Assembly (NCBI RefSeq): GCF_001941975.2 | Contig: NZ_CP146991.1 | Location: 3,035,001-3,099,000 of the forward strand | From: Sporomusa sphaeroides DSM 2875 | Lineage (GTDB): Bacteria > Bacillota > Negativicutes > Sporomusales > Sporomusaceae | DNA: 64,000 bases | Direction of reading: 5' to 3' | Translations under genes and position numbers: made by a program | Part shown: positions 1-64,000 of the stretch, in pieces | Layout: each line of letters opens with the position of its first letter | Numbering within the stretch: the first letter of the stretch is position 1 | Notes under the pieces: generated by a model | Databases searched by the model: none | What the model was told of the DNA's origin: nothing | What the model saw: the letters and a program-made list of their open reading frames with translations, nothing else

Positions 1-62
1 GATACCATTTTTATCCTCTTTGCGCAATAGAAAATTAATTCAAATCCTAGTAAAAACCCACC

Positions 63-1409
63 TTATTTTTTATCCGATGGCTTAACCCCACCTGAAGCTA
101 AGTCTACTTTATCTCTTAAGTCTATGATGCGTTTAGCCTTGCCTTCCGACCGGGCAATGGTCTTCGGTTGTACCAGCCGCACGGTAGCATCAATGGCTAG
201 AATAACCCGCAGCTTATGGCGAATCATATCCTGCAAGCCTTCCAGCTTGCGGAAATCCTCCAATAACGTATCATCTGCCAGTTCTACCATTACTTCCAGG
301 TCATCCAGATAGCCTTTTTTCCGAACTATAATATTGTAGTGAGGTCCAATTTCCTGGATTCCCACCAGTACACTTTCAATTTGGGAGGGGAAGATATTAA
401 CCCCGCGAATTTTAAGCATATCATCGGTACGCCCTTGTACTTTATTCATCCGTACCAGCGTTCTGCCACACTTGCAAGGCTCCGGATTCAGACTGGTAAT
501 GTCACGGGTACGGTAGCGCAGCAACGGGAAGCCTTCCTTGGTCATAGTGGTGATAACTAATTCTCCTGTTTCGCCATAAGGCAATGGCGTACCGGTCACC
601 GGGTCAATAATCTCAGGATAAAAATGATCTTCATTAATATGCAACCCTGCCTTGCATTCACACTCGCCGGAAACACCAGGCCCGATCAGTTCACTCATAC
701 CATAGTTTTCCACTGCACTAATGCCCCACATGCGTTCAATGACTTGCCGCAATTCTTCCGAACAGCCCTCAGCCCCAAACAAGCCTAACCGGACATTCAA
801 GGACTTCGCATCAATCCCCATACTATAGGCTGTTTCAGCAAGGTATAAGGCATAGGACGGTGTACTCACCAACACGGTAGTACCAAAATCCTGCATCAGC
901 ATAATTTGCCGTTCAGTATTACCGGTAGAGGCCGGCACGATAGCGGCCCCCAGCCGTTCCAACCCATAATGCAGGCCAAAAGCGCCTGTAAACAAACCGT
1001 AGCCAAAAGCCACCTGCGCAACATCATCATCGGTCGCGCCGCCGGCAACAGCAAGCCGTGTTACCATCTCTGCCCATAATTCTATATCATTTTTAGTATA
1101 GCCGACAACCGTAGGCTTACCGGTAGTGCCCGAAGAAGCATGTAAACGCACAATCTTCTTCATCGGTGAGCTAAATAAGCCATACGGATAATTATTGCGA
1201 ATATCATCCTTAGTAGTGAAAGGAAGCAAGCTTATATCCTGTAATGACCGGATGTGATTAAGGCCGACTTTTGCAGTATCCAAAGCCTGCCGGTAAAAAG
1301 GAACATTTTCATATACGCGCTGCACTACCTGGCGCAGTCGCTCAAGCTGCAGCTCTTCCATCGGTTTCCGGGCCATACATTCGGCGTCTTTGTCCCATAT
1401 CATACACAT
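63..1409 (-). CDS. paaK: Phenylacetate-CoA ligase (AMP-forming)
   Basis: Activates phenylacetate or another arylacetate to its CoA thioester with ATP in the cytosol. The 448-aa length is normal for the PaaK family. The AMP-binding P-loop SSGTTGKPTVVGYT lies near residue 92, and the C-terminal AMP-binding domain starts around LRYRTRDIT. An AGGAGAAGG ribosome site precedes the ATG at 1409. In anaerobes such ligases often work with indolepyruvate-type oxidoreductases in aromatic amino acid breakdown; that role is inferred here. The gene lies 80 bp behind the T-box-controlled permease on the same strand and is probably co-transcribed with it. Substrate is not proven, and a branched-chain or other organic acid is possible. 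Confidence 0.93.
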   Translation of the reverse strand: MCMIWDKDAECMARKPMEELQLERLRQVVQRVYENVPFYRQALDTAKVGLNHIRSLQDISLLPFTTKDDIRNNYPYGLFSSPMKKIVRLHASSGTTGKPTVVGYTKNDIELWAEMVTRLAVAGGATDDDVAQVAFGYGLFTGAFGLHYGLERLGAAIVPASTGNTERQIMLMQDFGTTVLVSTPSYALYLAETAYSMGIDAKSLNVRLGLFGAEGCSEELRQVIERMWGISAVENYGMSELIGPGVSGECECKAGLHINEDHFYPEIIDPVTGTPLPYGETGELVITTMTKEGFPLLRYRTRDITSLNPEPCKCGRTLVRMNKVQGRTDDMLKIRGVNIFPSQIESVLVGIQEIGPHYNIIVRKKGYLDDLEVMVELADDTLLEDFRKLEGLQDMIRHKLRVILAIDATVRLVQPKTIARSEGKAKRIIDLRDKVDLASGGVKPSDKK

Positions 1410-1489
1410 AAAATCCTTCTCCTCACATAGTAATCTACTAACATAATCCCGAGTACCTTGTCTCCAAACATCTCATCGTGTCTTAACAA

Positions 1490-3079
1490 TCAAACAGCTA
1501 CCTTTAGCAACAACAAAACAAACAGCGAAGTAACCAATGTCATAATTAATGAAAATATAAAAGCAGTGCGAATGATCTGGTTTTCCTGTCCTAATTTATC
1601 AATGGAAGCTGCCGCGTTTTGTAATTTGGCCGGAGATATCATACTTGCCAGACCGCCACCAAAAGCCAGGCCAGCCGTAATAATAATTGTTCCTACTAAA
1701 GACATATCCAGATTTTTGGCTGTTGTCATTGTATATTTGCCAAACATCGCGATCGTGGATGCCTCACTGCCGGTAATAAAGCCGCCGAATAGACCAATAA
1801 AAGCAACGACCGCCCCGTAAGCATCCTGAAAATAAAATGCAGAATAATCGGCCAGCACTTTCACCATACTGGCAGTTTCAAACTTTCCAGTCACCATGCT
1901 GTAGCCAGACATATTCATGATTTCGCCTATGGAAAAAAATATGGCCGCAGAAAAAACCGGTCTTGGAGCCCGTTTCCACCAGATACGCAAAGTACTTTTA
2001 ATCTGTTCTCCCGTAGGACGAATAAATGGTATCGACATAATCGTACTAACAAAAATCCAGGTATACGCATTCCATAAAGCTCTTGTATCAATAGCACTGC
2101 CATCAGCCGTTATACCGGCAACCGGCAGCTTTACTACTCTATATAAGAAATTAAACATATCTTTGGGTACATTTAAAATTAGAATAAAAGCAACTAATAT
2201 AATCCAGGGAGTTAGCGCCCGCCACAGTGAATATTGACGCTCATACGCAATTTCTTCAGCACTCAGTTTACTCTTATCAAACACCTTTTTGCCTAATGCA
2301 AGCAGCAACATTACCATGGCTATAATAACGGCAATACCACATAATACCCCTGTCAATACAACCAAATTGTCATATTTATTGCTGAAATACGAAACCACAC
2401 CAATAACCGCTCCGGTAAGCAAGCAGGGAAATAAACCTTCTCTGATTCCCTGCCATCGTCCTACAATCCAGAGCATACACAATCCTATTAATGTGGAAAC
2501 TACCGGCAAAAACATATAAAAGGCCATTCCTGCCTGCGCCAGCGTAATCTCATGCCCTTTACCGAAAAAGCTGTTGGCAATATCGACAAACACAACAATA
2601 GGGGCCCCTAATAGCGCATACGTGCACAAAGAGTCATAACCTATTGCCGGCAAAGCGATTGCTACCTGAGTCGAATAACCCATAGCCAACAGTATCGGCG
2701 GCAACAATGAAACCGGAGTTGCACCAACCGATACCATTAATGTACCAAACCCAATGTTAATCAGCATAATTTGAATTGCCCGGTTTTCACTGGCTATCGT
2801 TTTAATAAAAATGATAATTCGTTTAAGAGCCCCTGTCTGTTCCATAAACGCCATCTGCAGCAAGGAGGTCGCAACAATAAGCGAGACAGCAAACGATCTG
2901 ATAAAACCCGCCGCTGTCGAACGCAGTATTACTTCCACACTTGTCTGGAATACAAAATAAGCAACTACGGAAATCACTAACCATCCGACAATGCCGCTTA
3001 TATCTGCTGCCTGTTTCCAAATGATAAGCATAGCCAAAATAACGGCAACCGGCAGCAGTGTGAATACTAAGGTCTCCAT
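1490..3079 (-). CDS. LctP-family (L-lactate permease-like) transporter
   Basis: Polytopic membrane protein of 529 aa, very hydrophobic throughout, matching the L-lactate permease family (conserved stretches around VSVGATPVSLLPP and GGFITGSEASTIAMFGK). Members carry lactate, glycolate or related 2-hydroxy acids with protons. An upstream in-frame extension to 3184 is rejected because it runs through the T-box antiterminator; the ATG at 3079 has a GAAGGGA ribosome site. Because the mRNA leader is a T-box with a GTA (Val) specifier, transport of a valine-related 2-oxo or 2-hydroxy acid is a reasonable guess, but only inference. The neighbour downstream is an arylacetate-CoA ligase. Confidence 0.85.
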   Translation of the reverse strand: METLVFTLLPVAVILAMLIIWKQAADISGIVGWLVISVVAYFVFQTSVEVILRSTAAGFIRSFAVSLIVATSLLQMAFMEQTGALKRIIIFIKTIASENRAIQIMLINIGFGTLMVSVGATPVSLLPPILLAMGYSTQVAIALPAIGYDSLCTYALLGAPIVVFVDIANSFFGKGHEITLAQAGMAFYMFLPVVSTLIGLCMLWIVGRWQGIREGLFPCLLTGAVIGVVSYFSNKYDNLVVLTGVLCGIAVIIAMVMLLLALGKKVFDKSKLSAEEIAYERQYSLWRALTPWIILVAFILILNVPKDMFNFLYRVVKLPVAGITADGSAIDTRALWNAYTWIFVSTIMSIPFIRPTGEQIKSTLRIWWKRAPRPVFSAAIFFSIGEIMNMSGYSMVTGKFETASMVKVLADYSAFYFQDAYGAVVAFIGLFGGFITGSEASTIAMFGKYTMTTAKNLDMSLVGTIIITAGLAFGGGLASMISPAKLQNAAASIDKLGQENQIIRTAFIFSLIMTLVTSLFVLLLLKVAV

Positions 3080-3117
3080 TTTATCCCTTCTCTCCAGCAA
3101 AATTCTACAAAATAAAA

Positions 3118-3148
3118 ACTCCCGTCCCTTATAATAAGGGACGGGAGT
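3118..3148 (-). terminator. T-box leader intrinsic terminator
   Basis: Perfect hairpin with stem ACTCCCGTCCCTTA on each side, followed on the minus strand by TTTTTATTTT. It overlaps the T-box antiterminator sequence, as expected of a transcription-attenuation switch, and ends about 39 bp before the permease ATG. Confidence 0.93.
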
Positions 3149-3425
3149 ATAATTCCCGCGATACCACCCTTGTAGAGCCGCCAAACCATTCTACCGGCTC
3201 CTCCTCACTAGAGTACGGGCAAGACATACTGCTTACCGATACCCCCTTCCTGCTAACGGCGGAAGCTCCGGCCACACCTACCAATTCTTCAACCCATCAA
3301 AATGAGTCGCTGAATCTTCAGCTAGCAACTCCGAGGTGTACTTCACGATTCAACCCCAGTCCGGCTTTCACCAGCCGCCGGCTCTCTGCGCTGTAATTGA
3401 ATGCTACTTCTCCTCTTCATAGTCT
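3118..3425 (-). promoter_or_regulatory. T-box riboswitch, specifier GTA (Val)
   Basis: The minus strand carries the T-box sequence AGGGTGGTATCGCGG (about 3156-3170) just before the terminator. Stem I is recognisable: GAGG-AGAAGTAGC-ATTCAA pairs with TTGAAT-CGTGAAGTACA-CCTC. The AGTA/GAA bases form the loop-E-like motif, and the triplet directly after GAA is GTA, read as a Val codon. The UGGN bulge is TGGT, so N pairs with an A discriminator base, which fits tRNA-Val (also tRNA-Tyr). The element reads uncharged tRNA and lets RNA polymerase continue into the permease gene. Reading the specifier as TAC (Tyr), shifted by one base, is the main alternative. Confidence 0.92.
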
Positions 3426-3505
3426 TTAGGATAGCTATATGTTCAATTGTAATTCCACTTGTTGTTTTTTGTGTTTTTTAAGCAGAAATCGTTTACATTG
3501 AGTAT

Positions 3506-3534
3506 AATATAACAGCACATCTGTACTTTGTCAA
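3506..3534 (-). promoter_or_regulatory. Sigma70-type promoter of the T-box transcript
   Basis: On the minus strand TTGACA (3529-3534), a 17-base spacer and TATATT (3506-3511). Transcription would start near 3499, about 75 bases before stem I of the T-box leader. Confidence 0.7.
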
Positions 3535-3603
3535 GCTTAAAATTCCTGTTTGTTCCATCCTCCGCTTTGCTCTTTTTACCCGAAAAATCAATACTTGTCT
3601 TCC

Positions 3604-4074
3604 TCATATCCGTTTCATTCTATGTGCCTTGTTTGCAAAGCCTTCAATCCCCAGATAATAATCCAGGCTGTATTTTCCTGGCCCCACAAAAGCCGCCCCG
3701 AAAAAGCTTATCCCGTCTTCCAATGACTGAGAAGCTTTCTGTAACCCCTTGTCATCTATCATTTGACTGGAAAAGGCTACAAACATATTGCTTACCAGCA
3801 GAAAACAAGCCGGGCGATAGAATAAGCCCAGGGCAAACAAAAGTCCCCCGCCAAACTCGGCAAAACTGGCCATAAACCCCCAGAATACCGGCGCGAACTC
3901 AATGCCGAAAGTACCCATCGCCTTGCCAAGTCCTGCCCATTTTGCCGTGCCGCCAATGATTTTCGGCCAGCCATGCCACATAAACATACCACCTAACCCC
4001 AAGCGAAACACCAGAAGCGCCATATCCAGAAATTGAGAAAGAAATTGCGCAAGCTTCTGCAATAATTGCTTCAT
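3604..4074 (-). CDS. DoxX family membrane protein
   Basis: Small inner-membrane protein (about 156 aa) with four hydrophobic segments and the DoxX pattern RLGLGGMFMWHGWPKI near the N-terminus. DoxX proteins are quinone-associated or redox-stress membrane proteins, and the exact role of this one is unknown. A GTG three codons upstream (4083) is possible, but GGAG is much better spaced for the ATG at 4074. It is a single gene, transcribed away from the dehydrogenase at 4300. Confidence 0.85.
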   Translation of the reverse strand: MKQLLQKLAQFLSQFLDMALLVFRLGLGGMFMWHGWPKIIGGTAKWAGLGKAMGTFGIEFAPVFWGFMASFAEFGGGLLFALGLFYRPACFLLVSNMFVAFSSQMIDDKGLQKASQSLEDGISFFGAAFVGPGKYSLDYYLGIEGFANKAHRMKRI

Positions 4075-4227
4075 AAAAATCACATCTCCTCATTTTTGCT
4101 GCGATTTACCTGACAATCCCGGTGGTAACGTATGCATTTTTCGTTTTGCGGAAATATCTATTTACAGTTTACCTCATTCAAGACAAAATTATAGTAATCC
4201 TCAGCCACTCCTGCTCCCAGCCAAATG

Positions 4228-4256
4228 TTGACAGATTTTCATTGTCACAATATACT
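4228..4256 (+). promoter_or_regulatory. Sigma70-type promoter for the 2-hydroxyacid dehydrogenase
   Basis: TTGACA (4228-4233), 17-base spacer, TATACT (4251-4256), 43 bp before the ATG at 4300 on the same strand. Confidence 0.75.
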
Positions 4257-4299
4257 GAATTTTAGACGGACTTTAAGCAGACTTATGGAGGGATAAGCG

Positions 4300-5253
4300 A
4301 TGAAAACAGTATTTCTCAATGTAGCCAAACTGGACTTTGACAACAAACTTGATTTTTCACAGCTAGCTAACTTGACCACTGTCACTACCTATGCTGCCAG
4401 CAGCGACCAGGAAATTGTAGCCAGGGTCCAGGATCAGAACATTGTCATTACCAAAGAACTGCCTGTAGGCAGAGAAGTAATTCTTGCGTTCCCGCCCTCT
4501 GTCAAACTCATCTGTGAAGCCGGTACAGGGTACAACAATATTGATATGGCCGCTGCCAGAGAAAAGGGCATCACGGTCTGCAATATTCCGGGTTACAGCA
4601 CTGAGGCAGTCGCCCAGTTGGCCATCACCTTTGTCCTTAGTCTGAGCGCTTCGCTGACAAAGCAGCAAATCATGCTTAAACAGAAAAACTACGATAATTT
4701 TACCAGACACCTGGTAGTGCCGCATTACGAATTGCAGGATAAAAACCTGGGGATTATCGGTTCAGGCACTATCGGACAGCAGGTAATCAAAGTTGCCCGT
4801 GCTCTCGGCATGAATATCCTGGTGTATAATAGAACGCCCAAATCCTGGAGCGACCCTGGCATCCAGTCTGTTGCGCTGGAAGAACTGCTTACACAGAGTG
4901 ATTTTATTTCCCTGCATTGCCCGCTCACCCCGGAAACCAAACACCTCATCAACCAGGACCGCTTATCCCTGATGAAGCCATCGGCCTTTGTCATAAATAC
5001 CTCCAGAGGAGCTCTCATCAAAGAAACCGATTTGATTGCCGCCCTGCAGGCAGGAAAAATTGCCGGCGCCGCCCTGGATGTCCAGGACCCTGAACCGCCG
5101 GAACTGACCAATCCGCTGTTTGACATGGATAATGTGATCCTGACACCACATATCGGCTGGAAACCTTTTGAGGCCAGGCAGCGGCTGATTAATCTGTTGG
5201 CAGGCAACATCCAGGCTTTTATAGAGGGAAAACTCATTAATGTTGTAAGTTAA
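4300..5253 (+). CDS. D-isomer-specific 2-hydroxyacid dehydrogenase
   Basis: Cytosolic NAD(P)-dependent oxidoreductase interconverting 2-oxo acids and D-2-hydroxy acids. The 317-aa length is standard for the family. The Rossmann glycine motif GSGTIGQQ is near residue 152. The substrate-binding NTSRGALI segment with its Arg follows, then the catalytic Glu (QDPEPPE region) and the His of TPHIGW. The GGAGGGATAAGCG ribosome site supports the ATG. Substrate cannot be told from sequence; glyoxylate/hydroxypyruvate, lactate or branched-chain 2-oxo acids are all possible. Followed by a strong terminator, so probably monocistronic. Confidence 0.9.
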   Translation: MKTVFLNVAKLDFDNKLDFSQLANLTTVTTYAASSDQEIVARVQDQNIVITKELPVGREVILAFPPSVKLICEAGTGYNNIDMAAAREKGITVCNIPGYSTEAVAQLAITFVLSLSASLTKQQIMLKQKNYDNFTRHLVVPHYELQDKNLGIIGSGTIGQQVIKVARALGMNILVYNRTPKSWSDPGIQSVALEELLTQSDFISLHCPLTPETKHLINQDRLSLMKPSAFVINTSRGALIKETDLIAALQAGKIAGAALDVQDPEPPELTNPLFDMDNVILTPHIGWKPFEARQRLINLLAGNIQAFIEGKLINVVS

Positions 5254-5257
5254 GTCT

Positions 5258-5297
5258 AAAAACAGGGCTGACCGGAAAATACCGGCAGTCCTGTTTT
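5258..5297 (+). terminator. Intrinsic terminator after the dehydrogenase
   Basis: Stem AAAACAGGgCTGaCCGG pairing with CCGGcAGtCCTGTTTT directly after the stop codon. Confidence 0.85.
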
Positions 5298-5453
5298 CGT
5301 ATGGCTACCCGCTGCTGCGCATTTAGTTAAAAACAGAAATTTCTCATTTTTCCCAAGACAAATGGATAATTTGGCTATACAATAATAATGGGTACTACCT
5401 ATGTCTGCCCAAATCCTTTGGTCGTAACTTTGCATGATTAAGGGAGGCCGATA

Positions 5454-7367
5454 ATGACGAAACTGAGCACTGTAAAACTACAAGACCTGGTTACATTGTC
5501 GTTTTTACAAGAATTTCAGGATAACTTCGCCTTAAGCGTAGGGGTGGCCAGTTTAATAGAGGATAATTTAGGACAGGCCATCACTTGTCCCAGTTGTTTT
5601 TCCACCTTTTGCCGGGAAATTGTCCGGACCAGTGAGGTCGGGTTAAAACGCTGCCTGGGTAATGACATGCGGGGAGCGGCCAAAGCTATGCAAACCGGCA
5701 AGCCGGCAGTATACCAATGCCATGCAGGGTTAATTGACTTTGCCGCCCCCATCATCCTTAACGGCAGAGTCCTTGGCACAATTTTCGGCGGCCAGGTGCT
5801 GACTGCAAGGCCGTCCGAGGAGCATTGCCGCAAAAATGCCCAGGAATTGGGTGTCAGTACCGATAAGTATCTGGCGGCTATCAAAGAAATTCCCATTGTT
5901 AGCAGGGAAAAAATCCAATCGGCCGCGAAAGTGCTCTTTTTGGTGGCCAACACTTTATCTAAAAATGCTTACCAAACACTGAAACTGAAAGAAAATAACC
6001 GTGAAATCATCCTGGCCTATAACCGTCTCGAAAATACATTCAACACGATGTCTGACGGCGTGTTAATCATTGATGATCACGGCATTATAAAGCAAGTCAA
6101 CAGGATTACCGAAGAGCTCTTTGACCGGCCGGGTTCCGCCCTGCTGAATAAATCTGTCAAAGAGTTGATGGGAAGCCAAGCGCCGTTCATCGAGAAGGTT
6201 TATAAAGAGCAAACAGCCTATAATGACTTTGAAATTTTTATCGACACCAAGCTGGGGCGCCTCCACTGTTTATCTTCCGGCAGACCGATACTGGATGATG
6301 AAGGAATGCTGTCCGGCGGTATTATTATCCTGCGTCCGATAAAAAGAGTACATAAGCTTATCAATCGTTTAAGCGGAGCCCAGGCTACTTTCCGGTTTGA
6401 CAATATTATCGGACAGTCGCCCGCCATTCTCACAAGCATCCAATTAGCCTCCCGGGCAGCGGCAGGAATGTCCAATGTTCTCATTGAGGGCGAAAGCGGT
6501 ACAGGAAAAGAGGTCTTTGCCCAGGCCATCCACAATCAGAGCGCAAGATGCAAGGGACCTTTCGTGGCCGTCAATTGCGGCGCCATCCCCCGGGAACTCA
6601 TAGTAAGTGAGTTATTTGGTTACACGGAGGGCGCCTTCACCGGCGCCAAGCGCGGCGGCAGGCCGGGCAAATTCGAATTTGCTGCCGGCGGCACCATTTT
6701 TCTTGATGAAATTGGCGATACGCCGCTCGAACTGCAGGTGGCCCTGCTCCGGGTAATCCAGGAACGCAAACTGACCCGCATGGGAGACAATAAAGTTATT
6801 CCAGTTGATGTAAGAATTATTTGCGCCACTAACAAGAATCTGGCCCAGGAAGTTGCCAAAGGTAATTTTCGCCAGGACTTATACTATCGCTTACATGTTA
6901 TCTCCCTAAAAATCCCCCCTTTGCGCGAACGCTCGGAAGACATCCCGCTGTTATTCAACTATATGCTGCATACCATGGGCTGCGAGTGGGGCAAACCTAT
7001 CAAGAAAGTTGACCCCGCAGTAATTACCCTGCTGCAGCAATATCATTGGCCGGGCAATGTCCGTGAACTGCAAAATGTTGTGGAAAGGGTTATCAGTGTT
7101 GTCAATGAGGATACCGTCAGGGTTGAACATTTACCTGAAGCGATTATCCAGCCTGCAGCTTTGACTATCGCTCTGCCGCCGGCAAGAACAAATGAACTGT
7201 TACGCTCCAGAGAAATGTTCAAACAAAACCGGAGTGAACAGGAACGCCGGCAAATAGTTGAGCTGCTGCGTAAAAGCAATGGCAATATCAGCTATACAGC
7301 CAAACAGCTGGGAATTGCCCGCAGCACACTGTATCGAAAAATGAGTCAATATAATATACCCAATTAA
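5454..7367 (+). CDS. PocR-PAS sigma54-dependent transcriptional activator
   Basis: Enhancer-binding regulator of 637 aa. Residues about 5-175 are a PocR-type ligand-binding domain with clustered Cys (CPSCFSTFC, HAGL). Residues about 190-300 are a PAS-like domain. Residues about 318-545 are the AAA+ sigma54-interaction module with Walker A GESGTGKE (about 346) and the sigma54-contacting GAFTGA (about 392). A Fis-type helix-turn-helix ends the protein. PocR domains bind small organic molecules, 1,2-propanediol in the Salmonella prototype. The output half is strongly similar to the AcoR protein at 28595, so the two are paralogues. Its target is not evident: no -24/-12 promoter was seen next to it. 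It converges on the lipoyl operon. Confidence 0.92.
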   Translation: MTKLSTVKLQDLVTLSFLQEFQDNFALSVGVASLIEDNLGQAITCPSCFSTFCREIVRTSEVGLKRCLGNDMRGAAKAMQTGKPAVYQCHAGLIDFAAPIILNGRVLGTIFGGQVLTARPSEEHCRKNAQELGVSTDKYLAAIKEIPIVSREKIQSAAKVLFLVANTLSKNAYQTLKLKENNREIILAYNRLENTFNTMSDGVLIIDDHGIIKQVNRITEELFDRPGSALLNKSVKELMGSQAPFIEKVYKEQTAYNDFEIFIDTKLGRLHCLSSGRPILDDEGMLSGGIIILRPIKRVHKLINRLSGAQATFRFDNIIGQSPAILTSIQLASRAAAGMSNVLIEGESGTGKEVFAQAIHNQSARCKGPFVAVNCGAIPRELIVSELFGYTEGAFTGAKRGGRPGKFEFAAGGTIFLDEIGDTPLELQVALLRVIQERKLTRMGDNKVIPVDVRIICATNKNLAQEVAKGNFRQDLYYRLHVISLKIPPLRERSEDIPLLFNYMLHTMGCEWGKPIKKVDPAVITLLQQYHWPGNVRELQNVVERVISVVNEDTVRVEHLPEAIIQPAALTIALPPARTNELLRSREMFKQNRSEQERRQIVELLRKSNGNISYTAKQLGIARSTLYRKMSQYNIPN

Positions 7368-7385
7368 CAATGCAGCTTTAAATTC

Positions 7386-7437
7386 AAGGCGGCTAAGTTT
7401 CAGACAGGATGTAACTCATCTGAAACTTAGCCGCCTT
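7386..7437. terminator. Bidirectional terminator between the activator and the lipoyl operon
   Basis: A 19-bp perfect stem (AAGGCGGCTAAGTTTCAGA and its complement) sits between two convergent genes. It ends the plus-strand activator and the long minus-strand aco-lipoyl operon. Confidence 0.9.
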
Positions 7438-7444
7438 TATCTTA

Positions 7445-9037
7445 TCAACCGTAGGAGGCATCTCGATTATTGAACATACCATTTACTATCTGCCTGATAA
7501 GCTGCTTTTTTAGTTTAGTCTGATTTTCAAAGCGCCCCTGCCGGGCAGCCTGCTCGCGTCCCAGCTCATAGCAGGTACTGTTATCAACATTAACAAGAAT
7601 ACCCGGCAAGCCGATCTCGGCAAAATCCCTGGCATGCTTTACCCAAAAAGCTTCACAGCAGGTGCCAATAAACACCTTGCAGCCAGCCTGTTTTAGAGCT
7701 TTCAGGTTTTCCTCAAGCATCTCATAGTTTTGAATAGTAATGGGCGCCAAACCGTACTCAGCCGCCAGTGCATAAGCGTCGCCAACATCACAGCGTCCGC
7801 ACTGCCCGCACCCTTCCCGGTAACGATACCTGCACTCTGTGTCTTTGGCACAATAGGGAATGAGCAGCGTTGTCAGCGGTTGCTCAAAAATATTTTGTAT
7901 CGCGCAGTTACCAACCACAGTAAGCTCATTTAGTTCTTCCGGACCGGCGCCCCAGTTCAGAAACTGCAATTTTTCCAGAGCTTTCAGTATTGTATTGCTG
8001 AAATCGTCTGCTGTCAACGTCGGAATGCAAGCATGGCATTCCCGAAAACAATCGTTTACCGTATTTCTGATCTGCTCAGGGGTAGCGGCAATATGTAATA
8101 AATTACTTTCCAGCCGGGATATTACCTCTAACGGATAGGCCTCGAAACTACCGGTTATGGAGATAGCGTCAATACGCTGCCGGCTGCTGTCCACAGACAT
8201 AGCAACGGTAATTAGCGACTGTTCTTTCAAGGTGCTTCGCAATTGATAACCGGCTGGACGGGAGACCGACCGGCTGCCGAATACCCAGTGCCTTGCAGCA
8301 ACTTCCTGACAGGACGTTTGGTAATAGGCTTCTTCCCCAGGTGTCATTTTTCCCTCACAGGCGGCAACCTGGAATATCCGGCAAAAACCGGCGGTGATTG
8401 CTGCCTTGATTACAGCCGGCGGCGGCGGAGCACCAAGCACTGAAGCCAGACTGGCAAGACTCTGTTTAAACAAATCAACTTCCTTGTTTACCAGTTTTTC
8501 GGTAGGAATACGCAAAGCCCGCAGCAGGGTGTGGACATCACTGTCACTGACACGGATATAGCCCTGACAGAAAAACGCCGGCCCCTGCCGTGTGCCGCTA
8601 AACCAGGCAATTTGACGGCCTGCCGCTTCGATGGCCGCAGGGTATTGGTATTGAGCCTTTACACCCAGTTGGCTTAATCCCTCGATGATGGCGGCAGCAA
8701 TTTGGTATCGCAGGGTGTCCGCCTGATTTGCCGCAGCCTGCCCGGCGCGCGGCAATACCACTTCCCAGCCCAGCAGCGAACCGTCCCAATAAACAGTGTT
8801 TCCCCCTGTCAGCCGGCGATTAATGTCAATCGACTGTTGCTGACAGAAATCCAGCCTGACTTCCTGTTCAGCACGCTGATAGTGTCCAAGTAAAACACAA
8901 CCGGCAGTAAACTGAAAAAAACGCAGCGTATCGGGGATTAACCGCTCGCGGCCAGCAAGCAGCAAGGCTTTATCCAATGCTATGTTTTGGGAACACGTCA
9001 GGCAGCCTGTGTCTATAACCCGCCAGCCTGGTTTCAT
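7445..9037 (-). CDS. Lipoate ligase-like protein fused to DUF116
   Basis: Two-part protein of 530 aa. Residues about 1-330 follow the lipoate-protein ligase A fold (RRLTGGNTVYW near residue 74). Residues about 350-525 are a DUF116 domain with Cys clusters (CAKDTEC, GCGQCGRC, GTCCEA) that look metal-binding. The Lys expected in the ligase motif GRKIAG is Gln here (GRQIAW, residue 142), while the other two homologues in this operon keep it. It is therefore doubtful as an active ligase and may be a scaffold, sensor or transferase. Last gene of the long aco-lipoyl operon, 112 bp behind the LipS-like genes; a GGAGGGAAACCCGG site precedes the ATG. Confidence 0.85.
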   Translation of the reverse strand: MKPGWRVIDTGCLTCSQNIALDKALLLAGRERLIPDTLRFFQFTAGCVLLGHYQRAEQEVRLDFCQQQSIDINRRLTGGNTVYWDGSLLGWEVVLPRAGQAAANQADTLRYQIAAAIIEGLSQLGVKAQYQYPAAIEAAGRQIAWFSGTRQGPAFFCQGYIRVSDSDVHTLLRALRIPTEKLVNKEVDLFKQSLASLASVLGAPPPPAVIKAAITAGFCRIFQVAACEGKMTPGEEAYYQTSCQEVAARHWVFGSRSVSRPAGYQLRSTLKEQSLITVAMSVDSSRQRIDAISITGSFEAYPLEVISRLESNLLHIAATPEQIRNTVNDCFRECHACIPTLTADDFSNTILKALEKLQFLNWGAGPEELNELTVVGNCAIQNIFEQPLTTLLIPYCAKDTECRYRYREGCGQCGRCDVGDAYALAAEYGLAPITIQNYEMLEENLKALKQAGCKVFIGTCCEAFWVKHARDFAEIGLPGILVNVDNSTCYELGREQAARQGRFENQTKLKKQLIRQIVNGMFNNRDASYG

Positions 9038-9149
9038 CCGGGTTTCCCTCCCTCAATGACGGCCCCAGCTACAGTACGCAGCCGGGAACTGCAAGTTTTG
9101 TCCGGCGTAATCAGAGAAATGCGCGGTTAACGCAAACACGGCCGGTTTG

Positions 9150-10034
9150 CTATGGCAAAATGCCGCAGCAGGTTTCCTGATAAACAACCTCATAGCCGAG
9201 CGACTGTACATAATCCACCGTTTCCCGGGCCGGATAGGCAATGGCGTCAAAACCGGCTTCCACCGCCAGCCGCTCCACCGTCCGGGCATATAGTCCCGGT
9301 GGCCGGGCACACCCCAAAGCCAGCGGGGTCTGCGGCAATAAGCGCCTGGCCGTTTGGAAAACTTCGGCCACCCGTTCAGGTGGCGGCGGCAATACGCCTT
9401 GCATGGGAGTATTGGCCAAAGGATTGAGGAGCACCAGCACCAGACTTGCCGCCCCTTCTGCCGCCACCATGTCAAGGGCGGCATATTCCCCGCGGATATT
9501 ACCGTAATGCAGGCCGATAACAATATGGGGCGAAGCCTTCAGCCCGGCAAGCCGCGCGGCCCGCAGACTGTTCTGATAGTCTGCCGGGGTATGCGGCAGA
9601 TGGTAGACCTCACGAATGGTGTCACTGTCGCCAATCAGGTCAAGCGCCACCCGGGTCACATTGGCGCCGGCCAGCAGCCTGGCTGTTTTTTCTGTCAGCA
9701 AGCCGGGATGAATAACTACAGACAACCCCATGCCGGTCATTGCTTTTAACGCGCCGGCAAAGGGCTCCAGCGGTACACTGCCGTCCCGGCAGGCCCCGCC
9801 GCTAATCAACACTCCCCGGCAGCCGCGCCCCAGCAGCTTTTTGCCCAATTGCACCAGTTGTTCAGGCTCAGGCGCCGGCAACATAGTAGTTAACAGGTGC
9901 CCCCGGCAGTGTTCGCAGCGGCACTGGCACTCAGAACCGGTAATGCTGATATTGGCAAAAGAGTGGGCGTTGTTTTGAAATAACCCATTGTCGTAATGTC
10001 GCGCGCCTGGCGCATAAAAGGCAATACTATTCAT
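9150..10034 (-). CDS. Radical SAM protein, LipS-like (COG1856-type)
   Basis: Radical SAM enzyme of 294 aa with the cluster motif C36-x3-C40-x2-C43 (ECQCRCEHC) and a Cys pair near the C-terminus (CCGILP). Its start overlaps the end of the next radical SAM gene by 8 bp, so the two are coupled. Biotin-synthase-like pairs of this kind next to LplA-type ligases correspond to the two-component lipoyl synthase LipS1/LipS2, in which each protein inserts one sulfur into protein-bound octanoate. Assignment rests on architecture and context; which of LipS1 or LipS2 this is was not settled. An alternative is another biotin-synthase-like sulfur insertion. Confidence 0.72.
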   Translation of the reverse strand: MNSIAFYAPGARHYDNGLFQNNAHSFANISITGSECQCRCEHCRGHLLTTMLPAPEPEQLVQLGKKLLGRGCRGVLISGGACRDGSVPLEPFAGALKAMTGMGLSVVIHPGLLTEKTARLLAGANVTRVALDLIGDSDTIREVYHLPHTPADYQNSLRAARLAGLKASPHIVIGLHYGNIRGEYAALDMVAAEGAASLVLVLLNPLANTPMQGVLPPPPERVAEVFQTARRLLPQTPLALGCARPPGLYARTVERLAVEAGFDAIAYPARETVDYVQSLGYEVVYQETCCGILP

Positions 10035-11100
10035 CCCATATCTGCCCTTTGACAGTAGTCAGGTCGGCCGCTTCCGGCCAAAACGGGTAGTTGCGCAAAA
10101 CAGGGCCCGGGCGCTCGTTTCCATACGGCCGGTTACAGGCAACACAACCGGTCCGGTCAGGACAACCTGAGGTCATGAAGGGCGCGCCTGCCGCCAGATC
10201 GTCCCCTAACAGCTCCACCAGCCGCCGGCCATAACTCACGATTTTTCCCTGTGGATCAAAGGCCAAATCAGCCAGGCTGATTTGTTGTTTATTTAAAAGG
10301 TAGGCCGCCAGTTGAATGCGCCGGTATTGTCCATAGGACGGCGGCTCACAGCTGCCCAGCTTGCTGCCGGGTTCCGGGCAAAAGGAGAACAGATGGGCCT
10401 GCGCCCCGTATTGATTGGCCCTGGCTATGGCCTGAACCATGGCTTGTTCGGTTTCACCCAAGCCGACAATCAGGTGAACACTGACCTGTTCACAGCCAAA
10501 CACGGCAACCGCTTGCTCAATGGACTCCCAGTACTTGGCCCACCGGTGCGGCCCGCCAACTGCCGCCCCCCGCATAGCCGCAAACAGCTCCGGTGTCGCA
10601 GCATCTACCGCTATGCCCACCCGGTCGGCGCCACCGGCTTTAATGGCCTCAAAAAAAGCCGTTGCAGCCGGCAGGATGGTGGGTGATGCCAGAACGCTGA
10701 GCGGCAAATCGGTCCGGGCGCTCAGTTCTGTTACCATACCGATACAATCAGCCGCCGCCCGGGGATGAGTAACCATCGACAGGCAAATCCGGCCGAGTTT
10801 TTTGACTTTACCGGCGGCCGCCGGTGGCGGCTGCCGTAAAATGTCGATAATAGCCGCCAAGCTGTATACCGGCCATTTTACCCTGATGAAGGTGTTTTCC
10901 TCCGGCTCGGCCTGCCGTTCCCTGGCCAGGCCGCAGTAGCTGCAATTGGCGCGGCATCCGTCCTGATAAGTCATTAACAAGTTTAAGCTGCCCGGACATG
11001 CATTGCGGTAAAAACTGCCCGGCTCCAGGCCCAGCGCCATAGCGCCGGCCAGGCTGGTCTGCACAAAATCGGGGCTTTCCCGTCTGCTGGAATTATCCAT
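10027..11100 (-). CDS. Radical SAM protein, LipS-like (COG2516-type)
   Basis: Radical SAM enzyme of 357 aa. The SAM-cluster Cys triad is C49-x3-C53-x2-C56 (CRANCSYC). Extra Cys near the N-terminus (C35) and C-terminus (SGCPDRTGCVACNRPYG) could hold an auxiliary FeS cluster serving as sulfur donor, as in lipoyl and biotin synthases. Pairs with the overlapping gene at 9150 as a probable LipS1/LipS2 lipoyl synthase. A GAGGAGG site precedes the ATG. A canonical LipA is encoded in the same operon, so the window holds two different lipoyl-synthase types. Confidence 0.72.
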   Translation of the reverse strand: MDNSSRRESPDFVQTSLAGAMALGLEPGSFYRNACPGSLNLLMTYQDGCRANCSYCGLARERQAEPEENTFIRVKWPVYSLAAIIDILRQPPPAAAGKVKKLGRICLSMVTHPRAAADCIGMVTELSARTDLPLSVLASPTILPAATAFFEAIKAGGADRVGIAVDAATPELFAAMRGAAVGGPHRWAKYWESIEQAVAVFGCEQVSVHLIVGLGETEQAMVQAIARANQYGAQAHLFSFCPEPGSKLGSCEPPSYGQYRRIQLAAYLLNKQQISLADLAFDPQGKIVSYGRRLVELLGDDLAAGAPFMTSGCPDRTGCVACNRPYGNERPGPVLRNYPFWPEAADLTTVKGQIWDE

Positions 11101-11155
11101 GACCGGCCTCCTCTCACTACAAATATTACATATTTACAACGTACTAAAGCTTTGT

Positions 11156-11231
11156 GCAGGCGGGTAGTGTGTTGGCAAAAGCGGCAGTTAAACGCCAGTG
11201 TTGGAGCGTTGTCAATGCACTGCCCGCCTGC
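11156..11231 (-). other. Intercistronic long stem-loop
   Basis: In the 168-bp gap between the flavoprotein and LipS-like genes, GCAGGCGGGTAGTG (11156-11169) pairs with CACTGCCCGCCTGC (11218-11231), 14 bp with one G-U, around a 48-base loop. There is no U-tract, so it is more likely an mRNA processing or stability element than a terminator. Confidence 0.5.
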
Positions 11232-11268
11232 CTGCCAGATTCTTTGCTGCCGAATATATACCACCCGC

Positions 11269-12354
11269 TTACTGTTGGGCAAAATACTCCGGAAAAGCAA
11301 TCCAGCTGCGCCGGATCAGGGCGGTGAATTCGGCGGGGTTATCTGTCCAGCCCTGATTGCGGCTTACCAGCCGGTCGCAGGCAACGGCAAACCGGGGACC
11401 ATACTCTGCCTCAAGCGCACGGGCATAGCTTGCGGCAACCGGCTCTTTCCCCCGGCTGTCCAGGTGCCTGAGTACCGCCCCGGCAGCCAAACCGCCGCTG
11501 ACAACGGCATTCATAATGCCGGCGCCGGTAATGGGATGAGTACAGCCGGCGGCATCGCCGGCCACCAGCATCTGTCCGGCAGCCACACAGCGAACCAGGC
11601 CGCCGGCCGGTATCAGGCCGCCGGTTGCGGCCAAACCGGCTTCAGCCCGCACAATTTGCCTGGCCGCCAGCTGGCGGCAAAAATCTTTCAGCAAGCTTTT
11701 GAGGCTGCCTTGGCAGGAATGATGTACCGCCACCCCGACATTGGCTATTTTGCCTTTCGGAAACACCCAGGCATAGCCGCCATAATAGCCGGCATCAAAA
11801 TGAATTTCCGCAGTTGCCAGCGCTTTGGTCAACCGCATTTCATACTGCAGCGCGGCACACAGCTCCTGCGGCGCGTTGCCCAGCGTTTTGCCGACAACCG
11901 ACCGCGGACCATCACAGCCCAAAATATACCGGGCGCTGATTCCGGCGGTGTGAACGCCGTTGGTTACTACAGTTACCACCTTACCGTCAATGCCGGTCAC
12001 CCGGGTTGCGCTCATAACCCTGACACCTGCCGCTTTGGCCCGCTCAACCTGATGTTGCTCCCACAGCCCCCGGTTGAGGATATACCCCGGCGCCCGCAGC
12101 ACACTTGCCGGCCTGCCGCCAATAAAGGTGGTAATGCCCGGAACCGGCTGGGCAATATCGCTTTCCCGGAGAACGGTATGGCGCGCCATAACGACAGGCA
12201 CGAACTCGGCACACTGAACCTGGCTGCCAATGCTTGGCCGCTGCTCCAGCATGGCCACCCTGAGCCCTGCCTGGCCCAGACGGATTGCGGCAGCGCTGCC
12301 CGCCGGTCCGGCCCCGACGACAACAGCGTCATAGTGTTCACCGGCCGGCTTCAC
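11269..12354 (-). CDS. Geranylgeranyl reductase-family FAD oxidoreductase
   Basis: Flavoprotein of 361 aa. The N-terminal dinucleotide motif VVVGAGPAGSAAA begins at residue 10, and the second FAD motif GDAAGCTHPITGAGI is in the C-terminal half, both typical of the geranylgeranyl-reductase/FixC-like family. The reading frame is open up to 12504, but a GTG at 12354, preceded by GGGGGAGG inside the end of the ligase gene, is the likely start. It lies among lipoyl-handling genes, with no isoprenoid lipid genes near. A role as an electron-transfer flavoprotein linked to lipoyl redox chemistry is inference. Confidence 0.82.
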   Translation of the reverse strand: MKPAGEHYDAVVVGAGPAGSAAAIRLGQAGLRVAMLEQRPSIGSQVQCAEFVPVVMARHTVLRESDIAQPVPGITTFIGGRPASVLRAPGYILNRGLWEQHQVERAKAAGVRVMSATRVTGIDGKVVTVVTNGVHTAGISARYILGCDGPRSVVGKTLGNAPQELCAALQYEMRLTKALATAEIHFDAGYYGGYAWVFPKGKIANVGVAVHHSCQGSLKSLLKDFCRQLAARQIVRAEAGLAATGGLIPAGGLVRCVAAGQMLVAGDAAGCTHPITGAGIMNAVVSGGLAAGAVLRHLDSRGKEPVAASYARALEAEYGPRFAVACDRLVSRNQGWTDNPAEFTALIRRSWIAFPEYFAQQ

Positions 12355-13480
12355 AGCACACCTCCCCCGGAGGACTCTGCTGCACCGGCTGCATCGCTTT
12401 GGCCTGCTCAACAGCCAGCAATACGGCTTCAATAAAATGTTCGGGCCCAACACCCGGAATCTCAGCCTGGTGGCTGCGGAAAAAATCCCGGATAATGCCG
12501 GCAATCCGCCTGCTGTCAGCCGGCGTATTTTTCAGGGCTGTTTCCAGATCATTGATGACCCTGGCCGGATAGGCAAAGAAATCGCCGCTGATAAACAAAT
12601 ATTTAATGACCCGGGCGCCTTCATCCAGACGCATTTGCACCCGGATCAGACCGCCCGGCGCCTTATAGCTGGCCGTGCAGTCAACGGTATTGAGCACAGC
12701 GCCGGCTTGGCCGTAAATCCACTCCGGGCTCTCAAACTGCGGCAAATACGCTGCCAACAGTGCCGTTTCCCGGGCAGTAAGCTTGCCGGGAACAAATTCA
12801 TAGGCCAGTGTTTGCCGCAGGCCGGTTAACACTGCCTGCTTGATTACCGCGTCCGGCGGTACATAACCCAGCTGCCCGGTAAGGGAGGTTACCCGCTCCC
12901 GCATGGATGTGACGGCTTTATCACTCAGTTTTTCCAGGGGAAAACGCAATACTCGCAGCATCTCATCAATGTCAAAATCCACCAGCAGGCTGCACTGGAA
13001 GACAAAAGAGCCGGCCAGCTCGGTGCCGCCGGTGCCGGCAATTTTCCGGCCCCTGATTTCAATATCATTCACCGGGCGATAGGCGGCCTCCAGCCCCATT
13101 GTCCGCAGCCCGGCGGCCATGGCCTCACACAGCAGGCGGTACATGCCCTCCACCTGCCGGGGAATACCGGGGGTGTTTTTGCCGGCATACAGCTCCCAGC
13201 CTAATTCCAGCCGCCCCCAGTACAAACTGCCGCCGCCGGTGATTCGCCGGTTGATGTCAATGCCGTTTTCCCGGCAATAAGGAACATTCACTTCTAAAAA
13301 AGTGTTTTGGTGCAGCCCCACCAGCGCGCACGGCTTAAATTGCAGAAACCGCAGGGTATTGGGAATCAGCCCCCGGCTGTGGGCCTCAATAATGACCTTA
13401 TCCAAAGCCATGTGCTCGGCGGCGGTACGCGGCGCCGAATCCAGGACCCGGAAAGTAGTGCCGTTATCCGCAGCAGGCAT
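12338..13480 (-). CDS. lplA: Lipoate-protein ligase A homologue
   Basis: Attaches lipoate (or octanoate) to lipoyl domains through a lipoyl-AMP intermediate. The 380-aa protein has the motif RRITGGGSLYW near residue 78 and the catalytic Lys in GRKIAGTGG (K146), then a C-terminal accessory domain. The start overlaps the end of the GcvH-like gene by 17 bp and the end overlaps the flavoprotein gene, so translation is coupled. The alternating order of GcvH-like and ligase genes suggests that each ligase serves a particular carrier protein. Confidence 0.87.
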   Translation of the reverse strand: MPAADNGTTFRVLDSAPRTAAEHMALDKVIIEAHSRGLIPNTLRFLQFKPCALVGLHQNTFLEVNVPYCRENGIDINRRITGGGSLYWGRLELGWELYAGKNTPGIPRQVEGMYRLLCEAMAAGLRTMGLEAAYRPVNDIEIRGRKIAGTGGTELAGSFVFQCSLLVDFDIDEMLRVLRFPLEKLSDKAVTSMRERVTSLTGQLGYVPPDAVIKQAVLTGLRQTLAYEFVPGKLTARETALLAAYLPQFESPEWIYGQAGAVLNTVDCTASYKAPGGLIRVQMRLDEGARVIKYLFISGDFFAYPARVINDLETALKNTPADSRRIAGIIRDFFRSHQAEIPGVGPEHFIEAVLLAVEQAKAMQPVQQSPPGEVCCEAGR

Positions 13481-13883
13481 TTGCTTTTTCCGCCTCCACC
13501 AGCCAGGACCGCAGCCCGGCAGCCGACATCAGACCGTTAAGCTCTTCCGGCCGGGACAGCTCAATCTCGGCAAACCAGCTATGGTAAGGCAGGCGGCCAA
13601 TAAGCGCCGGACTGGCCAGCACTGCCTGGTTTACATTGGTTATCCTGCCGCTCGCCGGCGCATAGATGCGTCCCACCCATTTGCCCGCTTCCAGCGAGCC
13701 GCAGGTACCGCCGCCTTCTACCGCTGTACCGGCAGGCGGCAGCGACAAGTATAATACATCCCCGGTGATCTCCAGACCATAAGAAGTCAAACCGAATAAA
13801 ATTTTACTGCCTGTTCTTTTAATCCACTGGTAATGCGTGTCATACAATAGTTCCTCCGGAAAATTCCGGCTGGTACCCTCCAT
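13464..13883 (-). CDS. GcvH-like lipoyl carrier protein 2
   Basis: Lipoyl-domain protein of 139 aa resembling glycine cleavage H protein. The attachment Lys is K68 in SLEAGKWVGRIYAPASG. True H proteins usually show a VKA-type motif here; the GKW form is shared with the other H-like protein at 16574. No GcvP or GcvT is encoded nearby, so a role in glycine cleavage is unlikely. It sits next to the CCG-type FeS protein and two LplA homologues, suggesting a mobile dithiol electron carrier. The protein ends in a CC pair. An AAAGGAG ribosome site precedes the ATG. Confidence 0.85.
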   Translation of the reverse strand: MEGTSRNFPEELLYDTHYQWIKRTGSKILFGLTSYGLEITGDVLYLSLPPAGTAVEGGGTCGSLEAGKWVGRIYAPASGRITNVNQAVLASPALIGRLPYHSWFAEIELSRPEELNGLMSAAGLRSWLVEAEKANACCG

Positions 13884-13910
13884 CGTCCCTGCTCCTTTCT
13901 CAAGCTGACA

Positions 13911-15080
13911 TTATTCATCCAGGGCCATTAACAACAATTCGGCAACATTCATGACCTGGAGCGGCAGTTTTTCCGCCCTGGCTGCCTTTTCCAGCATCTG
14001 CTCACACTGCTGGCAGGCTGATACCACAATAGACGCCTGGGTTGCCGCCGCTTCCCGGATACGTTTCCGGGCAATGGCATCGGCCAGGGTCTGGTCGGCC
14101 CCCTGCAAATTCCCCCCGCCGCCACAGCAGGTGGATTCCTCGCCGCAGGTGGCCATTTCTCTGAAATTAAGGCCGGGAATACCGGCAATAATTTGCCGCG
14201 GCGCCGCCGTAATCCCGCTGTTGCGGCCCAAATCACAAGGGTCATGGTAGGTAACCGTTGCCGTTAGCGCCTGGGGCACCAACTTGCCCTGCGCCAGCAG
14301 TTCGGCCAGCAGTTCGGTCGCGTGAACCACTCTAAAACCAAGATCTTCGCCTAACAGCTCCGGATAGATATGGCTCCAGACATGATAACAGGAAGCGCAG
14401 CCGGTAACCAGGGTGGCGGAACCAAGCTGCCGCACCTTGTCGACATTATGCCGGGCATATTCGGCAAGGTCGGCCGCCTGGCCGGCGGCCAGCAGGGGAA
14501 AACCGCAGCACCATTCTTCCGCCCCCAGGGTGGTAAAACTGACTTTTGCCTTTTCCAGCAGTTGCACCATGGCCACCGGTATTTGCGCGGCCCGGGGAAA
14601 AAAGGAGGATACACAGCCCACAAAATAGACAATGTCGGCTCCCGGTTCCTGGTCCAGATACTCAGGCACCTCCTCCAGGTCTTCCGCCCAGTCCAGCCGG
14701 GTGGCATTGGCGAAATTGGAAATATTTTTCTTGCTCTTCAAATTCCCGGCCAGCGCGGTATAGGCTGCCGGCGCTTTGCCCTGGGCCACCAGTTCGGTCC
14801 GCAAATCCTGCCATAAGGCCTGCAAATCAATTCTGGCCGCACAGGCGCGGGTACAGGCGCCGCACATCGTACACTGGGTAATCCGTCTGGCATAGTCCTC
14901 GCTGATTGAGCCGCCGCCATTTCGGGCAAACAGTTCACGGGCCAGCGAAATTTTTGCCCTTGGCGCCGCCGACTCCCAGCCGATTTCCCGGTATACCGGA
15001 CAGTCACTGCGGCAATTGCCGCACCTGCCGCAGATCAGGGATTCCTCGATCAAATCTTTATAAAAACTGTCTGCGCTCAT
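13911..15080 (-). CDS. GlcF/HdrD-like iron-sulfur oxidoreductase with two CCG domains
   Basis: FeS protein of 389 aa. It has two 4Fe-4S ferredoxin motifs (C17, C20, C23, C27 and C70, C73, C76, C80) followed by two complete CCG motifs: C156-x34-C191C192-x35-C228-x2-C231 and C282-x35-C318C319-x36-C356-x2-C359. The full CCG pattern is that of HdrB/HdrD, where it binds non-cubane clusters that cleave or form disulfides; GlcF-type subunits of glycolate/lactate oxidases share the architecture. Its ATG overlaps the stop of the GlcD-like gene (ATGA), so the two form a complex. Placed between two GcvH-like genes, it is the obvious candidate to exchange electrons with lipoyl disulfide. Confidence 0.9.
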   Translation of the reverse strand: MSADSFYKDLIEESLICGRCGNCRSDCPVYREIGWESAAPRAKISLARELFARNGGGSISEDYARRITQCTMCGACTRACAARIDLQALWQDLRTELVAQGKAPAAYTALAGNLKSKKNISNFANATRLDWAEDLEEVPEYLDQEPGADIVYFVGCVSSFFPRAAQIPVAMVQLLEKAKVSFTTLGAEEWCCGFPLLAAGQAADLAEYARHNVDKVRQLGSATLVTGCASCYHVWSHIYPELLGEDLGFRVVHATELLAELLAQGKLVPQALTATVTYHDPCDLGRNSGITAAPRQIIAGIPGLNFREMATCGEESTCCGGGGNLQGADQTLADAIARKRIREAAATQASIVVSACQQCEQMLEKAARAEKLPLQVMNVAELLLMALDE

Positions 15081-16537
15081 GACTTATTCCCCCGCCTTCC
15101 CTGGTATACCATGGTAGTGGCTGCCAGCAAATCCATTCCCAGGCCAAACAGTGCCGGCTGCAGCAGCAGAGGCGGCTCATACCGTTTGCCGGGATTCATA
15201 ATATTGTTGGGATCAAGCAATTGTTTGCGCTTTTTCAGGGCAGCCAGCTCTGCCGGCGGTTGGCACCGCTTTACATACGGCGTGTTCCACAGGCCGATGC
15301 CATAAGGCTGGCCGCCATGCCGGGCACCGATATCATGCAGTTTTTTTACCAGCGCCAGCCCCTGCAGATAACCGATGGTATCGCGTTCGTCGGCATTAAA
15401 CATGGTCATGACCATGGCATGACCTGGTGCTACAATATGGCCGTAGCTTTTTAAACCTAACTGTTTCCGGGTTTCAAACACAGCCACATCGGCCAGATAA
15501 TCGGCCAGCTTTTTAATAGGCAGCCATAACTCGGCTCCCAGGAGGGACGGGCCCTCCCGTTTTAAGACTAAGGAAAAAAACCGGTGCTGCCATTCGTGCC
15601 CGGCCTCTTCTTCCCCCAGATCGCCGCCGTCCGCCTGGTGCAAGCAGCGCTCATAGTCCAGGCGGGCCGCAGCCGTTTGGGCTTTGGTGCCATCGGCGTC
15701 AAAGGCCACCGTGTACGCAAGCGCCGCCCGTTGGTCTGCCATACCCAGCCGCTGCCTGAGTGAGTTACAGCCAGGATCGCTGAAATGCAGGTTAAAGGGC
15801 TTGTTGGCTAACGCTGCCGCCTGCTCGATAAAATCCTGCATTTGCTCAGCATTCTGAAACTCGGCCAGGCCATGCCAATCACTCTCCGGCTGGGACCGCA
15901 CCTTAAGTTCGACCTCAGTCACAATACCCAGGGTTCCCTCAGAGGCGGCAAGCCAGGCAACCGGCGGTTCACTGGTTTGGCTTAATTGCCGCACGCTGCC
16001 GTCAGGCAGGACTACCTGGGCCGCGAGGACCTGTTCCACTACCGGACCGTATGGCAAGCTGCCCAATCCATATCCCATCATAACCAGCCAGCCGCCGACA
16101 GTAGCGGCCTGGGCGCTGCTGGGATAAGAGCAGGCTGCCAGCCCCACCCGGTTTAACGCCCGTTCCAGCCGCCACCAGGTCAGCCCGGCCTCCACCCGGA
16201 CCGTCTTGTTCACTTGATCAATGGCTAATATATTGTCCATACCGTTTATGTCTACAAGTATGCCTTGCCGGGTACATACCGTATTGAAATAGACGGTAGA
16301 CCCTCCGGCCCTGGTAGTGACCGGAAGCTGCTTGGCAGCGGCCAGCGTGACAATGGAGGCGACTTCTTCAGTAGTCTTAGGTCTGACGACAATATCCGGC
16401 AGCGTTTTGGCAACCGGTTTTACCAGAAAATCCGGTACAGGCGCCAGATCCCGCTCATAAAAGCCGCGTTCGAACAAATCGTCGGTAGCACGCTCGCCAA
16501 ACATTTGCTTTACACTTGCCACCGTTTGAGCGTCCAT
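15077..16537 (-). CDS. GlcD-like FAD-linked oxidase
   Basis: FAD-binding (PCMH-type) oxidoreductase of 486 aa. The FAD_binding_4 domain covers about residues 45-220 (VRPKTTEEVASIV, SSAQAATVGGW, ASEGTLGIVTEVEL), and the FAD-oxidase C domain ends near NIMNPGKRY. Family members oxidise D-lactate, glycolate or related 2-hydroxy acids and pass electrons to a GlcF-type FeS partner, which is encoded directly downstream with a 4-bp overlap. Start fixed by GGAGGAGGAGAG before the ATG. In this operon it may instead link lipoyl oxidation to a flavin-dependent acceptor; the direction of electron flow is not known. Confidence 0.9.
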   Translation of the reverse strand: MDAQTVASVKQMFGERATDDLFERGFYERDLAPVPDFLVKPVAKTLPDIVVRPKTTEEVASIVTLAAAKQLPVTTRAGGSTVYFNTVCTRQGILVDINGMDNILAIDQVNKTVRVEAGLTWWRLERALNRVGLAACSYPSSAQAATVGGWLVMMGYGLGSLPYGPVVEQVLAAQVVLPDGSVRQLSQTSEPPVAWLAASEGTLGIVTEVELKVRSQPESDWHGLAEFQNAEQMQDFIEQAAALANKPFNLHFSDPGCNSLRQRLGMADQRAALAYTVAFDADGTKAQTAAARLDYERCLHQADGGDLGEEEAGHEWQHRFFSLVLKREGPSLLGAELWLPIKKLADYLADVAVFETRKQLGLKSYGHIVAPGHAMVMTMFNADERDTIGYLQGLALVKKLHDIGARHGGQPYGIGLWNTPYVKRCQPPAELAALKKRKQLLDPNNIMNPGKRYEPPLLLQPALFGLGMDLLAATTMVYQGRRGNKS

Positions 16538-16573
16538 AACTCTCCTCCTCCCTTACAAGGCTGGCTCGCGCGT

Positions 16574-16993
16574 CTACTCTGGTTTGGCATACTTGGCATG
16601 TTCTTCGGTGAAAAATGCATCAGCTGCATCGCCGTGAATCAGAGTTTGCAGCCCTGCTGCCAGATCATCGGGCTCCATGACACAAATCCAGCCGGCACCA
16701 TAACTGTCGCTGTTCAACAGCTTGGGATTGGCCGGCAGCTCGGTATTGGCTTCCAGCACTGTTCCCGACATCGGCACCTGAATTTTTCCGGCCCATTTGC
16801 CGGACTGAATGGAACTGAGCGTGGCCCCGGCCGCCAGCGTTTTTCCCACCCGGGGAATACGGATAAAGGTAATTTCCCCGGCTAATTTTTGCATAAAGTC
16901 GGTAATGCCGATACGGATTTTATTTTCTTCCACCTTTACCCAGGCATGATCGCTTGTATAGTAAAGTCCTTGCGGAATCTCATACTGCGCCAC
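16574..16993 (-). CDS. GcvH-like lipoyl carrier protein 1
   Basis: GcvH-like protein of 139 aa with hybrid-motif core. The predicted lipoylated residue is K66 in SIQSGKWAGKIQVPMSG. It has the same GKW signature as the second H-like protein in this operon, and the two differ widely elsewhere, which argues for an old duplication with separate jobs. It is located between an LplA homologue and the GlcD/GlcF-like pair. There are no glycine cleavage genes in the window. Confidence 0.87.
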   Translation of the reverse strand: MAQYEIPQGLYYTSDHAWVKVEENKIRIGITDFMQKLAGEITFIRIPRVGKTLAAGATLSSIQSGKWAGKIQVPMSGTVLEANTELPANPKLLNSDSYGAGWICVMEPDDLAAGLQTLIHGDAADAFFTEEHAKYAKPE

Positions 16994-17023
16994 GAAAAAA
17001 ACACTCCTTTTCTCTTTCGTATA

Positions 17024-18112
17024 CTATCTGGCCAGAATCCAGTCGGCCACGACAGCCGGCAAGACTCCGGCCGCGCCGCCGGCAGCCTGGCGGAGCCACT
17101 CTGCCACCACCGGCTTGACCGCCTGCTCGTGCCAGGCACAGCCAGACAGCAAGGACGCCAGCAGCTGCAGCCGGCAGGGCTCCAGGCAGGCAGGCCCATA
17201 ATGGGCAAATTCAATAATTTTATTATTTTGGAGCACCAGGATGGCGTAGCCGGCGCAGGAGCCGTTCCGGTTGCCGCAAGCGTTTTGACTGTCAGGAGTT
17301 GGCTTAAGGCACCGGGGAAACGGCTGCAGACGGACATAAGTTCCCTCATTGATTTTCACCTGGCGCACCCTGCTCCGTTTGCCGGGCAGCTGTAAAAACT
17401 CCGGGCTGGTTAAATACCTGGCCGTCTTAGCGGCACCGGCCTTTAAAGCCGCAGTATATTCCGCCGGCGTCAGTTCCAGCCAGGTGGCAAAATGATGAAC
17501 TAACCGCGCTTCGACCGCCTCATAGTCCGGCAAGCAGCCAAGCTCTTCCTCCATGGTTGTCAGATACCGCTCCAGGGAAAGCCTGAGCTGATCGCGGAAC
17601 CGGCTGCCGGGAACCTTTAGGACATTGGCCATGGCCGTCCGGTCAAAGGCCAGCAGAATATTGCCTGTATATACCGCAAAGCCGTTAATATCGCCGGCAC
17701 CGTTGCCGGATATCTTTTTGCCGTTAACAACAATATCGGCAGGCAGCTTAACGGCAGCCGGAATAGCAAAGTCGGCCAGGGTTTGGATGGCCGGCTGCAA
17801 CAGCTGCCCGAAGAAAGCTTCTCGCCGGCCGGTCAACAGCGGGTTGTCGGCCCGTAATACCAGTTGAAAAAAGATTTGCTCCTCGGCCAGCAGCACCATG
17901 CCGCCGCCGATATCCCGCCTGATGATGGGAATGTTATGTTCCTGGCAATACTCCAGATTGACTTCCTGCTCCAGATCATCATGCAGGCCCAGGCAGACAC
18001 ACCGGCCTGCCGGCCGGCAGATAACCAGCCCTTCCTGCCGGCCTTGGGCCAGCACATGATAGATGGCCTGTGTCTCATCCCACGGGATAGCCCCGAGCCG
18101 GTACAGCTTCAT
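17024..18112 (-). CDS. Lipoate-protein ligase-like protein
   Basis: LplA/LipB/BPL-fold protein of 362 aa. It has IIRRDIGGGMVLL near residue 64 and the conserved Lys motif GKKISGNGAG (K133). The C-terminal part (about 255-360) has Cys residues (CGNRNGSC, CLEPC) reminiscent of a lipoate-ligase C-terminal or small metal-binding domain. Its ATG overlaps the lipB stop by 4 bp. It may move lipoyl or octanoyl groups to the GcvH-like protein encoded next, which is inference from order. Confidence 0.82.
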   Translation of the reverse strand: MKLYRLGAIPWDETQAIYHVLAQGRQEGLVICRPAGRCVCLGLHDDLEQEVNLEYCQEHNIPIIRRDIGGGMVLLAEEQIFFQLVLRADNPLLTGRREAFFGQLLQPAIQTLADFAIPAAVKLPADIVVNGKKISGNGAGDINGFAVYTGNILLAFDRTAMANVLKVPGSRFRDQLRLSLERYLTTMEEELGCLPDYEAVEARLVHHFATWLELTPAEYTAALKAGAAKTARYLTSPEFLQLPGKRSRVRQVKINEGTYVRLQPFPRCLKPTPDSQNACGNRNGSCAGYAILVLQNNKIIEFAHYGPACLEPCRLQLLASLLSGCAWHEQAVKPVVAEWLRQAAGGAAGVLPAVVADWILAR

Positions 18113-18792
18113 GTAACCAGCCTCCGCTCTACCCGGCCTGGGCGGTATGTAACCGCAAACACTGCGGCAAACTGCCGGGCCAGGCAGGCCGCTACTTCCT
18201 CCAGGCCGGCCTCAATGCCCAGGCCGTGCAGTGACACAACCGGCCTGTCGGTAATGCCGCAGGGATTAATCAGGCCAAAATACCGCATATCCGGGTTAAC
18301 GTTGAGCGCAAAACCGTGCATCGACACCCAGCTGCGGGCGCCAATCCCGATGGCGGCAATCTTGCCGGCCGCCGTCCACACTCCTGTCAGTCCCGGCTCC
18401 CGGTAGCCTTTCAGACCATAACAGGCCAGCGTTTTGATAATGACTTCCTCCAACAGCCGGATGTAGCGGTGCAGGTCCTGCCCGTAGCCCTTCAAATCCA
18501 GAATGGGATAGCCCACGATTTGCCCCGGCCCATGGTAGGTGACGTCACCGCCCCGGTCGACTTCAATGACTTTTACCCCCTGTTCCAGCAGCGTTTTTCC
18601 TGACGCCAGGATATTGCGCTCACTGCCGGCCCTGCCGACAGTAATGGTATGATTATGCTCCACCAGAATGAGCGTGTCGCAGGTATCGCCACGGCGGCGG
18701 GCGGCGGCTGTCTCCTGCTGTATTTTCCAGGTATCTTCATACTCCAGCCGCCCCAGGGTTAGCAGACTGCATATTTTTTTTGGCTTCTTCAT
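18109..18792 (-). CDS. lipB: Lipoyl(octanoyl) transferase
   Basis: Transfers octanoate from octanoyl-ACP to lipoyl domains, the first step of lipoyl synthesis. The 227-aa length is normal. The family signature GGDVTYHGPGQIVGYPI, the catalytic Lys in GKIAAIGIG and the catalytic Cys in LINPCGI are all present. The open frame continues to 18885, but the MKKPKK start at 18792 follows AGGGAG and avoids overlap with the DUF6506 gene. Member of the long aco-lipoyl operon with lipA two genes upstream. Confidence 0.92.
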   Translation of the reverse strand: MKKPKKICSLLTLGRLEYEDTWKIQQETAAARRRGDTCDTLILVEHNHTITVGRAGSERNILASGKTLLEQGVKVIEVDRGGDVTYHGPGQIVGYPILDLKGYGQDLHRYIRLLEEVIIKTLACYGLKGYREPGLTGVWTAAGKIAAIGIGARSWVSMHGFALNVNPDMRYFGLINPCGITDRPVVSLHGLGIEAGLEEVAACLARQFAAVFAVTYRPGRVERRLVT

Positions 18793-18805
18793 ATCTCCCT
18801 GACAT

Positions 18806-19117
18806 TTATGCCTGTCGCTGAAAGAGGTCGTCACCGCTCTTGCCTTCCAGTCCGGGATGATTGTCAAACCGCACCACCCCGACAACGGCTTTGCCGTTTA
18901 CTGCCTGCTTAATGGCCGCCACACCTTCACTGCCAAAACCGCCGCATAACTCAATGGCGGCAATGCCCTGCCCGCTGAGCTCCCGGGCGGCCGTCACCGC
19001 GGCCTGATAGTTGCTGACTCCCACCACAGTCAATTCCACCGCCGGTGTTGCCACCACGGCCCGGTGGATTTGGTTGTCGGCGGCCGGTGCCACAAAAATA
19101 AAGGCTGCTTTCAGCAT
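18806..19117 (-). CDS. DUF6506 family protein
   Basis: Small protein of 103 aa matching the DUF6506 pattern (MLKAAFIFVAP at the start, ELTVVGVSNY, ELCGGFG, VGVVRFDNHPG). Function is unknown. The GGAGGGTATATC site precedes the ATG. It lies between lipA and lipB in the operon, so a link to lipoyl metabolism or acetoin catabolism is possible but unproven. Confidence 0.8.
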   Translation of the reverse strand: MLKAAFIFVAPAADNQIHRAVVATPAVELTVVGVSNYQAAVTAARELSGQGIAAIELCGGFGSEGVAAIKQAVNGKAVVGVVRFDNHPGLEGKSGDDLFQRQA

Positions 19118-19148
19118 GATATACCCTCCCTATGTATAGTTTTGCCGG

Positions 19149-20012
19149 TTACCTGTGAGCCAATTGGGCAAAGGTAACCCCTGCATGATAGGAACTGCGG
19201 ACCATGGGTCCGGCATTAACATGAAAGAACCCGATCGCAAACGCCTCTTCTTTAAGCCACTCGAAAACCTGGGGATGCACATACTCGACAATCGGCAGAT
19301 GGGCCGGCGACGGACTGAGGTATTGCCCAAGGGTCAGCATTTGACAACCGGCGCGGTGCAGGTCTTTCATGACGCCAATGACTTCATCCACTGTTTCCCC
19401 CAACCCCAGCATCAAACCCGATTTAGCGATTGTTTTCACACCAGACTCACGCACCCGGCTGATAAGCTTCAGGGACCTGGCATAGACAGCCTGCGGCCTG
19501 ACAGCAGGATACAGTCTGGGTACTGTTTCGGTATTATGATTTACTATATCAGGCTGAGCCGCCAATACTTTGTTGACAGCCTTCTTATTGCCTTTAAAAT
19601 CGGGAATTAGCACCTCAATAGTGGCCTCCGGCAATTCTTCTCTGACGGCGCGGATGGTGGCGGCAAAATGTCCGGCGCCGCCATCAGGCAAATCATCTCT
19701 GGTAACCGAGGTAACCACAACATGCTCCAAACCCAGCTGCCTGGCTGTTGCTGCCACCATATACGGCTCATCGGCGTCAACCTGCTCGGGAACATCATGG
19801 GTTACCGCACAGAAGCGGCAATTGCGGGTGCAGTTTTTCCCCAAAATCATAAAGGTGCACGTTTTATTGCCAAAACACTCGCCAATATTGGGACAATCGG
19901 CGCTCTCACATACGGTATGCAGCCGCCCCTGGCTGAGCAGCTGCTGCATACCGGCGAGCGCCTGTTCGTCAGGGGCAGGAACTGTTAACCATTCCGGTCT
20001 GTCTCGAACCAT
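19149..20012 (-). CDS. lipA: Lipoyl synthase (radical SAM)
   Basis: Inserts two sulfurs into protein-bound octanoyl groups. The auxiliary-cluster motif CESADCPNIGEC, the radical SAM motif CTRNCRFC and the C-terminal RSSYHAG Ser ligand are all present, so the enzyme looks complete. The frame is open to an ATG at 20045 overlapping the preceding stop; the ATG at 20012 has GGGAG ten bases upstream and gives 287 aa, so it is preferred. Lies directly behind the AhpD-like gene. Confidence 0.93.
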   Translation of the reverse strand: MVRDRPEWLTVPAPDEQALAGMQQLLSQGRLHTVCESADCPNIGECFGNKTCTFMILGKNCTRNCRFCAVTHDVPEQVDADEPYMVAATARQLGLEHVVVTSVTRDDLPDGGAGHFAATIRAVREELPEATIEVLIPDFKGNKKAVNKVLAAQPDIVNHNTETVPRLYPAVRPQAVYARSLKLISRVRESGVKTIAKSGLMLGLGETVDEVIGVMKDLHRAGCQMLTLGQYLSPSPAHLPIVEYVHPQVFEWLKEEAFAIGFFHVNAGPMVRSSYHAGVTFAQLAHR

Positions 20013-20031
20013 GACAGCAAAGCTCCCTTTG

Positions 20032-20373
20032 TTATTCAAAAGCATCCAGCGCCTTCAGCACGCTGGTAGCTACATACGCCATAGCCGGCGACCCGCCGAA
20101 AGCTACCGCGACAGCGGCTGCTTCTAGAATTTCTTCCCGGGTTGCGCCCTCTGCCAGCGCCTGTTTGATATGAAGATTAATGCAGTATTCGCACCGTACG
20201 GCCACCGCAATGCCGATACCGATAAGTTCTTTGTGCTTGCGCTCCAGTTCGCCTTCCACATAGGCCGCCTGGTCCATCTGTATAAACGCGGCGGTCAACT
20301 CCGGGCTTTCGCTTTGCAAAGCGCCGATTCCAGTCTGTAACTCACTGACTAATTCCATAGGATCGTTTGCCAT
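20032..20373 (-). CDS. AhpD-like carboxymuconolactone decarboxylase family protein
   Basis: 113-aa AhpD/CMD-family protein with the redox Cys pair CEYC followed by INLHIKQAL, the usual AhpD active-site helix. The start MANDPMEL at 20373 has an AGAGGG site; a longer frame would overlap acoC. In mycobacteria AhpD takes electrons from lipoylated E2. Placement directly after acoC and before lipA suggests a similar dithiol exchange with the E2 lipoyl arm here, which is inference. Confidence 0.85.
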   Translation of the reverse strand: MANDPMELVSELQTGIGALQSESPELTAAFIQMDQAAYVEGELERKHKELIGIGIAVAVRCEYCINLHIKQALAEGATREEILEAAAVAVAFGGSPAMAYVATSVLKALDAFE

Positions 20374-20410
20374 AATCCATTCCCTCTTTCCTTTTTTAAA
20401 TGATAAATTC

Positions 20411-21598
20411 TCAGATAAAAATCTTATGCGGCTGTTCAATCAGCTTGAGCAAGGTGCTGAGGAATGCTGCGGCCGGCGCGCCGTCAATTACCCGGTGGTC
20501 GAAGGCCAGCGACAGGGCCAGCATGGGCCGGATAACGATTTGGCCGCCGATGACAACCGGTTTTTCCACTGTCCGGCCAACCCCCAGAATGGCCGACTCC
20601 GGCTGGTTGATAATCGGGGTAAAATAATCCACCGAGCCGTAACCGCCCAGATTGGTGACCGTAAAGGTGCCACCGTTCATTTCGTCAGGCTCCAGTTTAT
20701 TTTTCTTAGCCCGTTTGGCAAAATCTTTAACTTCCTTACTTACTTCAGCCAGCGCTTTCTGATTGGCCTGTTTGACAACCGGGACCACCAGCCCCTCCGG
20801 CAGGGCAATAGCCACACCGATGTTGATCTCGGACAGCACCTTTATCTCTTCATCACCACACAAAGTGGTGTTAATCCGGGGATGGCGTTCCAGAGCTCTG
20901 GCCACGGCCTTGACCAAAATGTCGGTTACCGAGATTTTTTCCGTATCTTTGACATCGCTGTTGATTGTGGCCCGCAAAGACTGCAAGGCCGACAGATCGA
21001 CACTCACATGCTGGGTAACCTTGGGAGCTACGGCCCAGCTATTGGCCATATTATCGCCAATGGCCCGCCGCATGCCCTCGTAGGCAATGATTTCCAGGGC
21101 AGGCCGCTCATCTGCCGGTGGCTGACTCATAAACTGTTCAACATCTTCCCTGGTGATCCGTCCTTCCGGCCCGGTTCCGGCAATAAGGCTATAATCTATG
21201 CCGTTCTCTTCGGCCAGCTTACGGGCTATGGGGGAAATTTTGACCCGCCCGCCTGCCGCAACTTTAACAGCCGCCGGCTGTATAGCCGCTGCTGCCACCG
21301 GGGCGGCAGTTTTGGCGCCGCTGGCCACGGCTGCTTTGAGCAGGGCACCGATATCCTCGCCGGCCTGGCCGATGACCCCGAGCAGTCCGCCGACCGGCAG
21401 CTTGGCTTTTTTATCAGCGGCAATTTTTAGCAGTATCCCGTCCGCCGGCGCGTCCACTTTGTTGGTAATCTTATCTGTCATAATTTCCAGCAGGGCTTCG
21501 CCTTGCTTAACGGTCTCTCCCTCTTTTTTAAACCACTTGCCGACAATGCCTTCTTTCATGGATAAGCCCAGCTTGGGCATGTTAACCTGAGTTGCCAT
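20411..21598 (-). CDS. acoC: Acetoin dehydrogenase E2 (dihydrolipoyl acetyltransferase)
   Basis: Core of the acetoin dehydrogenase complex, 395 aa. The N-terminal lipoyl domain has the attachment Lys at K43 (EIMTDKITNKV), a linker rich in Ala follows, the E3-binding domain is at about 118-155 (ISPIARKLAEENGID), and the C-terminal catalytic domain carries DHRVIDG. An AAAGGAGGAAGG site precedes the ATG. It keeps a peripheral-subunit binding domain although no E3 gene is present in the window, so an E3 encoded elsewhere cannot be excluded. Confidence 0.92.
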   Translation of the reverse strand: MATQVNMPKLGLSMKEGIVGKWFKKEGETVKQGEALLEIMTDKITNKVDAPADGILLKIAADKKAKLPVGGLLGVIGQAGEDIGALLKAAVASGAKTAAPVAAAAIQPAAVKVAAGGRVKISPIARKLAEENGIDYSLIAGTGPEGRITREDVEQFMSQPPADERPALEIIAYEGMRRAIGDNMANSWAVAPKVTQHVSVDLSALQSLRATINSDVKDTEKISVTDILVKAVARALERHPRINTTLCGDEEIKVLSEINIGVAIALPEGLVVPVVKQANQKALAEVSKEVKDFAKRAKKNKLEPDEMNGGTFTVTNLGGYGSVDYFTPIINQPESAILGVGRTVEKPVVIGGQIVIRPMLALSLAFDHRVIDGAPAAAFLSTLLKLIEQPHKIFI

Positions 21599-21625
21599 TT
21601 ACCTTCCTCCTTTGGTGTAAAACCA

Positions 21626-22627
21626 CTAGTCACAAATTCTCCGGCTAAAGCCTTGGGCCACCGCCTGGTACAAGGTTTCTGCCACCTGAATGACTTTGGG
21701 ACCGTCAAAAGTCAGCTGCAGCTCTGCCGTTTCGCCTGCTCCGACCTCGACTTCCCGTTCCCCGTCCAGCGCAATTACGCAGGGCGTTGTTGCCACAGCT
21801 ATCCTCTGGCCGATAGCAATATACTCATAGCTTTGCACGGCCACCGTTTCAAGCAGGCCGGGGGCAATCGGCGCCAGTACGTGAGTCTTGCCGCCGCCCG
21901 GCGTAATGGCAACACCCCGTTCTTCCTCCGCCGTTACCGGCGCCAGGTGGCCGGCAATGGCTGAGATGCCGATGTTATGCGCCTGGCCCCGGGTAACCAC
22001 GATTTGCCTGATTCGGGCCACATCCCATACCGCCCGGGACCCAATAAACGTATCTGTCAGCACTACGGCATCAATCAGCGCGCTGTCCACCATCCGGCCA
22101 TTCTTATAAACAAGGATCTGTTTGCTGGGATTAATGGCCGGGGGGCCGCTTACCAGTCCTTTGGCGACAGCCCCGGCAGCCAGACCGGCAATCGTACCCT
22201 CGACCATGGTCGGAAACACATTATTGGTGCCGGTGGAAATGGGAAGTATGGGTACATCCCGGCAGCCCTGCGCCACCAGCCGGTTGGTGCCGTCGCCGCC
22301 CATGGTGATAATGACGTTGACACCGTCTGCCGCCATGGCGGCCGCTGCCTGCAGGCTGTCGGTCTGTGTGCCTGTAAGGCAAATATTGGCCGGGACAATC
22401 TCCAGCTGCGGCCGATGCCGCAGGCCGATGCTATTGACGGCCCGCGTAACGATGCCATGGTATTCCGGCATATACACAATCCTGTCAATACCGGCAGCCG
22501 CCAGGCTTAAAATCAGCCGGCGCACAATATTTACCTTTTCCTGGTTGTCGAATACTGTGCCGTAGGCTACCAGCCGCCTGATATCCTTGCCTGATGCCGG
22601 ATTGGCAATAATCCCTACCTGTTCCAT
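21626..22627 (-). CDS. acoX: AcoX/ATP-NAD kinase-like protein
   Basis: 333-aa protein of the AcoX / NAD kinase-like family: IIANPASGKDIRRLVAYG at the N-terminus and the diphosphate-binding GGDGTNR near residue 107. AcoX proteins are common in acetoin operons but their reaction is not settled. A GTG four codons upstream is the alternative start. Between acoB and acoC, with gaps below 40 bp. Confidence 0.87.
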   Translation of the reverse strand: MEQVGIIANPASGKDIRRLVAYGTVFDNQEKVNIVRRLILSLAAAGIDRIVYMPEYHGIVTRAVNSIGLRHRPQLEIVPANICLTGTQTDSLQAAAAMAADGVNVIITMGGDGTNRLVAQGCRDVPILPISTGTNNVFPTMVEGTIAGLAAGAVAKGLVSGPPAINPSKQILVYKNGRMVDSALIDAVVLTDTFIGSRAVWDVARIRQIVVTRGQAHNIGISAIAGHLAPVTAEEERGVAITPGGGKTHVLAPIAPGLLETVAVQSYEYIAIGQRIAVATTPCVIALDGEREVEVGAGETAELQLTFDGPKVIQVAETLYQAVAQGFSRRICD

Positions 22628-22661
22628 ACTTCCATCCACCGCCTCAGAGAATTAATCGGAA

Positions 22662-23630
22662 TTAAAACAGGCTTTTAACTGCCTGAATAATTTTTTCTTC
22701 ACTGGGTATAACAGCCTGTTCCAGTACCGGGCTGAAGGGAATACAAACATCCGGCATAGTCACCCGCTTAATGGGAGCATCCAGATAGTCCATACCTTCT
22801 TCGGCCACAATGGCGGCGATTTCCCCGCCAAAACCGCCGGTTCTCACGGCTTCGTGGACAATGACCAGTTTGTTGGTTTTGCCGACAGACTGCAGGATAG
22901 CCGCTTTATCCAGCGGCACCAGCGTACGCGGATCAAGCACCTCGGCCTGAATGCCTTCTGCTGCCAGCGCTTCGGCAGCCGCCAACGCCTTGTGTACCAT
23001 CCAGGACCAGGCAACTATGGTCACATCCGAGCCTTCCCGCTTGATGTCGGCTTTGCCCAGCGGAATAACATATTCGCCTGCCGGCACCTCGCCGCGGACG
23101 CCCATCAATTGCTTATGCTCAATATATACCACCGGATTGTCGTCACGGATGGCTGCCGCCAGCAACCCCTTGGCATCTGCCGGGGTGGAGGGCATTACCG
23201 TTTTAATACCGGGAATATGGGTAAACCAGGCTTCCATGCTCTGGGAATGCTGGGCGGCGGCAGACATGCCCGCACCGCAGGGGGTACGCAGTACCATAGG
23301 AATTTTGGCTTTGCCGCCGAACATATAGCGCATTTTGGCGGCCTGATTGAATAATTCATCCATGCAGACGCCCATGAAATCAATAAACATAATTTCCGCT
23401 ATAGGTCTTAACCCGGCGGCGGCAGCGCCAACAGCAGCACCGACAATGGCGGTCTCACTAATGGGAGTGTCTATGACCCGGCCGGGGAATTCTTCAAACA
23501 GCTTGCCGGTAACACCGAAGCAGCCGCCAAAACAACCGACATCCTCGCCCCATAAAAACACATTGGGATCACGTTGCATTTCCACCCGCATTCCGTCCCG
23601 GATGGCCTCAGCATATGTCATTTCTTTCAT
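22662..23630 (-). CDS. acoB: Acetoin dehydrogenase E1 beta subunit
   Basis: 322-aa transketolase-like beta subunit (MTYAEAIRDGM, FLWGEDVG, DTPISETAIVGAAVG) that with AcoA cleaves acetoin using thiamine diphosphate. The ATG at 23630 follows AAAGGGTG; a GTG three codons earlier is also possible. Directly downstream of acoA, as in known acetoin operons. Confidence 0.92.
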   Translation of the reverse strand: MKEMTYAEAIRDGMRVEMQRDPNVFLWGEDVGCFGGCFGVTGKLFEEFPGRVIDTPISETAIVGAAVGAAAAGLRPIAEIMFIDFMGVCMDELFNQAAKMRYMFGGKAKIPMVLRTPCGAGMSAAAQHSQSMEAWFTHIPGIKTVMPSTPADAKGLLAAAIRDDNPVVYIEHKQLMGVRGEVPAGEYVIPLGKADIKREGSDVTIVAWSWMVHKALAAAEALAAEGIQAEVLDPRTLVPLDKAAILQSVGKTNKLVIVHEAVRTGGFGGEIAAIVAEEGMDYLDAPIKRVTMPDVCIPFSPVLEQAVIPSEEKIIQAVKSLF

Positions 23631-23657
23631 TTTCTTCACCCTTTCATTGTTTACTTT

Positions 23658-24617
23658 TTATGCGTAGACGTCTGTTAAAGCATCTTCCGGACTGGGATCC
23701 GGACTGGTATTGGCAAATTCCACGGCAGCTTCAATTTGCCGATCCACTTTAGCTTTGATTTGCTCCAGTTCCTCTTGCGTAGCATATTTGAGCTCTGTCA
23801 GTTTCCGGGCAAAGCGGGGAATCGGATCTTTTTGCAGCCATTCCGCTTGTTCGTCCGAATCTTTATATGTGCCAGGGTCGCCTTCGAAATGGCCGCGCCA
23901 CCGCCAGGTTTTGCATTCAATCAGGCTGGGCCCCTCGCCCCTTCTCGCCCGGGCAATAGCCTCGGCGGCCGCCTCGGTAACAGCCATAACATCATTACCG
24001 TCCACTACGACACCGGGAATACCATAGGCGCCGGCCCGGTCGGCAACATCATTAACCACCATGTGATTACGCTGGCAGTTGGAAATGCCGTATAGATTAT
24101 TTTCACATACATACACTACCGGCAGTTGCCAGATGGAAGCCATGTTGATGGATTCATGCAGAGTGCCGCGGTTGGAAGCGCCGTCGCCGAAGAAGCATAC
24201 TACCACCGCATCACTTTTCTTATATTTGCAGGCAAAAGCCGCACCGGCGGCAATTGGCTGGCCGGCGCCAACAATGCCGTTAGCGCCCAAAATGCCTAAA
24301 TCAACATCGGCAATGTGCATGGAGCCGCCTTTGCCTTTGCAATAACCGGTTGCTTTACCAAACAACTCGGCCATCATCAAATCGACCTTGCCGCCTTTGG
24401 CAAGCAAATGTCCATGTCCCCGGTGCGTGCTGGTGATGAAATCCTTATCTGCCAAATTAGCGCATACGCCGGTAGCCACCGCTTCCTCACCCAGATACAG
24501 GTGCACAAAGCCCGGCAGTTTGTTATCGGCAAACAAATCCACGGCTTTGCTTTCGAAAGCTCTGATGGTCAGCATCGTCTCATACATTCCGATTAGCTTC
24601 TCTTTTGAAAATTCCAT
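23658..24617 (-). CDS. acoA: Acetoin dehydrogenase E1 alpha subunit
   Basis: 319-aa thiamine diphosphate-dependent E1 alpha. The ThDP motif runs from GDGASNRGTLHESIN to the NN of CENNLYGIS, and ECKTWRWRGHFEGD is near the phosphorylation-loop region. The frame is open to 24812, but the ATG at 24617 has GGGGGGAG just upstream and matches the family's N-terminus. Pyruvate dehydrogenase is the alternative, but AcoX, AcoR and butanediol dehydrogenases nearby favour acetoin. Confidence 0.92.
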   Translation of the reverse strand: MEFSKEKLIGMYETMLTIRAFESKAVDLFADNKLPGFVHLYLGEEAVATGVCANLADKDFITSTHRGHGHLLAKGGKVDLMMAELFGKATGYCKGKGGSMHIADVDLGILGANGIVGAGQPIAAGAAFACKYKKSDAVVVCFFGDGASNRGTLHESINMASIWQLPVVYVCENNLYGISNCQRNHMVVNDVADRAGAYGIPGVVVDGNDVMAVTEAAAEAIARARRGEGPSLIECKTWRWRGHFEGDPGTYKDSDEQAEWLQKDPIPRFARKLTELKYATQEELEQIKAKVDRQIEAAVEFANTSPDPSPEDALTDVYA

Positions 24618-24663
24618 AATTCTCCCCCCATTTTCTTCTAGCCTGTACTTGCCTGTTTGACGG

Positions 24664-25026
24664 TTAGGGCACATTAACATAGACAGTGACTGCCGCGGCC
24701 ACGGCAACAATGGTGTCGCCTTCCCCCAAGGCCGCCAGGTGCAGCCCCTGCACGTCCAGCCCTCCTGCAACCGCTTCCACCGTAACTGAACCAAACGGGA
24801 CCACACTCTCAACTTCAGCCAAATTCAATTGCTCCGGATACGGTGAGCCCAGCCGGATTTGCACCTGCATCTGGTTGGGATCACGAATGCCCAGGATATC
24901 AAACAAACCGCATAAGCAGCAGCGGGATATCGCATCTTTTACTGCGCGCTGCGCCGCTTTGGTCACATTGCCGCCATGCAGGTCGGCGCCAAATCCCAGC
25001 TCAACAATATAACGCTTATACGCCAT
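24664..25026 (-). CDS. Lin0512 family protein
   Basis: 120-aa protein matching the Lin0512 family (RYIVELGFGADLHGGNVTKA, then KDAISRCCLCGL). Function is unknown. The start at 25026 is set by the excellent GGGAGGTGA site. It is the first gene after the second sigma54 promoter, about 46 bases from the predicted transcription start, so it belongs to the acetoin regulon. Confidence 0.83.
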   Translation of the reverse strand: MAYKRYIVELGFGADLHGGNVTKAAQRAVKDAISRCCLCGLFDILGIRDPNQMQVQIRLGSPYPEQLNLAEVESVVPFGSVTVEAVAGGLDVQGLHLAALGEGDTIVAVAAAVTVYVNVP

Positions 25027-25083
25027 TTCGTCACCTCCCTTCACCGCTCTGCCTCTCACTGTTTCTGTTCGCTTTATACTATT

Positions 25084-25098
25084 GCAAGCAGTATGCCA
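25084..25098 (-). promoter_or_regulatory. Sigma54 promoter P2 for acoABXC and the lipoyl genes
   Basis: Minus strand TGGCAT-ACTGC-TTGC, the -24/-12 pattern with correct spacing. Predicted start near 25072, just before the Lin0512 gene. An inverted-repeat activator site lies 109-147 bp upstream. Confidence 0.87.
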
Positions 25099-25206
25099 AA
25101 AAAACGGAAGGCAGCCTGATTTTGTCAAATAGCCAGGCTGCTCCCGGTTTTTCACCTTGCCCAGAGCGGTAATACGCTTGTATGTTGTAGTGTTCATGGT
25201 GTCCGA

Positions 25207-25245
25207 GTGTAGCGTGGGTAGCAGCACTGTTTTATTTCGCTACAC
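25207..25245. promoter_or_regulatory. Probable AcoR upstream activator site for P2
   Basis: GTGTAGCG (25207-25214) and CGCTACAC (25238-25245) form an inverted repeat with 23 bases between, including a CACTGT. The same half-sites occur upstream of P1 at 28542-28573. The position is typical for a sigma54 enhancer. Binding by AcoR is inferred. Confidence 0.75.
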
Positions 25246-25284
25246 TTTTGAGAAAAAGGTACAGGTCATAACCGGCAGGCAGGG

Positions 25285-26097
25285 TTATGAGCAGCCGCCG
25301 TCAACATTTAACGTTTGTCCGGTAACATGCGGACTGTCAATAAAGAATAACACCGCCTTGGCCATATCCTCCGGCGTCTGATCCACGCCCTGGGGAATCA
25401 TGGCCTGAACATTGCGCTGGTAGCTTTCCTCCTCGCTTTCCCCGGGATTGGCCCAGGCCTTGCGGAGGTTCACCCACATTTCAGTGGCGACAATACCGGG
25501 GGCAATGGCATTAACCGTAATATTATCTCTCACCAGTTCTTTGGCCAGGGCATTGGTGAAGCCGATTACGGCAAATTTGGACGCACAATAGTGAGCCAGG
25601 CCGGGATAGCCGGTTTTACCTGCTATTGAGGAAAAATTAATGATTCGCCCGCCGCCCTGCTGCTTCATCTGGGCAATGACTGCCTGGTTAGTGATGAAGG
25701 TGCCTTTGGCATTGGTGTCAACAACAGCATCCCAGTCGGCCTCGGTCAGGTCTGCCACCTGCTTGCAGGTTATCAGACCGGCGGCATTAATCAGAATATC
25801 CAGTCGCCCAAAGCGTTCCACCGTAGCCTTAACCATTTGTCCAGCATCAGCAACTTTGGTAATATTGGCTTCAACGGCAATGGCCTCAGTGCCGTTGGCC
25901 TGTAATTCGGCAGCCAGTTTTTTGGCCGCCGTATACCCGCCAATATTTTTACTGCCATATTGATTGGCTGCCGACTCAACAAAATCAGCCGCCGCTATCG
26001 CGATGTGCGCCCCTTCGCGGGCAAGAGCCTCGACAACACCTTTGCCAATGCCGGTGCCGCCTCCGGTAACCAAAGCAACTTTCCCTTTCAGCAACAT
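25285..26097 (-). CDS. SDR-family acetoin reductase / butanediol dehydrogenase
   Basis: Short-chain dehydrogenase of 270 aa: cofactor motif TGGGTGIGKG near residue 11, NAAG near 92, catalytic Ser (INFSSIAG) and YCASK. The C-terminus (TGQTLNVDGGCS) is typical of SDRs. Likely interconverts acetoin and a 2,3-butanediol stereoisomer (or diacetyl), judged from the operon. The ATG at 26097 follows AAGGAG; the GTG at 26106 is less likely. 26 bp behind the zinc dehydrogenase. Confidence 0.87.
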   Translation of the reverse strand: MLLKGKVALVTGGGTGIGKGVVEALAREGAHIAIAAADFVESAANQYGSKNIGGYTAAKKLAAELQANGTEAIAVEANITKVADAGQMVKATVERFGRLDILINAAGLITCKQVADLTEADWDAVVDTNAKGTFITNQAVIAQMKQQGGGRIINFSSIAGKTGYPGLAHYCASKFAVIGFTNALAKELVRDNITVNAIAPGIVATEMWVNLRKAWANPGESEEESYQRNVQAMIPQGVDQTPEDMAKAVLFFIDSPHVTGQTLNVDGGCS

Positions 26098-26122
26098 TGA
26101 TACCACTCCTTATAAAATTAAT

Positions 26123-27178
26123 TTAAAAGGGTTTTACCAGTATTTTGATGTTTTGCTCTTTCCTGTTTACCAGTTCTTCAAAGCCTTTTTCCACAATGTC
26201 GTCAATGCTTATCCTGCCGGTAATCATCGGCTTGACGTCAATTCTGCCGTCAGAGATGAGGTCGATACAAGCGGCAAACTCACCGTAATAGGCCAGGCAA
26301 CCGACAATTTCTCTTTCGGTAAATGACAGCGCGTTAAAGTTCAGGCTGGTGGCTTTTTCGTAGATACCGGCAATAACTACCCGGCCGGCCGAACGGGCAA
26401 GTTCTACAGCCACCGGTGTGCTCCTGTCACTGCCGACACACTCAATGACTACATCGGCGCCACCATTGGTCAGCTCCTTAATTTTGGCGACAACATCCAG
26501 CTCATTCGGGTCAAAGACAGCGTCAGCCCCCACCTGCAGCGCCAGTTCCTTGCGGGCTTTGGCTACCTCCACGCAGTAAACCCTGCTGGCACCGGCAGCC
26601 TTGGCGGCCATAACCGTGCCCAGCCCAATGGTGCCTGCCCCGACTACTACTGCCGTATCCCCCAGCTGCAGCTTGCTTTGCCGTACGGCATGAAAACCAA
26701 CGGCCAGCGGCTCAACCAGAGCTGCCGTATCGTAGGGCAGGTGATCAGGAATTTTGTAAATGGTGTAGGCAGGTACGTTTACGTATTCGGCAAAGGCGCC
26801 ATCGGTCATTAAGCCGGTAAAAGCCAGCTTCTCGCACAGGCTGTAACGATGCTCCTTGCAGCGGGCGCATTCCCAGCATACCTGGCAGGCATCGGGCGCA
26901 ACCCGGTCGCCGGCTTTGACATTGGCAACACCGGCGCCGACTTCCACGACTTCGCCGGAAAATTCATGACCTAAAATGAGAGGAGCTGTATCACCGGTAA
27001 GCGCATGCGGTGTCTCGACCGGAATAAAAATCGGGCCGGCAATATATTCATGCAGGTCAGAGCCACAAATACCGCACCAATGTACCTTGACTTTTACCCA
27101 ACCGGCCGGCGGGGCCGGCGGTTCAGGAACATCCATAACCCGAATATCCTTTTTGCCATACCATACGGCTGCTTTCAT
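26123..27178 (-). CDS. bdhA: Zinc-dependent 2,3-butanediol dehydrogenase
   Basis: Medium-chain alcohol dehydrogenase of 351 aa. Catalytic zinc residues are in HWCGICGSDLHE and GHEFSGEV, structural zinc Cys in CQVCWECARCKEHRYSLC, and the Rossmann motif is VVGAGTIGLG. It closely resembles (R,R)-2,3-butanediol dehydrogenases, giving acetoin from butanediol with NAD. Shares promoter P1 with the membrane protein and the SDR, so the locus handles both butanediol stereochemistries. Confidence 0.9.
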   Translation of the reverse strand: MKAAVWYGKKDIRVMDVPEPPAPPAGWVKVKVHWCGICGSDLHEYIAGPIFIPVETPHALTGDTAPLILGHEFSGEVVEVGAGVANVKAGDRVAPDACQVCWECARCKEHRYSLCEKLAFTGLMTDGAFAEYVNVPAYTIYKIPDHLPYDTAALVEPLAVGFHAVRQSKLQLGDTAVVVGAGTIGLGTVMAAKAAGASRVYCVEVAKARKELALQVGADAVFDPNELDVVAKIKELTNGGADVVIECVGSDRSTPVAVELARSAGRVVIAGIYEKATSLNFNALSFTEREIVGCLAYYGEFAACIDLISDGRIDVKPMITGRISIDDIVEKGFEELVNRKEQNIKILVKPF

Positions 27179-27267
27179 TTAAAATACGCCTCCCTTATAT
27201 TTAGTTAATTTTGTAGTAATGAAATCCCGAATAGTCTGGTACCGGTAATCCTAAAACACCAATGATG

Positions 27268-28221
27268 TCAGAAGATAAGATTCAAAACCATTGTACCAAC
27301 CAAAATGGCAAAGGCCGGTGGGTCAATATGGGTGCTGCCATGGTTGTAGAACATTCTCGCCAGCAACTCCTGAATCAAGGCGCCAAGTATGCCGGCGATG
27401 CCGGCCAGGACGATACTGCCGGTGTGCAAAGCCGTCAATGACCCGAAAATAGCCATTGCATGGGCGACAGGAACCTGTTGTACCGTGCCGGTGGCGAGAT
27501 TCAGCGGTATTAAGCTTAAAATGGCCAGTACCCAGCCCATAATGTAGGGAATGACAAAAGCGGCTGCAGGTGAAACCGCGCCGGTAGCCGCCAAAGGAGC
27601 CAGGGCAGCTTTAAGGCCAAGAGCCAAAGCGCCGGCTATTAGTCCCATTCCCAAACCTACTACGGTGTGACGCGAAGGCGCCGCCTGCCATGGAGCCCAG
27701 GAAATTGCATAATTGTCGGTATTAAAGTAGCCGATTTTCTTAATGGATTCCCTGCTGCCCCAGGGAGCTTCCCGGAAAAAAAGCAGCCTGCTGACCATAC
27801 TGCTGACAATAACTGCCACCGCGACACCATCAGCCTTATTTAGTATCGGTATTAAAACCACCAGTTGCAGCAAGGCGTGACCGGCAAGGGAAAAAATCCC
27901 GCCTATCACCATTACATCCCAGGAGGTTCCGATAAGGGGCGATAAAATATCTTTGGCACTGCCGCCAGGGTGGTTGTTCCTTATGCCGGCCGCATAGGCA
28001 GCGGCAGCCAGTCCTGCGGCAAAACCGCCCACATGTGGTCCAAATACCGGGCCAAGCGCGACTTGCATCAGCAAATAATCAGGGCCGCCCGCAAAGACGA
28101 TAGCGCTGCCTAAAACGACCAAACCGGCACATATAATAACAGACCATAACCCGCCAAAAGCCGCCCCGACAATACCTCCGCCAAAGACCAGCAGCAAGGT
28201 GTCAAAACTCCAGGTTTCCAT
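27268..28221 (-). CDS. Polytopic membrane protein of unknown family
   Basis: 317 aa with many hydrophobic segments rich in Gly and Ala and no signal peptide. Family not recognised. It is the first gene after sigma54 promoter P1 and precedes the two butanediol/acetoin dehydrogenases, so import of acetoin or 2,3-butanediol is a reasonable hypothesis. GGAGGAAGCA precedes the ATG. Confidence 0.8.
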   Translation of the reverse strand: METWSFDTLLLVFGGGIVGAAFGGLWSVIICAGLVVLGSAIVFAGGPDYLLMQVALGPVFGPHVGGFAAGLAAAAYAAGIRNNHPGGSAKDILSPLIGTSWDVMVIGGIFSLAGHALLQLVVLIPILNKADGVAVAVIVSSMVSRLLFFREAPWGSRESIKKIGYFNTDNYAISWAPWQAAPSRHTVVGLGMGLIAGALALGLKAALAPLAATGAVSPAAAFVIPYIMGWVLAILSLIPLNLATGTVQQVPVAHAMAIFGSLTALHTGSIVLAGIAGILGALIQELLARMFYNHGSTHIDPPAFAILVGTMVLNLIF

Positions 28222-28343
28222 TGCTTCCTCCTTTCTGTCATCCAGTTTTCAGGATCATCCCGCCATTGTCACCCTACCCGCCCATAAGCACTCCTCCCTT
28301 GTACATTTGTACACGCCTGATAGCGCTGTCAAATCCCTTATTT

Positions 28344-28358
28344 GCAATTCCTGTGCCA
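28344..28358 (-). promoter_or_regulatory. Sigma54 promoter P1 for the butanediol/acetoin dehydrogenase genes
   Basis: Minus strand TGGCACAGGAATTGC, a consensus -24/-12 element. Predicted start near 28332, about 110 bases ahead of the membrane-protein ATG. Confidence 0.92.
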
Positions 28359-28437
28359 GAATTATCCAATCAAATTTCAGTCCACAGCCAGTTGCCCCAT
28401 TCAGGCCTGTAATCCTGCGGCTTTAGACAAAAGAAAA

Positions 28438-28472
28438 AATGGACTTATCTTTTGGTCAAAGACAAGTCCATT
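28438..28472 (-). terminator. Terminator of acoR
   Basis: Minus-strand hairpin AATGGACTT...AAGTCCATT followed by TTTTTTC. It insulates P1 from acoR transcription. Confidence 0.82.
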
Positions 28473-28520
28473 CTGAATTCAATAAATTGTTTTAATTTTA
28501 TTAATAATCTGTTATTTGCA

Positions 28521-28573
28521 GTGTAGCACCACTGTTTGAAGGTGTAGCGAAACACTGTAGTAGAACGCTACAC
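28521..28573. promoter_or_regulatory. Probable AcoR upstream activator sites for P1
   Basis: Inverted repeat GTGTAGCG (28542-28549) / CGCTACAC (28566-28573) with 16 bases between, plus an extra half-site GTGTAGC at 28521. Each GTGTAGC half-site is followed by a CACTGT. Lies 163-215 bp upstream of the -24 box and right behind the acoR stop codon. Confidence 0.75.
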
Positions 28574-28594
28574 GCTCGTACAATATTGCTTCAT

Positions 28595-30601
28595 TCAATT
28601 AGCAATGGAATACTGCCGCATTTTCCGGTAAAGAGTGCTGCGCGCTATTCCCAGCAGGCTGGCCACCCGGCTTATATTACCGCCTTCCTGCATCAGTAAT
28701 AATACGATCTCCTGCCGTTCTTTTTCCGCCATAAGCAATTTACGCGTATTACGGTTGATTGCCTGCTCTTGCTCTGGCGCCTGCTCTACCGGCGGCGAAA
28801 CGTCCGCAGCCATACCGGGGAGCAGCTCCGGCGGCAGGCAGTTCAGGGTAATTACACCATTTTCCGCCATATTGCAGGCTCTTTCCACAACATTACGCAG
28901 TTCACGCACATTGCCCGGCCAGTCATACCGGATAATAAGGTCCCAAACTGCAGCGGCCACCCTAAAGCTTGTTCCCTGTTCCTGGCCAAGTTGCTCAACA
29001 AAACTGCGAAACAGCAGTTCAATATCCTCCCGCCGCTCTCTGAGCGGCGGAATGTTAATGGTAAATACTTGTAAGCGGTAATACAAATCCTGCCGGAAAG
29101 TTCCCTGCCGGACCAGCTTGCACAAATCCTTATTGGTGGCACAAATAATCCGCACATCCACAGGAATAACCTTATTGCCGCCAATACGCGCAACCTTCCG
29201 GTCCTGCAGCACTCGCAGCATGGCTACCTGCTGTTCTAACGGCATGTCGCCGATTTCATCCAGAAACAGGGTGCCGCCTGAAGCCAGTTCAAAGTTACCC
29301 GGTCTGCCGCCCCGCCTGGCGCCGGTAAACGCGCCTTCTTCGTAACCAAACAGCTCGCTGCCTACCAGTTCACGGGGGATAGCCCCGCAATTCAAGGCAA
29401 TAAACGGCCCGTTCCGCCGCGAGCTTTGATTATGGATGGCCTGGGCAAACATTTCCTTGCCGGTGCCGCTTTCGCCCAGCAGCACCACATTGGACAAGGT
29501 ATTGGCAGCCATCGTGGCCTGCCTGATTGCTTCTGCTAATTTCGGGTCCTGGCCAATAATGTCACTAAATTTAAATGTGGTATAATGGCCGCTGAATTTA
29601 TTGATCAGGCGATGCACCTTGTCTACCGGCCGCAAAATGATAACACCACCGCTAATGACCCCGTTGCCGTCAACAATAGTCTCACCGGACAACACACACC
29701 GGCTTACGCCCCGTTCGGTATCAATCGGCAATTCCAGGTCGGCATATATTTCTTTATTGTGCAGCAGTTTGCTGATTATTTCATTATTGCCGCCCAAGGC
29801 AACATCCACGGGAATTCCATTGGTGCTCTTGCCCTTTTTTCCCAGAAGCTGGGCGGCTATGGGATTGGACTCACGCACTATGCCGGAACGGTCAAACAGA
29901 ATCACGCCATCTGACATGGTATTAAATATGCTTGTCAGACGTTTATTCATTAATGCCAGTTCATAATTCTTTTGCTGAACATTAAATTGCATGGTAATGG
30001 CGTTGGCTGCCGCCGCTACCATGCCCAGCGTATGGGAATAGGCGGCCTGGGCCGGCCCGGACAAATCCAGAACAGCGACAATCTCGCCGTTATAGCCGTA
30101 AATAGGGGCTGCCGAACAAGTCCATTGATGATGTTTCTTGCAATAATGCTCGGCGCCCGATACCTGAACCGGCTTGCCGGTTGACAAAGCAACCGAAATG
30201 GCATTGGTCCCCACATCCATCTCCCGCCAGCTGGCTCCCTGAACAAACCGCAAAATATTCCGGGCATTTTCCATCGAATCGCTGTCACCGAAGCTATCCA
30301 TTACATAGCCGTGTTCATCGGTTAAAACCAGGATAAAGCCTGAGTTTTTAAAGAGCCGGTACAAATTAAGGGTAAAGGGTTTGGCAATACTGATAATTTC
30401 CCGCTTTCTTTCAAGCAGGTCGGCAATATCCCGGTATTCTAAGATATTTTCACTTTTGCCGCCGTCAGGATTAACTCCCTGCTTCGAACACCGGAGCCAA
30501 GAGTCAGCAATTGGGGGTAAGATAATATGGTTTTCTATTTCACCACAGGTAACAAACTTTTCCCAAATCAGTTCTCTACTGGTAATTTCACTTTTTTCCA
30601 C
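28595..30601 (-). CDS. acoR: AcoR-type sigma54-dependent activator of acetoin catabolism
   Basis: 668-aa enhancer-binding protein. An N-terminal GAF-type sensor covers about residues 40-215, a PAS-like domain about 225-330, the AAA+ module follows with GESGTGKE and GAFTGA, and a Fis-type helix-turn-helix (NISRVASLLGIARSTLYRK) ends it. The GTG at 30601 follows AAAGGAGAGGAG; an in-frame ATG at 30703 has no ribosome site. Two sigma54 promoters with shared inverted repeats just downstream are the expected targets. Paralogue of the PocR-type activator at 5454. Confidence 0.92.
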   Translation of the reverse strand: MEKSEITSRELIWEKFVTCGEIENHIILPPIADSWLRCSKQGVNPDGGKSENILEYRDIADLLERKREIISIAKPFTLNLYRLFKNSGFILVLTDEHGYVMDSFGDSDSMENARNILRFVQGASWREMDVGTNAISVALSTGKPVQVSGAEHYCKKHHQWTCSAAPIYGYNGEIVAVLDLSGPAQAAYSHTLGMVAAAANAITMQFNVQQKNYELALMNKRLTSIFNTMSDGVILFDRSGIVRESNPIAAQLLGKKGKSTNGIPVDVALGGNNEIISKLLHNKEIYADLELPIDTERGVSRCVLSGETIVDGNGVISGGVIILRPVDKVHRLINKFSGHYTTFKFSDIIGQDPKLAEAIRQATMAANTLSNVVLLGESGTGKEMFAQAIHNQSSRRNGPFIALNCGAIPRELVGSELFGYEEGAFTGARRGGRPGNFELASGGTLFLDEIGDMPLEQQVAMLRVLQDRKVARIGGNKVIPVDVRIICATNKDLCKLVRQGTFRQDLYYRLQVFTINIPPLRERREDIELLFRSFVEQLGQEQGTSFRVAAAVWDLIIRYDWPGNVRELRNVVERACNMAENGVITLNCLPPELLPGMAADVSPPVEQAPEQEQAINRNTRKLLMAEKERQEIVLLLMQEGGNISRVASLLGIARSTLYRKMRQYSIAN

Positions 30602-30932
30602 AGCTACTCCTCTCCTTTCCCATATGAACCCCGCTGACTCCCAGACAGGTCTGATATCACCCCTGTCATTTTTTACCTGAGAAAAATCATCTTCACAATT
30701 CATTTGAATGTAAATAGCCGTGTAGTCCTACTTAACATTTTAGCATACTCGCCACTAATTGTAATATATTTACAGAAAATTTCAGACTTGACCAGGCCGG
30801 TCTGAGCATTACTATCATAACTTATGCAAGTTTTAAGCCAAGCCTAACGCATTTTGCATCCATACGCACGAATAAAAGCACCTCCGGCACCGGCCAGAGG
30901 CACTATCGCAGTCTGCACTACTTTTTTCCCTA

Positions 30933-32201
30933 TTAAAACCGGCATTCCTCCCGGGAGGCCAGACTGCCTGACTGCACGTAAATGGGACAGGCCTGAATGC
31001 GGAATACTGACAGATGTCTGGCAAAATACCATGCCCCGGCCAGCGAACACACACCTCCCAGCACCAGGGTATAAACTACGCCAATCTGGCTGGCCAGCGA
31101 TCCGGCGAGCAGGCTGCCAATAGGCCCCACTCCCATCACAATCATGGTGTAAAAGCTCATAACCCTGCCGCGCATGGAATCATCCACCATACACTGCAGC
31201 AGTGTATTGCTGCCAACCACCTGGATTAAAAAACCGATACCCAGCAAAAACATCAGTATTGCAGACAACCAGAAGTTGCCCGGCAGCATAAAACTAATAA
31301 GACTAATGCCAATAGTAACTGCGGCTGCAACCAACAGCTTTTCCAGACCCTGAAACTCCGAGCGGGAAGCAATAAACAGGGCAGCCAAGAATGACCCACA
31401 GCCGGCAACAGCCAGCAAAAACCCCAGAGTTCCCGCATTGCCACCCAGGTTTTGCGTCACAAAAACCGGCAGCAGCACCGTGTACGGCATGGCCGTCACA
31501 CTGATGATACCGAGCAGCAGCAGAATATTGCGCAAAGGCAGTTGTTTAAAGGTATATGCATAGCCCTCCTTAAACTGCAGCAACATATCATTATGCTGCT
31601 GTACGACCGTATTTGCTTTGAGCCGCAGCGCGATAAGCGATAAAATGGAAACAAAATAACTGGCAGCATTCAGCAGGAAACAATACCCCTCGCCGACAAG
31701 GGGAATAAGAATTCCGCCCATCGCCGGGCCGACCAGGCGTGCCAGATTATAAGTAACTGAATTTAACGCAATGGCATTTTGCCGTTCCTCCTGATTGTCC
31801 ATCATCTCTACCGAAATGGCGTTGCGCGCCGGTACGTCAACAGCATTAATACAGCCAAGCAGCAGACTCAAAGCTAAAATATGATCTATTTCAATCCGGT
31901 TGGTTAAGGTTAGCCAGGTCAGCAGAGAAGCCTGCAGCAGGCTGAACGCCTGAGTGCCGATAAGGACGCCGCGTTTCCCCAGCCGGTCGATCCATACACC
32001 GGCAAAAGGAGCCAGCACAAAGTTGGGAATTTGCCCGATAAAAGCCACCAGCCCCAGCATAAACGCCGAATCGGTCAGGCGATAAATCAGCCAGCTTAAG
32101 GCAATATTCTGCATCCAGGTGCCAATAATTGACAGTCCCTGACCGGCAAAAAAAATCCGGTAATTCCGGTTGTAAAGAGCCTTGATAATTTGGCTTGACA
32201 T
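30933..32201 (-). CDS. MFS transporter (EntS-like exporter family)
   Basis: 422-aa protein with about 12 hydrophobic segments. It matches the MFS_3/EntS-like group (NYRIFFAGQGLSIIGTWMQ at the N-terminus, the loop motif GVWIDRLGKRG after TM2, VDVPARNA, NLARLVGPAMGG). Members export siderophores or drugs; substrate here is unknown. Single gene, divergent from the thioesterase. The 230 bp downstream to acoR hold nothing recognisable. Confidence 0.88.
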   Translation of the reverse strand: MSSQIIKALYNRNYRIFFAGQGLSIIGTWMQNIALSWLIYRLTDSAFMLGLVAFIGQIPNFVLAPFAGVWIDRLGKRGVLIGTQAFSLLQASLLTWLTLTNRIEIDHILALSLLLGCINAVDVPARNAISVEMMDNQEERQNAIALNSVTYNLARLVGPAMGGILIPLVGEGYCFLLNAASYFVSILSLIALRLKANTVVQQHNDMLLQFKEGYAYTFKQLPLRNILLLLGIISVTAMPYTVLLPVFVTQNLGGNAGTLGFLLAVAGCGSFLAALFIASRSEFQGLEKLLVAAAVTIGISLISFMLPGNFWLSAILMFLLGIGFLIQVVGSNTLLQCMVDDSMRGRVMSFYTMIVMGVGPIGSLLAGSLASQIGVVYTLVLGGVCSLAGAWYFARHLSVFRIQACPIYVQSGSLASREECRF

Positions 32202-32335
32202 AGGTATCCCCCCTGAACAACTTATTCGCTGCCAAAATAAATTATCCTACCTACGCCAAGAGGCCGCTTATTCTTTAATGCACTGCAGCCAAAACTATGT
32301 TACAATAATAACCATCACTTTCCTGGAGGCAGAAT

Positions 32336-32755
32336 ATGACCAAGCAAGAGCAGCTTAAAATGCATTTATATGAACTTTACGCTCATAATCCTTTTGTAAA
32401 CCTGCTGCAGATGAAGATTGAAGAATTAGGCGAAGGCACAGTAAAGCTGTCGATGCCCGTGCTGGCAGACAAGCATACCAATCTGTACAATATGGCCCAT
32501 GGCGGAGCATTGGCTTCCCTGGCCGATACCGCTATGGGAATGGCCTGCGCCACTACCGGCAAAAAAGTTGTGACCCTGGATATGAATTTAAACTATATCC
32601 GGGGCGTCGAATGCCAGGAAGCCATCATTGCCACCGGCACATTAATTCACAACGGCAGGTCAACGATGGTTGCCGAAGCTGAGATTGTTAACAGCAGCCG
32701 CAATTTGCTCGTTAAAGCCAGAGCCACCTTCTTTGTAACAGGAACCTTTCTGTAG
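32336..32755 (+). CDS. PaaI-type hotdog thioesterase
   Basis: 139-aa hotdog-fold acyl-CoA thioesterase: NMAHGGALASLADTAMGMA carries the family's conserved HGG and downstream Asp, and INYIRG follows. Hydrolyses acyl- or aryl-CoA thioesters. CTGGAGG precedes the ATG. It may protect CoA pools during phenylacetyl-CoA type metabolism, but it is far from paaK. An IS element lies just downstream. Confidence 0.88.
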   Translation: MTKQEQLKMHLYELYAHNPFVNLLQMKIEELGEGTVKLSMPVLADKHTNLYNMAHGGALASLADTAMGMACATTGKKVVTLDMNLNYIRGVECQEAIIATGTLIHNGRSTMVAEAEIVNSSRNLLVKARATFFVTGTFL

Positions 32756-32794
32756 ATGCCCCTCCCGGGCAATAGAGCAAACAGCCGCAATAAA

Positions 32795-32811
32795 AAAACG
32801 GGGCTGTCGCA
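32795..32811 (+). repeat. Left terminal inverted repeat of the IS
   Basis: AAAACGGGGCTGTCGCA, identical to the complement of the right end. Confidence 0.9.
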
Positions 32812-32969
32812 AAACGTTTTTTCAAAAAAACGCAAAGCGACGCCCTTTTTTTGAGTAAACAGGCAAGAAACAGGCAGACAAACGCAGAAAAATAAACCCA
32901 CTGGCGGGCTTATGGGCATGACAAAACAGAGGAAAGCTTTCCCCCTAAGAAAAAATATGTATATGCTTG

Positions 32970-34580
32970 TCAGGCTGTTTTAGGAATATGTAAATAGGTT
33001 CCACACCGGTCCTTTTGGATCTTGTTGTGGAGTTTGTTTAGGTTGTACCCCATACACAGTAAGAGAAATTCCGTCTGCACTTTGATGCTGCTCCTCAGCA
33101 GAAATCGCCGGAAGCCCATGTCCTGTTTGAGTACCCCAAAGGCTCCCTCTACCTGAATGGAACGGTTTAGGCGCAGCAGGATGCCTGCTTTGCTTTGGAT
33201 ACGCTCCTGCATTTGCCGCCTTTGTCGGAGAAAGGTTTTGGATACATACAGGTTCTTGCTCCTCTCTTCAAGCGGTGTCTTGCTTTTCCCTTTGATGCAT
33301 TGGGCCTTATGCTCACAGCCGGCACACTCGGTGCAGGTGTAGACTGTTGTCACAATGGCATAGCCCGCCTTAGACCGGGTCTTTTTCTCATATGCCGCCC
33401 GGATTGGGTGGCCCTTGTGGCAGCGATAGCTGTCACTGCTCTCAGCGTAGGGCATATTTTCCCGCCTGCCGATATCGCTCTTGTACTTGCGGGTTTTGGC
33501 CTTTTCATAATTGGCCGGTTTAATGAACGCGGTTAGTTTGTTTTCTTCGCACCAGGTGTAGTTTTCCTCGCTCTCAAAGCCTGCGTCTGCTACCGGCTTG
33601 GTATAGCCCAATCCCTGAAGCTTCTTGAGCATTGGAATTAAGGTCTGGCTGTCGCTTCGCTCCTGAGTGATAGTGGCACCTACGATATATTCGGCATCCA
33701 CTGCCAAGGTGGCATTGTAGCCGGGCTTTAACTGCCCGTTTTTCATGTGGTCTTCTTTCATCCGCAGGAACGTGGCGTCGCGGTCGGTTTTGGAAAAGCT
33801 GTTGCGTTCCCCGAAGCTGTGGTTGTAGTCGTCATATTTTTTCTGTCGGAGAAGGTATTGTTCCACCGTTTCCACCGCCCGCTGCAGCACACTTTTACGC
33901 TGCCCCTTACCGTTAACAAAGACGATGCCTTGTCGCGCCTGCAGCACTTTGAGCTGTTTGCGCAGCTTTTTCAGGTCTTTGGCTTTGATCTTCTGGCCGA
34001 CGTGAAAGCGCAGTCCCAGCTTTGCTGCAAGGACCGGCAATTGTACTTTCATTTTGGCCTGCATCTTTTGTTCATTGCTTTGTGTTGATTTCTTCCAGAC
34101 AAAGCTGTAGCGGTTGGCATTGGCCTCCAGCTTGGTGCCGTCGATAAATACGCTCGACAGTGACAATTCACCTGCATCGGCCAACTGTCCGACAAGCTGG
34201 GCGAACAGGTCGTCTATCACCTCAGTCAGTCGTTCACTGCGAAACCGGGCAATAGTCGCGTGATCGGGGGCTTTTTCCCGTCCCAACAAATAGATGAAGT
34301 TCACATCCCGCCGACAGGCCTGTTCGAGCTTACGGCTGGAATAGATGCCGTTCATGTAGCCATAGACCAGGATTTTGAATAGACGTTTCGGTGATCTCTC
34401 GATTCTGCCCAGACGGGAGTACGCGGCCTCTAATTTGCTGTAATCCATCCTTTCCAATACCGCGCTGAGTAGTCGCACCGAATCATCTGCCGGGATTATA
34501 TCTCCGATGTCCATGGGTAAGACTAGTTGATATATGTTTCCATCTGTTGTATAATTTGCTTGTAATTTTTCAGTTAGCAC
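32970..34580 (-). CDS. IS1182-family transposase
   Basis: DDE transposase of 536 aa. It has the N-terminal DUF772-like domain (KLFRILVYGYMNG-type, here KILVYGYMNGIYSSRKLEQ), DGTKLEANANRYSF near the first catalytic Asp, DAGFESEENY, and a C-terminal DDE_Tnp_1 domain with Cys (CTECAGCEHKAQC). The length looks complete with no frameshift, so it may be active. The GTG at 34580 is the first start in frame, and no strong ribosome site is visible. Confidence 0.92.
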   Translation of the reverse strand: MLTEKLQANYTTDGNIYQLVLPMDIGDIIPADDSVRLLSAVLERMDYSKLEAAYSRLGRIERSPKRLFKILVYGYMNGIYSSRKLEQACRRDVNFIYLLGREKAPDHATIARFRSERLTEVIDDLFAQLVGQLADAGELSLSSVFIDGTKLEANANRYSFVWKKSTQSNEQKMQAKMKVQLPVLAAKLGLRFHVGQKIKAKDLKKLRKQLKVLQARQGIVFVNGKGQRKSVLQRAVETVEQYLLRQKKYDDYNHSFGERNSFSKTDRDATFLRMKEDHMKNGQLKPGYNATLAVDAEYIVGATITQERSDSQTLIPMLKKLQGLGYTKPVADAGFESEENYTWCEENKLTAFIKPANYEKAKTRKYKSDIGRRENMPYAESSDSYRCHKGHPIRAAYEKKTRSKAGYAIVTTVYTCTECAGCEHKAQCIKGKSKTPLEERSKNLYVSKTFLRQRRQMQERIQSKAGILLRLNRSIQVEGAFGVLKQDMGFRRFLLRSSIKVQTEFLLLCMGYNLNKLHNKIQKDRCGTYLHIPKTA

Positions 34581-34591
34581 AAACTGATTTT

Positions 34592-34641
34592 ACAACAAAA
34601 AAATGGCTCCCGACTACTGTCGGTTGCCATTTTTTTGTTGT
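34592..34641. terminator. Hairpin at the IS right end
   Basis: ACAACAAAAAAATGGC pairs with GCCATTTTTTTGTTGT around an 18-base loop. Such subterminal hairpins block read-in transcription into the transposase, and this one could also stop read-out towards fliB. Confidence 0.75.
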
Positions 34642-34654
34642 GAGGCTTTCCTAA

Positions 34655-34671
34655 TGCGACAGCCCCGTTTT
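34655..34671 (-). repeat. Right terminal inverted repeat of the IS
   Basis: TGCGACAGCCCCGTTTT, exact complement of the left end. Confidence 0.9.
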
Positions 34672-34714
34672 CCTATTATATCGTTAATTCGGAAATGCGG
34701 TATCCCGGCCGCAC

Positions 34715-35890
34715 TTGAGGAATAGTAATAATAATGTTACAGTGTTGCTGAAGGGGGCGATTACTCTGACCCGGTTACAATATCCCCAGACCCAACGGGT
34801 TCCCAGCCATGTCATGGGCTTTTCCTGCAGCCGGTGCACCCGTTGCTGCACCAATAAATGGCGGATAGAAATAGACGATACATCCTGTGAAAAGTTATAT
34901 GACCAGTACAGCCTGCTGGGCCGCCAGCAGAAACTATATAAAAACATTAGCGTTGAAACCAACGGCCAGTTCGTCCGGTTTGCCAGCAACGGCAACTGCG
35001 TCTTTCTGGACGATAATAATCTTTGCAGCATTCAGGTACAGCTTGGACAAGAATTCCTGCCAGATGTATGCAAGCTATATCCCCGGCGGGTATTCGCCTC
35101 AAAACGCGGCTGGGAGTTTGCCTTGTCACTATCCTGCCGGACGGCAGTCGACACCCTGCTCCATCATCCCATCACCATAACCGAATTACCCTACGCTGCT
35201 GAGCAGCCTGAGCCGCCCTTTTATTTTGCCCGGCCCAACACCTTCAAGTGGTATTTTCCGGAAAATCAGTCCCCGGATGACATTCGTCACCATTACTACC
35301 GCCTCGAAAACTCTCTGGTGCAAATATTACAGCGTACGGAATACTCCGTCGGCGAACGGTTGATAATGGTTGCAGCCGCCGGCTGCTCCTCATGCCCGCA
35401 AGCTTTGCCGCCCGATAAGCAGCTTGGCAGCTTTCGCTTATTTTGCCAAAAATATTTGTCTGAGCATGGTTCGGGGCGCTCCTCCCAGTTATTGCGAAGC
35501 CTGCTGTTGGTGGTCGCTTTGGATACCATTTTGTCTTTGGAGGAAGCCACCTTTTCCATACGGCTGACAGTACCGCCGCTAAATCCTGCTCAATATTTGC
35601 AGACGCTGGAAAAATACTATTTCCCGGCCCAAAAGGATGTTAGCCCACTCCTGGAAAACTATCTGGTAAATTTTGTACTCAGCAAGCATTTCTTTTTTCA
35701 AACATTTGAAACGGCGTATTTAAGAATGACCTTCCTCCATGATGCGGTAATCTTCTTTGCCGTAGCCTACGCCATTATCACCCGCCAGGTTGTCAATAAA
35801 CCACTTCTGCTCCAGGCAATCTATGATGTGGAAAACATTTTCTACGAAAATTGGTTTTACGCGCAGCCGCCAGAGCAATCTTTTTTGTAA
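34715..35890 (+). CDS. fliB: FliB-like lysine-N-methylase (YkgJ family)
   Basis: Protein of about 390 aa with the Cys-rich N-terminal motif CSRCTRCCTNKWRIEI and further Cys (NGNCVF, NLCSI, DVCKLYPR) typical of FliB flagellin lysine methylases and YkgJ-like cluster proteins. No flagellar genes are nearby. The start is uncertain. No ATG occurs before the conserved part; TTG at 34715, GTG/TTG near 34742-34748, or a codon after AAGGGGG near 34753 are candidates. The IS inserted some 40 bp upstream has probably replaced the native promoter. Confidence 0.75.
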   Translation: MRNSNNNVTVLLKGAITLTRLQYPQTQRVPSHVMGFSCSRCTRCCTNKWRIEIDDTSCEKLYDQYSLLGRQQKLYKNISVETNGQFVRFASNGNCVFLDDNNLCSIQVQLGQEFLPDVCKLYPRRVFASKRGWEFALSLSCRTAVDTLLHHPITITELPYAAEQPEPPFYFARPNTFKWYFPENQSPDDIRHHYYRLENSLVQILQRTEYSVGERLIMVAAAGCSSCPQALPPDKQLGSFRLFCQKYLSEHGSGRSSQLLRSLLLVVALDTILSLEEATFSIRLTVPPLNPAQYLQTLEKYYFPAQKDVSPLLENYLVNFVLSKHFFFQTFETAYLRMTFLHDAVIFFAVAYAIITRQVVNKPLLLQAIYDVENIFYENWFYAQPPEQSFL

Positions 35891-35920
35891 CAGGCACATT
35901 CTATTAAAATATTGCATAAT

Positions 35921-35964
35921 AAGGGCTGTGTGAAAACCTAGAGATAAGTTTTCACACAGCCCTT
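35921..35964. terminator. Bidirectional terminator between fliB and the amidase
   Basis: 17-bp perfect stem AAGGGCTGTGTGAAAAC and its complement between convergent genes. Confidence 0.9.
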
Positions 35965-35999
35965 ACAAGTTTTACCGCAATGGCTCTTTCCCGCAATAC

Positions 36000-36575
36000 T
36001 TATAGATAATAATCAGTTACTCCCCTTGCCACAGCGCGCGCCATTTCATTTTGCCAAGCCGGATCTGCCAGGTTTGCCGCTTCCTTCGGGTTTGAAATAA
36101 ACGCCATTTCCAAAAGCACTGCCGGAGCGTCTGTATATCTTAATATAAAAAAGTTCTGTTCCTTGTCCGGGTCGCCATCATCCCAGTCGGCCCGCAGCCG
36201 CAAATCGGGAAAAGTTGCCGTCACCTGATTAATAATACAGGTAGCCAGACGGTCACTCAGCGTCTGCCCCACGGTTGTATAGATCTCCGTACCATTAGCT
36301 TGTGCGCTGGTTGCTGAATTGCAATGAATAGAAACCACCAAATCAGCATCCCATTCATTGGCAAGCCGGCACCGGTAACCCAAGCTATCGGTTTCAGGCT
36401 GCTCCTGCTCAGTCCTTGTTAACAAAATCTGATAACCAACCACCTCCAGATAATGTTTCACCAATTTAGCGACTGCCAGATTTATGTCAGCTTCCTGCAA
36501 ACCGGTTATGGGGTTAACCGCACCCGGATCGGTATTCCCGCCCGCATGTCCGGGATCAATACATATCTTCGCCAC
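36000..36575 (-). CDS. N-acetylmuramoyl-L-alanine amidase (Amidase_3)
   Basis: Zinc amidase of 191 aa cleaving the muramoyl-alanine bond of peptidoglycan. The expected residues are present: H10 (DPGHAGG), E28, H84 (VSIHCNS) and catalytic E156 (LLEMAFISN). No signal peptide or cell-wall-binding repeat, unlike most secreted members, so delivery outside is unclear; forms of this size occur in spore cortex or phage-like contexts. GTG start after AAAGGAGGAGG. Confidence 0.9.
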   Translation of the reverse strand: MAKICIDPGHAGGNTDPGAVNPITGLQEADINLAVAKLVKHYLEVVGYQILLTRTEQEQPETDSLGYRCRLANEWDADLVVSIHCNSATSAQANGTEIYTTVGQTLSDRLATCIINQVTATFPDLRLRADWDDGDPDKEQNFFILRYTDAPAVLLEMAFISNPKEAANLADPAWQNEMARAVARGVTDYYL

Positions 36576-36758
36576 AGAAAACCTCCTCCTTTAGGTGTTG
36601 CTATACAAGCAATCCTGGTATAAAGAAAAGCTTTACATAGCATTTTTCTATCAGCACCTGTAATATTATATTCTTTTACACCCCTGCTGTTAAACGTCAA
36701 CGTTTTTTTACTTTTGCTACAGCAAAAGTAAACAGGTGATTTTTAAAAAACAGGCCTG

Positions 36759-37997
36759 CTAATATCCGGCAAAATGGCTGATATACGCATTTACCGCCTG
36801 CCCCATAAGCCGCTTGCCCGCAATATCCGGGTGAAGCCCGTCCTGCGCATACTTTACCGGCAGCAAACCATTTTCATCCACCAAAACAGAGTATATGTCA
36901 ATATAGTCCGGCTGGGTTTTGATAAAGGCATTGACTTTTGCCAATTCCTGCTGCCAGTTTGCGGCAGTATCCTGATTAAACACCTGTTGTATGCGATCCG
37001 GATTTAAGGGAGGAAGGGTCAAAAAGATGGGCTTGATGCCATTTTTCCTGCATTTTTTCTTAATAGCCTTCAACGAGTCAATCACTTCTTTTGCCGCAGC
37101 CCCGCCTCTAATACTGTTTGTACCTCCCAAAATCAGCAAATACTTCGGCTTAAAAGGCAAAACCTCGGCTTCAAACCGTTCTACCAGAGCCTCGGCCGTA
37201 TCACCGCTTTTACCCAGATTCTTTACCGGAACCGACAAGTAATAGGAATAATCAAACCGCGCGTCAGAAGGCGGGTTGGATACCGCTCCCCCGCCATGGG
37301 TAATGCTGTCGCCGTAAATAGCCCATTGATACCTGCCTGTATCTATTGAAAACGGAACAGCCTCAGAGTAGGTTCCCAGAGCCTGATCATCCTGATCCAA
37401 AGCTATTACCCGCCAATAATACCTGCCGTCCTGAGTAAACGGTTCTGTATCATAAAAATCAAACCCCGGCCCCATAGAATAAGACCGTACCCGATAGCGA
37501 GACGGTTCAGTGCCATTTTGCATTTCCGGCAACCGGTCTGTCACTTCAATCTCATACCGGGCAGCCCCTAAAACAGGAATCCACGCATATACCGGATATA
37601 ACGGAACCGGATGCCCGCTAAAAAGAGTAGTCACAGTTGGCTTCCCCGGATTTAATTCTGCCCGCGAGAGTGCCACCGACCGCGTAAAAGTCCCTACCGG
37701 CTTCTTCTCCAAATCCAGGGGGCGAACCCGGTAATACAGTTTTTCCAGATCCTGTTGCTCAAACAGAGCCAAGTCCAGCTCCACACCCGGTGTATATACG
37801 TTAGTGGCTGTATAAAATACCTGCTCTTGCGGTGCGGGGGTATCTTCCCTCACTGCAATACCGGCTATTTCCAGTTCATACATTACCGCATCCACCGCAT
37901 TGGGCCATAATAACTGAATTTTTCCTGCCTGTGCGGTTGTTGTTATAGTGAAAAAAACTATACTTGCCATGATGGCTATTATTTTTACCAGTCTCAA
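36759..37997 (-). CDS. Secreted SGNH/GDSL hydrolase
   Basis: Exported protein of about 412 aa. A signal peptide (KIIAIMASIVFFTITTTAQA) is followed by about 200 residues with two fibronectin-III-like segments. The C-terminal SGNH hydrolase has block I GDSIT, GGTNS and block V DGLHP. It probably removes acyl or acetyl esters from a cell-envelope or extracellular polymer. The start is taken as TTG at 37997, with GGAGG seven bases upstream; an in-frame ATG at 38042 lacks such a site. Confidence 0.85.
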   Translation of the reverse strand: MRLVKIIAIMASIVFFTITTTAQAGKIQLLWPNAVDAVMYELEIAGIAVREDTPAPQEQVFYTATNVYTPGVELDLALFEQQDLEKLYYRVRPLDLEKKPVGTFTRSVALSRAELNPGKPTVTTLFSGHPVPLYPVYAWIPVLGAARYEIEVTDRLPEMQNGTEPSRYRVRSYSMGPGFDFYDTEPFTQDGRYYWRVIALDQDDQALGTYSEAVPFSIDTGRYQWAIYGDSITHGGGAVSNPPSDARFDYSYYLSVPVKNLGKSGDTAEALVERFEAEVLPFKPKYLLILGGTNSIRGGAAAKEVIDSLKAIKKKCRKNGIKPIFLTLPPLNPDRIQQVFNQDTAANWQQELAKVNAFIKTQPDYIDIYSVLVDENGLLPVKYAQDGLHPDIAGKRLMGQAVNAYISHFAGY

Positions 37998-38332
37998 AAC
38001 TTCGCCTCCGCTTATATCACATAATCCAGAATGGGATAACAATTTACAATTCTTGATTCATAAGCAAACTCCTGCTTGTCCTCCCTGGAAAGTATACCCC
38101 GCCATCCTGCTGCGTTCTTTAGTAGTCCGCCAACCCAAATTCTGTTTTTTTTTATTATTACTACCATTATTTTTGGAAAAAAGCTTTGACTTTTTGCCAA
38201 AATAATAGTATAGTTATCTTAGCCCAGCGGCCCAAGAAATTTTTCCATTAGTCCTTCTCATTATTAGAGAAGCCCAATGAGTAAATCTTCTAAGCTAAAG
38301 TAGGGTAATCTATTATGAGGAGGTCATTTAAC

Positions 38333-38644
38333 ATGGCCCAAGACAAAACTTTATCTTGCCGCGACTGCGGCGCTGAGTTCGTATTCTCAGCATCTGAACA
38401 GGATTTCTTCGCAGAAAAAGGTTTCACTAACGAACCTGGCCGCTGCCCTGAATGCCGTGCAGCTCGCAAACAACAAAACAACCGTGGTGGCGCTGGTCGT
38501 AACTCCGGCTTCCAACAACGTGAAATGCATGACGTAACCTGTGCAGCTTGTGGTGTTGAAACCCAAGTTCCGTTCCGTCCTAGCAGCGATCGTCCTGTAT
38601 ACTGCAGAGACTGCTTCAACCAACAAAGCGGCAGACGCTACTAA
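38333..38644 (+). CDS. Zinc-ribbon domain protein
   Basis: 103-aa protein with two CxxC pairs at the N-terminus (CRDCGAEF, CPECRAARK), a Gly/Asn/Gln-rich linker, then a second CxxC set (CAACGVE, CRDC). Matches the probable zinc-ribbon family found in many Firmicutes; function unknown, perhaps nucleic-acid binding. The ATG at 38333 follows GAGGAGG, and a clear terminator follows. Codon use looks like that of a well-expressed gene. Confidence 0.87.
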   Translation: MAQDKTLSCRDCGAEFVFSASEQDFFAEKGFTNEPGRCPECRAARKQQNNRGGAGRNSGFQQREMHDVTCAACGVETQVPFRPSSDRPVYCRDCFNQQSGRRY

Positions 38645-38650
38645 GATTTC

Positions 38651-38683
38651 AAAAACCCTTGCTTTAACGGCAAGGGTTTTTTT
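38651..38683 (+). terminator. Terminator of the zinc-ribbon gene
   Basis: AACCCTTGC-TTTAACG-GCAAGGGTT followed by TTTTTT. Confidence 0.9.
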
Positions 38684-38721
38684 ATTTCTCTTTTTTTTTA
38701 AAAAAGGCCAGGCAGACCCAA

Positions 38722-38750
38722 TTGACAACTAACAACTCCTGTTGTAAAAT
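38722..38750 (+). promoter_or_regulatory. Sigma70-type promoter of dapB
   Basis: TTGACA (38722-38727), 17-base spacer, TAAAAT (38745-38750). The spacer holds the small inverted repeat ACAAC-TCCT-GTTGT, a possible operator. Confidence 0.65.
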
Positions 38751-38778
38751 ATAATTGTAAGTAAATAATTGTAAGTAA
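38751..38778 (+). repeat. Tandem 14-bp repeat in the dapB leader
   Basis: ATAATTGTAAGTAA occurs twice in direct tandem between the -10 box and the ribosome site. Confidence 0.8.
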
Positions 38779-38797
38779 ATTTCTGGGGGGTAGATGG

Positions 38798-39616
38798 ATG
38801 AAAATTGCGCTTGTCGGCTTGGGGAGAACGGGAAGAATTGTAGCAGAGTATCTTTTGGAACAGGATGCCCTCGCCATGGTACTTTGTAAGCCAAACAGTC
38901 TAAGTGCCAATAGTGATCTGGGTGAGTTACTAAACATCAAACCCACAGGAATCATGCTCGAAACAACCGCTCATTTAGAAAAAAAGCTTTTTCACAAGAA
39001 GCCTGATGTACTGATTGACTTTTCCAGTCATCACTTTCTCAAAGAAAACATTCACACCTTGGCTAAGTGCGGTGTAAATGTGGTAACAGCGGTAACCGAG
39101 TATGACCGGGCCGAGATTGAAAAATTCAAAGCCTTGGCTGATAAGGGAAATATCGGCATCGTAATGGCTCCCAATATTACTTATGGGGTTAATGTGCTGA
39201 TGCTGATGGCAGAAATCGCTGCAGAAATACTGGGTGATTATGATTTTGATGTTTTTGAAGAGCATCACAAATACAAAAAGGATCGGCCATCAGGTACTGC
39301 TATGAAGATTGCCAATAAAATTCGCAACGGGCTGGCAACGCAGAAAGAGATTCCTGAGCATGTTGTCAGAGCCGGTGGTATTGTCGGCAAGCACAAGGTT
39401 TCAATATGCGGCGAATTTGACAAACTTGAAATTTCACATGAATCCTTCTCCAGAGTGGCTTTTGCGCAAGGTGCTTATAAAGCGGCCCAGTTTATCGCAG
39501 GCAAAACCGGATTTTATGAAATGAGCGACATTTTTGATTCCGAGCGCCGGCAGCGACGCCAGCATGCCGTCATGCATCCCAAAACCATTGAATTGGAAAA
39601 GGAAGATCCCGCATAA
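38798..39616 (+). CDS. dapB: 4-hydroxy-tetrahydrodipicolinate reductase-like protein
   Basis: 272-aa DapB-fold oxidoreductase: nucleotide motif GLGRTGR at the N-terminus and the signature EEHHKYKKDRPSGTAMK with the catalytic His pair and Lys. DapB reduces the lysine/diaminopimelate precursor with NAD(P)H. The N-terminal glycine loop and the MAPNITYGVNV segment differ somewhat from textbook DapB, so a DapB-like enzyme of other specificity is possible. Standing alone with its own promoter and terminator. Confidence 0.82.
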   Translation: MKIALVGLGRTGRIVAEYLLEQDALAMVLCKPNSLSANSDLGELLNIKPTGIMLETTAHLEKKLFHKKPDVLIDFSSHHFLKENIHTLAKCGVNVVTAVTEYDRAEIEKFKALADKGNIGIVMAPNITYGVNVLMLMAEIAAEILGDYDFDVFEEHHKYKKDRPSGTAMKIANKIRNGLATQKEIPEHVVRAGGIVGKHKVSICGEFDKLEISHESFSRVAFAQGAYKAAQFIAGKTGFYEMSDIFDSERRQRRQHAVMHPKTIELEKEDPA

Positions 39617-39706
39617 CGTACAAAACTATAGTGTACTGAGGTGTTTAGTTAATCGATGGATATCACTGACAGTAACACGATAAAAGTGATGCTTTCTATC
39701 AGATAG

Positions 39707-39744
39707 AATAAGACTACCTTCCTGCCGGAAGATAGTCTTATTTT
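39707..39744 (+). terminator. Terminator of dapB
   Basis: AATAAGACTA...TAGTCTTATT stem with TTTTG after it, about 90 bp behind the stop codon. Confidence 0.82.
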
Positions 39745-39785
39745 GTTTGGCTGCTAGGTAATGTTTATTCCCGATAAGCATTGTA

Positions 39786-39815
39786 TTGACAGAAGCTACA
39801 TTTTGTTACTATAAT
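39786..39815 (+). promoter_or_regulatory. Sigma70-type promoter of the Cache receptor gene
   Basis: TTGACA (39786-39791), 18-base spacer, TATAAT (39810-39815). Confidence 0.8.
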
Positions 39816-39831
39816 TATAAATATTACGGCA

Positions 39832-39864
39832 ATGAGGCCTGTCTAATGTTTAGACAGGCCTCAT
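39832..39864 (+). promoter_or_regulatory. Leader hairpin before the receptor gene
   Basis: Perfect 15-bp stem ATGAGGCCTGTCTAA and complement with a 3-base loop, then GCTTTTTG. Placed between promoter and ribosome site, so it could act as an attenuator or as a protein-binding palindrome. Confidence 0.65.
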
Positions 39865-39889
39865 ATGCTTTTTGAGGTGAAAATAAAAT

Positions 39890-40897
39890 ATGGAAAAAAC
39901 AAATAGTCATACTATCGACGCATCCATCCTGCTTAGTGAATTAAAAAGTGCTAACAACGATATGGGGAGTGTTATCCGCACCATTCAGGAAATTGCCCAG
40001 CAAACCAATCTCCTGTCACTAAACTCGGCTATCGAAGCTGCCCGGGCCGGTGAATCGGGACGAGGCTTTGGGGTTGTGGCCGATGAAATCAAAAAATTAG
40101 CCACCCGCAGTTTTTCCTCCACCAAGGAAAGTTCCAGAATCATCGAAAACATTCAGTCTAAAGCCAACGAAGTCATGGCCGTGCGAACCGCCGACTTAGC
40201 CTATGACACCATTGATAAAATTGACCGAAACCTGTTTGAGCGTAATTGCGATGCGCAAGCCTGGGCAGGTTTTTCGCAGGTGAAAAACGCGCTTTGCTCA
40301 ACGGCTCCTGACCGGATTGAGCAGGCGAACCGTCTGCTGCAAACACTTGTTGAAATTTATGAAGTATATTTTGATCTTTATGTAATTGATACAACAGGTA
40401 CAATAGTAGCCAGCGGTGTCCGCCGTGAACTCATTGGTGAAAATATGGCTGATAAAAGCTGGTTTCAAGAGGTTAAAGCGGCTAAAGCCATTTCGGTAAC
40501 CGACCTATACCTCTCGTCCGTAGAAAAACTCCATACAGTAGCCTACTCTTGTCCGGTTCGCAGCGATACGGGAGAAATTATCGGTTATTTCTCCTCCCGC
40601 TTTAACTGGAATTATATTTATGACATATTAGACGCAGCCCGTGTCGGGAAAAACGGCGATATCTCGATCATTAATAAGGATGGCTATGTTATCGCCCACC
40701 CTAGCCGCAAAGGCATTCTAACCGATAATCTTAAGCACCTGGAAGCAGCCCGGCAAGCTATGCGGGGTGAAACTTACGGCTTTAGCTTCAAAAAAGACCC
40801 CAGTGGCAATACCAAAATTTACGGCTATGCCCATACGCGCGGTTACAACGCCTATAAAGGAAAAAACTGGTCAGCAATAGCCAGTGCATCCATTTAA
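39890..40897 (+). CDS. Soluble methyl-accepting-type receptor with C-terminal Cache domain
   Basis: 335 aa without a membrane segment. Residues about 15-95 are the hairpin tip of a chemoreceptor signalling domain ([33 protein letters not shown]). Residues about 100-330 form a PDC/dCache-type sensor ([32 protein letters not shown]). The order is the reverse of ordinary chemoreceptors, and the methylation helices are largely missing. It likely reports an intracellular ligand to the CheA/CheW array. The hairpin and RBS GAGGTGAAAAT precede the ATG. Confidence 0.87.
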
Positions 40898-40937
40898 AAT
40901 TAAATTTGTTCGGACGACTAAATTCCGGCTAAAAGCA

Positions 40938-40975
40938 ACTAACCTTCAGATGGGTAAAACCCGCCTGAAGGTTAG
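40938..40975. terminator. Bidirectional terminator
   Basis: ACTAACCTTCAG paired with CTGAAGGTTAGT between convergent genes. Confidence 0.85.
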
Positions 40976-40984
40976 TCTGCTTTA

Positions 40985-41182
40985 TTAACTAAACGCAGGA
41001 AATTCCTCGAATTTCCCCAATGTTTTTAACGCTTCCCTGGCTTCGTCCATGGTTCCCCCCAGCTTTTCCACTCTTCTGGTATTGGAATTCAATAAGAGGA
41101 ATTCACCGTTTAAAACCACAACCTGTTCTTCCATGTCTTCACTGTACCAGAAACTAGCAGAACCTAAGCTAATAGCCGTCAC
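40985..41182 (-). CDS. Small hypothetical protein
   Basis: 65-aa protein with no recognised domain. It begins with a GTG nine bases after AAAGGAG. The middle part (EEQVVVLNGEFLLLNSNTRRVEKL) alternates hydrophobic residues, suggesting a small beta-sheet fold. It has its own terminator. No function proposed. Confidence 0.6.
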   Translation of the reverse strand: MTAISLGSASFWYSEDMEEQVVVLNGEFLLLNSNTRRVEKLGGTMDEAREALKTLGKFEEFPAFS

Positions 41183-41283
41183 GAGAACCATCTCCTTTAC
41201 CAATTTTTTAAAGTATTCGACAAAAATCAGAAAATTCCTGCAGTTAGTATGAGTATTCTTTCAGTAAATTACTCTCCCCTTCT

Positions 41284-42846
41284 TTAAAAACCAACCCACT
41301 TAACAACATACAGAACAAGTGGAATGGTAACCAAAACAATGCCGATTATATCAATAATAGCCCCGGATTTAATCATTTTAGTGATGGGAATATATCCACT
41401 GCCATAGACAATGGCGTTAGGCGGCGTAGATACAGGGAGCATAAATCCCAAAGAAGAGGAAAGAGCAATTGCCACGGCAACAGGCACCGGGTTGAAGCCT
41501 GACGAGATGGCTACCGTTATGCCTAAAGGGCCAACCATATTAGTGGCCGCAGTATGGGAGGTTAACTCTGACATGAGCAAAGAAAATAAAGAAAATACTA
41601 TAATAATAACGACTTCTGAGTTGGCGCCGCTAGCTGAGACAATAACGTCGCCAAGCCATTTAGACAAGCCGGTGCCGTACATCATAGTACCTAATGACAG
41701 ACCGCCCCCGAACAAAATCAGAGTTCCCCAGTCAATGCCTTTTACCGCCTCAGCCCAGGACAACGTAAATTTTCTTTCCGCCCAGCTTGTCGGCAAAAGG
41801 AATAATAATAATCCGGCCAACATGGCGACAACCGCTTCTGAAAAATATTTGTTATAGGTAGCCAAAATCGGATGGGCTGATCCGTAAAGCATGGATAAAA
41901 TACCAGGTAAAACCCATAAGGTTACCGCCACAGCAAAGGCAACTACTGCATTAATTTCCCCTGTCTTCCATGGCCCAAGACTAGCCCTGCGTTCACGGAT
42001 TAACTGCTCCGCCCCCTCAATATGATCGACATCGGCAGGGAACATTTTTTTAAGAACAACAAAGACTATTATAAAATACCCAACCATAGCTACCGAACCC
42101 CACATCATCCATTGAAAGAAAGAAACCCTGACTCCACCCATTTGTTCTAAGAGACCGACCATAATCAGGTTAGGGGGAGTCCCTACAGGTGTTAATACAC
42201 CACCTACAGAAGAAGCATAGCCTGCCATTAACATAATGCCGGTAGCATAAGTATACTTACTAAGCTCAAGCTCCCTGCCAGCCGTAGCATGCATATCTTT
42301 AATAGCCATTAGCAAGCCCATGGCTATCGGGAACATCATGGCTGTTGTCGCCGTATTGCTTACCCAACCCGAGCAAAGTGCCGTTACAAGACCTAAGGCT
42401 AATAAAATTCTAGTCGGGCTGGACCCAACCCATTTCATTGACAAAATCGCATAAGCAAACCGTTTGTCCAAACCATGATTCATCATAGCAGACGCCAGCA
42501 TAAAGCTGCCCATAAACAGAAAAATGAGTGGATTGGCAAACGGCGCAAATGCCTGGGTCGGAGTAACAACTCCCATTAAAGTGGCAAGAACAGGCCCCAG
42601 CATGGAGGTAACCGGGATGGGAACAGGTTCAGTAATCCACCAGGTCGCCACAAAAACAACTACTGCCAGAAGTCCGTGCGCCTGCGCCTTTAGCCCGGCT
42701 ATGGGTATAAGATAAACAAGGACAGCCAGTGCAGGACCAAGAAAAATACCAATAGTTTTACGCCAATAATCAAACTTCTGCTCTTCTTGCGAAAGTTTTA
42801 AATCCAATTGAGGGGAATTATTTTTCCCCATTTTTGTCGGTTCCAT
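41284..42846 (-). CDS. SLC13/DASS-family anion transporter
   Basis: 520-aa membrane transporter with about 11-12 hydrophobic segments. The two DASS substrate/sodium motifs are present: SNTATT (VSNTATTAMM) and the SHTAAT equivalent (ELTSHTAATNM). The family carries C4-dicarboxylates, citrate or sulfate with sodium. GAAAGGGAGGAG precedes the ATG. A long inverted repeat 147-184 bp upstream may be the operator. Confidence 0.9.
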   Translation of the reverse strand: MEPTKMGKNNSPQLDLKLSQEEQKFDYWRKTIGIFLGPALAVLVYLIPIAGLKAQAHGLLAVVVFVATWWITEPVPIPVTSMLGPVLATLMGVVTPTQAFAPFANPLIFLFMGSFMLASAMMNHGLDKRFAYAILSMKWVGSSPTRILLALGLVTALCSGWVSNTATTAMMFPIAMGLLMAIKDMHATAGRELELSKYTYATGIMLMAGYASSVGGVLTPVGTPPNLIMVGLLEQMGGVRVSFFQWMMWGSVAMVGYFIIVFVVLKKMFPADVDHIEGAEQLIRERRASLGPWKTGEINAVVAFAVAVTLWVLPGILSMLYGSAHPILATYNKYFSEAVVAMLAGLLLFLLPTSWAERKFTLSWAEAVKGIDWGTLILFGGGLSLGTMMYGTGLSKWLGDVIVSASGANSEVVIIIVFSLFSLLMSELTSHTAATNMVGPLGITVAISSGFNPVPVAVAIALSSSLGFMLPVSTPPNAIVYGSGYIPITKMIKSGAIIDIIGIVLVTIPLVLYVVKWVGF

Positions 42847-43126
42847 TTTACTCCTCCCTTTCTAACCTGTAACTATCTGTATATCATTAAAGTATGATGG
42901 CTAATCAGCTTCCTTTGATCAGTATTCACCCCCTTTGATGTTTCGTGTCCGGTCTTCATCTTGTTTTTTGTTCTTTCTTTACGGACTTAAATATACTGCG
43001 AAGTTACTCAAATTGTAATTTTCGCAGTATTAATAAAATATATCACAGTTTAGTGTAATTGTATATATTCCCAGAAAAAAATCATGTATTCTTTTAAATC
43101 ATTTTTCCGCAAGCAGGATAATAAAT
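42847..43126. other. Intergenic region upstream of the SLC13 gene
   Basis: Contains the 10-bp inverted repeat listed separately and AT-rich sequence. No reading frame with a ribosome site was found. Confidence 0.6.
42993..43030. promoter_or_regulatory. Inverted repeat, probable operator of the SLC13 gene
   Basis: ATACTGCGAA (42993-43002) and TTCGCAGTAT (43021-43030) are perfect complements around 18 bases. There is no U-tract, so a regulator-binding site is more likely than a terminator. Confidence 0.6.
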
Positions 43127-43169
43127 AAGAGCAACCTCAAAAGCTTATTTTCGCTTAGGGGTTGCTCTT
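43127..43169 (-). terminator. Terminator of the HD-GYP gene
   Basis: AAGAGCAACC paired with GGTTGCTCTT, followed on the minus strand by ATTTATTA. Confidence 0.75.
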
Positions 43170-43188
43170 GTTAACCTGTCACTGCAAC

Positions 43189-44343
43189 TCAAGTCAGGAA
43201 GGTTTCCGGTGCTGTCTGCTGTTCTTTCGGATGATAAATTTGGGCATTATAGGCCTGCGCATAACTGGGGGATAATTCTTCAAAATCGACAATGAACAGG
43301 TCCGGATTTCGCTTCAGGTCAAGCTCGACAAGCTGATTCATCACACGGCTGTCCTGACTGGATATAATGCGAACCACCGGAATGGTTTTGCTGTTTATGC
43401 CTGTTCCCAGAATCAAGCCGCCCTGCTGATTATTGAGCCGCACCATTTTACCCATGGGATAGATGGCCACATTCTGGGTGAAGATGTCGACAATGGCCGG
43501 ATTAAAATACTTTCCTGCCGCCTGATTTAAAATGGCGACCGCATAATACACCGGCGTAGGCCGCCGGTAAGGCACCCCGGCAATCAAACGGTCATATACA
43601 TCCGCGATACCGATAATTTGTGCATACTCGCAAATGGCAGTTCCCGTCAGTCCCAGGGGATAGCCGCTGCCATTCCAGCGCTCGTGATGCTGAAAGCAAG
43701 CATTAAGCACATCGACAGATAAGGTATCACAGTCCCGCAATATCTCCAAGGAATAAAAACAATGCCGCTTATACTCTTCTTTTTCATATTTGGTTAAATA
43801 ATAAGGAAATTGCCGCGCCAAATGCTTGGAGAATTTAGTTTTGCCGATATCATGCAGCATGGCTGCCAGTCCCAGTTCGTGCAGCTGTTTTTCATCATAG
43901 CCCATGGCAAGCCCTGTCATGACTGACAAAATGCAAGTATTAACAGCATGGGAAAACATGTACTCTTCTTTACGGCGTATATCCAGCAGGTAAGGCATCA
44001 TTGCCGGGTCCTGCTCCAGCTGATTAATGAAATTACTAACCATATTCTTGACCTGGCTAAGATTTATTCCTTTCCCGACACTAAACTGATTGATGGTCTC
44101 GCGGGCAGCCGCCATAGCCGCTTGCCGGTCCTGGGGCGTATTGAAATCCTCTATTTCAATAGCAGCTGCCTGCGACTCAGGTGTGCCGACAAACAGTGAA
44201 TCAATACCTTTATTGCGGAGATACCGAAGATACCGTTCCTTAATTTCTACGCCCTCATGAAGCAAAACCGTACCATCGGCTAAAAAAAGCGGTTTTGATA
44301 GGTACATGCCTGGCTGTATTGCATCTAAAGATATGCGCTGCAT
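43189..44343 (-). CDS. HD-GYP domain phosphodiesterase
   Basis: 384-aa cytosolic protein. An N-terminal region (about 1-110) resembles the DUF3391-like segment often before HD-GYP domains. The C-terminal HD-GYP domain has MLHDIGKTKFSKH and HHERWNGSGYP. The usual Asp before Gly-x-Gly-Tyr-Pro is Asn here. Likely hydrolyses cyclic di-GMP or a related dinucleotide. The ATG at 44343 follows GGAAGGA; a GTG at 44352 overlaps that site. Confidence 0.88.
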   Translation of the reverse strand: MQRISLDAIQPGMYLSKPLFLADGTVLLHEGVEIKERYLRYLRNKGIDSLFVGTPESQAAAIEIEDFNTPQDRQAAMAAARETINQFSVGKGINLSQVKNMVSNFINQLEQDPAMMPYLLDIRRKEEYMFSHAVNTCILSVMTGLAMGYDEKQLHELGLAAMLHDIGKTKFSKHLARQFPYYLTKYEKEEYKRHCFYSLEILRDCDTLSVDVLNACFQHHERWNGSGYPLGLTGTAICEYAQIIGIADVYDRLIAGVPYRRPTPVYYAVAILNQAAGKYFNPAIVDIFTQNVAIYPMGKMVRLNNQQGGLILGTGINSKTIPVVRIISSQDSRVMNQLVELDLKRNPDLFIVDFEELSPSYAQAYNAQIYHPKEQQTAPETFLT

Positions 44344-44505
44344 AGAATCCACTCCTTCCCATGATAAGCATGCCGCCTACCAGCTTTACATATATCTATA
44401 TATATATTATCGAAGATAAATAAAAATTCTTAAAAAAAAAACCGCTGATGCGGTCCTTACACTCCTTTGGCGTATGCCTGGGAAGGTTAACCGCCGGCAG
44501 CAAAA

Positions 44506-44545
44506 TACCCTCCTGCAGCTGCCAAATGGCAGCCGCAGGAGGGTA
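44506..44545 (-). terminator. Terminator of the carboxynorspermidine operon
   Basis: TACCCTCCTGC...GCAGGAGGGTA with an inner GCTGCCA/TGGCAGC stem, then TTTTGC on the minus strand. Confidence 0.87.
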
Positions 44546-44562
44546 ATATATCCCGCCTACTA

Positions 44563-45822
44563 TTAAACAGATTCTAATGAGGTAATAACCGGTGGCGTAA
44601 AGGGTACCGGAGACTCAACAACTTCCGTAGGCAGACCCATGGTATCCAGCAAATCGATAAACGGCCTGGGGTCCAGCTCCTCTACATTCACCATATGCTT
44701 TACATCCCAGGTGCCGCGGGCCACCAAAATAGCCGCCGCTGCTGCCGGAACCCCTGCCGTATAGCTTATGGCCTGAGACTCCACTTCTTGATAGCATTCG
44801 GCATGATCACAGGTATTGTAGATAAAGATTTCCCGCTTGGCTTTATCCTTGGTACCCCGGATAAAGTTCCCGATGCAAGTCTTGCCGGTATAGCCGGGAG
44901 CCAAAGACGACGGATCAGGCAGCACCGCTTTTAATACTTTAATCGGCGCAATCTCTATGCCTTCGGCTACTTTTACCGGTTTTTCCGAAAGCAGTCCAAT
45001 ATTATTCAAAACAGAAAACACATTCAGATAATGGTCGCCAAAGCCCATCCAAAAACGAATGGAGTTTGCATCAATGTTTTTTGACAGCGAATGCAATTCA
45101 TCATGACCTGTCAGATATACCGGGCAGGTCCCTACCACCGGGAAATCATAATCCATTCTTATGGAATGAACTTTTTGCAGCACCCACTGGCGGTCAATCC
45201 AGGTCCATACCTTCTTAAATTCCCGGAAGTTAATCTCCGGATCGAAGTTGGTGGCAAAATACTTGCCATGGCTGCCGGCATTAACATCCAATATATCAAT
45301 AGTATCAATGGTATCAAAATATTCTTTTTGGGCCAGCGCACACCAGGCATTAACCACCCCGGGATCAAAACCGATGCCTAAAATTGCGGTAATCCCCTGC
45401 TGCTCGCAGCGCTCTTTGCGTTTCCACTCATAGTTAGCGTACCAGGGCGGATTCTCACAAACCTTGTCTGGTTCTTCATGAATAGCCGTATCCATATACA
45501 CGGCACCGGTTTCTATACAAGCCTCCAAAACCGACATATTAATATACGACTGCCCTACATTAATAACAATTTCCGACTGAGTATCTTTGATTAAATCAAT
45601 CAAAGACGGAATATCCAACGCATTCACTGTCCGTGAATACAGTTTTTTTGTTGAGTCTTTCAAATGATTTTTTCGCAGTACGCTTTCAATAATGGCATCG
45701 CACTTTTGCTGAGTACGTGAGGCAATACAAATATCGCCCAGCACATCATTGTTCATAGCGCATTTATGCGCGACTACATGGGCTACGCCCCCGGCACCGA
45801 TGATCAAAACATTTTTTTTCAT
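44563..45822 (-). CDS. Carboxynorspermidine/carboxyspermidine dehydrogenase
   Basis: 419-aa saccharopine dehydrogenase-like oxidoreductase (VLIIGAGGVAHVVAHKCA at the N-terminus, GFDPGVVNAWCA, NAGSHGKY). It condenses aspartate semialdehyde with putrescine or diaminopropane using NADPH. Identity is supported by the decarboxylase gene directly upstream. The ATG at 45822 follows GAAGGAGAG. Gives carboxy(nor)spermidine in the cytosol, the route to (nor)spermidine without S-adenosylmethioninamine. Confidence 0.92.
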   Translation of the reverse strand: MKKNVLIIGAGGVAHVVAHKCAMNNDVLGDICIASRTQQKCDAIIESVLRKNHLKDSTKKLYSRTVNALDIPSLIDLIKDTQSEIVINVGQSYINMSVLEACIETGAVYMDTAIHEEPDKVCENPPWYANYEWKRKERCEQQGITAILGIGFDPGVVNAWCALAQKEYFDTIDTIDILDVNAGSHGKYFATNFDPEINFREFKKVWTWIDRQWVLQKVHSIRMDYDFPVVGTCPVYLTGHDELHSLSKNIDANSIRFWMGFGDHYLNVFSVLNNIGLLSEKPVKVAEGIEIAPIKVLKAVLPDPSSLAPGYTGKTCIGNFIRGTKDKAKREIFIYNTCDHAECYQEVESQAISYTAGVPAAAAAILVARGTWDVKHMVNVEELDPRPFIDLLDTMGLPTEVVESPVPFTPPVITSLESV

Positions 45823-45857
45823 TTCTCTCTCCTTCACTTGTCTAAAAATTTATTTTG

Positions 45858-46961
45858 TTAGGATAAACTATTTACAAAATCCGCGTAACTAAACTTGCGG
45901 ACAACCTCTATCGTATCATCCAGCCTTCGCACAGCAATGGCCGGCATCTTGAGTCCATTAAACCAGTTCTTCTTTACCATCGTATAACCGGCGGCATCGG
46001 CAAACCGTATTTCACTGCCGACCTCCAGTTTATCTTTAAAATTAAAAGTGCCAAAAACGTCGCCTGCCAAACAAGAGCGTCCGGCAACCATGTACGGATA
46101 CTTGCCGTTATCGCCGCCCTCCAGCTTGGCTGACAGCCTGTATATCAATAAATCCAGCATATGTCCTTCTACCGATGCGTCGACAATAGCGATGTCCTGC
46201 TCATTATGCACCAAGTCAACCACAGTGGTGACAAGTTCGGCACAGCCGGTAATCGCACTCTCACCCGGTTCCAGATAGACTTGTACGTCAAACGCATTAG
46301 CAAAGTCTGCCAGTTTTTTACTAAACTTTTCAACCGGATAGCCCTCTTTGGTAAAATACAACCCACCGCCAAGACTTACCCATTGAAGTTGTCTGAGCAC
46401 ATCTCCATAGCATTCGCCAAGGGTATCCAACTGGGCGGCAAAACCTTCAAAATCATCATTTTCGCAATTATAATGAAACATTAAGCCGCTGAGACGGGAA
46501 ATTTGTTGTGTCAGCACCGCTTTGTCCACCACACCCAGCCGTGAATATTTGCGCGCCGGGTCGGCCAGATCAAAATGAGAGTGGCTGATGCCGGGGTTTA
46601 CCCGCAAACCAAGTTTAGCAGTCTTGGCCAGGTCATAATACCGCTCCAGCTGGGAAACCGAATTAAAAATAATTTTGTCGGCAAAGCCGGTTATCTCCCG
46701 GATATCCTCCTCAGAATAACCCACACAATAGGCGTGAGTCTCTTTGCCAAATTTCTCATAGCCCAGGCGGGCTTCAAACAGAGAACTGGAGGTAGTGCCG
46801 TCCATATACTGCCGCATCAAGTCGAATACACACCAAGTGGAAAAACACTTGAGCGCCAGTACTGATTTGGCTCCGGATAGCTGACGTACCTGCTCAATGA
46901 TTTGTAGATTGCGCAGCAATTTTTTCTCATCAATAAGATAGTAGGGAGTAGCAATTTTCAT
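45858..46961 (-). CDS. nspC: Carboxynorspermidine decarboxylase
   Basis: 367-aa PLP-dependent fold-III decarboxylase: ALKCFSTW contains the PLP Lys, and GLRVNPGISHSHF, SLGGGLYF and EPGESAI follow, close to NspC. It converts carboxynorspermidine or carboxyspermidine to norspermidine or spermidine. AAAGGAGCG precedes the ATG. First gene of a two-gene operon with the dehydrogenase 35 bp downstream. Confidence 0.92.
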   Translation of the reverse strand: MKIATPYYLIDEKKLLRNLQIIEQVRQLSGAKSVLALKCFSTWCVFDLMRQYMDGTTSSSLFEARLGYEKFGKETHAYCVGYSEEDIREITGFADKIIFNSVSQLERYYDLAKTAKLGLRVNPGISHSHFDLADPARKYSRLGVVDKAVLTQQISRLSGLMFHYNCENDDFEGFAAQLDTLGECYGDVLRQLQWVSLGGGLYFTKEGYPVEKFSKKLADFANAFDVQVYLEPGESAITGCAELVTTVVDLVHNEQDIAIVDASVEGHMLDLLIYRLSAKLEGGDNGKYPYMVAGRSCLAGDVFGTFNFKDKLEVGSEIRFADAAGYTMVKKNWFNGLKMPAIAVRRLDDTIEVVRKFSYADFVNSLS

Positions 46962-47398
46962 TCTTCAACGCTCCTTTATTGGACATAAAAACGAGCCACC
47001 TCGCCCTGTGCAACCCGCTAAACCGGATTGATGAACCAAGCAGCTGTGTCATCCTGCTGCGTAACCACTACTTTTTTATTTTTACTCATTAATAATAGCA
47101 AAAATCCACGCATTTGTCGATATTTCTTTAAAAACTAGCAAAAATTATGCTTAAAATCCTTCTACATCGGCAAAGCTTGCTATTATTTGCTCTGTTAGCG
47201 GCAAATATGCCAAAATTCTTCAATAGGCAGCCTCTGGCTAAAGTGCCAATCAGTGACAAGCCTCCCCGGCTACACCTTTTTTCCGGCCGCTGTCATAGTT
47301 TTGTCATATTTCCATGGTACGCTTTGGATAAGTCGATGGCACTAACAAACCTCTGACAGCCATCGTAAACCAAAACAATTTCTAAGGGAGGATATAGA
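46962..47398. other. Divergent intergenic region nspC / outer-membrane protein
   Basis: 437 bp holding the leaders of two divergent genes. The nspC side has a GC-richer stretch (46980-47070) with small inverted repeats after AT-rich sequence, so a structured leader is possible, but no known riboswitch was recognised. A 69-codon frame at 47147 has no ribosome site and is not called. Confidence 0.5.
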
Positions 47399-47938
47399 AT
47401 GAAAAAGAAAATTGCAACCCTGCTCACAGGCAGCCTGCTGGTAGCCGGTGTCGGTTTTGCCGCACCTATTACCGATTTACAGCAAAACGAGACTAGTATT
47501 GGCTATAACCACTACAACCTGGATGCAGCCGGGATGGATGTTGATAGTGACAACTTCTATCTGGAAAATGGAGTTTCCGACAGAGTAATTCTTGGTATCG
47601 AAAGAAACACCCTTACGGTTCCAGGATATCACACCAATTTTACCGATGTCTATGCACACTATAAGATGGACCCAAACATCCGCCTTATGCTTGGCAACCG
47701 GAACTACAGTGACGGCCCAAACAAAATGTTTTACGGTGTCGGCGCCAATGCCAACCTGGCACCGCAGCTTGACGGCTATGCCTCGGTAACTTCCAGCAGC
47801 ATTGCTACCGAGTGGCAAACAGGCGTAAATTACAAGCTGAACCAGCAAGCAGCCCTCCATCTTGGCTACAAATCCTACAAAGAAGACGGTGCTCCAAGAC
47901 TTGACGGCGTAGGCTTTGGTGCAAGTTACAATTTCTAG
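47399..47938 (+). CDS. Outer-membrane beta-barrel protein
   Basis: 179-aa protein with a signal peptide (KKKIATLLTGSLLVAGVGFAAP) and alternating amphipathic strands ending in a terminal Phe (GFGASYNF), the usual signal for outer-membrane assembly. Small barrel of about eight strands. GGGAGGATATAGA precedes the ATG. Function unknown. Direct evidence that the organism has an outer membrane. Confidence 0.87.
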   Translation: MKKKIATLLTGSLLVAGVGFAAPITDLQQNETSIGYNHYNLDAAGMDVDSDNFYLENGVSDRVILGIERNTLTVPGYHTNFTDVYAHYKMDPNIRLMLGNRNYSDGPNKMFYGVGANANLAPQLDGYASVTSSSIATEWQTGVNYKLNQQAALHLGYKSYKEDGAPRLDGVGFGASYNF

Positions 47939-47955
47939 TATTTCCATGATAAATA

Positions 47956-48015
47956 AAAAAACTAACAACCGGGAGAAGGTTTTTCAGCCGACTCCCACTG
48001 GTTGTTAGTTTTTTT
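47956..48015. terminator. Bidirectional terminator
   Basis: AAAAACTAACAACC at the left pairs with GGTTGTTAGTTTTT at the right, between convergent genes. It overlaps the last codons of the XRE gene. Confidence 0.87.
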
Positions 48016-48379
48016 GTCTATAGCCGTTTATAAGTTTTAAAAATTCTATCGCCAGAGCTAATTGCTCCGGACTTACGCGAGCATCCATTGCCTGACCCAC
48101 TACAGCAAAATAGTTAAAGTAATTTTTATCATTCAGCATTGTTCTGACTTTTGCTGCCTGCTCGATTTCTTCCAAGGTTTCCACATCATCGATTAAAAAA
48201 AATTCCACAGGGGTATTAAGTTTTTTCGCCAGCATTACAATCTTATCACGGCTTAACTGCCGGCGATTGTTTTCAATATGTGATATGTACGACTCAGTTA
48301 CATTGAGCAGCTTAGCCAATTGTTCAATAGTAAGAGAAAACCGGGAACGGATATATCGTACTTTATCACCAAACTTCAT
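48005..48379 (-). CDS. XRE-family transcriptional regulator
   Basis: 124-aa protein with an N-terminal HTH_XRE domain (FSLTIEQLAKLLNVTESYISHIENNRR, residues about 13-40) and a C-terminal region without a known domain. AGTAAGGG precedes the ATG. Target unknown. Confidence 0.88.
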   Translation of the reverse strand: MKFGDKVRYIRSRFSLTIEQLAKLLNVTESYISHIENNRRQLSRDKIVMLAKKLNTPVEFFLIDDVETLEEIEQAAKVRTMLNDKNYFNYFAVVGQAMDARVSPEQLALAIEFLKLINGYRQKN

Positions 48380-48424
48380 CCCTTACTTTCCTCCCAAACG
48401 GTATAAAGCCTCCCGCCAAACAAA

Positions 48425-48832
48425 TTACCGGCAACTACCTATAGCACTGTCCTCTTCCATACTCCCGCCCAGCTGCCTTAGCGCCTCTCCTACCTTGGCT
48501 TCCACTTCACCTAGCGCATGGCCAAATACCAGAACATTTACTTCCAGTTCCAGCGAATCCAGGACAATACCGCTTACATTCCTCCAGCAGTTTGAAGGAA
48601 TTACATCCACCTGCTCCAAGCGGGTAAGTGACAAAAAGAGAAAATGCTCCACCGCCAGTTTTGATAATTTGGCCAGAATTTTGATATGGCCTAAAATGAT
48701 GTTGTTACAGGCTACTCCCCGGCCAATGGTCATGATACATTCCCGCAATAGCTCCTCGGCTTGTGCGGTGGTCATCGGTTTTTCGAAAAGAATCCGGTAA
48801 TGCCGGCTAAAAATTGCAGCGTCATCAGTCAC
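48425..48832 (-). CDS. Unknown protein linked to the CobW GTPase gene
   Basis: About 135 aa, no recognised domain. The likely start is GTG at 48832, after GAGGAGG and overlapping the CobW stop; the open frame extends to 48886. Translational coupling to the GTPase suggests that they work together, perhaps in cobalt, zinc or corrinoid handling for the methanol system. Last gene of the mta unit. Confidence 0.7.
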   Translation of the reverse strand: MTDDAAIFSRHYRILFEKPMTTAQAEELLRECIMTIGRGVACNNIILGHIKILAKLSKLAVEHFLFLSLTRLEQVDVIPSNCWRNVSGIVLDSLELEVNVLVFGHALGEVEAKVGEALRQLGGSMEEDSAIGSCR

Positions 48833-49418
48833 AGCGAACGACCTCCTCAAGCACGGTAAGGGGCAACTCCTGGGCTGCGCTGGCAATTACCACCTTCAGA
48901 CGCTCATCAAATTCCTGTAAATCCTGGTTAATTTTCCGGATATCCTCACCGTCCAGATCGGCTTTGTTCAGGATAATTAAATCACTGCCTGCTATCTGCC
49001 CAAGCACCAGCGGCTTTAACATAGCAATCAGCTCCGACCATCGCCCCCGGTCAACGATAGTTACCGTTTTGAATGAAGAGTAAACATTACTATATTTTTT
49101 TAGCGACTTGGCTGTCTTTGAGGGATATGCCAGACCTGTCATCTCAATGATCACCCATTCCGGATGTATTGTCTCATAAATTTCGCCGACAGCACTAATC
49201 AAATCACTGGTGATCTGGCAACACACACAGCCGCCAAATAACCGTTTTACTTGCAGGCCGCTATGGGAGAAAAGCTGGTCGTCAATCCCGTCTGCACCAA
49301 TCTCGTTCTCAATAATGGCTACCGTTTCCTGCCGTATAGCTGTCAGGTATTTGGCTACCTGTAATATGGTTGTCGTTTTGCCGGATCCTAAAAAACCGCC
49401 GAAGAGCAAAATCCGCAT
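48825..49418 (-). CDS. CobW/COG0523-type G3E GTPase
   Basis: 197-aa metallochaperone-type GTPase: Walker A GGFLGSGKTT at the N-terminus, the metal-binding CxCC motif (GGCVCCQI), IEMTG and the NKAD guanine motif. Lacks the C-terminal domain of long CobW proteins. The ATG at 49418 follows GAGGAGGAG. In the methanol cluster it may insert or deliver a metal (zinc for MtaB, or cobalt for corrinoids), which is inference. Confidence 0.87.
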   Translation of the reverse strand: MRILLFGGFLGSGKTTTILQVAKYLTAIRQETVAIIENEIGADGIDDQLFSHSGLQVKRLFGGCVCCQITSDLISAVGEIYETIHPEWVIIEMTGLAYPSKTAKSLKKYSNVYSSFKTVTIVDRGRWSELIAMLKPLVLGQIAGSDLIILNKADLDGEDIRKINQDLQEFDERLKVVIASAAQELPLTVLEEVVRCD

Positions 49419-49599
49419 AAATTTCTCCTCCTCTAGACTCCCGAATCTTACAACATCTGTATTCCGCGTTAAAGAATCTGACAGGTTCAGGCGGGTGGTG
49501 CCGCCTGCAAAACTAGTTAGCACGATATAATATAGATAGGTTTATAGTGTAAAGGGGTTATCCCCATAGGTTTGGAGACAACCCCTAACTGCCACAGAA

Positions 49600-50397
49600 C
49601 TACCAGACAAATGCATCCCGGCGATAGGCTTCAAGATAGTTGCAGCAAAAATTATCCCGGCCGGCCAGCGTTTCGGCCGTAATTATGCTTGCCATCATAG
49701 CCTTATCCAGCGGATTAATAATCAAACTATCCAACCCCTTGGCAATTCCCATAACGGCAAACATTTGATTCATGAATTTCCGGTTAGGCAATCCATAAGA
49801 GATATTGGACAAGCCGCAGATAGTATGGACTCCCGGAAAGTTAGCGGTAATGACCTGTATGGCATCCAGAAACTCAATCCCGAAAGAATCACTGGTAGCC
49901 ACCGGCTGAACCAAAGCATCTACATAGATATTATCAATCGGTATATTGTGCTGCACCAGATTATTGATCAGCTTATCGGCAATTTTCAGTCTGGCTTCCG
50001 TAGTCTCAGGCATACCGTCATCACTCATGCACAAAGCCACAACTTTGAGATCGGTTCCGGCAATAACCGGCAATAGCGCATAATACCGGTCTTTTTCCAA
50101 AGAGATGGAGTTAACCATCGCCGTTCCTTTATGAACGGCAAGTCCCTGCTCCACACACTTGGGGTCAGGACTGTCAATACAACACGGCAAATCAACAGCT
50201 TCCTGCACTATTTTTACCAGCCACTTGAGATATTCCGCTTCTTTTCCCACAAAAATACCAGCATTAACATCAATATAATGTGCTCCGGCTTCAAACTGGT
50301 CTTTGGCTACTTTTTGAATGGCGGCGGTATCCTGCGCCTCGATAGCCGCTGCGATAGCCTTGCGGCTGGAATTGATCAACTCACCAACAACGTTCAT
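49600..50397 (-). CDS. Methyltetrahydrofolate:corrinoid methyltransferase-like protein
   Basis: 265-aa pterin-binding TIM barrel (INSSRKAI, GAHYIDVNAGIF, DSPDPKCVEQGL, ICGLSNISYGLP) of the MtvA/MtgA/AcsE group. It would move the methyl group from methylated MtaC to tetrahydrofolate, feeding the Wood-Ljungdahl pathway. It follows mtaB by 54 bp. The folate-type second methyltransferase argues for an acetogen, not a CoM-using methanogen. Confidence 0.88.
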   Translation of the reverse strand: MNVVGELINSSRKAIAAAIEAQDTAAIQKVAKDQFEAGAHYIDVNAGIFVGKEAEYLKWLVKIVQEAVDLPCCIDSPDPKCVEQGLAVHKGTAMVNSISLEKDRYYALLPVIAGTDLKVVALCMSDDGMPETTEARLKIADKLINNLVQHNIPIDNIYVDALVQPVATSDSFGIEFLDAIQVITANFPGVHTICGLSNISYGLPNRKFMNQMFAVMGIAKGLDSLIINPLDKAMMASIITAETLAGRDNFCCNYLEAYRRDAFVW

Positions 50398-50451
50398 GAT
50401 GTATTCCCCCTTCTGCCTGCGCTTCCCCGATCCCCTTAATTGACCGGTCAG

Positions 50452-51831
50452 TTACTTAAGATCGTACTCGGCAGGGATAAACGTATCCAGATCCAATTCG
50501 CCTTTAATTTCATGCCAGAATTTTTCTTCATCATCAGGAATAGCAGCTACCTGATTATCCATAATATCCAGCCAGTTTTTCTCACGCTCGGCAATTAACA
50601 CTTCATTATTGGCAACAGCTTTTCTGATGGCATCAATAGCCAGCTTGGCACCGGCTTTGGTCTTCAGGAAAGGCGTCTTGGCCTTGACCAATTCCTTACT
50701 AAGATCCATAACAACGTCAGGCCGCAAAATATATGCCTGAGGGTCCCATTTCGAGTCAGAATCGGCGAGCAGATCCCTGAAGGTAATGCTATAGCCTTTT
50801 TGTTTGGCCACATTCATCAGCCGGCAATCATAAATCAACTGCTCAATCGAAACCACAGGGGCTATATCTGATAAGAGACGTACCGGCGTAACAGATTCAT
50901 TGCTCCACAAATCGGCTACGGCTGCGGCAATATTGCCGACAGCGCTTAAATGAGCGCACGCCGCCGATTTCCCTTCCATAGCAATAGGTACACCCGCAAT
51001 GGCTTTACAATATACGCCTTCATAACCGCAGTCCTTGTTGGGACCAACAGCACCGGCTTCATAAGCGGCGAGAGTTCTGGCCACACTGGCTACCCGTACT
51101 ACTGCCGCAAACACATTAGGGATAAAGCCTTTGTGCGCCAGGACCATGGCAGTATTGGCAAAACCGCAGGCCGTATCGCCGGCTGCCTGGGAACCATTTT
51201 CACCGGCAATGCGCACAATATGCTCCCAGAGGAACTTCATATCCCGCGTGCCCATAACGCCCAGCGCAAAGATAACCTTGGTTAAATCGGCATTTACCAG
51301 GGCATCGTCATGGATTTCTTTACCGCCGGTGGATTCGATGGCGATAAAATCCGCCCCGCCTTTAGCTGATCCTTCTATTGTCCTGAGAAGATTGTCAAAG
51401 ATCTCACCACTGCGCATTAACGGCGGCCGTTTAAATTCGCGCACATCGCCGGGGGTGCTGCGCAGAGCGCTTTTCAGCCCATATTTGGCTTCATACTCAA
51501 ACATGGCATTGCGCAGCAGGTTACTGATTTCGATTCCCCATTCCGGTACCAGCGTCATCTCCGGCAGCATTTCAAATTCCACCACAAGTCCGGTTGCATA
51601 TAACTCTTTGGCCCGTTTGAGAACTCCGTTAATCATTTCGGTATAAATCTCTTTGATCTCCGGCATAGTGCTTGCCGTAACTTCCATGGGCGGCAAAGTA
51701 AAGTTAAGCTCCGGATAAATTTCACCACCGCCGATAACCATCCCGTTTTTGCATTTGACAGGATTGGGAGCACTGCCATAGACAAAATCGTTTAACGAAT
51801 TATACGCTAATTTTTCAAAGCTTTTTGCCAT
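50452..51831 (-). CDS. mtaB: Methanol:corrinoid methyltransferase
   Basis: 459-aa MtaB (FEKLAYNSLNDFVYGSAPNPV at the N-terminus, about one family length). It activates methanol on a zinc ion and methylates the cob(I)amide of MtaC. Close to MtaB of Methanosarcina and acetogens over the whole length (GGADFIAIESTGGKE, ACAHLSAVGNIAAA). AAGGAGGTATGGC overlaps the ribosome site. Preceded by mtaC and followed by the folate methyltransferase. Confidence 0.95.
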   Translation of the reverse strand: MAKSFEKLAYNSLNDFVYGSAPNPVKCKNGMVIGGGEIYPELNFTLPPMEVTASTMPEIKEIYTEMINGVLKRAKELYATGLVVEFEMLPEMTLVPEWGIEISNLLRNAMFEYEAKYGLKSALRSTPGDVREFKRPPLMRSGEIFDNLLRTIEGSAKGGADFIAIESTGGKEIHDDALVNADLTKVIFALGVMGTRDMKFLWEHIVRIAGENGSQAAGDTACGFANTAMVLAHKGFIPNVFAAVVRVASVARTLAAYEAGAVGPNKDCGYEGVYCKAIAGVPIAMEGKSAACAHLSAVGNIAAAVADLWSNESVTPVRLLSDIAPVVSIEQLIYDCRLMNVAKQKGYSITFRDLLADSDSKWDPQAYILRPDVVMDLSKELVKAKTPFLKTKAGAKLAIDAIRKAVANNEVLIAEREKNWLDIMDNQVAAIPDDEEKFWHEIKGELDLDTFIPAEYDLK

Positions 51832-51861
51832 TTTGCCATACCTCCTTCAATGTATTACGTA

Positions 51862-52500
51862 TTATTGTTTTCCCGCCAGTATTTTTTTTGCAACATCAAC
51901 CGCCACTACAGCATCTTCCGCATAGCAGTCGGCATTTATGCTCTTGGCATAGGCCTCGCTGACAGGAGCGCCGCCAATCATGAATACGAACTGGCTCCGT
52001 ACACCGGCCTTTTCAAATTCTTTGATTACACTGTCCATATAAGGCATTGTCGTCGTCAACAGCGCCGAGAGGCATATCATGTCGGCTCCAACCTCCTGGG
52101 CCTTGCTTAAAAATGCCTGTGCAGACACATCAATGCCCAAGTCATACATTTCGATACCGGCGCCTTTCAGCATCATGCGGACTAAGTTTTTCCCGATATC
52201 ATGCAGGTCGCCTTTAACGGTACCGATAACAGCTTTGCCGATAGGCTTAACGCCGGTGGCGGTTAGAACCGGTTCCAGCACCTGCATCCCTGCATTCATT
52301 GCCTTGGCAGCCATTAACATTTCAGGCACATATATTTCATTATTTTTGAATTTTTCCCCGATAACTGCCATAGCCTCAATTAATCCCTCATTTAGTAGTG
52401 CAGTGGGATCCACTTTTTGTGCCAAACCCTCAGATACCATTTCTTTTACTTTTACACCATTTCCTTGTTGTACATAAAGCGAAAGTTGATTAAAATCCAT
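51862..52500 (-). CDS. mtaC: Methanol corrinoid protein
   Basis: 212-aa corrinoid protein: N-terminal four-helix cap (residues about 1-85), then a B12-binding Rossmann fold with the cobalt-ligand motif GDLHDIGKNLV (H100) and GGAPVSE near the nucleotide-loop site. Carries the methyl group between MtaB and the folate methyltransferase. AGGAGGAAG precedes the ATG. First gene of the mtaC-mtaB unit. Confidence 0.94.
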   Translation of the reverse strand: MDFNQLSLYVQQGNGVKVKEMVSEGLAQKVDPTALLNEGLIEAMAVIGEKFKNNEIYVPEMLMAAKAMNAGMQVLEPVLTATGVKPIGKAVIGTVKGDLHDIGKNLVRMMLKGAGIEMYDLGIDVSAQAFLSKAQEVGADMICLSALLTTTMPYMDSVIKEFEKAGVRSQFVFMIGGAPVSEAYAKSINADCYAEDAVVAVDVAKKILAGKQ

Positions 52501-52572
52501 TTTTCTTCCTCCTTTTATTTTTTATGTCTTTTGTTTGATGAACCCTTTCGACATTCTCTTTTAACTGATTTC

Positions 52573-52578
52573 ATTATA
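52573..52578 (-). promoter_or_regulatory. Probable -10 box of the mtaCB unit
   Basis: Minus strand TATAAT about 73 bp before the mtaC ATG, with no good -35 box at 17 bases. This fits an activator-dependent promoter, perhaps under the PocR-AraC regulator encoded upstream. Confidence 0.5.
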
Positions 52579-52680
52579 GCATTGCTGCTATTCTGAAAAT
52601 TCGCCCCATTACTGCTCTTTTGAGTACAATCCGTGCATCCGTAAATATGTGAATAGAAAAACAAATAGACAGGCAAAAAA

Positions 52681-52712
52681 CGGCCGGCCCTCAGTCTCGA
52701 AGGGCCGGCCGG
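52681..52712 (-). terminator. Terminator between the regulatory and mtaCB units
   Basis: GC-rich stem GGCCGGCCCT with CGGCCGGCC complement followed by TTTTTTGCC on the minus strand. It splits the methanol locus into two transcription units. Confidence 0.9.
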
Positions 52713-52741
52713 CTCTGTTTTGGCAAGGTAAGCTATGGCTG

Positions 52742-53401
52742 TTATGTGGCTAATCTCCGTCTCATAACAATTTTGTTCAGGTTATGTTCAAGAAAACTCT
52801 TGGCATCTTTAGCGCATTTAAAATAACAATCGGCACCAATTGCCCGGGCAAAGGTTTCGTCAACCGGGGCGCCCCCCACGGCAACAATCAGGCCCTTACG
52901 TATACCGCTGTCCTCCAGCGCATTAATAACCTTTTTCATAACAGGCATTGTCGTAGTCAAGAGTGCCGCCATCATCAGTATCTCAGCTTTGTTTTTTTCC
53001 ACACACTGCAGGAACCGCTGGGGAGTTACGTCAATCCCCAAATCAACAATCCGGGCGCCGGTACTCATTACGGTTAGTTTCACCAGGTTTTTCCCGATAT
53101 CATGTAAATCTCCCGCTACCGTGCCGATGACAATCGTACCTGTCTGCCGCTTCACCTTATACTTTAACTGCGGTTCTACAACAGACAACCCGGCATGCAT
53201 GGCGCGGGAAGACAGCAGCACTTCCGGCACGATAACCCGCCGGTGACTGTATTTATCGGCAATCTGGTCCATGCCGACAATTAGCCCCTTCTCGAGAATA
53301 GCAAGGGCAGGATACCCTTGCGCCAGCGCTTTACTGCACAATTCTACCACGGCTTCGGCATCGCCGGTCTTGACTTTCTCGGTAATTTCGGTATAAATCA
53401 C
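52742..53401 (-). CDS. Second methyltransferase corrinoid protein
   Basis: 219-aa corrinoid protein with the same plan as MtaC: cap domain and B12 fold with AGDLHDIGKNLVKL (H100) and GGAPVDETFA. It differs clearly from MtaC in sequence. Its partner methyltransferase is not encoded beside it, since it is the last gene of the regulator/activator unit. It may serve another methyl donor or act as a sensor. GTG start after GGAGGGG. Confidence 0.9.
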   Translation of the reverse strand: MIYTEITEKVKTGDAEAVVELCSKALAQGYPALAILEKGLIVGMDQIADKYSHRRVIVPEVLLSSRAMHAGLSVVEPQLKYKVKRQTGTIVIGTVAGDLHDIGKNLVKLTVMSTGARIVDLGIDVTPQRFLQCVEKNKAEILMMAALLTTTMPVMKKVINALEDSGIRKGLIVAVGGAPVDETFARAIGADCYFKCAKDAKSFLEHNLNKIVMRRRLAT

Positions 53402-53416
53402 GTCAATCCCCTCCAG

Positions 53417-54688
53417 TTAAGACAAACTGTTACGGTAAACCAACGGTGCAACCCCAATATATTTCGCAAAAACCTTGGCAAAATAACTCTGGCTTTGAAA
53501 ACCTACTGCCTGTGAGACTTGTGCGACACTGAGCTCCGGCTTTTTCATCAGCTCAACAGCCTGTTCTACCCGCACCCTGGTGATATAATCATTAACCGTA
53601 CAATTAAGCTCCTGACGAAACAGCCGTGACAGGTGCGAAGGACTAATAAATAATTGTGCCGCCACATCGTCGATTTTTATTGACTGTGAATAGTGTTCCA
53701 GAATAAAGCTTCTGGCCTCACCCACCAGCCCATGGTGTCTCTTATCCTCAAGCGGCGCACTTCGATTCAAAAACACCATAACCAGATTTTTCATGTGGAA
53801 AAAAAATTCTTCCATGCGTTGGCATTCATTAATCTTCTCATTGAAGGTATCCAGCAGTACCATTACGGTTTCAGCCTCAGCGCCACCTTCCACCGCAGCG
53901 CGGGAAGCCATGGTCGCCAGTTCACTGATACGTAATTTTATGATGGCCTGCTCGCCGGTAGTCTTCACAAACAGCTGGGTCAACAAAGTATGCAGATTCT
54001 TCTCCGCCATGGCCTTATCACCAAGACGGATATAGCGGAGAAAACTTCTCTCCCGCTGCAGATAAGCAGCATAATCGTTCCCCTGCCTGGCTGCCGGGTC
54101 CTGCTGGCGTTTGCGGTCTTCCAGCTCTTTGCGAATGCGCTGCTGTATCTTATAGGTTTCAACCTTCTCCAGGACAAGCAGGTCCCGCTTCATCAGCTGG
54201 TTGACGGTAACATACAAAACATCGGCCGCCGCCTGGAAACGGGCAGGGGCAACGACATCCAGCTGCCCTGCCAGTCTCTCCATTTCGGCAAAATCATTTA
54301 CTTCCGGGTTCAGTTCGCGCAGTTCCTGGTAAAAAAACTTATCCGGTTTCCAGAGCAGCACCTGGCTGCAGATAATACTTCCCAGGGAAATACCGCGTAA
54401 ACTAATGGGCACCGCCCAAATAACCATTCCGGCACGGCAGCGGAAAAAGTAAGGCTCTTCCCATTTGGAGGCTTCCTGAGTAGCCTGTTTATAGGACGCC
54501 CGGCATTTAGCTACCCCGCTGGGTTTACTGCGGATATACCGGCAAAACGCGCAGCGCTCGACAGTATCAAAAAGGCCAAACGACTCCCCGTTTTTATTGA
54601 CAATTGCCACATGTAGACCGGTCGCTTTGGAAAAATTCTCCAAAATTTCCTGGAGATATTGGAGATCAACCAGATTTCTGTCATTCAT
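53417..54688 (-). CDS. PocR-AraC family transcriptional regulator
   Basis: 423-aa regulator. The N-terminal PocR ligand-binding domain (about 5-170) has clustered Cys (CAFCRYIRSKPSGVAKC, FRCRAG). A helical middle region follows, then a C-terminal AraC-type double helix-turn-helix (about 325-420: AAQLFISPSHLSRLFRQEL, VAQVSQAVGFQSQSYFAKVF). Very probably the activator of the mta genes in response to methanol or a related ligand. Start MNDRNL at 54688, with GGAAACCG upstream. Confidence 0.9.
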   Translation of the reverse strand: MNDRNLVDLQYLQEILENFSKATGLHVAIVNKNGESFGLFDTVERCAFCRYIRSKPSGVAKCRASYKQATQEASKWEEPYFFRCRAGMVIWAVPISLRGISLGSIICSQVLLWKPDKFFYQELRELNPEVNDFAEMERLAGQLDVVAPARFQAAADVLYVTVNQLMKRDLLVLEKVETYKIQQRIRKELEDRKRQQDPAARQGNDYAAYLQRERSFLRYIRLGDKAMAEKNLHTLLTQLFVKTTGEQAIIKLRISELATMASRAAVEGGAEAETVMVLLDTFNEKINECQRMEEFFFHMKNLVMVFLNRSAPLEDKRHHGLVGEARSFILEHYSQSIKIDDVAAQLFISPSHLSRLFRQELNCTVNDYITRVRVEQAVELMKKPELSVAQVSQAVGFQSQSYFAKVFAKYIGVAPLVYRNSLS

Positions 54689-54739
54689 CGGTTTCCAACA
54701 CCCCAATCTAAAAAGATACGATAACTGCTGCCAGATCAA

Positions 54740-56587
54740 TTATAGCTTACATGGTTCTATATACATACTTTCCATGAAATAGTTGCTAAAGGTCGCGCTT
54801 CCTCCCAATTCTACGTGTCGAATATTACCAGCCTGCTGCTGCAAGCCGGCAAAGGTTCTTTGATCAAGCAGGGCCTTAACGGCTCCGGCGTGGGCGGCAT
54901 TGCCTGCTGTCTTCAATTTATGCAGGCTCAACTCTGGAATCAGACCGATATCCACCGTACTTGCCAAATTGAGATGGGTCGCAAAGGTGCCTGCCAGCAC
55001 AATGGAATCCAAATCGTCGATACTAAGTCCGGAAATATCTAAGAGTGTCCGGATACCGGCACAAACCGCCCCTTTAGCCAATTGCAGCTGGCTAATATCA
55101 CGCTGGGTTAAAACAACATCGTTACCGTCCGGGCCATAGGCCAAAACAAATTCCCGTTTCTGCTCCCCGTCACGAATCCGGCTTATCAGTTCAGGTGCCA
55201 ATTGGTCCTGCACCGCGGGATCATTAGGATTGCTGATCATGCCTGACCGGCTTATGATCCCGGCCCGGGCCATTTGCTGCACGGCTTCAATCAGTCCGGA
55301 GCCGCAGATACCGGTGGCCGTCCCGCCACCGATGACCGAGAGCGTCACTCCCTGCTCGTCGATAAGCACACGCTCGATAGCGCCAGGCTGCGCCCGCATA
55401 CCATGATTAATTCCAGCCCCTTCAAAAGCAGGACCGGCCGCAGTAGAGCAAGCCCACATATTGGCTCCGTCCTGCAGGTACAATTCGCAGTTTGTACCGA
55501 TATCTATCAGCAGGTGACGCCCCTTTGCCAGGAGTTCCTCCGACCCCAGAACAGCTCCCAGGGTATCGCCGCCAACAAAACCACCCACATTGGGAAATAA
55601 GACGACTTTCGCCTGCGGCTGCAGCGCCAGGCCGACTTCACCGGCCGTCAGCTCCAATGCGGTATTACACACCGACACAAAAGGCGACAAGGCCAGATAG
55701 GAGACATCAAGCCCTAAAAACAAATGATGCATAGTGGTGTTGCCCACCACAGTCGCTTTGTAAATCTGGCTGCTGTCAATGCCGGCAGCCTTGCACACGT
55801 CTTCCACTAAACGATTAATCGTACCGGCTACCGCTTCCTGCAGCAAAACCCGGTTGTCAGAACCTTTATTAGCAAAATCAATGCGGGAAATGACATCAGC
55901 TCCATAGCGTGTTTGTCCATTTTCCGCAGCCGCCAACTGTACTCTTTTCCCGGATTCCAGGTCATACAACGCAACCGCGATATTGGTTGTGCCAATATCA
56001 ATGGCCGCCCCATAAACAGGGACTTTCTCCTTCCCCGGCAGCACAGCCAGAATGTGCTGATCCCATAAAACTGCCGTAACAGCAAATTTTTCCTGGCGTA
56101 ATATTGACGATAAAGTTTTGAGCTGCGTCAGGCCGATCGTCAGGTTAGCCGGCAAACCGGTTTCCTGTAGCTTTGCCAGCAGCCGTTCCCGGTCCCCCCG
56201 TTCATCCGCCAGAGTTGGCCGGTCAAGCTCAACCTGTACCTGCCGCAAACCGCAGTACTCACTGTTGGCCTGCTCGGGGGCAAACAACAGGCCGGCTTTG
56301 CGGTCAACCGTACCACTATCCCCACAAACCAGCGCCATTCCCGGCCGAGGTTCAACCTGACAGGCAAGACGAATTCCCGTCGCCAGCTCCCCGGCACTCA
56401 GCTTTTCGTATTCTACCACGGACGGCTCCGGAGCAGCACTGATGATTCGTACCTTGCATTTCCCGCAGGTTCCCCGCCCGTTGCAAATATTAGTCACCGG
56501 ATAATTACCGCGCAGCAGGGCGGACATGAGGTTTTCACCCTCGGTTACAACCAATGATTCAGAGTTAACCTTAATCAGCATACTCAT
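54740..56587 (-). CDS. Corrinoid-activating ASKHA ferredoxin protein (RamA/RACo-like)
   Basis: 615-aa reductive activator of corrinoid proteins. An N-terminal 2Fe-2S ferredoxin domain (CNGRGTCGKCKV, residues about 35-46) is followed by a linker and a C-terminal ASKHA ATPase domain (AAIDIGTTNIAVAL, DIGTNCELYLQ, GSGLIEA, AGTFATHLNL). It uses ATP and low-potential electrons to return inactive Co(II) corrinoid to Co(I). The start overlaps the DUF1638 stop by 17 bp. Confidence 0.92.
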   Translation of the reverse strand: MSMLIKVNSESLVVTEGENLMSALLRGNYPVTNICNGRGTCGKCKVRIISAAPEPSVVEYEKLSAGELATGIRLACQVEPRPGMALVCGDSGTVDRKAGLLFAPEQANSEYCGLRQVQVELDRPTLADERGDRERLLAKLQETGLPANLTIGLTQLKTLSSILRQEKFAVTAVLWDQHILAVLPGKEKVPVYGAAIDIGTTNIAVALYDLESGKRVQLAAAENGQTRYGADVISRIDFANKGSDNRVLLQEAVAGTINRLVEDVCKAAGIDSSQIYKATVVGNTTMHHLFLGLDVSYLALSPFVSVCNTALELTAGEVGLALQPQAKVVLFPNVGGFVGGDTLGAVLGSEELLAKGRHLLIDIGTNCELYLQDGANMWACSTAAGPAFEGAGINHGMRAQPGAIERVLIDEQGVTLSVIGGGTATGICGSGLIEAVQQMARAGIISRSGMISNPNDPAVQDQLAPELISRIRDGEQKREFVLAYGPDGNDVVLTQRDISQLQLAKGAVCAGIRTLLDISGLSIDDLDSIVLAGTFATHLNLASTVDIGLIPELSLHKLKTAGNAAHAGAVKALLDQRTFAGLQQQAGNIRHVELGGSATFSNYFMESMYIEPCKL

Positions 56588-57239
56588 TCTCCTCCTCCAA
56601 TACTATCGGCGTGCCCGGAGGCACCCGGACAATCTCCGGCAAACGCTTACCGGTAACAACAGCAGCCAATAAGGCGAGATCTCCGGCTTCCTCACTGATC
56701 GTCCAATTAAAAAAGCCGGCAATCTTTGCTACTTTTTGGCGATATTGCTCCAGTTTATCCTCCTCACAGGGTGTACGGATAAACACCGCTTGTTCGTACC
56801 TGCCATAGAGAGTCTCAATCAGATATTGGGCATCGGCCTCTCCGTATGTATCCACATATTCCAGATATTCCGCATAGGGGTCCCGGCCATAGTCCAGCCA
56901 GCCCTGACTAAAATAATAGATTGCCGGATTTCGTTCAGACAGTGTTTGCCGCCGCCGATCCGACCCCAGTAATAAACTGATGCAATCATGAGCGTTGGGC
57001 AGCACCATCGGCACGGCGGCGGAAACCAGTCCCACTGTGGCATGGGAACACCTGCCATAGGTCAGAATAATCAGGTCATAATCCTGGCCGGCATCAATCC
57101 TCCGCTGCAGCTCCTGATGCAGCTTTTCGGGAAATGCATGCAGGGAAAAATCCAGAAACTCACAATCCATCCGGGTGGCAAACTCCAGTCCCAGCACTTC
57201 ATTCCTGGTTGAGCAGCAGCCAAGCAATTTAATTCTCAT
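56571..57239 (-). CDS. DUF1638 family protein
   Basis: 222-aa protein of the DUF1638 family (IKLLGCCSTRNEV, LTYGRCSH, LLLGSDRRR, YYFSQGWLDYGRDPY). Function not established, but genes of this family are common next to corrinoid methyltransferases. First gene of the regulatory unit. GGGGGAGGG precedes the ATG at 57239; minus-strand TATAAT at 57286-57291 may be its -10 box. Confidence 0.87.
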   Translation of the reverse strand: MRIKLLGCCSTRNEVLGLEFATRMDCEFLDFSLHAFPEKLHQELQRRIDAGQDYDLIILTYGRCSHATVGLVSAAVPMVLPNAHDCISLLLGSDRRRQTLSERNPAIYYFSQGWLDYGRDPYAEYLEYVDTYGEADAQYLIETLYGRYEQAVFIRTPCEEDKLEQYRQKVAKIAGFFNWTISEEAGDLALLAAVVTGKRLPEIVRVPPGTPIVLEEENEYAD

Positions 57240-57371
57240 TTTGCCCTCCCCCAACTTAATCACAGAAAGCAACACTAGTTAGAAAATTATACCATATTAG
57301 TTAATTTAATAATATACATATTTCCGTGTAAAGTCAAAGGCCTGGGTACCGGTAAAATTCTCACCGACTAA

Positions 57372-57400
57372 TTGCATATTTTACAATCTGTGGGTATAAT
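57372..57400 (+). promoter_or_regulatory. Promoter of a putative antisense RNA
   Basis: TTGCAT (57372-57377), 17-base spacer, TATAAT (57395-57400), with no protein-coding gene downstream on this strand. Transcription would run towards the toxin gene. Confidence 0.65.
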
Positions 57401-57406
57401 ATAAGA

Positions 57407-57535
57407 AAAGGACTGACGTGTTGCTAGCACGTCAGCCCCTGCAGGTTGCCTAACCGGTAAACGGTTAGCCCAAGCTTTGATTATTTCAGGAAATAACCGC
57501 AGACCTTGGCCGGGGTGCGGTTATTTCTTTTCTAT
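57407..57535 (+). ncRNA. Putative antisense RNA of the holin-like toxin
   Basis: About 130 nt from the plus-strand promoter, through hairpins CTGACGTG/CACGTCAG (57414-57437) and CTAACCG/CGGTTAG (57450-57470), to the shared terminator ending in TTTCTTTTCT. It overlaps the 3' end of the toxin mRNA, the layout of TxpA/RatA-type type I systems. Predicted only from sequence. Confidence 0.5.
57490..57527. terminator. Bidirectional terminator shared by toxin mRNA and antisense RNA
   Basis: GAAATAACCGCA pairs with TGCGGTTATTTC, and the flanks are T-rich on the plus side. It overlaps the toxin stop codon. Confidence 0.82.
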
Positions 57536-57595
57536 GAGTAAAACGACAAGCGTTGCGAATGCTATCATGAGATACATTGCCTCGAACATTGTCAT
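57521..57595 (-). CDS. Holin-like type I toxin peptide, 24 aa
   Basis: A 24-residue peptide beginning MTMFEAMYLMIAFATL, continuing with VVLLIE and ending in KK: a single membrane helix with a charged tail, the signature of the putative holin-like toxin family of Firmicutes. Strong ribosome site GGAAGGGGGTGG before the ATG at 57595. That site is inside a hairpin (57605-57625). A possible -10 box TATAAT on the minus strand is at 57654-57659. Confidence 0.8.
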   Translation of the reverse strand: MTMFEAMYLMIAFATLVVLLIEKK

Positions 57596-57604
57596 TTCTA
57601 CCAC

Positions 57605-57625
57605 CCCCTTCCTTAACGGAAGGGG
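57605..57625 (-). promoter_or_regulatory. Hairpin sequestering the toxin ribosome site
   Basis: On the minus strand CCCCTTCC-GTTAA-GGAAGGGG; the right arm is the ribosome site. Type I toxin mRNAs usually hide their ribosome sites like this. Confidence 0.7.
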
Positions 57626-57710
57626 CTAACCGTCCCGGAGCAACCTTACGTTTATTATAGCATATTCTGCTGGTACATATAGGAAATTTTACCGGTTTGT
57701 TGCTGTCGTA

Positions 57711-57735
57711 CCGCCCTTTTATGAGGGCGGCTTTT
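57711..57735 (+). terminator. Orphan plus-strand terminator
   Basis: CCGCCCTTTTATGAGGGCGG followed by CTTTTTG. No plus-strand gene precedes it, so it may end a longer antisense transcript or an unannotated small RNA. Confidence 0.7.
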
Positions 57736-57755
57736 TGTTGTGCTATTAATGACTG

Positions 57756-58877
57756 TTAGCTTATTTCACCATTCACGATCATGGTCACTATCCCATCGGC
57801 AATCGCCGCCTCGTTCAGGGTCTGATTATCCAGCAGGGGGGAAATCCGGGTAAGGGTTGTCTCCGGGTTAATCGCCGGCGCCCTGGTGTTCAGCCACTCG
57901 CTGTCCTCACTGCCGGGGCTTTTCAGCTTGCCCAGCAGGGAAAGCCGTTCCTCGTACTCGGCTTTGAGCGCAGCCGCCACCCGTGTTTTATCGACATAGG
58001 TCAGGTCGTCGGATTTGAATATGGCCAGCATGCCGGCCCGGATGACGGCATCACCCTCGGTTTTGTCGGTCATGCCTTTTTCAATGGCTGCATACAGCAA
58101 ACTATTGTATTCGGTAAAATAGCGGAAATCATCCCGGTACAGCGCGGCTTCCACGCTAAAAAGCATATAGTCATAGCCGGTCAGCGGCTTGGCCGACTGC
58201 GGGTCGTCGCCGTAATAAAGCTGCGAGTTTTTCACAACCAGTTTGTTGGTGTCAAACTTGCCGGCATCGGCGCCGATCACGGCAAAATAGCCGTTTTGCA
58301 GGGAGCTGCCGCCCAAACTGCCTGTACCGGCATATTCATTATGATAGACCAAATGAATGTCCCTGTCGCCGCCGGCCAACAGTTCCGACAAAGCGGTAAC
58401 CGCGCTTTCCGCCACCTTGAGCGTGGCGGAAAGCTGACCGATGGTGAGCAGGCCGGAAATGCTGTTGGCCAGGGTAAGAAAGGCCGGAAAATAGTCTTTA
58501 TTCATATAGGCCAGCAAGGCGGCGCTGATGGATACATTGCCGCCGCGATACGGCACCAGGTTGGTCAGGGAATAATTGAGCTGCACCCCTTTTCCCAGCG
58601 AATTTTCATTCAGATTCAGGGCCAGCGGGCCGGCCACACTGGGCAATTCCCGGGCGGCATCAGAGCCGAACTGCAGACTGACGACAGAGGAGACCACCGG
58701 CACATACTTGCGAAAGAGTTTCCGGTCATTTTTCAAGAACATTTCTGCCAGGCGCAGGCGGAAATAATGCTGGCCCTCCTGAAACACGACCGTTTCCACG
58801 TCGGACGTTACCGGCGCGTATACGTAATGCTTGGATTCCTTGATAAACAAATGAGCAAACCAGTCAATCAGCCCCAT
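57756..58877 (-). CDS. Unknown protein, 373 aa
   Basis: No domain recognised. It starts MGLIDWFAHLFIKESKHYVY at 58877 after AGGAGGG. Mixed alpha/beta composition with no signal peptide; one hydrophobic stretch (FLTLANSISGLLTIGQL) may be amphipathic. Last gene of a five-gene cluster with a secreted protein, a YbjN-like protein and a papain-like peptidase. Confidence 0.78.
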   Translation of the reverse strand: MGLIDWFAHLFIKESKHYVYAPVTSDVETVVFQEGQHYFRLRLAEMFLKNDRKLFRKYVPVVSSVVSLQFGSDAARELPSVAGPLALNLNENSLGKGVQLNYSLTNLVPYRGGNVSISAALLAYMNKDYFPAFLTLANSISGLLTIGQLSATLKVAESAVTALSELLAGGDRDIHLVYHNEYAGTGSLGGSSLQNGYFAVIGADAGKFDTNKLVVKNSQLYYGDDPQSAKPLTGYDYMLFSVEAALYRDDFRYFTEYNSLLYAAIEKGMTDKTEGDAVIRAGMLAIFKSDDLTYVDKTRVAAALKAEYEERLSLLGKLKSPGSEDSEWLNTRAPAINPETTLTRISPLLDNQTLNEAAIADGIVTMIVNGEIS

Positions 58878-58932
58878 ACTATTCCCTCCTGCCGCCTGCC
58901 GGCAAAGTCGTATCCCCCTGCCGCAGGCGTTG

Positions 58933-59304
58933 TTATTTTTTTTCCTCAAGCTTGAAAAAAGCGTTGTAGTTGGCCACTACCTGGTTAGCGCTTTCAATAG
59001 CGGCGTTTCTTTCCCTGATAATGAAATTCACATCATTTCCCGAAGCGTCAATATAGCCCTGCGCGGCTTTTAAGTAGGCGTCCACAGCGGCGATATAGGC
59101 GGCAGTGGCTTTGGCATCATTCATGGAAACCGGCGGCACCGGCAGCGGCGGCAGCTTTTCCTGCACAGTCGGATAAACGGCGGCAAAATTAGTGGCCGCC
59201 GGATCGGCAGGCACCGGCGCCGGCGGCTGCTCCTGGGCGGCAAGCGCCAGGCCTGCTACCCCCAGACAAAATAGAACCATAGCAATCCAGATTAATTTTT
59301 TCAC
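58933..59304 (-). CDS. Small secreted Pro/Ala-rich protein
   Basis: 123 aa with a clear signal peptide (LIWIAMVLFCLGVAGLALAA) followed by a Pro-rich stretch and a helical C-terminus. GTG start after AGGAGAAGGAG. Periplasmic or surface location is expected. Function unknown. Confidence 0.78.
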   Translation of the reverse strand: MKKLIWIAMVLFCLGVAGLALAAQEQPPAPVPADPAATNFAAVYPTVQEKLPPLPVPPVSMNDAKATAAYIAAVDAYLKAAQGYIDASGNDVNFIIRERNAAIESANQVVANYNAFFKLEEKK

Positions 59305-59330
59305 AGTATCTCCTTCTCCTGTCCGTGTTT

Positions 59331-59783
59331 TTAATTCTGCGCAGTGTCAGCCCAAATTTTGCGCATGAGCACAGGGTATTCATCCTGCAGGTGGCGCAGA
59401 ATGACATCAAGGGTCAGACTGACGAGCTGCGGTTCGAATTGTTCCGGCACAGCAGTCAGGCAAACGTCCAGAATCAGGGCATCGTCTTCGCTGATAAAAT
59501 ATTTGAAACTCTTATAGGTGCGGTTCAGTTCATTGACATAGGCGAGAACACTTTGGCGGCCCGGCCCCTGGACAACCGCCGGCACAACCCGCACCTGCAG
59601 TGGTGTATGCAAGGTGTCGTCGGTGACAAACATGACCGGCAGTTGCTGTCCGCCCACCTCCAGATTGGTGCGGAAGATAACGGTGTGCAGATCGTCGTCC
59701 ATAGCCTGTACACCAAAACAGGTAATCTGACCGGCCGTTAAAAAATCCTGAAACTTGTTAGCTTTGATATTGCTGTTTTGCAT
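59331..59783 (-). CDS. YbjN-like / type III chaperone-fold protein
   Basis: 150 aa resembling YbjN-type (bacterial sensory transduction regulator) proteins: alternating short strands (HTVIFRTNLEVGGQQLPVMFVTD) and a C-terminal helix. Cytosolic. AGGGGAAAG precedes the ATG. It may be a chaperone-like partner for a neighbour. Confidence 0.65.
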   Translation of the reverse strand: MQNSNIKANKFQDFLTAGQITCFGVQAMDDDLHTVIFRTNLEVGGQQLPVMFVTDDTLHTPLQVRVVPAVVQGPGRQSVLAYVNELNRTYKSFKYFISEDDALILDVCLTAVPEQFEPQLVSLTLDVILRHLQDEYPVLMRKIWADTAQN

Positions 59784-59834
59784 GTGTCTTTCCCCTATTC
59801 TGTCTAAATTTTGCCGATGCCGTTACCGGCCTGG

Positions 59835-60734
59835 TTACACCCCGAACTGGTCGGCGGCAATCCACTCCATATTGAGGAGCGACCAAAAATCTGTCGCCAG
59901 CTTATTGAGGACATATTCATACGGCAGCCAGCCGTAGCCGGAGTCGCCCCAGGCACTGCCCCAGGAATTGCGGATAAGAAGCGCGCCGGTGGTTTCCCGG
60001 TTGTATTGGGTGTTTGTAATTTTCAAATTATCATCATAGCCAAAGGCCGCCACCGCATGGCCCCAGCTGGCCTTTTCATCCGGGCCGGGACCGGGGATGC
60101 CGCCGGGAACATCGGTAGCGGCAAACGAAGCAAAGCCGTAGAAGCCGAACATGGCCGGCACACCGGCGGCCAGATATTTTTTCACACTGCACAGCACATC
60201 AGCCGGTACCGTATTAGTGCCGGCAGGGTCGTGGCAGAAATACTGCAGCGCTTCATAGTTGTCGGCCACGGCATAGACAAAGGACGTCGGCTCTTTGTCA
60301 AAATCGGGAACCTTGTCGGTATAGGGCCAGTATTTTTCCGGCGGTACGCCGCACAAGACCAATGACCCCATGGTATCGCGGATGTAAGACCCCTGGTCGC
60401 CGCTCACGCCTTGCAGGTTGCGGGCATTTTTATAGATAAACAGCCGCGAGGCGGCAAAATGCCGGCCAAAGGCCCGGTTCTGAAAGTATTCAATAATGGC
60501 CGCCGCCGCGTGGGCGGTGCAGGCCCCCAGCTGGCCCTGATCCGGCACCGGCGTGCTGCACCATTGGCGCAGGTCGGCCTTGGGCGGCAGCGGCGCAATC
60601 TTGTCAAGCCCCAGTCGTTTGATGATTTCCCGCAATTTGGGATGGCATTCGGTGTAGTCGCGCAGGTCAGGCAGCGGCGGCAGCCAGCCTGTCCCCACCG
60701 TGCGGTTGCCAGGTAACACTACTTGCAGTTTCAT
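59835..60734 (-). CDS. Papain-family (C1) cysteine peptidase
   Basis: 299 aa. The catalytic Cys lies in DQGQLGACTAHAAAAIIEY (oxyanion Gln before it), the His in WGHAVAAFGYDD and the Asn in RNSWGSAWGDSGYGW, so the triad is complete. No signal peptide or long inhibitory propeptide is evident; the first 45 residues (LPDLRDY) look like the short N-terminal segment of bacterial C1 peptidases. GGAGGGATAGATTAC precedes the ATG. Target unknown. Confidence 0.9.
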   Translation of the reverse strand: MKLQVVLPGNRTVGTGWLPPLPDLRDYTECHPKLREIIKRLGLDKIAPLPPKADLRQWCSTPVPDQGQLGACTAHAAAAIIEYFQNRAFGRHFAASRLFIYKNARNLQGVSGDQGSYIRDTMGSLVLCGVPPEKYWPYTDKVPDFDKEPTSFVYAVADNYEALQYFCHDPAGTNTVPADVLCSVKKYLAAGVPAMFGFYGFASFAATDVPGGIPGPGPDEKASWGHAVAAFGYDDNLKITNTQYNRETTGALLIRNSWGSAWGDSGYGWLPYEYVLNKLATDFWSLLNMEWIAADQFGV

Positions 60735-60865
60735 GTAATCTATCCCTCCTCTGCCAGAAGCAAAATGACTGTCCCCTCGCTTCCTGTTTCCTTGCTTCTG
60801 CTAACACAGCATTGCCATGATAATAAGGAAGCAAGGGATATATGTATCACCCTGCTTCCCCGTTT

Positions 60866-61363
60866 TTAATGCGAAATTGCAAACTTAGTACGGAAATACA
60901 GCTCTTCTTTGACACAGTTGGTAAAAATCAGCTCAAATAACGCCGTATCGTTCTTAATCTCTTTGTGCAACAAATTGGCCAGGTACAAAAAGACACAGAA
61001 ATTATCGCGGGTTATTTCGGCTTTCTCGCTCTGAGACAAAGCCTGGGGCGAATGCCAAAAAGAGTCAAACGGCACCATGCTGCCACTGCTGCGCAAATGG
61101 GCTGCGATATCAGGCCAGCCGGTTTGCAGCAGCGCGGTAGCCAATTCGAGTGCCCTGCCCTGGTTGTCCCTTGTCTGTTCAACCGCCAACAGCAAGCCTG
61201 CCGCTTTGTGGCAATATCCTGCTACGAAAGCATCGGCCTGCTGACGGTAATAATACTCATAAAAAGGCTGACCGGCCGCCGGCTTACCCAAAAAAGCTTC
61301 TTCGCGATAAAGCCTGTCCAGTTCCTGGCACAAGCGCTCCCTGCGCGCGATGGCCAACGCCAC
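60866..61363 (-). CDS. Unknown helical protein (start uncertain)
   Basis: 165 aa from the first conventional start (GTG 61363), mostly alpha-helical, no domain recognised. That GTG has no ribosome site. The frame continues upstream for 21 codons to an ATA at 61426 that follows AAAGGAGG at good spacing, so the protein may really begin there with a non-standard AUA codon. First gene of the peptidase cluster. Confidence 0.65.
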   Translation of the reverse strand: MALAIARRERLCQELDRLYREEAFLGKPAAGQPFYEYYYRQQADAFVAGYCHKAAGLLLAVEQTRDNQGRALELATALLQTGWPDIAAHLRSSGSMVPFDSFWHSPQALSQSEKAEITRDNFCVFLYLANLLHKEIKNDTALFELIFTNCVKEELYFRTKFAISH

Positions 61364-61497
61364 CGGGGGAATGATGTCCAGTACAAACGTGCTGTTCTGC
61401 TGTGCTGCCTGCTTATCGGCGTTTATTGTTATTCCTCCTTTTGCAACCGGTTAACTGTCATTCTTAGTAAGCTAAAACGGTTCATAGGATATTGGCA

Positions 61498-64000
61498 TCA
61501 GAACGTATATTGCATGGTTGCATAATACGTCCGTCCCTGCTGCGGCATAGGCGTATTTAGAGACTGGTTCATATACCTCTGATACATCAATTGTTTAGGC
61601 CCTTCGTTGCCAATATCATTGACACCGACTGTCAGATTAACGCTGGGGTTGAATCTGTGTTTCACCGCAAGATTGACAAACCTTATCGGATCACACCAGG
61701 CTTCTTCCGTGTTAACTGTACTGTACTGATTCACAACTTTGCCTAAATAATGCAGTTCGGCAATGACAGATGTTTTCCGGTCGTTAAAGTTATAGGTCAG
61801 GCGGGTATTGGTTTCCCATTTGGGGATGTTGGTGAAAGGCTGATCAACCGACTCTTTGGTGCCGTATTTGCCCAATTGCTTGGTCAGCTTGGAATTGTTA
61901 TAGGTCACGGCTTGCTCCAGCTCCCAGTTCTTCCACTTGAAGCGGGTTTCGTACTCAATCCCGTCAATCTGGCCTTCGCCGAAGTTGGTATACATCGCCG
62001 TTCCTCTAAAGGTGATAAAATAGGAGGTCAAATCCCGCACATGACGGTTGAAATAGGTCAGGGACATGTCGGCGTCAGCGCCTAAGGCCCGGCCCCGCCA
62101 ATCCACGCCAAGATCAAACTGATTGCCATGCTCCCAGGTGACGTCGCCGCCGACACAGGCTGCATTTCTTGGCTCAACCATCATACTGCCGTCACCGAAC
62201 ATTTCATAGAAGTTGGGGGCTTTATTGTAGGTGCCGTAGGTGGCCCGGACAGCCAGCCCGTCGTGGATGTTTTTCTTCAGGCCGACGCCATAGGAGTACT
62301 GCCAGGCATTTTCCTCGTCCGTAAAGGTGTTCATTTCCATCTTTTGCGCCCGGACGATGGGCGACAGCAGCAGCGACTTATGCCGGTCGAGCGCAATATT
62401 GTCCTGAAGCTGGAAATAATAGTTCTTGATGTCATAATGCGGCAGCCATTGGCGGGTACTGTTCGCTGGCACGACTGTCGTATAACCCCAATAGCTGGCA
62501 TTTACATCCATCGTTTCCTTAGAGTATTTAAACAGGAATTCCAGCATGTGATTGCCCAGCTGCCAGCTGCCGTCAACGGCGGCGCCGTAGACTTCGTTAT
62601 CAAAGTTGGAGTATTTGATGCCGGCCGGCGTCCACTTGGTTACCGGCGAGGTGGCCCGGGCGCGCTTGTCGTTATTTTCGTAGTTCAGCTTCCAGCCCCA
62701 TTCCAGGTTGTCGTCACTTTGCCGGCGGCCCACCTCCATCCGGTATTTGTCGGTGATCATATACCGGTAACCGCTGCTGAGCTCGGGGATGTCAATCTGG
62801 GCGGCGGAATTGATGCCGTCAGGAATGCCGGTATTTTTCCGGTCATACTGGAATTTGGCAAACCAGTTGTCGTCCTGCCATTTGAGCATGGCCGAGGTAT
62901 TCCGGTAGTAATTGTGCTGCCGTGTTCTTTCGGCGCCATAGGTATCCACTTCTTTTTGATAATAAGGTCTCGGATGCTGCTGATAGTTAAAATCGCCGCG
63001 GGCCTGGTCGCGGCTCAGATTGAACATCAGCGTACCGCTGCCTAACGGGGCAACGGTTTCCAGCGCGCCGGTATAGCCACCGAAGGAGCTGGCACCCTGT
63101 TTCACCGTCACGCCAACCTTTTCAGGCTTTTTCGTCACGATGTTGATGGCGCCGCCGATAGCCGCGCCGGCAAACCGGGCCGGCACATAGCCCCGGTAAA
63201 CCTCCACCTTAGCTACATTTTCAAGCGGGATCAAAGACAGGTCGACGCCGGTTTCGGCGGCGGAATTGACTAATATACCGTCAATATAGATATTGACCTG
63301 TGCGCCGGTTGAACCCCGGACACGGGCTACGGCGTAGTGGCCGGTCCCCTGGACGCGCTGCACAAAAACGCCGGCTACCGTTTGCAGGATATCGGGCAGA
63401 GTCTTTTGCTCACCTGCGAATTTGGCAGTATCCACTACGGTAACTGTTCCCGGCGAGAGCTTTTTCTCCCATTCCGGCCGAGGCGCTTCAACAAGGACAG
63501 CACCGAAGGTGTAGCCGGCAGGGTTTTCCACCGCAGCGGCGCTTCTGATGTCAGACCCAGCTGTTGCCGGTGCCGGGGCAGTTGGGGCATCCGCCGCAGC
63601 CGAAGCTGCCGGGACATCCGGGGCAGTTGCCGCCGACAGGTTAGCAGTGTCCACTTGAGCGGTCTGGCTGTCAGCCGTTAGGGCCTGGCCTGCTGCCAGC
63701 CCGGTACTTGCCGGCGGACCGGCTTGCTGCAGGTTAGCTGCTGCCTGGTCCACACTAAGAGCGACGGCTGCCGGCTTGTCTGCAGCCGCTTTCCGGTTGG
63801 GGTCGGGACCGGCGTCCCAATACCATTGTAAGCCGCCGTTAACCATCCAGTCGGTTTTGACTTCACCGCCCAGAGTCTTGGTCAGCTCCAGATAGGCGGT
63901 GCCTTTGCGCGAGATGGCCTTGGTGGCGCCCAGGCTCAGATCGACCCAGGTATCCTTATGTGTGACCGGCTCCATTGTCAGGGTGCTGTTGCCAAAGCCG
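61498..64000 (-). CDS. TonB-dependent receptor with N-terminal autotransporter-type barrel end (partial)
   Basis: The reading frame is open to the window edge, so the N-terminus is missing. The first visible part (about 50 residues, GATKAISRKGTAYLELTKT to VNGGLQWYW) looks like the end of an autotransporter beta-barrel. Then follow about 110 Ala/Pro/Thr-rich residues, a TonB plug domain (LPDILQTVAGVFVQ, RVRGSTGAQVNIYIDGI, AGAAIGGAINIVT) and a 22-strand-type barrel ending in YATMQYTF. The receptor imports a metal chelate or similar ligand across the outer membrane. Fusion of two outer-membrane modules in one frame is unusual. Confidence 0.87.
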   Translation of the reverse strand, partial: GFGNSTLTMEPVTHKDTWVDLSLGATKAISRKGTAYLELTKTLGGEVKTDWMVNGGLQWYWDAGPDPNRKAAADKPAAVALSVDQAAANLQQAGPPASTGLAAGQALTADSQTAQVDTANLSAATAPDVPAASAAADAPTAPAPATAGSDIRSAAAVENPAGYTFGAVLVEAPRPEWEKKLSPGTVTVVDTAKFAGEQKTLPDILQTVAGVFVQRVQGTGHYAVARVRGSTGAQVNIYIDGILVNSAAETGVDLSLIPLENVAKVEVYRGYVPARFAGAAIGGAINIVTKKPEKVGVTVKQGASSFGGYTGALETVAPLGSGTLMFNLSRDQARGDFNYQQHPRPYYQKEVDTYGAERTRQHNYYRNTSAMLKWQDDNWFAKFQYDRKNTGIPDGINSAAQIDIPELSSGYRYMITDKYRMEVGRRQSDDNLEWGWKLNYENNDKRARATSPVTKWTPAGIKYSNFDNEVYGAAVDGSWQLGNHMLEFLFKYSKETMDVNASYWGYTTVVPANSTRQWLPHYDIKNYYFQLQDNIALDRHKSLLLSPIVRAQKMEMNTFTDEENAWQYSYGVGLKKNIHDGLAVRATYGTYNKAPNFYEMFGDGSMMVEPRNAACVGGDVTWEHGNQFDLGVDWRGRALGADADMSLTYFNRHVRDLTSYFITFRGTAMYTNFGEGQIDGIEYETRFKWKNWELEQAVTYNNSKLTKQLGKYGTKESVDQPFTNIPKWETNTRLTYNFNDRKTSVIAELHYLGKVVNQYSTVNTEEAWCDPIRFVNLAVKHRFNPSVNLTVGVNDIGNEGPKQLMYQRYMNQSLNTPMPQQGRTYYATMQYTF

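Follow-up and report, generated by a model that had tools for sequence, protein, structure and literature searches.

A candidate lipoyl-reoxidising module encoded with an acetoin dehydrogenase-type complex of Sporomusa sphaeroides, probably acting in place of, or beside, dihydrolipoyl dehydrogenase

Dihydrolipoyl dehydrogenase (E3) counts as the standard final step of lipoyl-dependent E1-E2 complexes, which it couples to NAD, and in the acetoin dehydrogenase complex it is named AcoL. In the 64,000-nucleotide stretch of the Sporomusa sphaeroides DSM 2875 genome analysed here (hereafter the window), AcoA, AcoB, AcoX, AcoC, an AhpD-like protein, two GcvH-like proteins, a GlcD-type flavoprotein and a CCG-domain iron-sulfur protein are encoded as one operon without E3, raising the question of how the reduced lipoyl arm of its E2 would be reoxidised. 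Judging from gene content and from comparison with relatives, we find it probable that the run encodes an acetoin dehydrogenase-type complex together with a dedicated lipoyl-reoxidising module and dedicated enzymes of lipoate assembly, the module substituting for E3 or working alongside it.

The annotated part of the window covers about 7.4-26.1 kb (Table 1). Gene junctions within the run overlap or measure at most 57 bp, save for 168 and 112 bp close to its end (frames taken from first starts); the acoA coordinates follow the same convention, its true start lying probably further downstream. Terminator-like sites on both strands are similar in number to those of shuffled sequences (30 against 24.6 +/- 5.6). 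A preliminary description of this DNA had listed acoA, acoB, acoX and acoC, and profile matches agree with both the genes and their positions; the GlcD protein, the AhpD-like CMD protein and the GGR-type flavoprotein that it named were likewise recovered. Its assignment of these genes to the same transcript is favoured by the tight junctions, from which the single transcript is deduced. Since the arrangement recurs at 11 more loci of the class (one reduced) and, complete or partial, at 13 loci of other genomes of the phylum, it is unlikely to be due to chance. At the upstream end, the SDR oxidoreductase scores 193 bits against the acetoin reductase model TIGR02415, under its cut-off of 304, and the Lin0512-family protein is also found at L109-L115, L252 and L254-L257.

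Table 1. Features of the gene run, in order of transcription
Feature	Coordinates	Strand	Supporting match or remark
SDR oxidoreductase, possible acetoin/2,3-butanediol dehydrogenase	25285..26106	-	first of run; adh_short 185 bits
Lin0512-family protein	24664..25227	-	PF09585 130 bits
acoA, E1 alpha	23658..24812	-	E1_dh 307 bits
acoB, E1 beta	22662..23639	-	PRK09212 394 bits, above cut-off 321
acoX, NAD-kinase-like	21626..22639	-	PF01513 45 bits
acoC, E2	20411..21598	-	lipoyl, E3-binding (PSBD) and acyltransferase domains
AhpD-like dithiol protein	20032..20439	-	PF02627 78 bits
lipA, lipoyl synthase	19149..20045	-	TIGR00510 364 bits, above cut-off 310
DUF6506 protein	18806..19117	-	PF20116 123.5 bits
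lipB, octanoyltransferase	18109..18885	-	TIGR00214 167 bits, above cut-off 84; ORF from first start
LplA-like protein (LplA1)	17024..18112	-	PF21948 104 bits
GcvH1, lipoyl carrier	16574..16993	-	PF01597 117 bits; SIQSGKWAGK
GlcD-like FAD flavoprotein	15077..16537	-	PF01565 and PF02913
Fer4 dicluster-CCG-CCG iron-sulfur protein	13911..15080	-	PF02754 in two stretches; Fer4_8
GcvH2, lipoyl carrier	13464..13883	-	PF01597 95 bits; SLEAGKWVGR
Lpl(AB) lipoate-protein ligase	12338..13480	-	PF21948 141 bits
GGR-superfamily flavoprotein	11269..12504	-	TIGR02032 181 bits, above cut-off 159
LipS2-like lipoyl synthase	10027..11100	-	NF053743 218.5 bits, best family, under cut-off 270
LipS1-like lipoyl synthase	9150..10034	-	NF053742 213.8 bits, best family, under cut-off 230
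LplA-like domain fused to DUF116	7445..9037	-	PF21948 93 bits and PF01976 40 bits; last of run

Lipoate assembly occupies a large share of the run: LipA, LipB, an LplA-like protein, Lpl(AB), LipS2, LipS1 and the LplA-DUF116 fusion, all passed over in the preliminary description, are encoded there, the cluster comprising three LplA-type genes plus LipB. The C-terminal LplB domain of Lpl(AB) reaches 54 bits, under the cut-off of 65. The GGR protein, formerly counted among the redox components, is present, but its position beside LipS1/S2 indicates that it is probably a LipT-type lipoate-assembly oxidoreductase rather than part of the redox path.

E3 was found nowhere in the window, where the lipoamide dehydrogenase model matches nothing but an FAD-binding segment of the GGR protein, at 29 bits. 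The earlier statement that no dihydrolipoyl dehydrogenase is encoded thus holds for the operon and the window but not for the genome: a whole-genome search for lpdA-type genes, a check named in advance, returned a single E3 (C1:2527663-2529039; 528 bits, cut-off 409) 0.5 Mb away. According to profile search this E3 carries an N-terminal lipoyl domain; its gene adjoins those for LplA and an MFS transporter, a 47%-identical homologue of the latter being part of an acoA-acoB-MFS-acoC cluster in a different genome (L230), and several genomes of the class have, next to E2, E3 frames long enough for a lipoyl domain. No E2 other than AcoC was found in the genome. The idea that GlcD-linked E2s have lost the E3-binding domain was considered and rejected, as the domain is retained in AcoC and in all ten E2s scanned (eight GlcD-linked, two E3-linked).

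The distribution of E3 and GlcD was compared over 300 genomes of the class Negativicutes, 43 of which hold 59 E2 loci; E3 was scored as nearby within 10 kb. E3 alone accompanies 38 of these loci and GlcD alone 12, while both occur together at none and neither at nine, counts that are uncorrected for kinship, seven of the 12 GlcD loci belonging to one genus. Acetoin-type clusters of relatives thus carry one or the other, never both, and the module seems to stand in for E3. The nine loci with neither include G033:C235, so counted because the E3 beside it is split into two frames, three contig ends (G139:C76, G189:C8 and G228:C34) and two short E2 frames (G107:C143 and G007:C30); G007:C38, G033:C19 and G033:C210 are free of such excuses, G033 being 73% complete and C210 ending inside acoX. 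At all 12 GlcD loci (the window and 11 others, one of them reduced) the cluster is kept around GlcD-CCG, and E3 is seen at none. Thirteen loci in other genomes of the phylum carry the arrangement in whole or in part, as matches of at least 354 bits, six weaker ones (255-273 bits) being left out of the counts. Among the resulting 25 phylum loci CCG accompanies GlcD at 25, GcvH at 23, AhpD at 20, E2 at 19 and E3 at 0, the E3 threshold being at least 150 bits and L261 and L262 holding weaker Pyr_redox relatives; the neighbourhood comparison proposed in the preliminary description thereby places GcvH beside GlcD at 23 of 25 loci.

A tree of E2 catalytic-domain pieces requires at least three changes of the GlcD label, even on well-supported branches only; one gain and two losses may suffice for three. 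It holds 41 of 66 E2s (59 from the class, seven from elsewhere in the phylum), namely all 19 GlcD-linked, 20 labelled E3-linked (19 of the 38 and G033:C235) and two of the remaining eight, with long branches flagged for G107:C143, G087:C4, G054, G007:C38 and G066:C27:99392, two of which meet. Both solutions coexist in G066, which has two E1-E2-E3 clusters, one of them with AcoA and AcoB 69% and 80% identical to those of the window, and one GlcD-linked cluster without E3. In G143, a complete relative with an intact operon (listed with 10% contamination), no E3 was found on scoring 62 of 62 candidates (best 135 bits, cut-off 409), nor was a canonical GcvH. Module carriers as a rule are not E3-less, and that proposal was rejected: of 18 genomes in which the module is E2-linked, 17 hold E3 somewhere, making its sharing in trans possible, and only G143 and G340 (the latter with no E2 seen beside the module) have none, G449 having no more than a contig-edge piece. 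L115 unites acoABXC-AhpD-GlcD-CCG without any lipoate gene or GcvH beside them, a GcvH pair being located at the other module of that genome; six further loci (L259-L264) lack E2 within the stretch retrieved, with GcvH beside GlcD-CCG at five of them, so that the module is not tied to acetoin.

The CCG protein has the two complete motifs described earlier, with spacings of 34/35 and 35/36 (C156-C191/192-C228 and C282-C318/319-C356), amounting to the full Hdr-type set of ten cysteines, five per CCG domain, and a Fer4 dicluster; all 18 cluster cysteines are invariant in 25 of 25 aligned sequences. All ten CCG-domain cysteines are retained in 21/21 module proteins against 16/59 CCG neighbours of other GlcDs, a control set among the matches listed. 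(The GlcD alignment includes L265-L268, the 25-row CCG alignment L267-L268, and the ten-cysteine count L267.) Its best NCBIfam match is TfrB, at 177 bits against a cut-off of 385. With HdrD/HdrB and TfrB, the thiol-linked CCG proteins, it shares two five-cysteine sites and the Fer4 dicluster, but the window cluster has GlcD instead of an HdrA, HdrE or TfrA gene. The structure model (pLDDT 91) is nearest among solved folds to mycobacterial EtfD (9ojn; TM 0.84 on query). EtfD, in which one cluster has threonine for an Hdr cysteine and the other is completed by histidine (PMC13083937), is called non-catalytic there; the window protein differs in keeping ten cysteines and in having no membrane domain in Pfam. 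Disulfide/dithiol chemistry may be supposed at its non-cubane clusters.

The flavoprotein has diverged in another way. HxGDGNxH and GEHG are motifs of the hydroxyacid/metal site in GlcD, LctD and D-lactate dehydrogenases, with which the window GlcD shares the fold (its model, pLDDT 89, is nearest to D-lactate dehydrogenases and LctD), the FAD domain and a CCG partner, but both motifs are lost in it, PYGxGLWN standing where GEHG is expected. HxGDGNxH occurs in 0/10 module GlcDs against 64/80 relatives and GEHG in 0/10 against 69/80, the relatives being taken among the matches listed (24-38% identity, none a close orthologue, so that nearer ones may be left out). Since 16 of these 80 listed relatives also miss at least one motif, the absence by itself is not decisive. 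The score against the NCBIfam glcD equivalog, 139.3 bits, is far under its cut-off of 567.9. C88, C136 and C257 of GlcD were considered as a redox pair and rejected, being invariant within the class only and variable in the wider family.

Both GcvH-like proteins carry the GKW motif reported previously, with the lysine in SGKWAG and AGKWVG invariant across relatives, and would be lipoylated. Glycine cleavage H proteins they are not taken to be, as both stay under the TIGR00527 equivalog cut-off of 115.85 (105.4 and 77.2 bits). On PRK01202 (cut-off 117) GcvH1 passes with 123.1 bits and GcvH2, with 94.3, does not. The cluster has no gcvT or gcvP, and profile search of the genome found no GcvH above cut-off elsewhere. 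The earlier comparison with LbpA of the sHdr system is apt as regards the strictly conserved lipoyl lysine and the linked LipS1/LipS2/Lpl(AB). In that system (PMC6067878 and PMC10332631) lipoyl proteins resembling GcvH share one cluster with CCG-type protein(s) and with lipoate-assembly genes of the kind found here, namely LipS1/S2, sLpl(AB) and LipT. LbpA itself has a cysteine close to each terminus, N and C, with some archaeal exceptions (PMC6067878); the N-terminal one is absent from GcvH1 and GcvH2, and their identity as LbpA was rejected for want of this pair. The window differs from the sHdr system also in having a single Fer4-CCG-CCG protein and GlcD replacing the sHdr subunits, without HdrA in the cluster, and in being tied to E1/E2 instead of sulfur-oxidation genes.

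In the AhpD-like protein RCEYCxxxH is invariant over an alignment of 12, and in three other genomes (L256, L257 and L258) E2 and AhpD are fused. AhpD was found in 8/12 GlcD-linked stretches against 1/21 E3-linked ones, the one match (29% identity, 37 bits) coming from a stretch of 20 kb. Most stretches measure only 3.7 kb; of the 21, 19 show E3 itself, and two duplicate E2s of shorter stretches. In C. glutamicum an AhpD-like protein is reduced via an E2 (PMC10460364), and that path, like a mycobacterial case cited there, has in common with the window a CxxC protein of AhpD type exchanging electrons with a lipoyl E2; its electrons come from NADH via Lpd, whereas here they are proposed to leave E2 without Lpd.

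The sequences show directly which parts are present and that their order is conserved, that E3 is excluded from the cluster, that E2 and AhpD can be fused, that the cysteine set is complete and that the hydroxyacid motifs are gone; from this a tentative scheme may be drawn. AcoAB would cleave acetoin, the substrate suggested by gene content, and charge the lipoyl arm of AcoC, acetyl transfer leaving the arm in dihydrolipoyl form. Two electrons could then pass by thiol-disulfide exchange to the CxxC of AhpD and/or the lipoyl groups of GcvH1/GcvH2, from there into the CCG protein, first to its two Hdr-type non-cubane clusters and then through its two cubane clusters, and on to the FAD of GlcD, with quinone, ETF, ferredoxin or NAD as candidate acceptors. 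In this scheme the relay sequence, the acceptor and the direction in which electrons flow are presumed, and oxidation of dihydrolipoyl protein by the module is deduced from exclusion and linkage. The preliminary description had proposed such reoxidation through H-like carriers to GlcD/CCG, and the exclusion, at least three partner changes, the fusions, E3-less G143, GlcD motif loss and the full Hdr-type cysteines speak for it; its "instead of E3" goes beyond the evidence for this genome, which has the lipoyl-domain E3 and whose AcoC keeps the E3-binding domain.

Reoxidation of AcoABC by the distant E3, with GlcD-CCG-GcvH as a separate lipoyl-linked redox system held in the operon by shared lipoate-assembly genes, would agree with the presence of E3 in this genome and in 17 of 18 that carry the module linked to E2, with the lipoyl domain of the E3 encoded here, the adjoining LplA and the transporter whose relative belongs to an aco cluster, with the retained E3-binding domain, and with module loci lacking E2 nearby (L259-L264). 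We regard it as unlikely, because neither the 38:12:0 exclusion with repeated partner changes, nor the E2-AhpD fusion, nor L115 is predicted by it, and it fails for G143, a genome that yielded no E3. The reading that GcvH1/GcvH2 relay lipoyl or octanoyl groups to E2, as GcvH does with LipM/LipL in B. subtilis, GlcD-CCG being served directly by E2 or AhpD, is compatible with replacement of E3 and, while doubtful, merits some weight: GcvH is described as an obligate lipoyl relay in Firmicutes (PMC10332631), three LplA-type genes plus LipB are present in the cluster, and in L115 GlcD-CCG and E2 occur without adjoining GcvH. Against it, GcvH stands beside GlcD-CCG in five of the six loci where no E2 is seen, and the pair directly flanks GlcD-CCG at 11/12 loci of the class.

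Far less probable is that GlcD-CCG acts as a 2-hydroxyacid (lactate/glycolate) dehydrogenase with reverse flow to lipoyl-GcvH and AhpD, for example in peroxide reduction. The nearest folds, the relatives likewise short of a motif and the AhpD-family proteins of C. glutamicum that feed peroxidases (PMC10460364) would fit, but both motifs are missing from 10/10 module GlcDs, the equivalog score is 139 against 568, and linkage tracks E2 and lipoate genes, not a hydroxyacid pathway. On balance we lean towards an E3-independent lipoyl E1-E2 route, in which an AhpD shuttle and GcvH-like carriers would deliver electrons to CCG/GlcD and on to a non-NAD acceptor through a flavin without hydroxyacid site, E3 and module having been swapped at least three times in the phylum and GcvH-GlcD-CCG also serving, where E2 is absent, as a redox enzyme for lipoyl proteins in general.

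Compared with the known AcoABC complex, E1 alpha, E1 beta, AcoX and a lipoyl E2 with the usual domains are shared, the operon differing in that an AhpD, GcvH, GlcD and CCG module is found where E3 is expected. If the proposal is true, acetoin oxidation, and possibly other 2-oxoacid-type oxidations, of anaerobes could feed another electron carrier than NAD, and energy accounting would change, dihydrolipoamide being placed near -0.29 V (PMC6067878). GcvH-like proteins and LipS1/S2 pathways would then gain a function outside sulfur oxidisers, and the role of Hdr-type CCG proteins beside lipoyl carriers, in clusters without signs of sulfur oxidation, becomes a directly testable question.

The acetoin operon runs in the order given in the table, and its junctions (first starts used) are overlaps or gaps of at most 57 bp, except that toward the end of the run two gaps are wider, 168 and 112 bp. 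The gene list of the preliminary description and its cysteine spacings for the CCG protein (an iron-sulfur protein with a Fer4 dicluster and two CCG domains) are correct, and the operon as observed there is confirmed. The lipoate-assembly genes were absent from that finding; since they sit in the same gene run, the operon is a self-contained lipoyl system. Direct linkage of canonical lipoate genes with lipS1/S2 is stated for several Sporomusa species in one sentence of PMC10332631, and a search of its main text gave no mention of acetoin. The window probably comes from a Negativicute resembling Sporomusa. An LplA-type domain is fused in the operon to a DUF116 domain, and full-length relatives of this protein lie near LipS1/S2 at the loci L114, L116 and L256-L260 (checked by Pfam for L256; a further copy, at L109, is cut by the stretch fetched); since such relatives recur near LipS1/S2, DUF116 may belong to lipoate assembly. 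Proteins of the functionally unassigned families DUF6506 and Lin0512 are recurrent in operons of acetoin type within the phylum; DUF6506 occurs in an E3-bearing one (L189) too.

Positions of the operon and of related genes in the window, in its genome and in other fetched loci (L numbers)
Feature	Sequence	Position	Strand
Acetoin operon	window	26.1 to 7.4 kb	minus
Gene order, first part: SDR, Lin0512, acoA, acoB, acoX, acoC, AhpD-like, lipA, DUF6506, lipB	window		minus
Gene order, second part: LplA-like, GcvH1, GlcD, CCG, GcvH2, Lpl(AB), GGR flavoprotein, LipS2, LipS1, LplA-DUF116	window		minus
Lin0512 protein	window	24664-25227	minus
DUF6506 protein	window	18806-19117	minus
LplA-DUF116 fusion	window	7445-9037	minus
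Lipoamide dehydrogenase (E3)	C1, window's genome	2527663-2529039	
Same E3 with LplA, MFS transporter, two IS110-type transposase genes	L014	3579-10831	
GcvH-like, LipS1-, LipS2-, LplA-like proteins, E3	L183 (G135, same genus)	7347-11788	
acoA-acoB-MFS-acoC, contig end	L230	7345-12094	
GlcD-CCG with redox neighbours	L261	7864-16170	
GlcD-CCG with redox neighbours	L262	7904-16297	
PYGxGxWN-type GlcD	L029	3765-5615	
PYGxGxWN-type GlcD	L265	5543-10312	
PYGxGxWN-type GlcD	L266	5336-10556	

Orthologues of the GlcD flavoprotein were found in 11 of 300 Negativicutes genomes, all at 475 bits or more, no match falling between 475 bits and the limit of 1e-60. At all 12 loci of the class (the window's and 11 others) E1 (AcoA/AcoB), E2 (AcoC) and AhpD lie upstream of GlcD-CCG and E3 is absent, while at 11 of them GcvH1 and GcvH2 flank GlcD-CCG and lipoate genes are present. 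The remaining locus is the reduced L115, which consists of Lin0512, acoA, acoB, acoX, acoC, AhpD, GlcD and CCG; its genome has a second cluster (L117) with both GcvH and lipoate genes. Among the matches listed for control stretches of varying length around 80 named GlcD relatives, a CCG protein occurs in 59, a GcvH1-like protein in one and an E3 match (25%) in one, with no match to AcoC or LipS1/S2.

At the E2 loci of the class the two partners, E3 and GlcD, exclude one another. E2 loci number 59, spread over 43 of the 300 class genomes: 38 carry a same-strand E3 no more than 10 kb away and lack GlcD, 12 have GlcD without E3, nine have neither, and none has both (Fisher p = 2.6e-7, uncorrected for kinship, seven of the 12 GlcD loci coming from one genus). 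Both arrangements meet in one genome, G066, which carries two E1-E2 clusters with E3 and a third with GlcD and without E3; one of the E3-bearing clusters encodes AcoA and AcoB 69% and 80% identical to those of the window, together with LipB, LipA and DUF6506. On a tree of 41 E2s, five of whose rows have long branches, no fewer than three changes of the GlcD label are required, even when well-supported branches alone are counted; thus, the E2-GlcD association was evidently gained, or lost, more than once.

The preliminary description had proposed that dihydrolipoyl-E2 is reoxidised through the GcvH-like carriers to GlcD/CCG instead of by E3. A genome-wide search upheld the absence of E3 from the operon and at the same time revealed a single true lipoamide dehydrogenase (528 bits) 0.5 Mb away. 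At the N terminus of this 564-aa protein lies a lipoyl domain (PF00364, 44 bits); its gene adjoins those of an LplA and an MFS transporter, a trio found, lipoyl domain included, in G115 too (L187). The transporter is 47% identical to the MFS protein inside the aco cluster of L230, which suggests a carrier of acetoin type. AcoC is the single E2 found in the genome and retains its E3-binding domain; since the genome holds an E3, this enzyme is in principle available to AcoC. The GcvH proteins over the cut-off are two, both in the acetoin operon.

Of the 18 genomes in which the module is E2-linked, 17 have an E3 somewhere; in several of them it closes a gcvT-gcvH-gcvP-lipS1-lipS2-lplA run. Runs of gcvT-gcvH-gcvP1-gcvP2-lipS1-lipS2-lplA-lpd at L192-L197 and L200-L202, whose T and P proteins Pfam confirmed at L193 only, would represent glycine cleavage systems that come with a LipS1/S2-like set and an E3 of their own. 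The run of L183 has no glycine cleavage T/P or E2 genes alongside, and neither E2 nor a GlcD of the window type was found in its genome. The one genome of the 18 without E3 is G143, of the same genus (two contigs, listed as 100% complete with 10% contamination): all 62 of its candidates were scored, and the best reached 135 bits, where the E3 cut-off is 409; a genome search found no canonical GcvH there, and E1, E2 and AhpD are intact. G340, with a module lacking E2 beside it, likewise has no E3 over the cut-off, and in G449 the search found just a piece at a contig edge.

The lipoyl lysine of GcvH1/GcvH2 is kept within GKW in 22 of 22 aligned proteins, whereas four other H-type proteins have it in a VKA context; CxxCxxxH is conserved in all 12 AhpD-like proteins aligned. 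All 18 cluster cysteines of the CCG protein are kept (25/25), and the ten of its two CCG domains are complete in 21 of 21; among the matches listed for CCG neighbours of other GlcDs, the ten are complete in 16 of 59, and 35 of the 59 have Ala and Asn at two cysteine places. Its closest solved fold is EtfD (TM 0.84), followed by LutA and HdrB. In EtfD, according to PMC13083937, an Hdr cysteine of one cluster gives way to threonine and histidine completes the other, which its authors term "non-catalytic"; since the window's protein keeps all ten cysteines, it is Hdr-like where EtfD is not. The GlcD fold resembles D-lactate dehydrogenases and LctD. Neither HxGDGNxH nor GEHG, presumably the metal and hydroxyacid site of the family, occurs in the ten module GlcDs aligned, which have PYGxGLWN at the GEHG place; they occur in 64 and 69, respectively, of the 80 relatives among the matches listed. 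PYGxGxWN-type GlcDs are fused to a 4Fe-4S dicluster domain in L029 and L265, the latter adjoining ferredoxin-type and glutamate-synthase-like proteins.

When 398 genomes of the phylum were searched with a GlcD profile, 19 had a match, the window's genome counted, and in 13 besides that genome the match reached at least 354 bits. At seven of the 13 loci the module is linked to E2, with AhpD and GcvH, and in three (L256, L257, L258) AhpD is fused to the E2 C terminus; five have GcvH-GlcD-CCG and no E2 in the stretch fetched. The last, L261, has neither GcvH nor E2; at L261 and L262 (Pfam for L261 only) GlcD-CCG has as neighbours a pyridine-nucleotide flavoprotein (Pyr_redox), ferredoxin-type proteins, a molybdopterin oxidoreductase and a protein with the AFOR N-terminal domain, which offer a clue to the electron acceptor. 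Altogether, 25 GlcD loci, some cut by contig ends, contain CCG in 25, GcvH in 23, AhpD in 20, E2 in 19 and E3 in none; 17 of the 19 loci with E2 have two GcvH genes, and five of the six others have one.

No description of the module with acetoin dehydrogenase was found in the titles and opening lines of the open-access papers listed; one paper on archaeal genomes (PMC9723716) contains the terms GlcD, lipoyl and heterodisulfide reductase. An AhpD-like protein of C. glutamicum is reduced via lipoyl E2 with Lpd upstream (PMC10460364), whereas the window's operon encodes no E3, and for lipoyl proteins beside Hdr-like proteins in sulfur oxidisers reoxidation by E3 was proposed (PMC6067878). Replacement of E3 by GlcD/CCG is partly supported, the weakest points being the genome's own E3 with its lipoyl domain, the E3-binding domain kept by AcoC, and the acceptor, and the strongest being mutual exclusion, repeated partner changes, the E2-AhpD fusion and G143. 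The pattern of conservation and protein features fits a dihydrolipoyl oxidase, for which we infer the order of relay, direction of flow and acceptor as follows: E2 dihydrolipoyl would hand electrons to AhpD and/or lipoyl-GcvH, these to the Hdr-type clusters of the CCG protein, the clusters to the FAD of GlcD, and the FAD to a further acceptor, the oxidation direction being favoured because acetoin cleavage yields dihydrolipoyl-E2 and G143 shows no E3.
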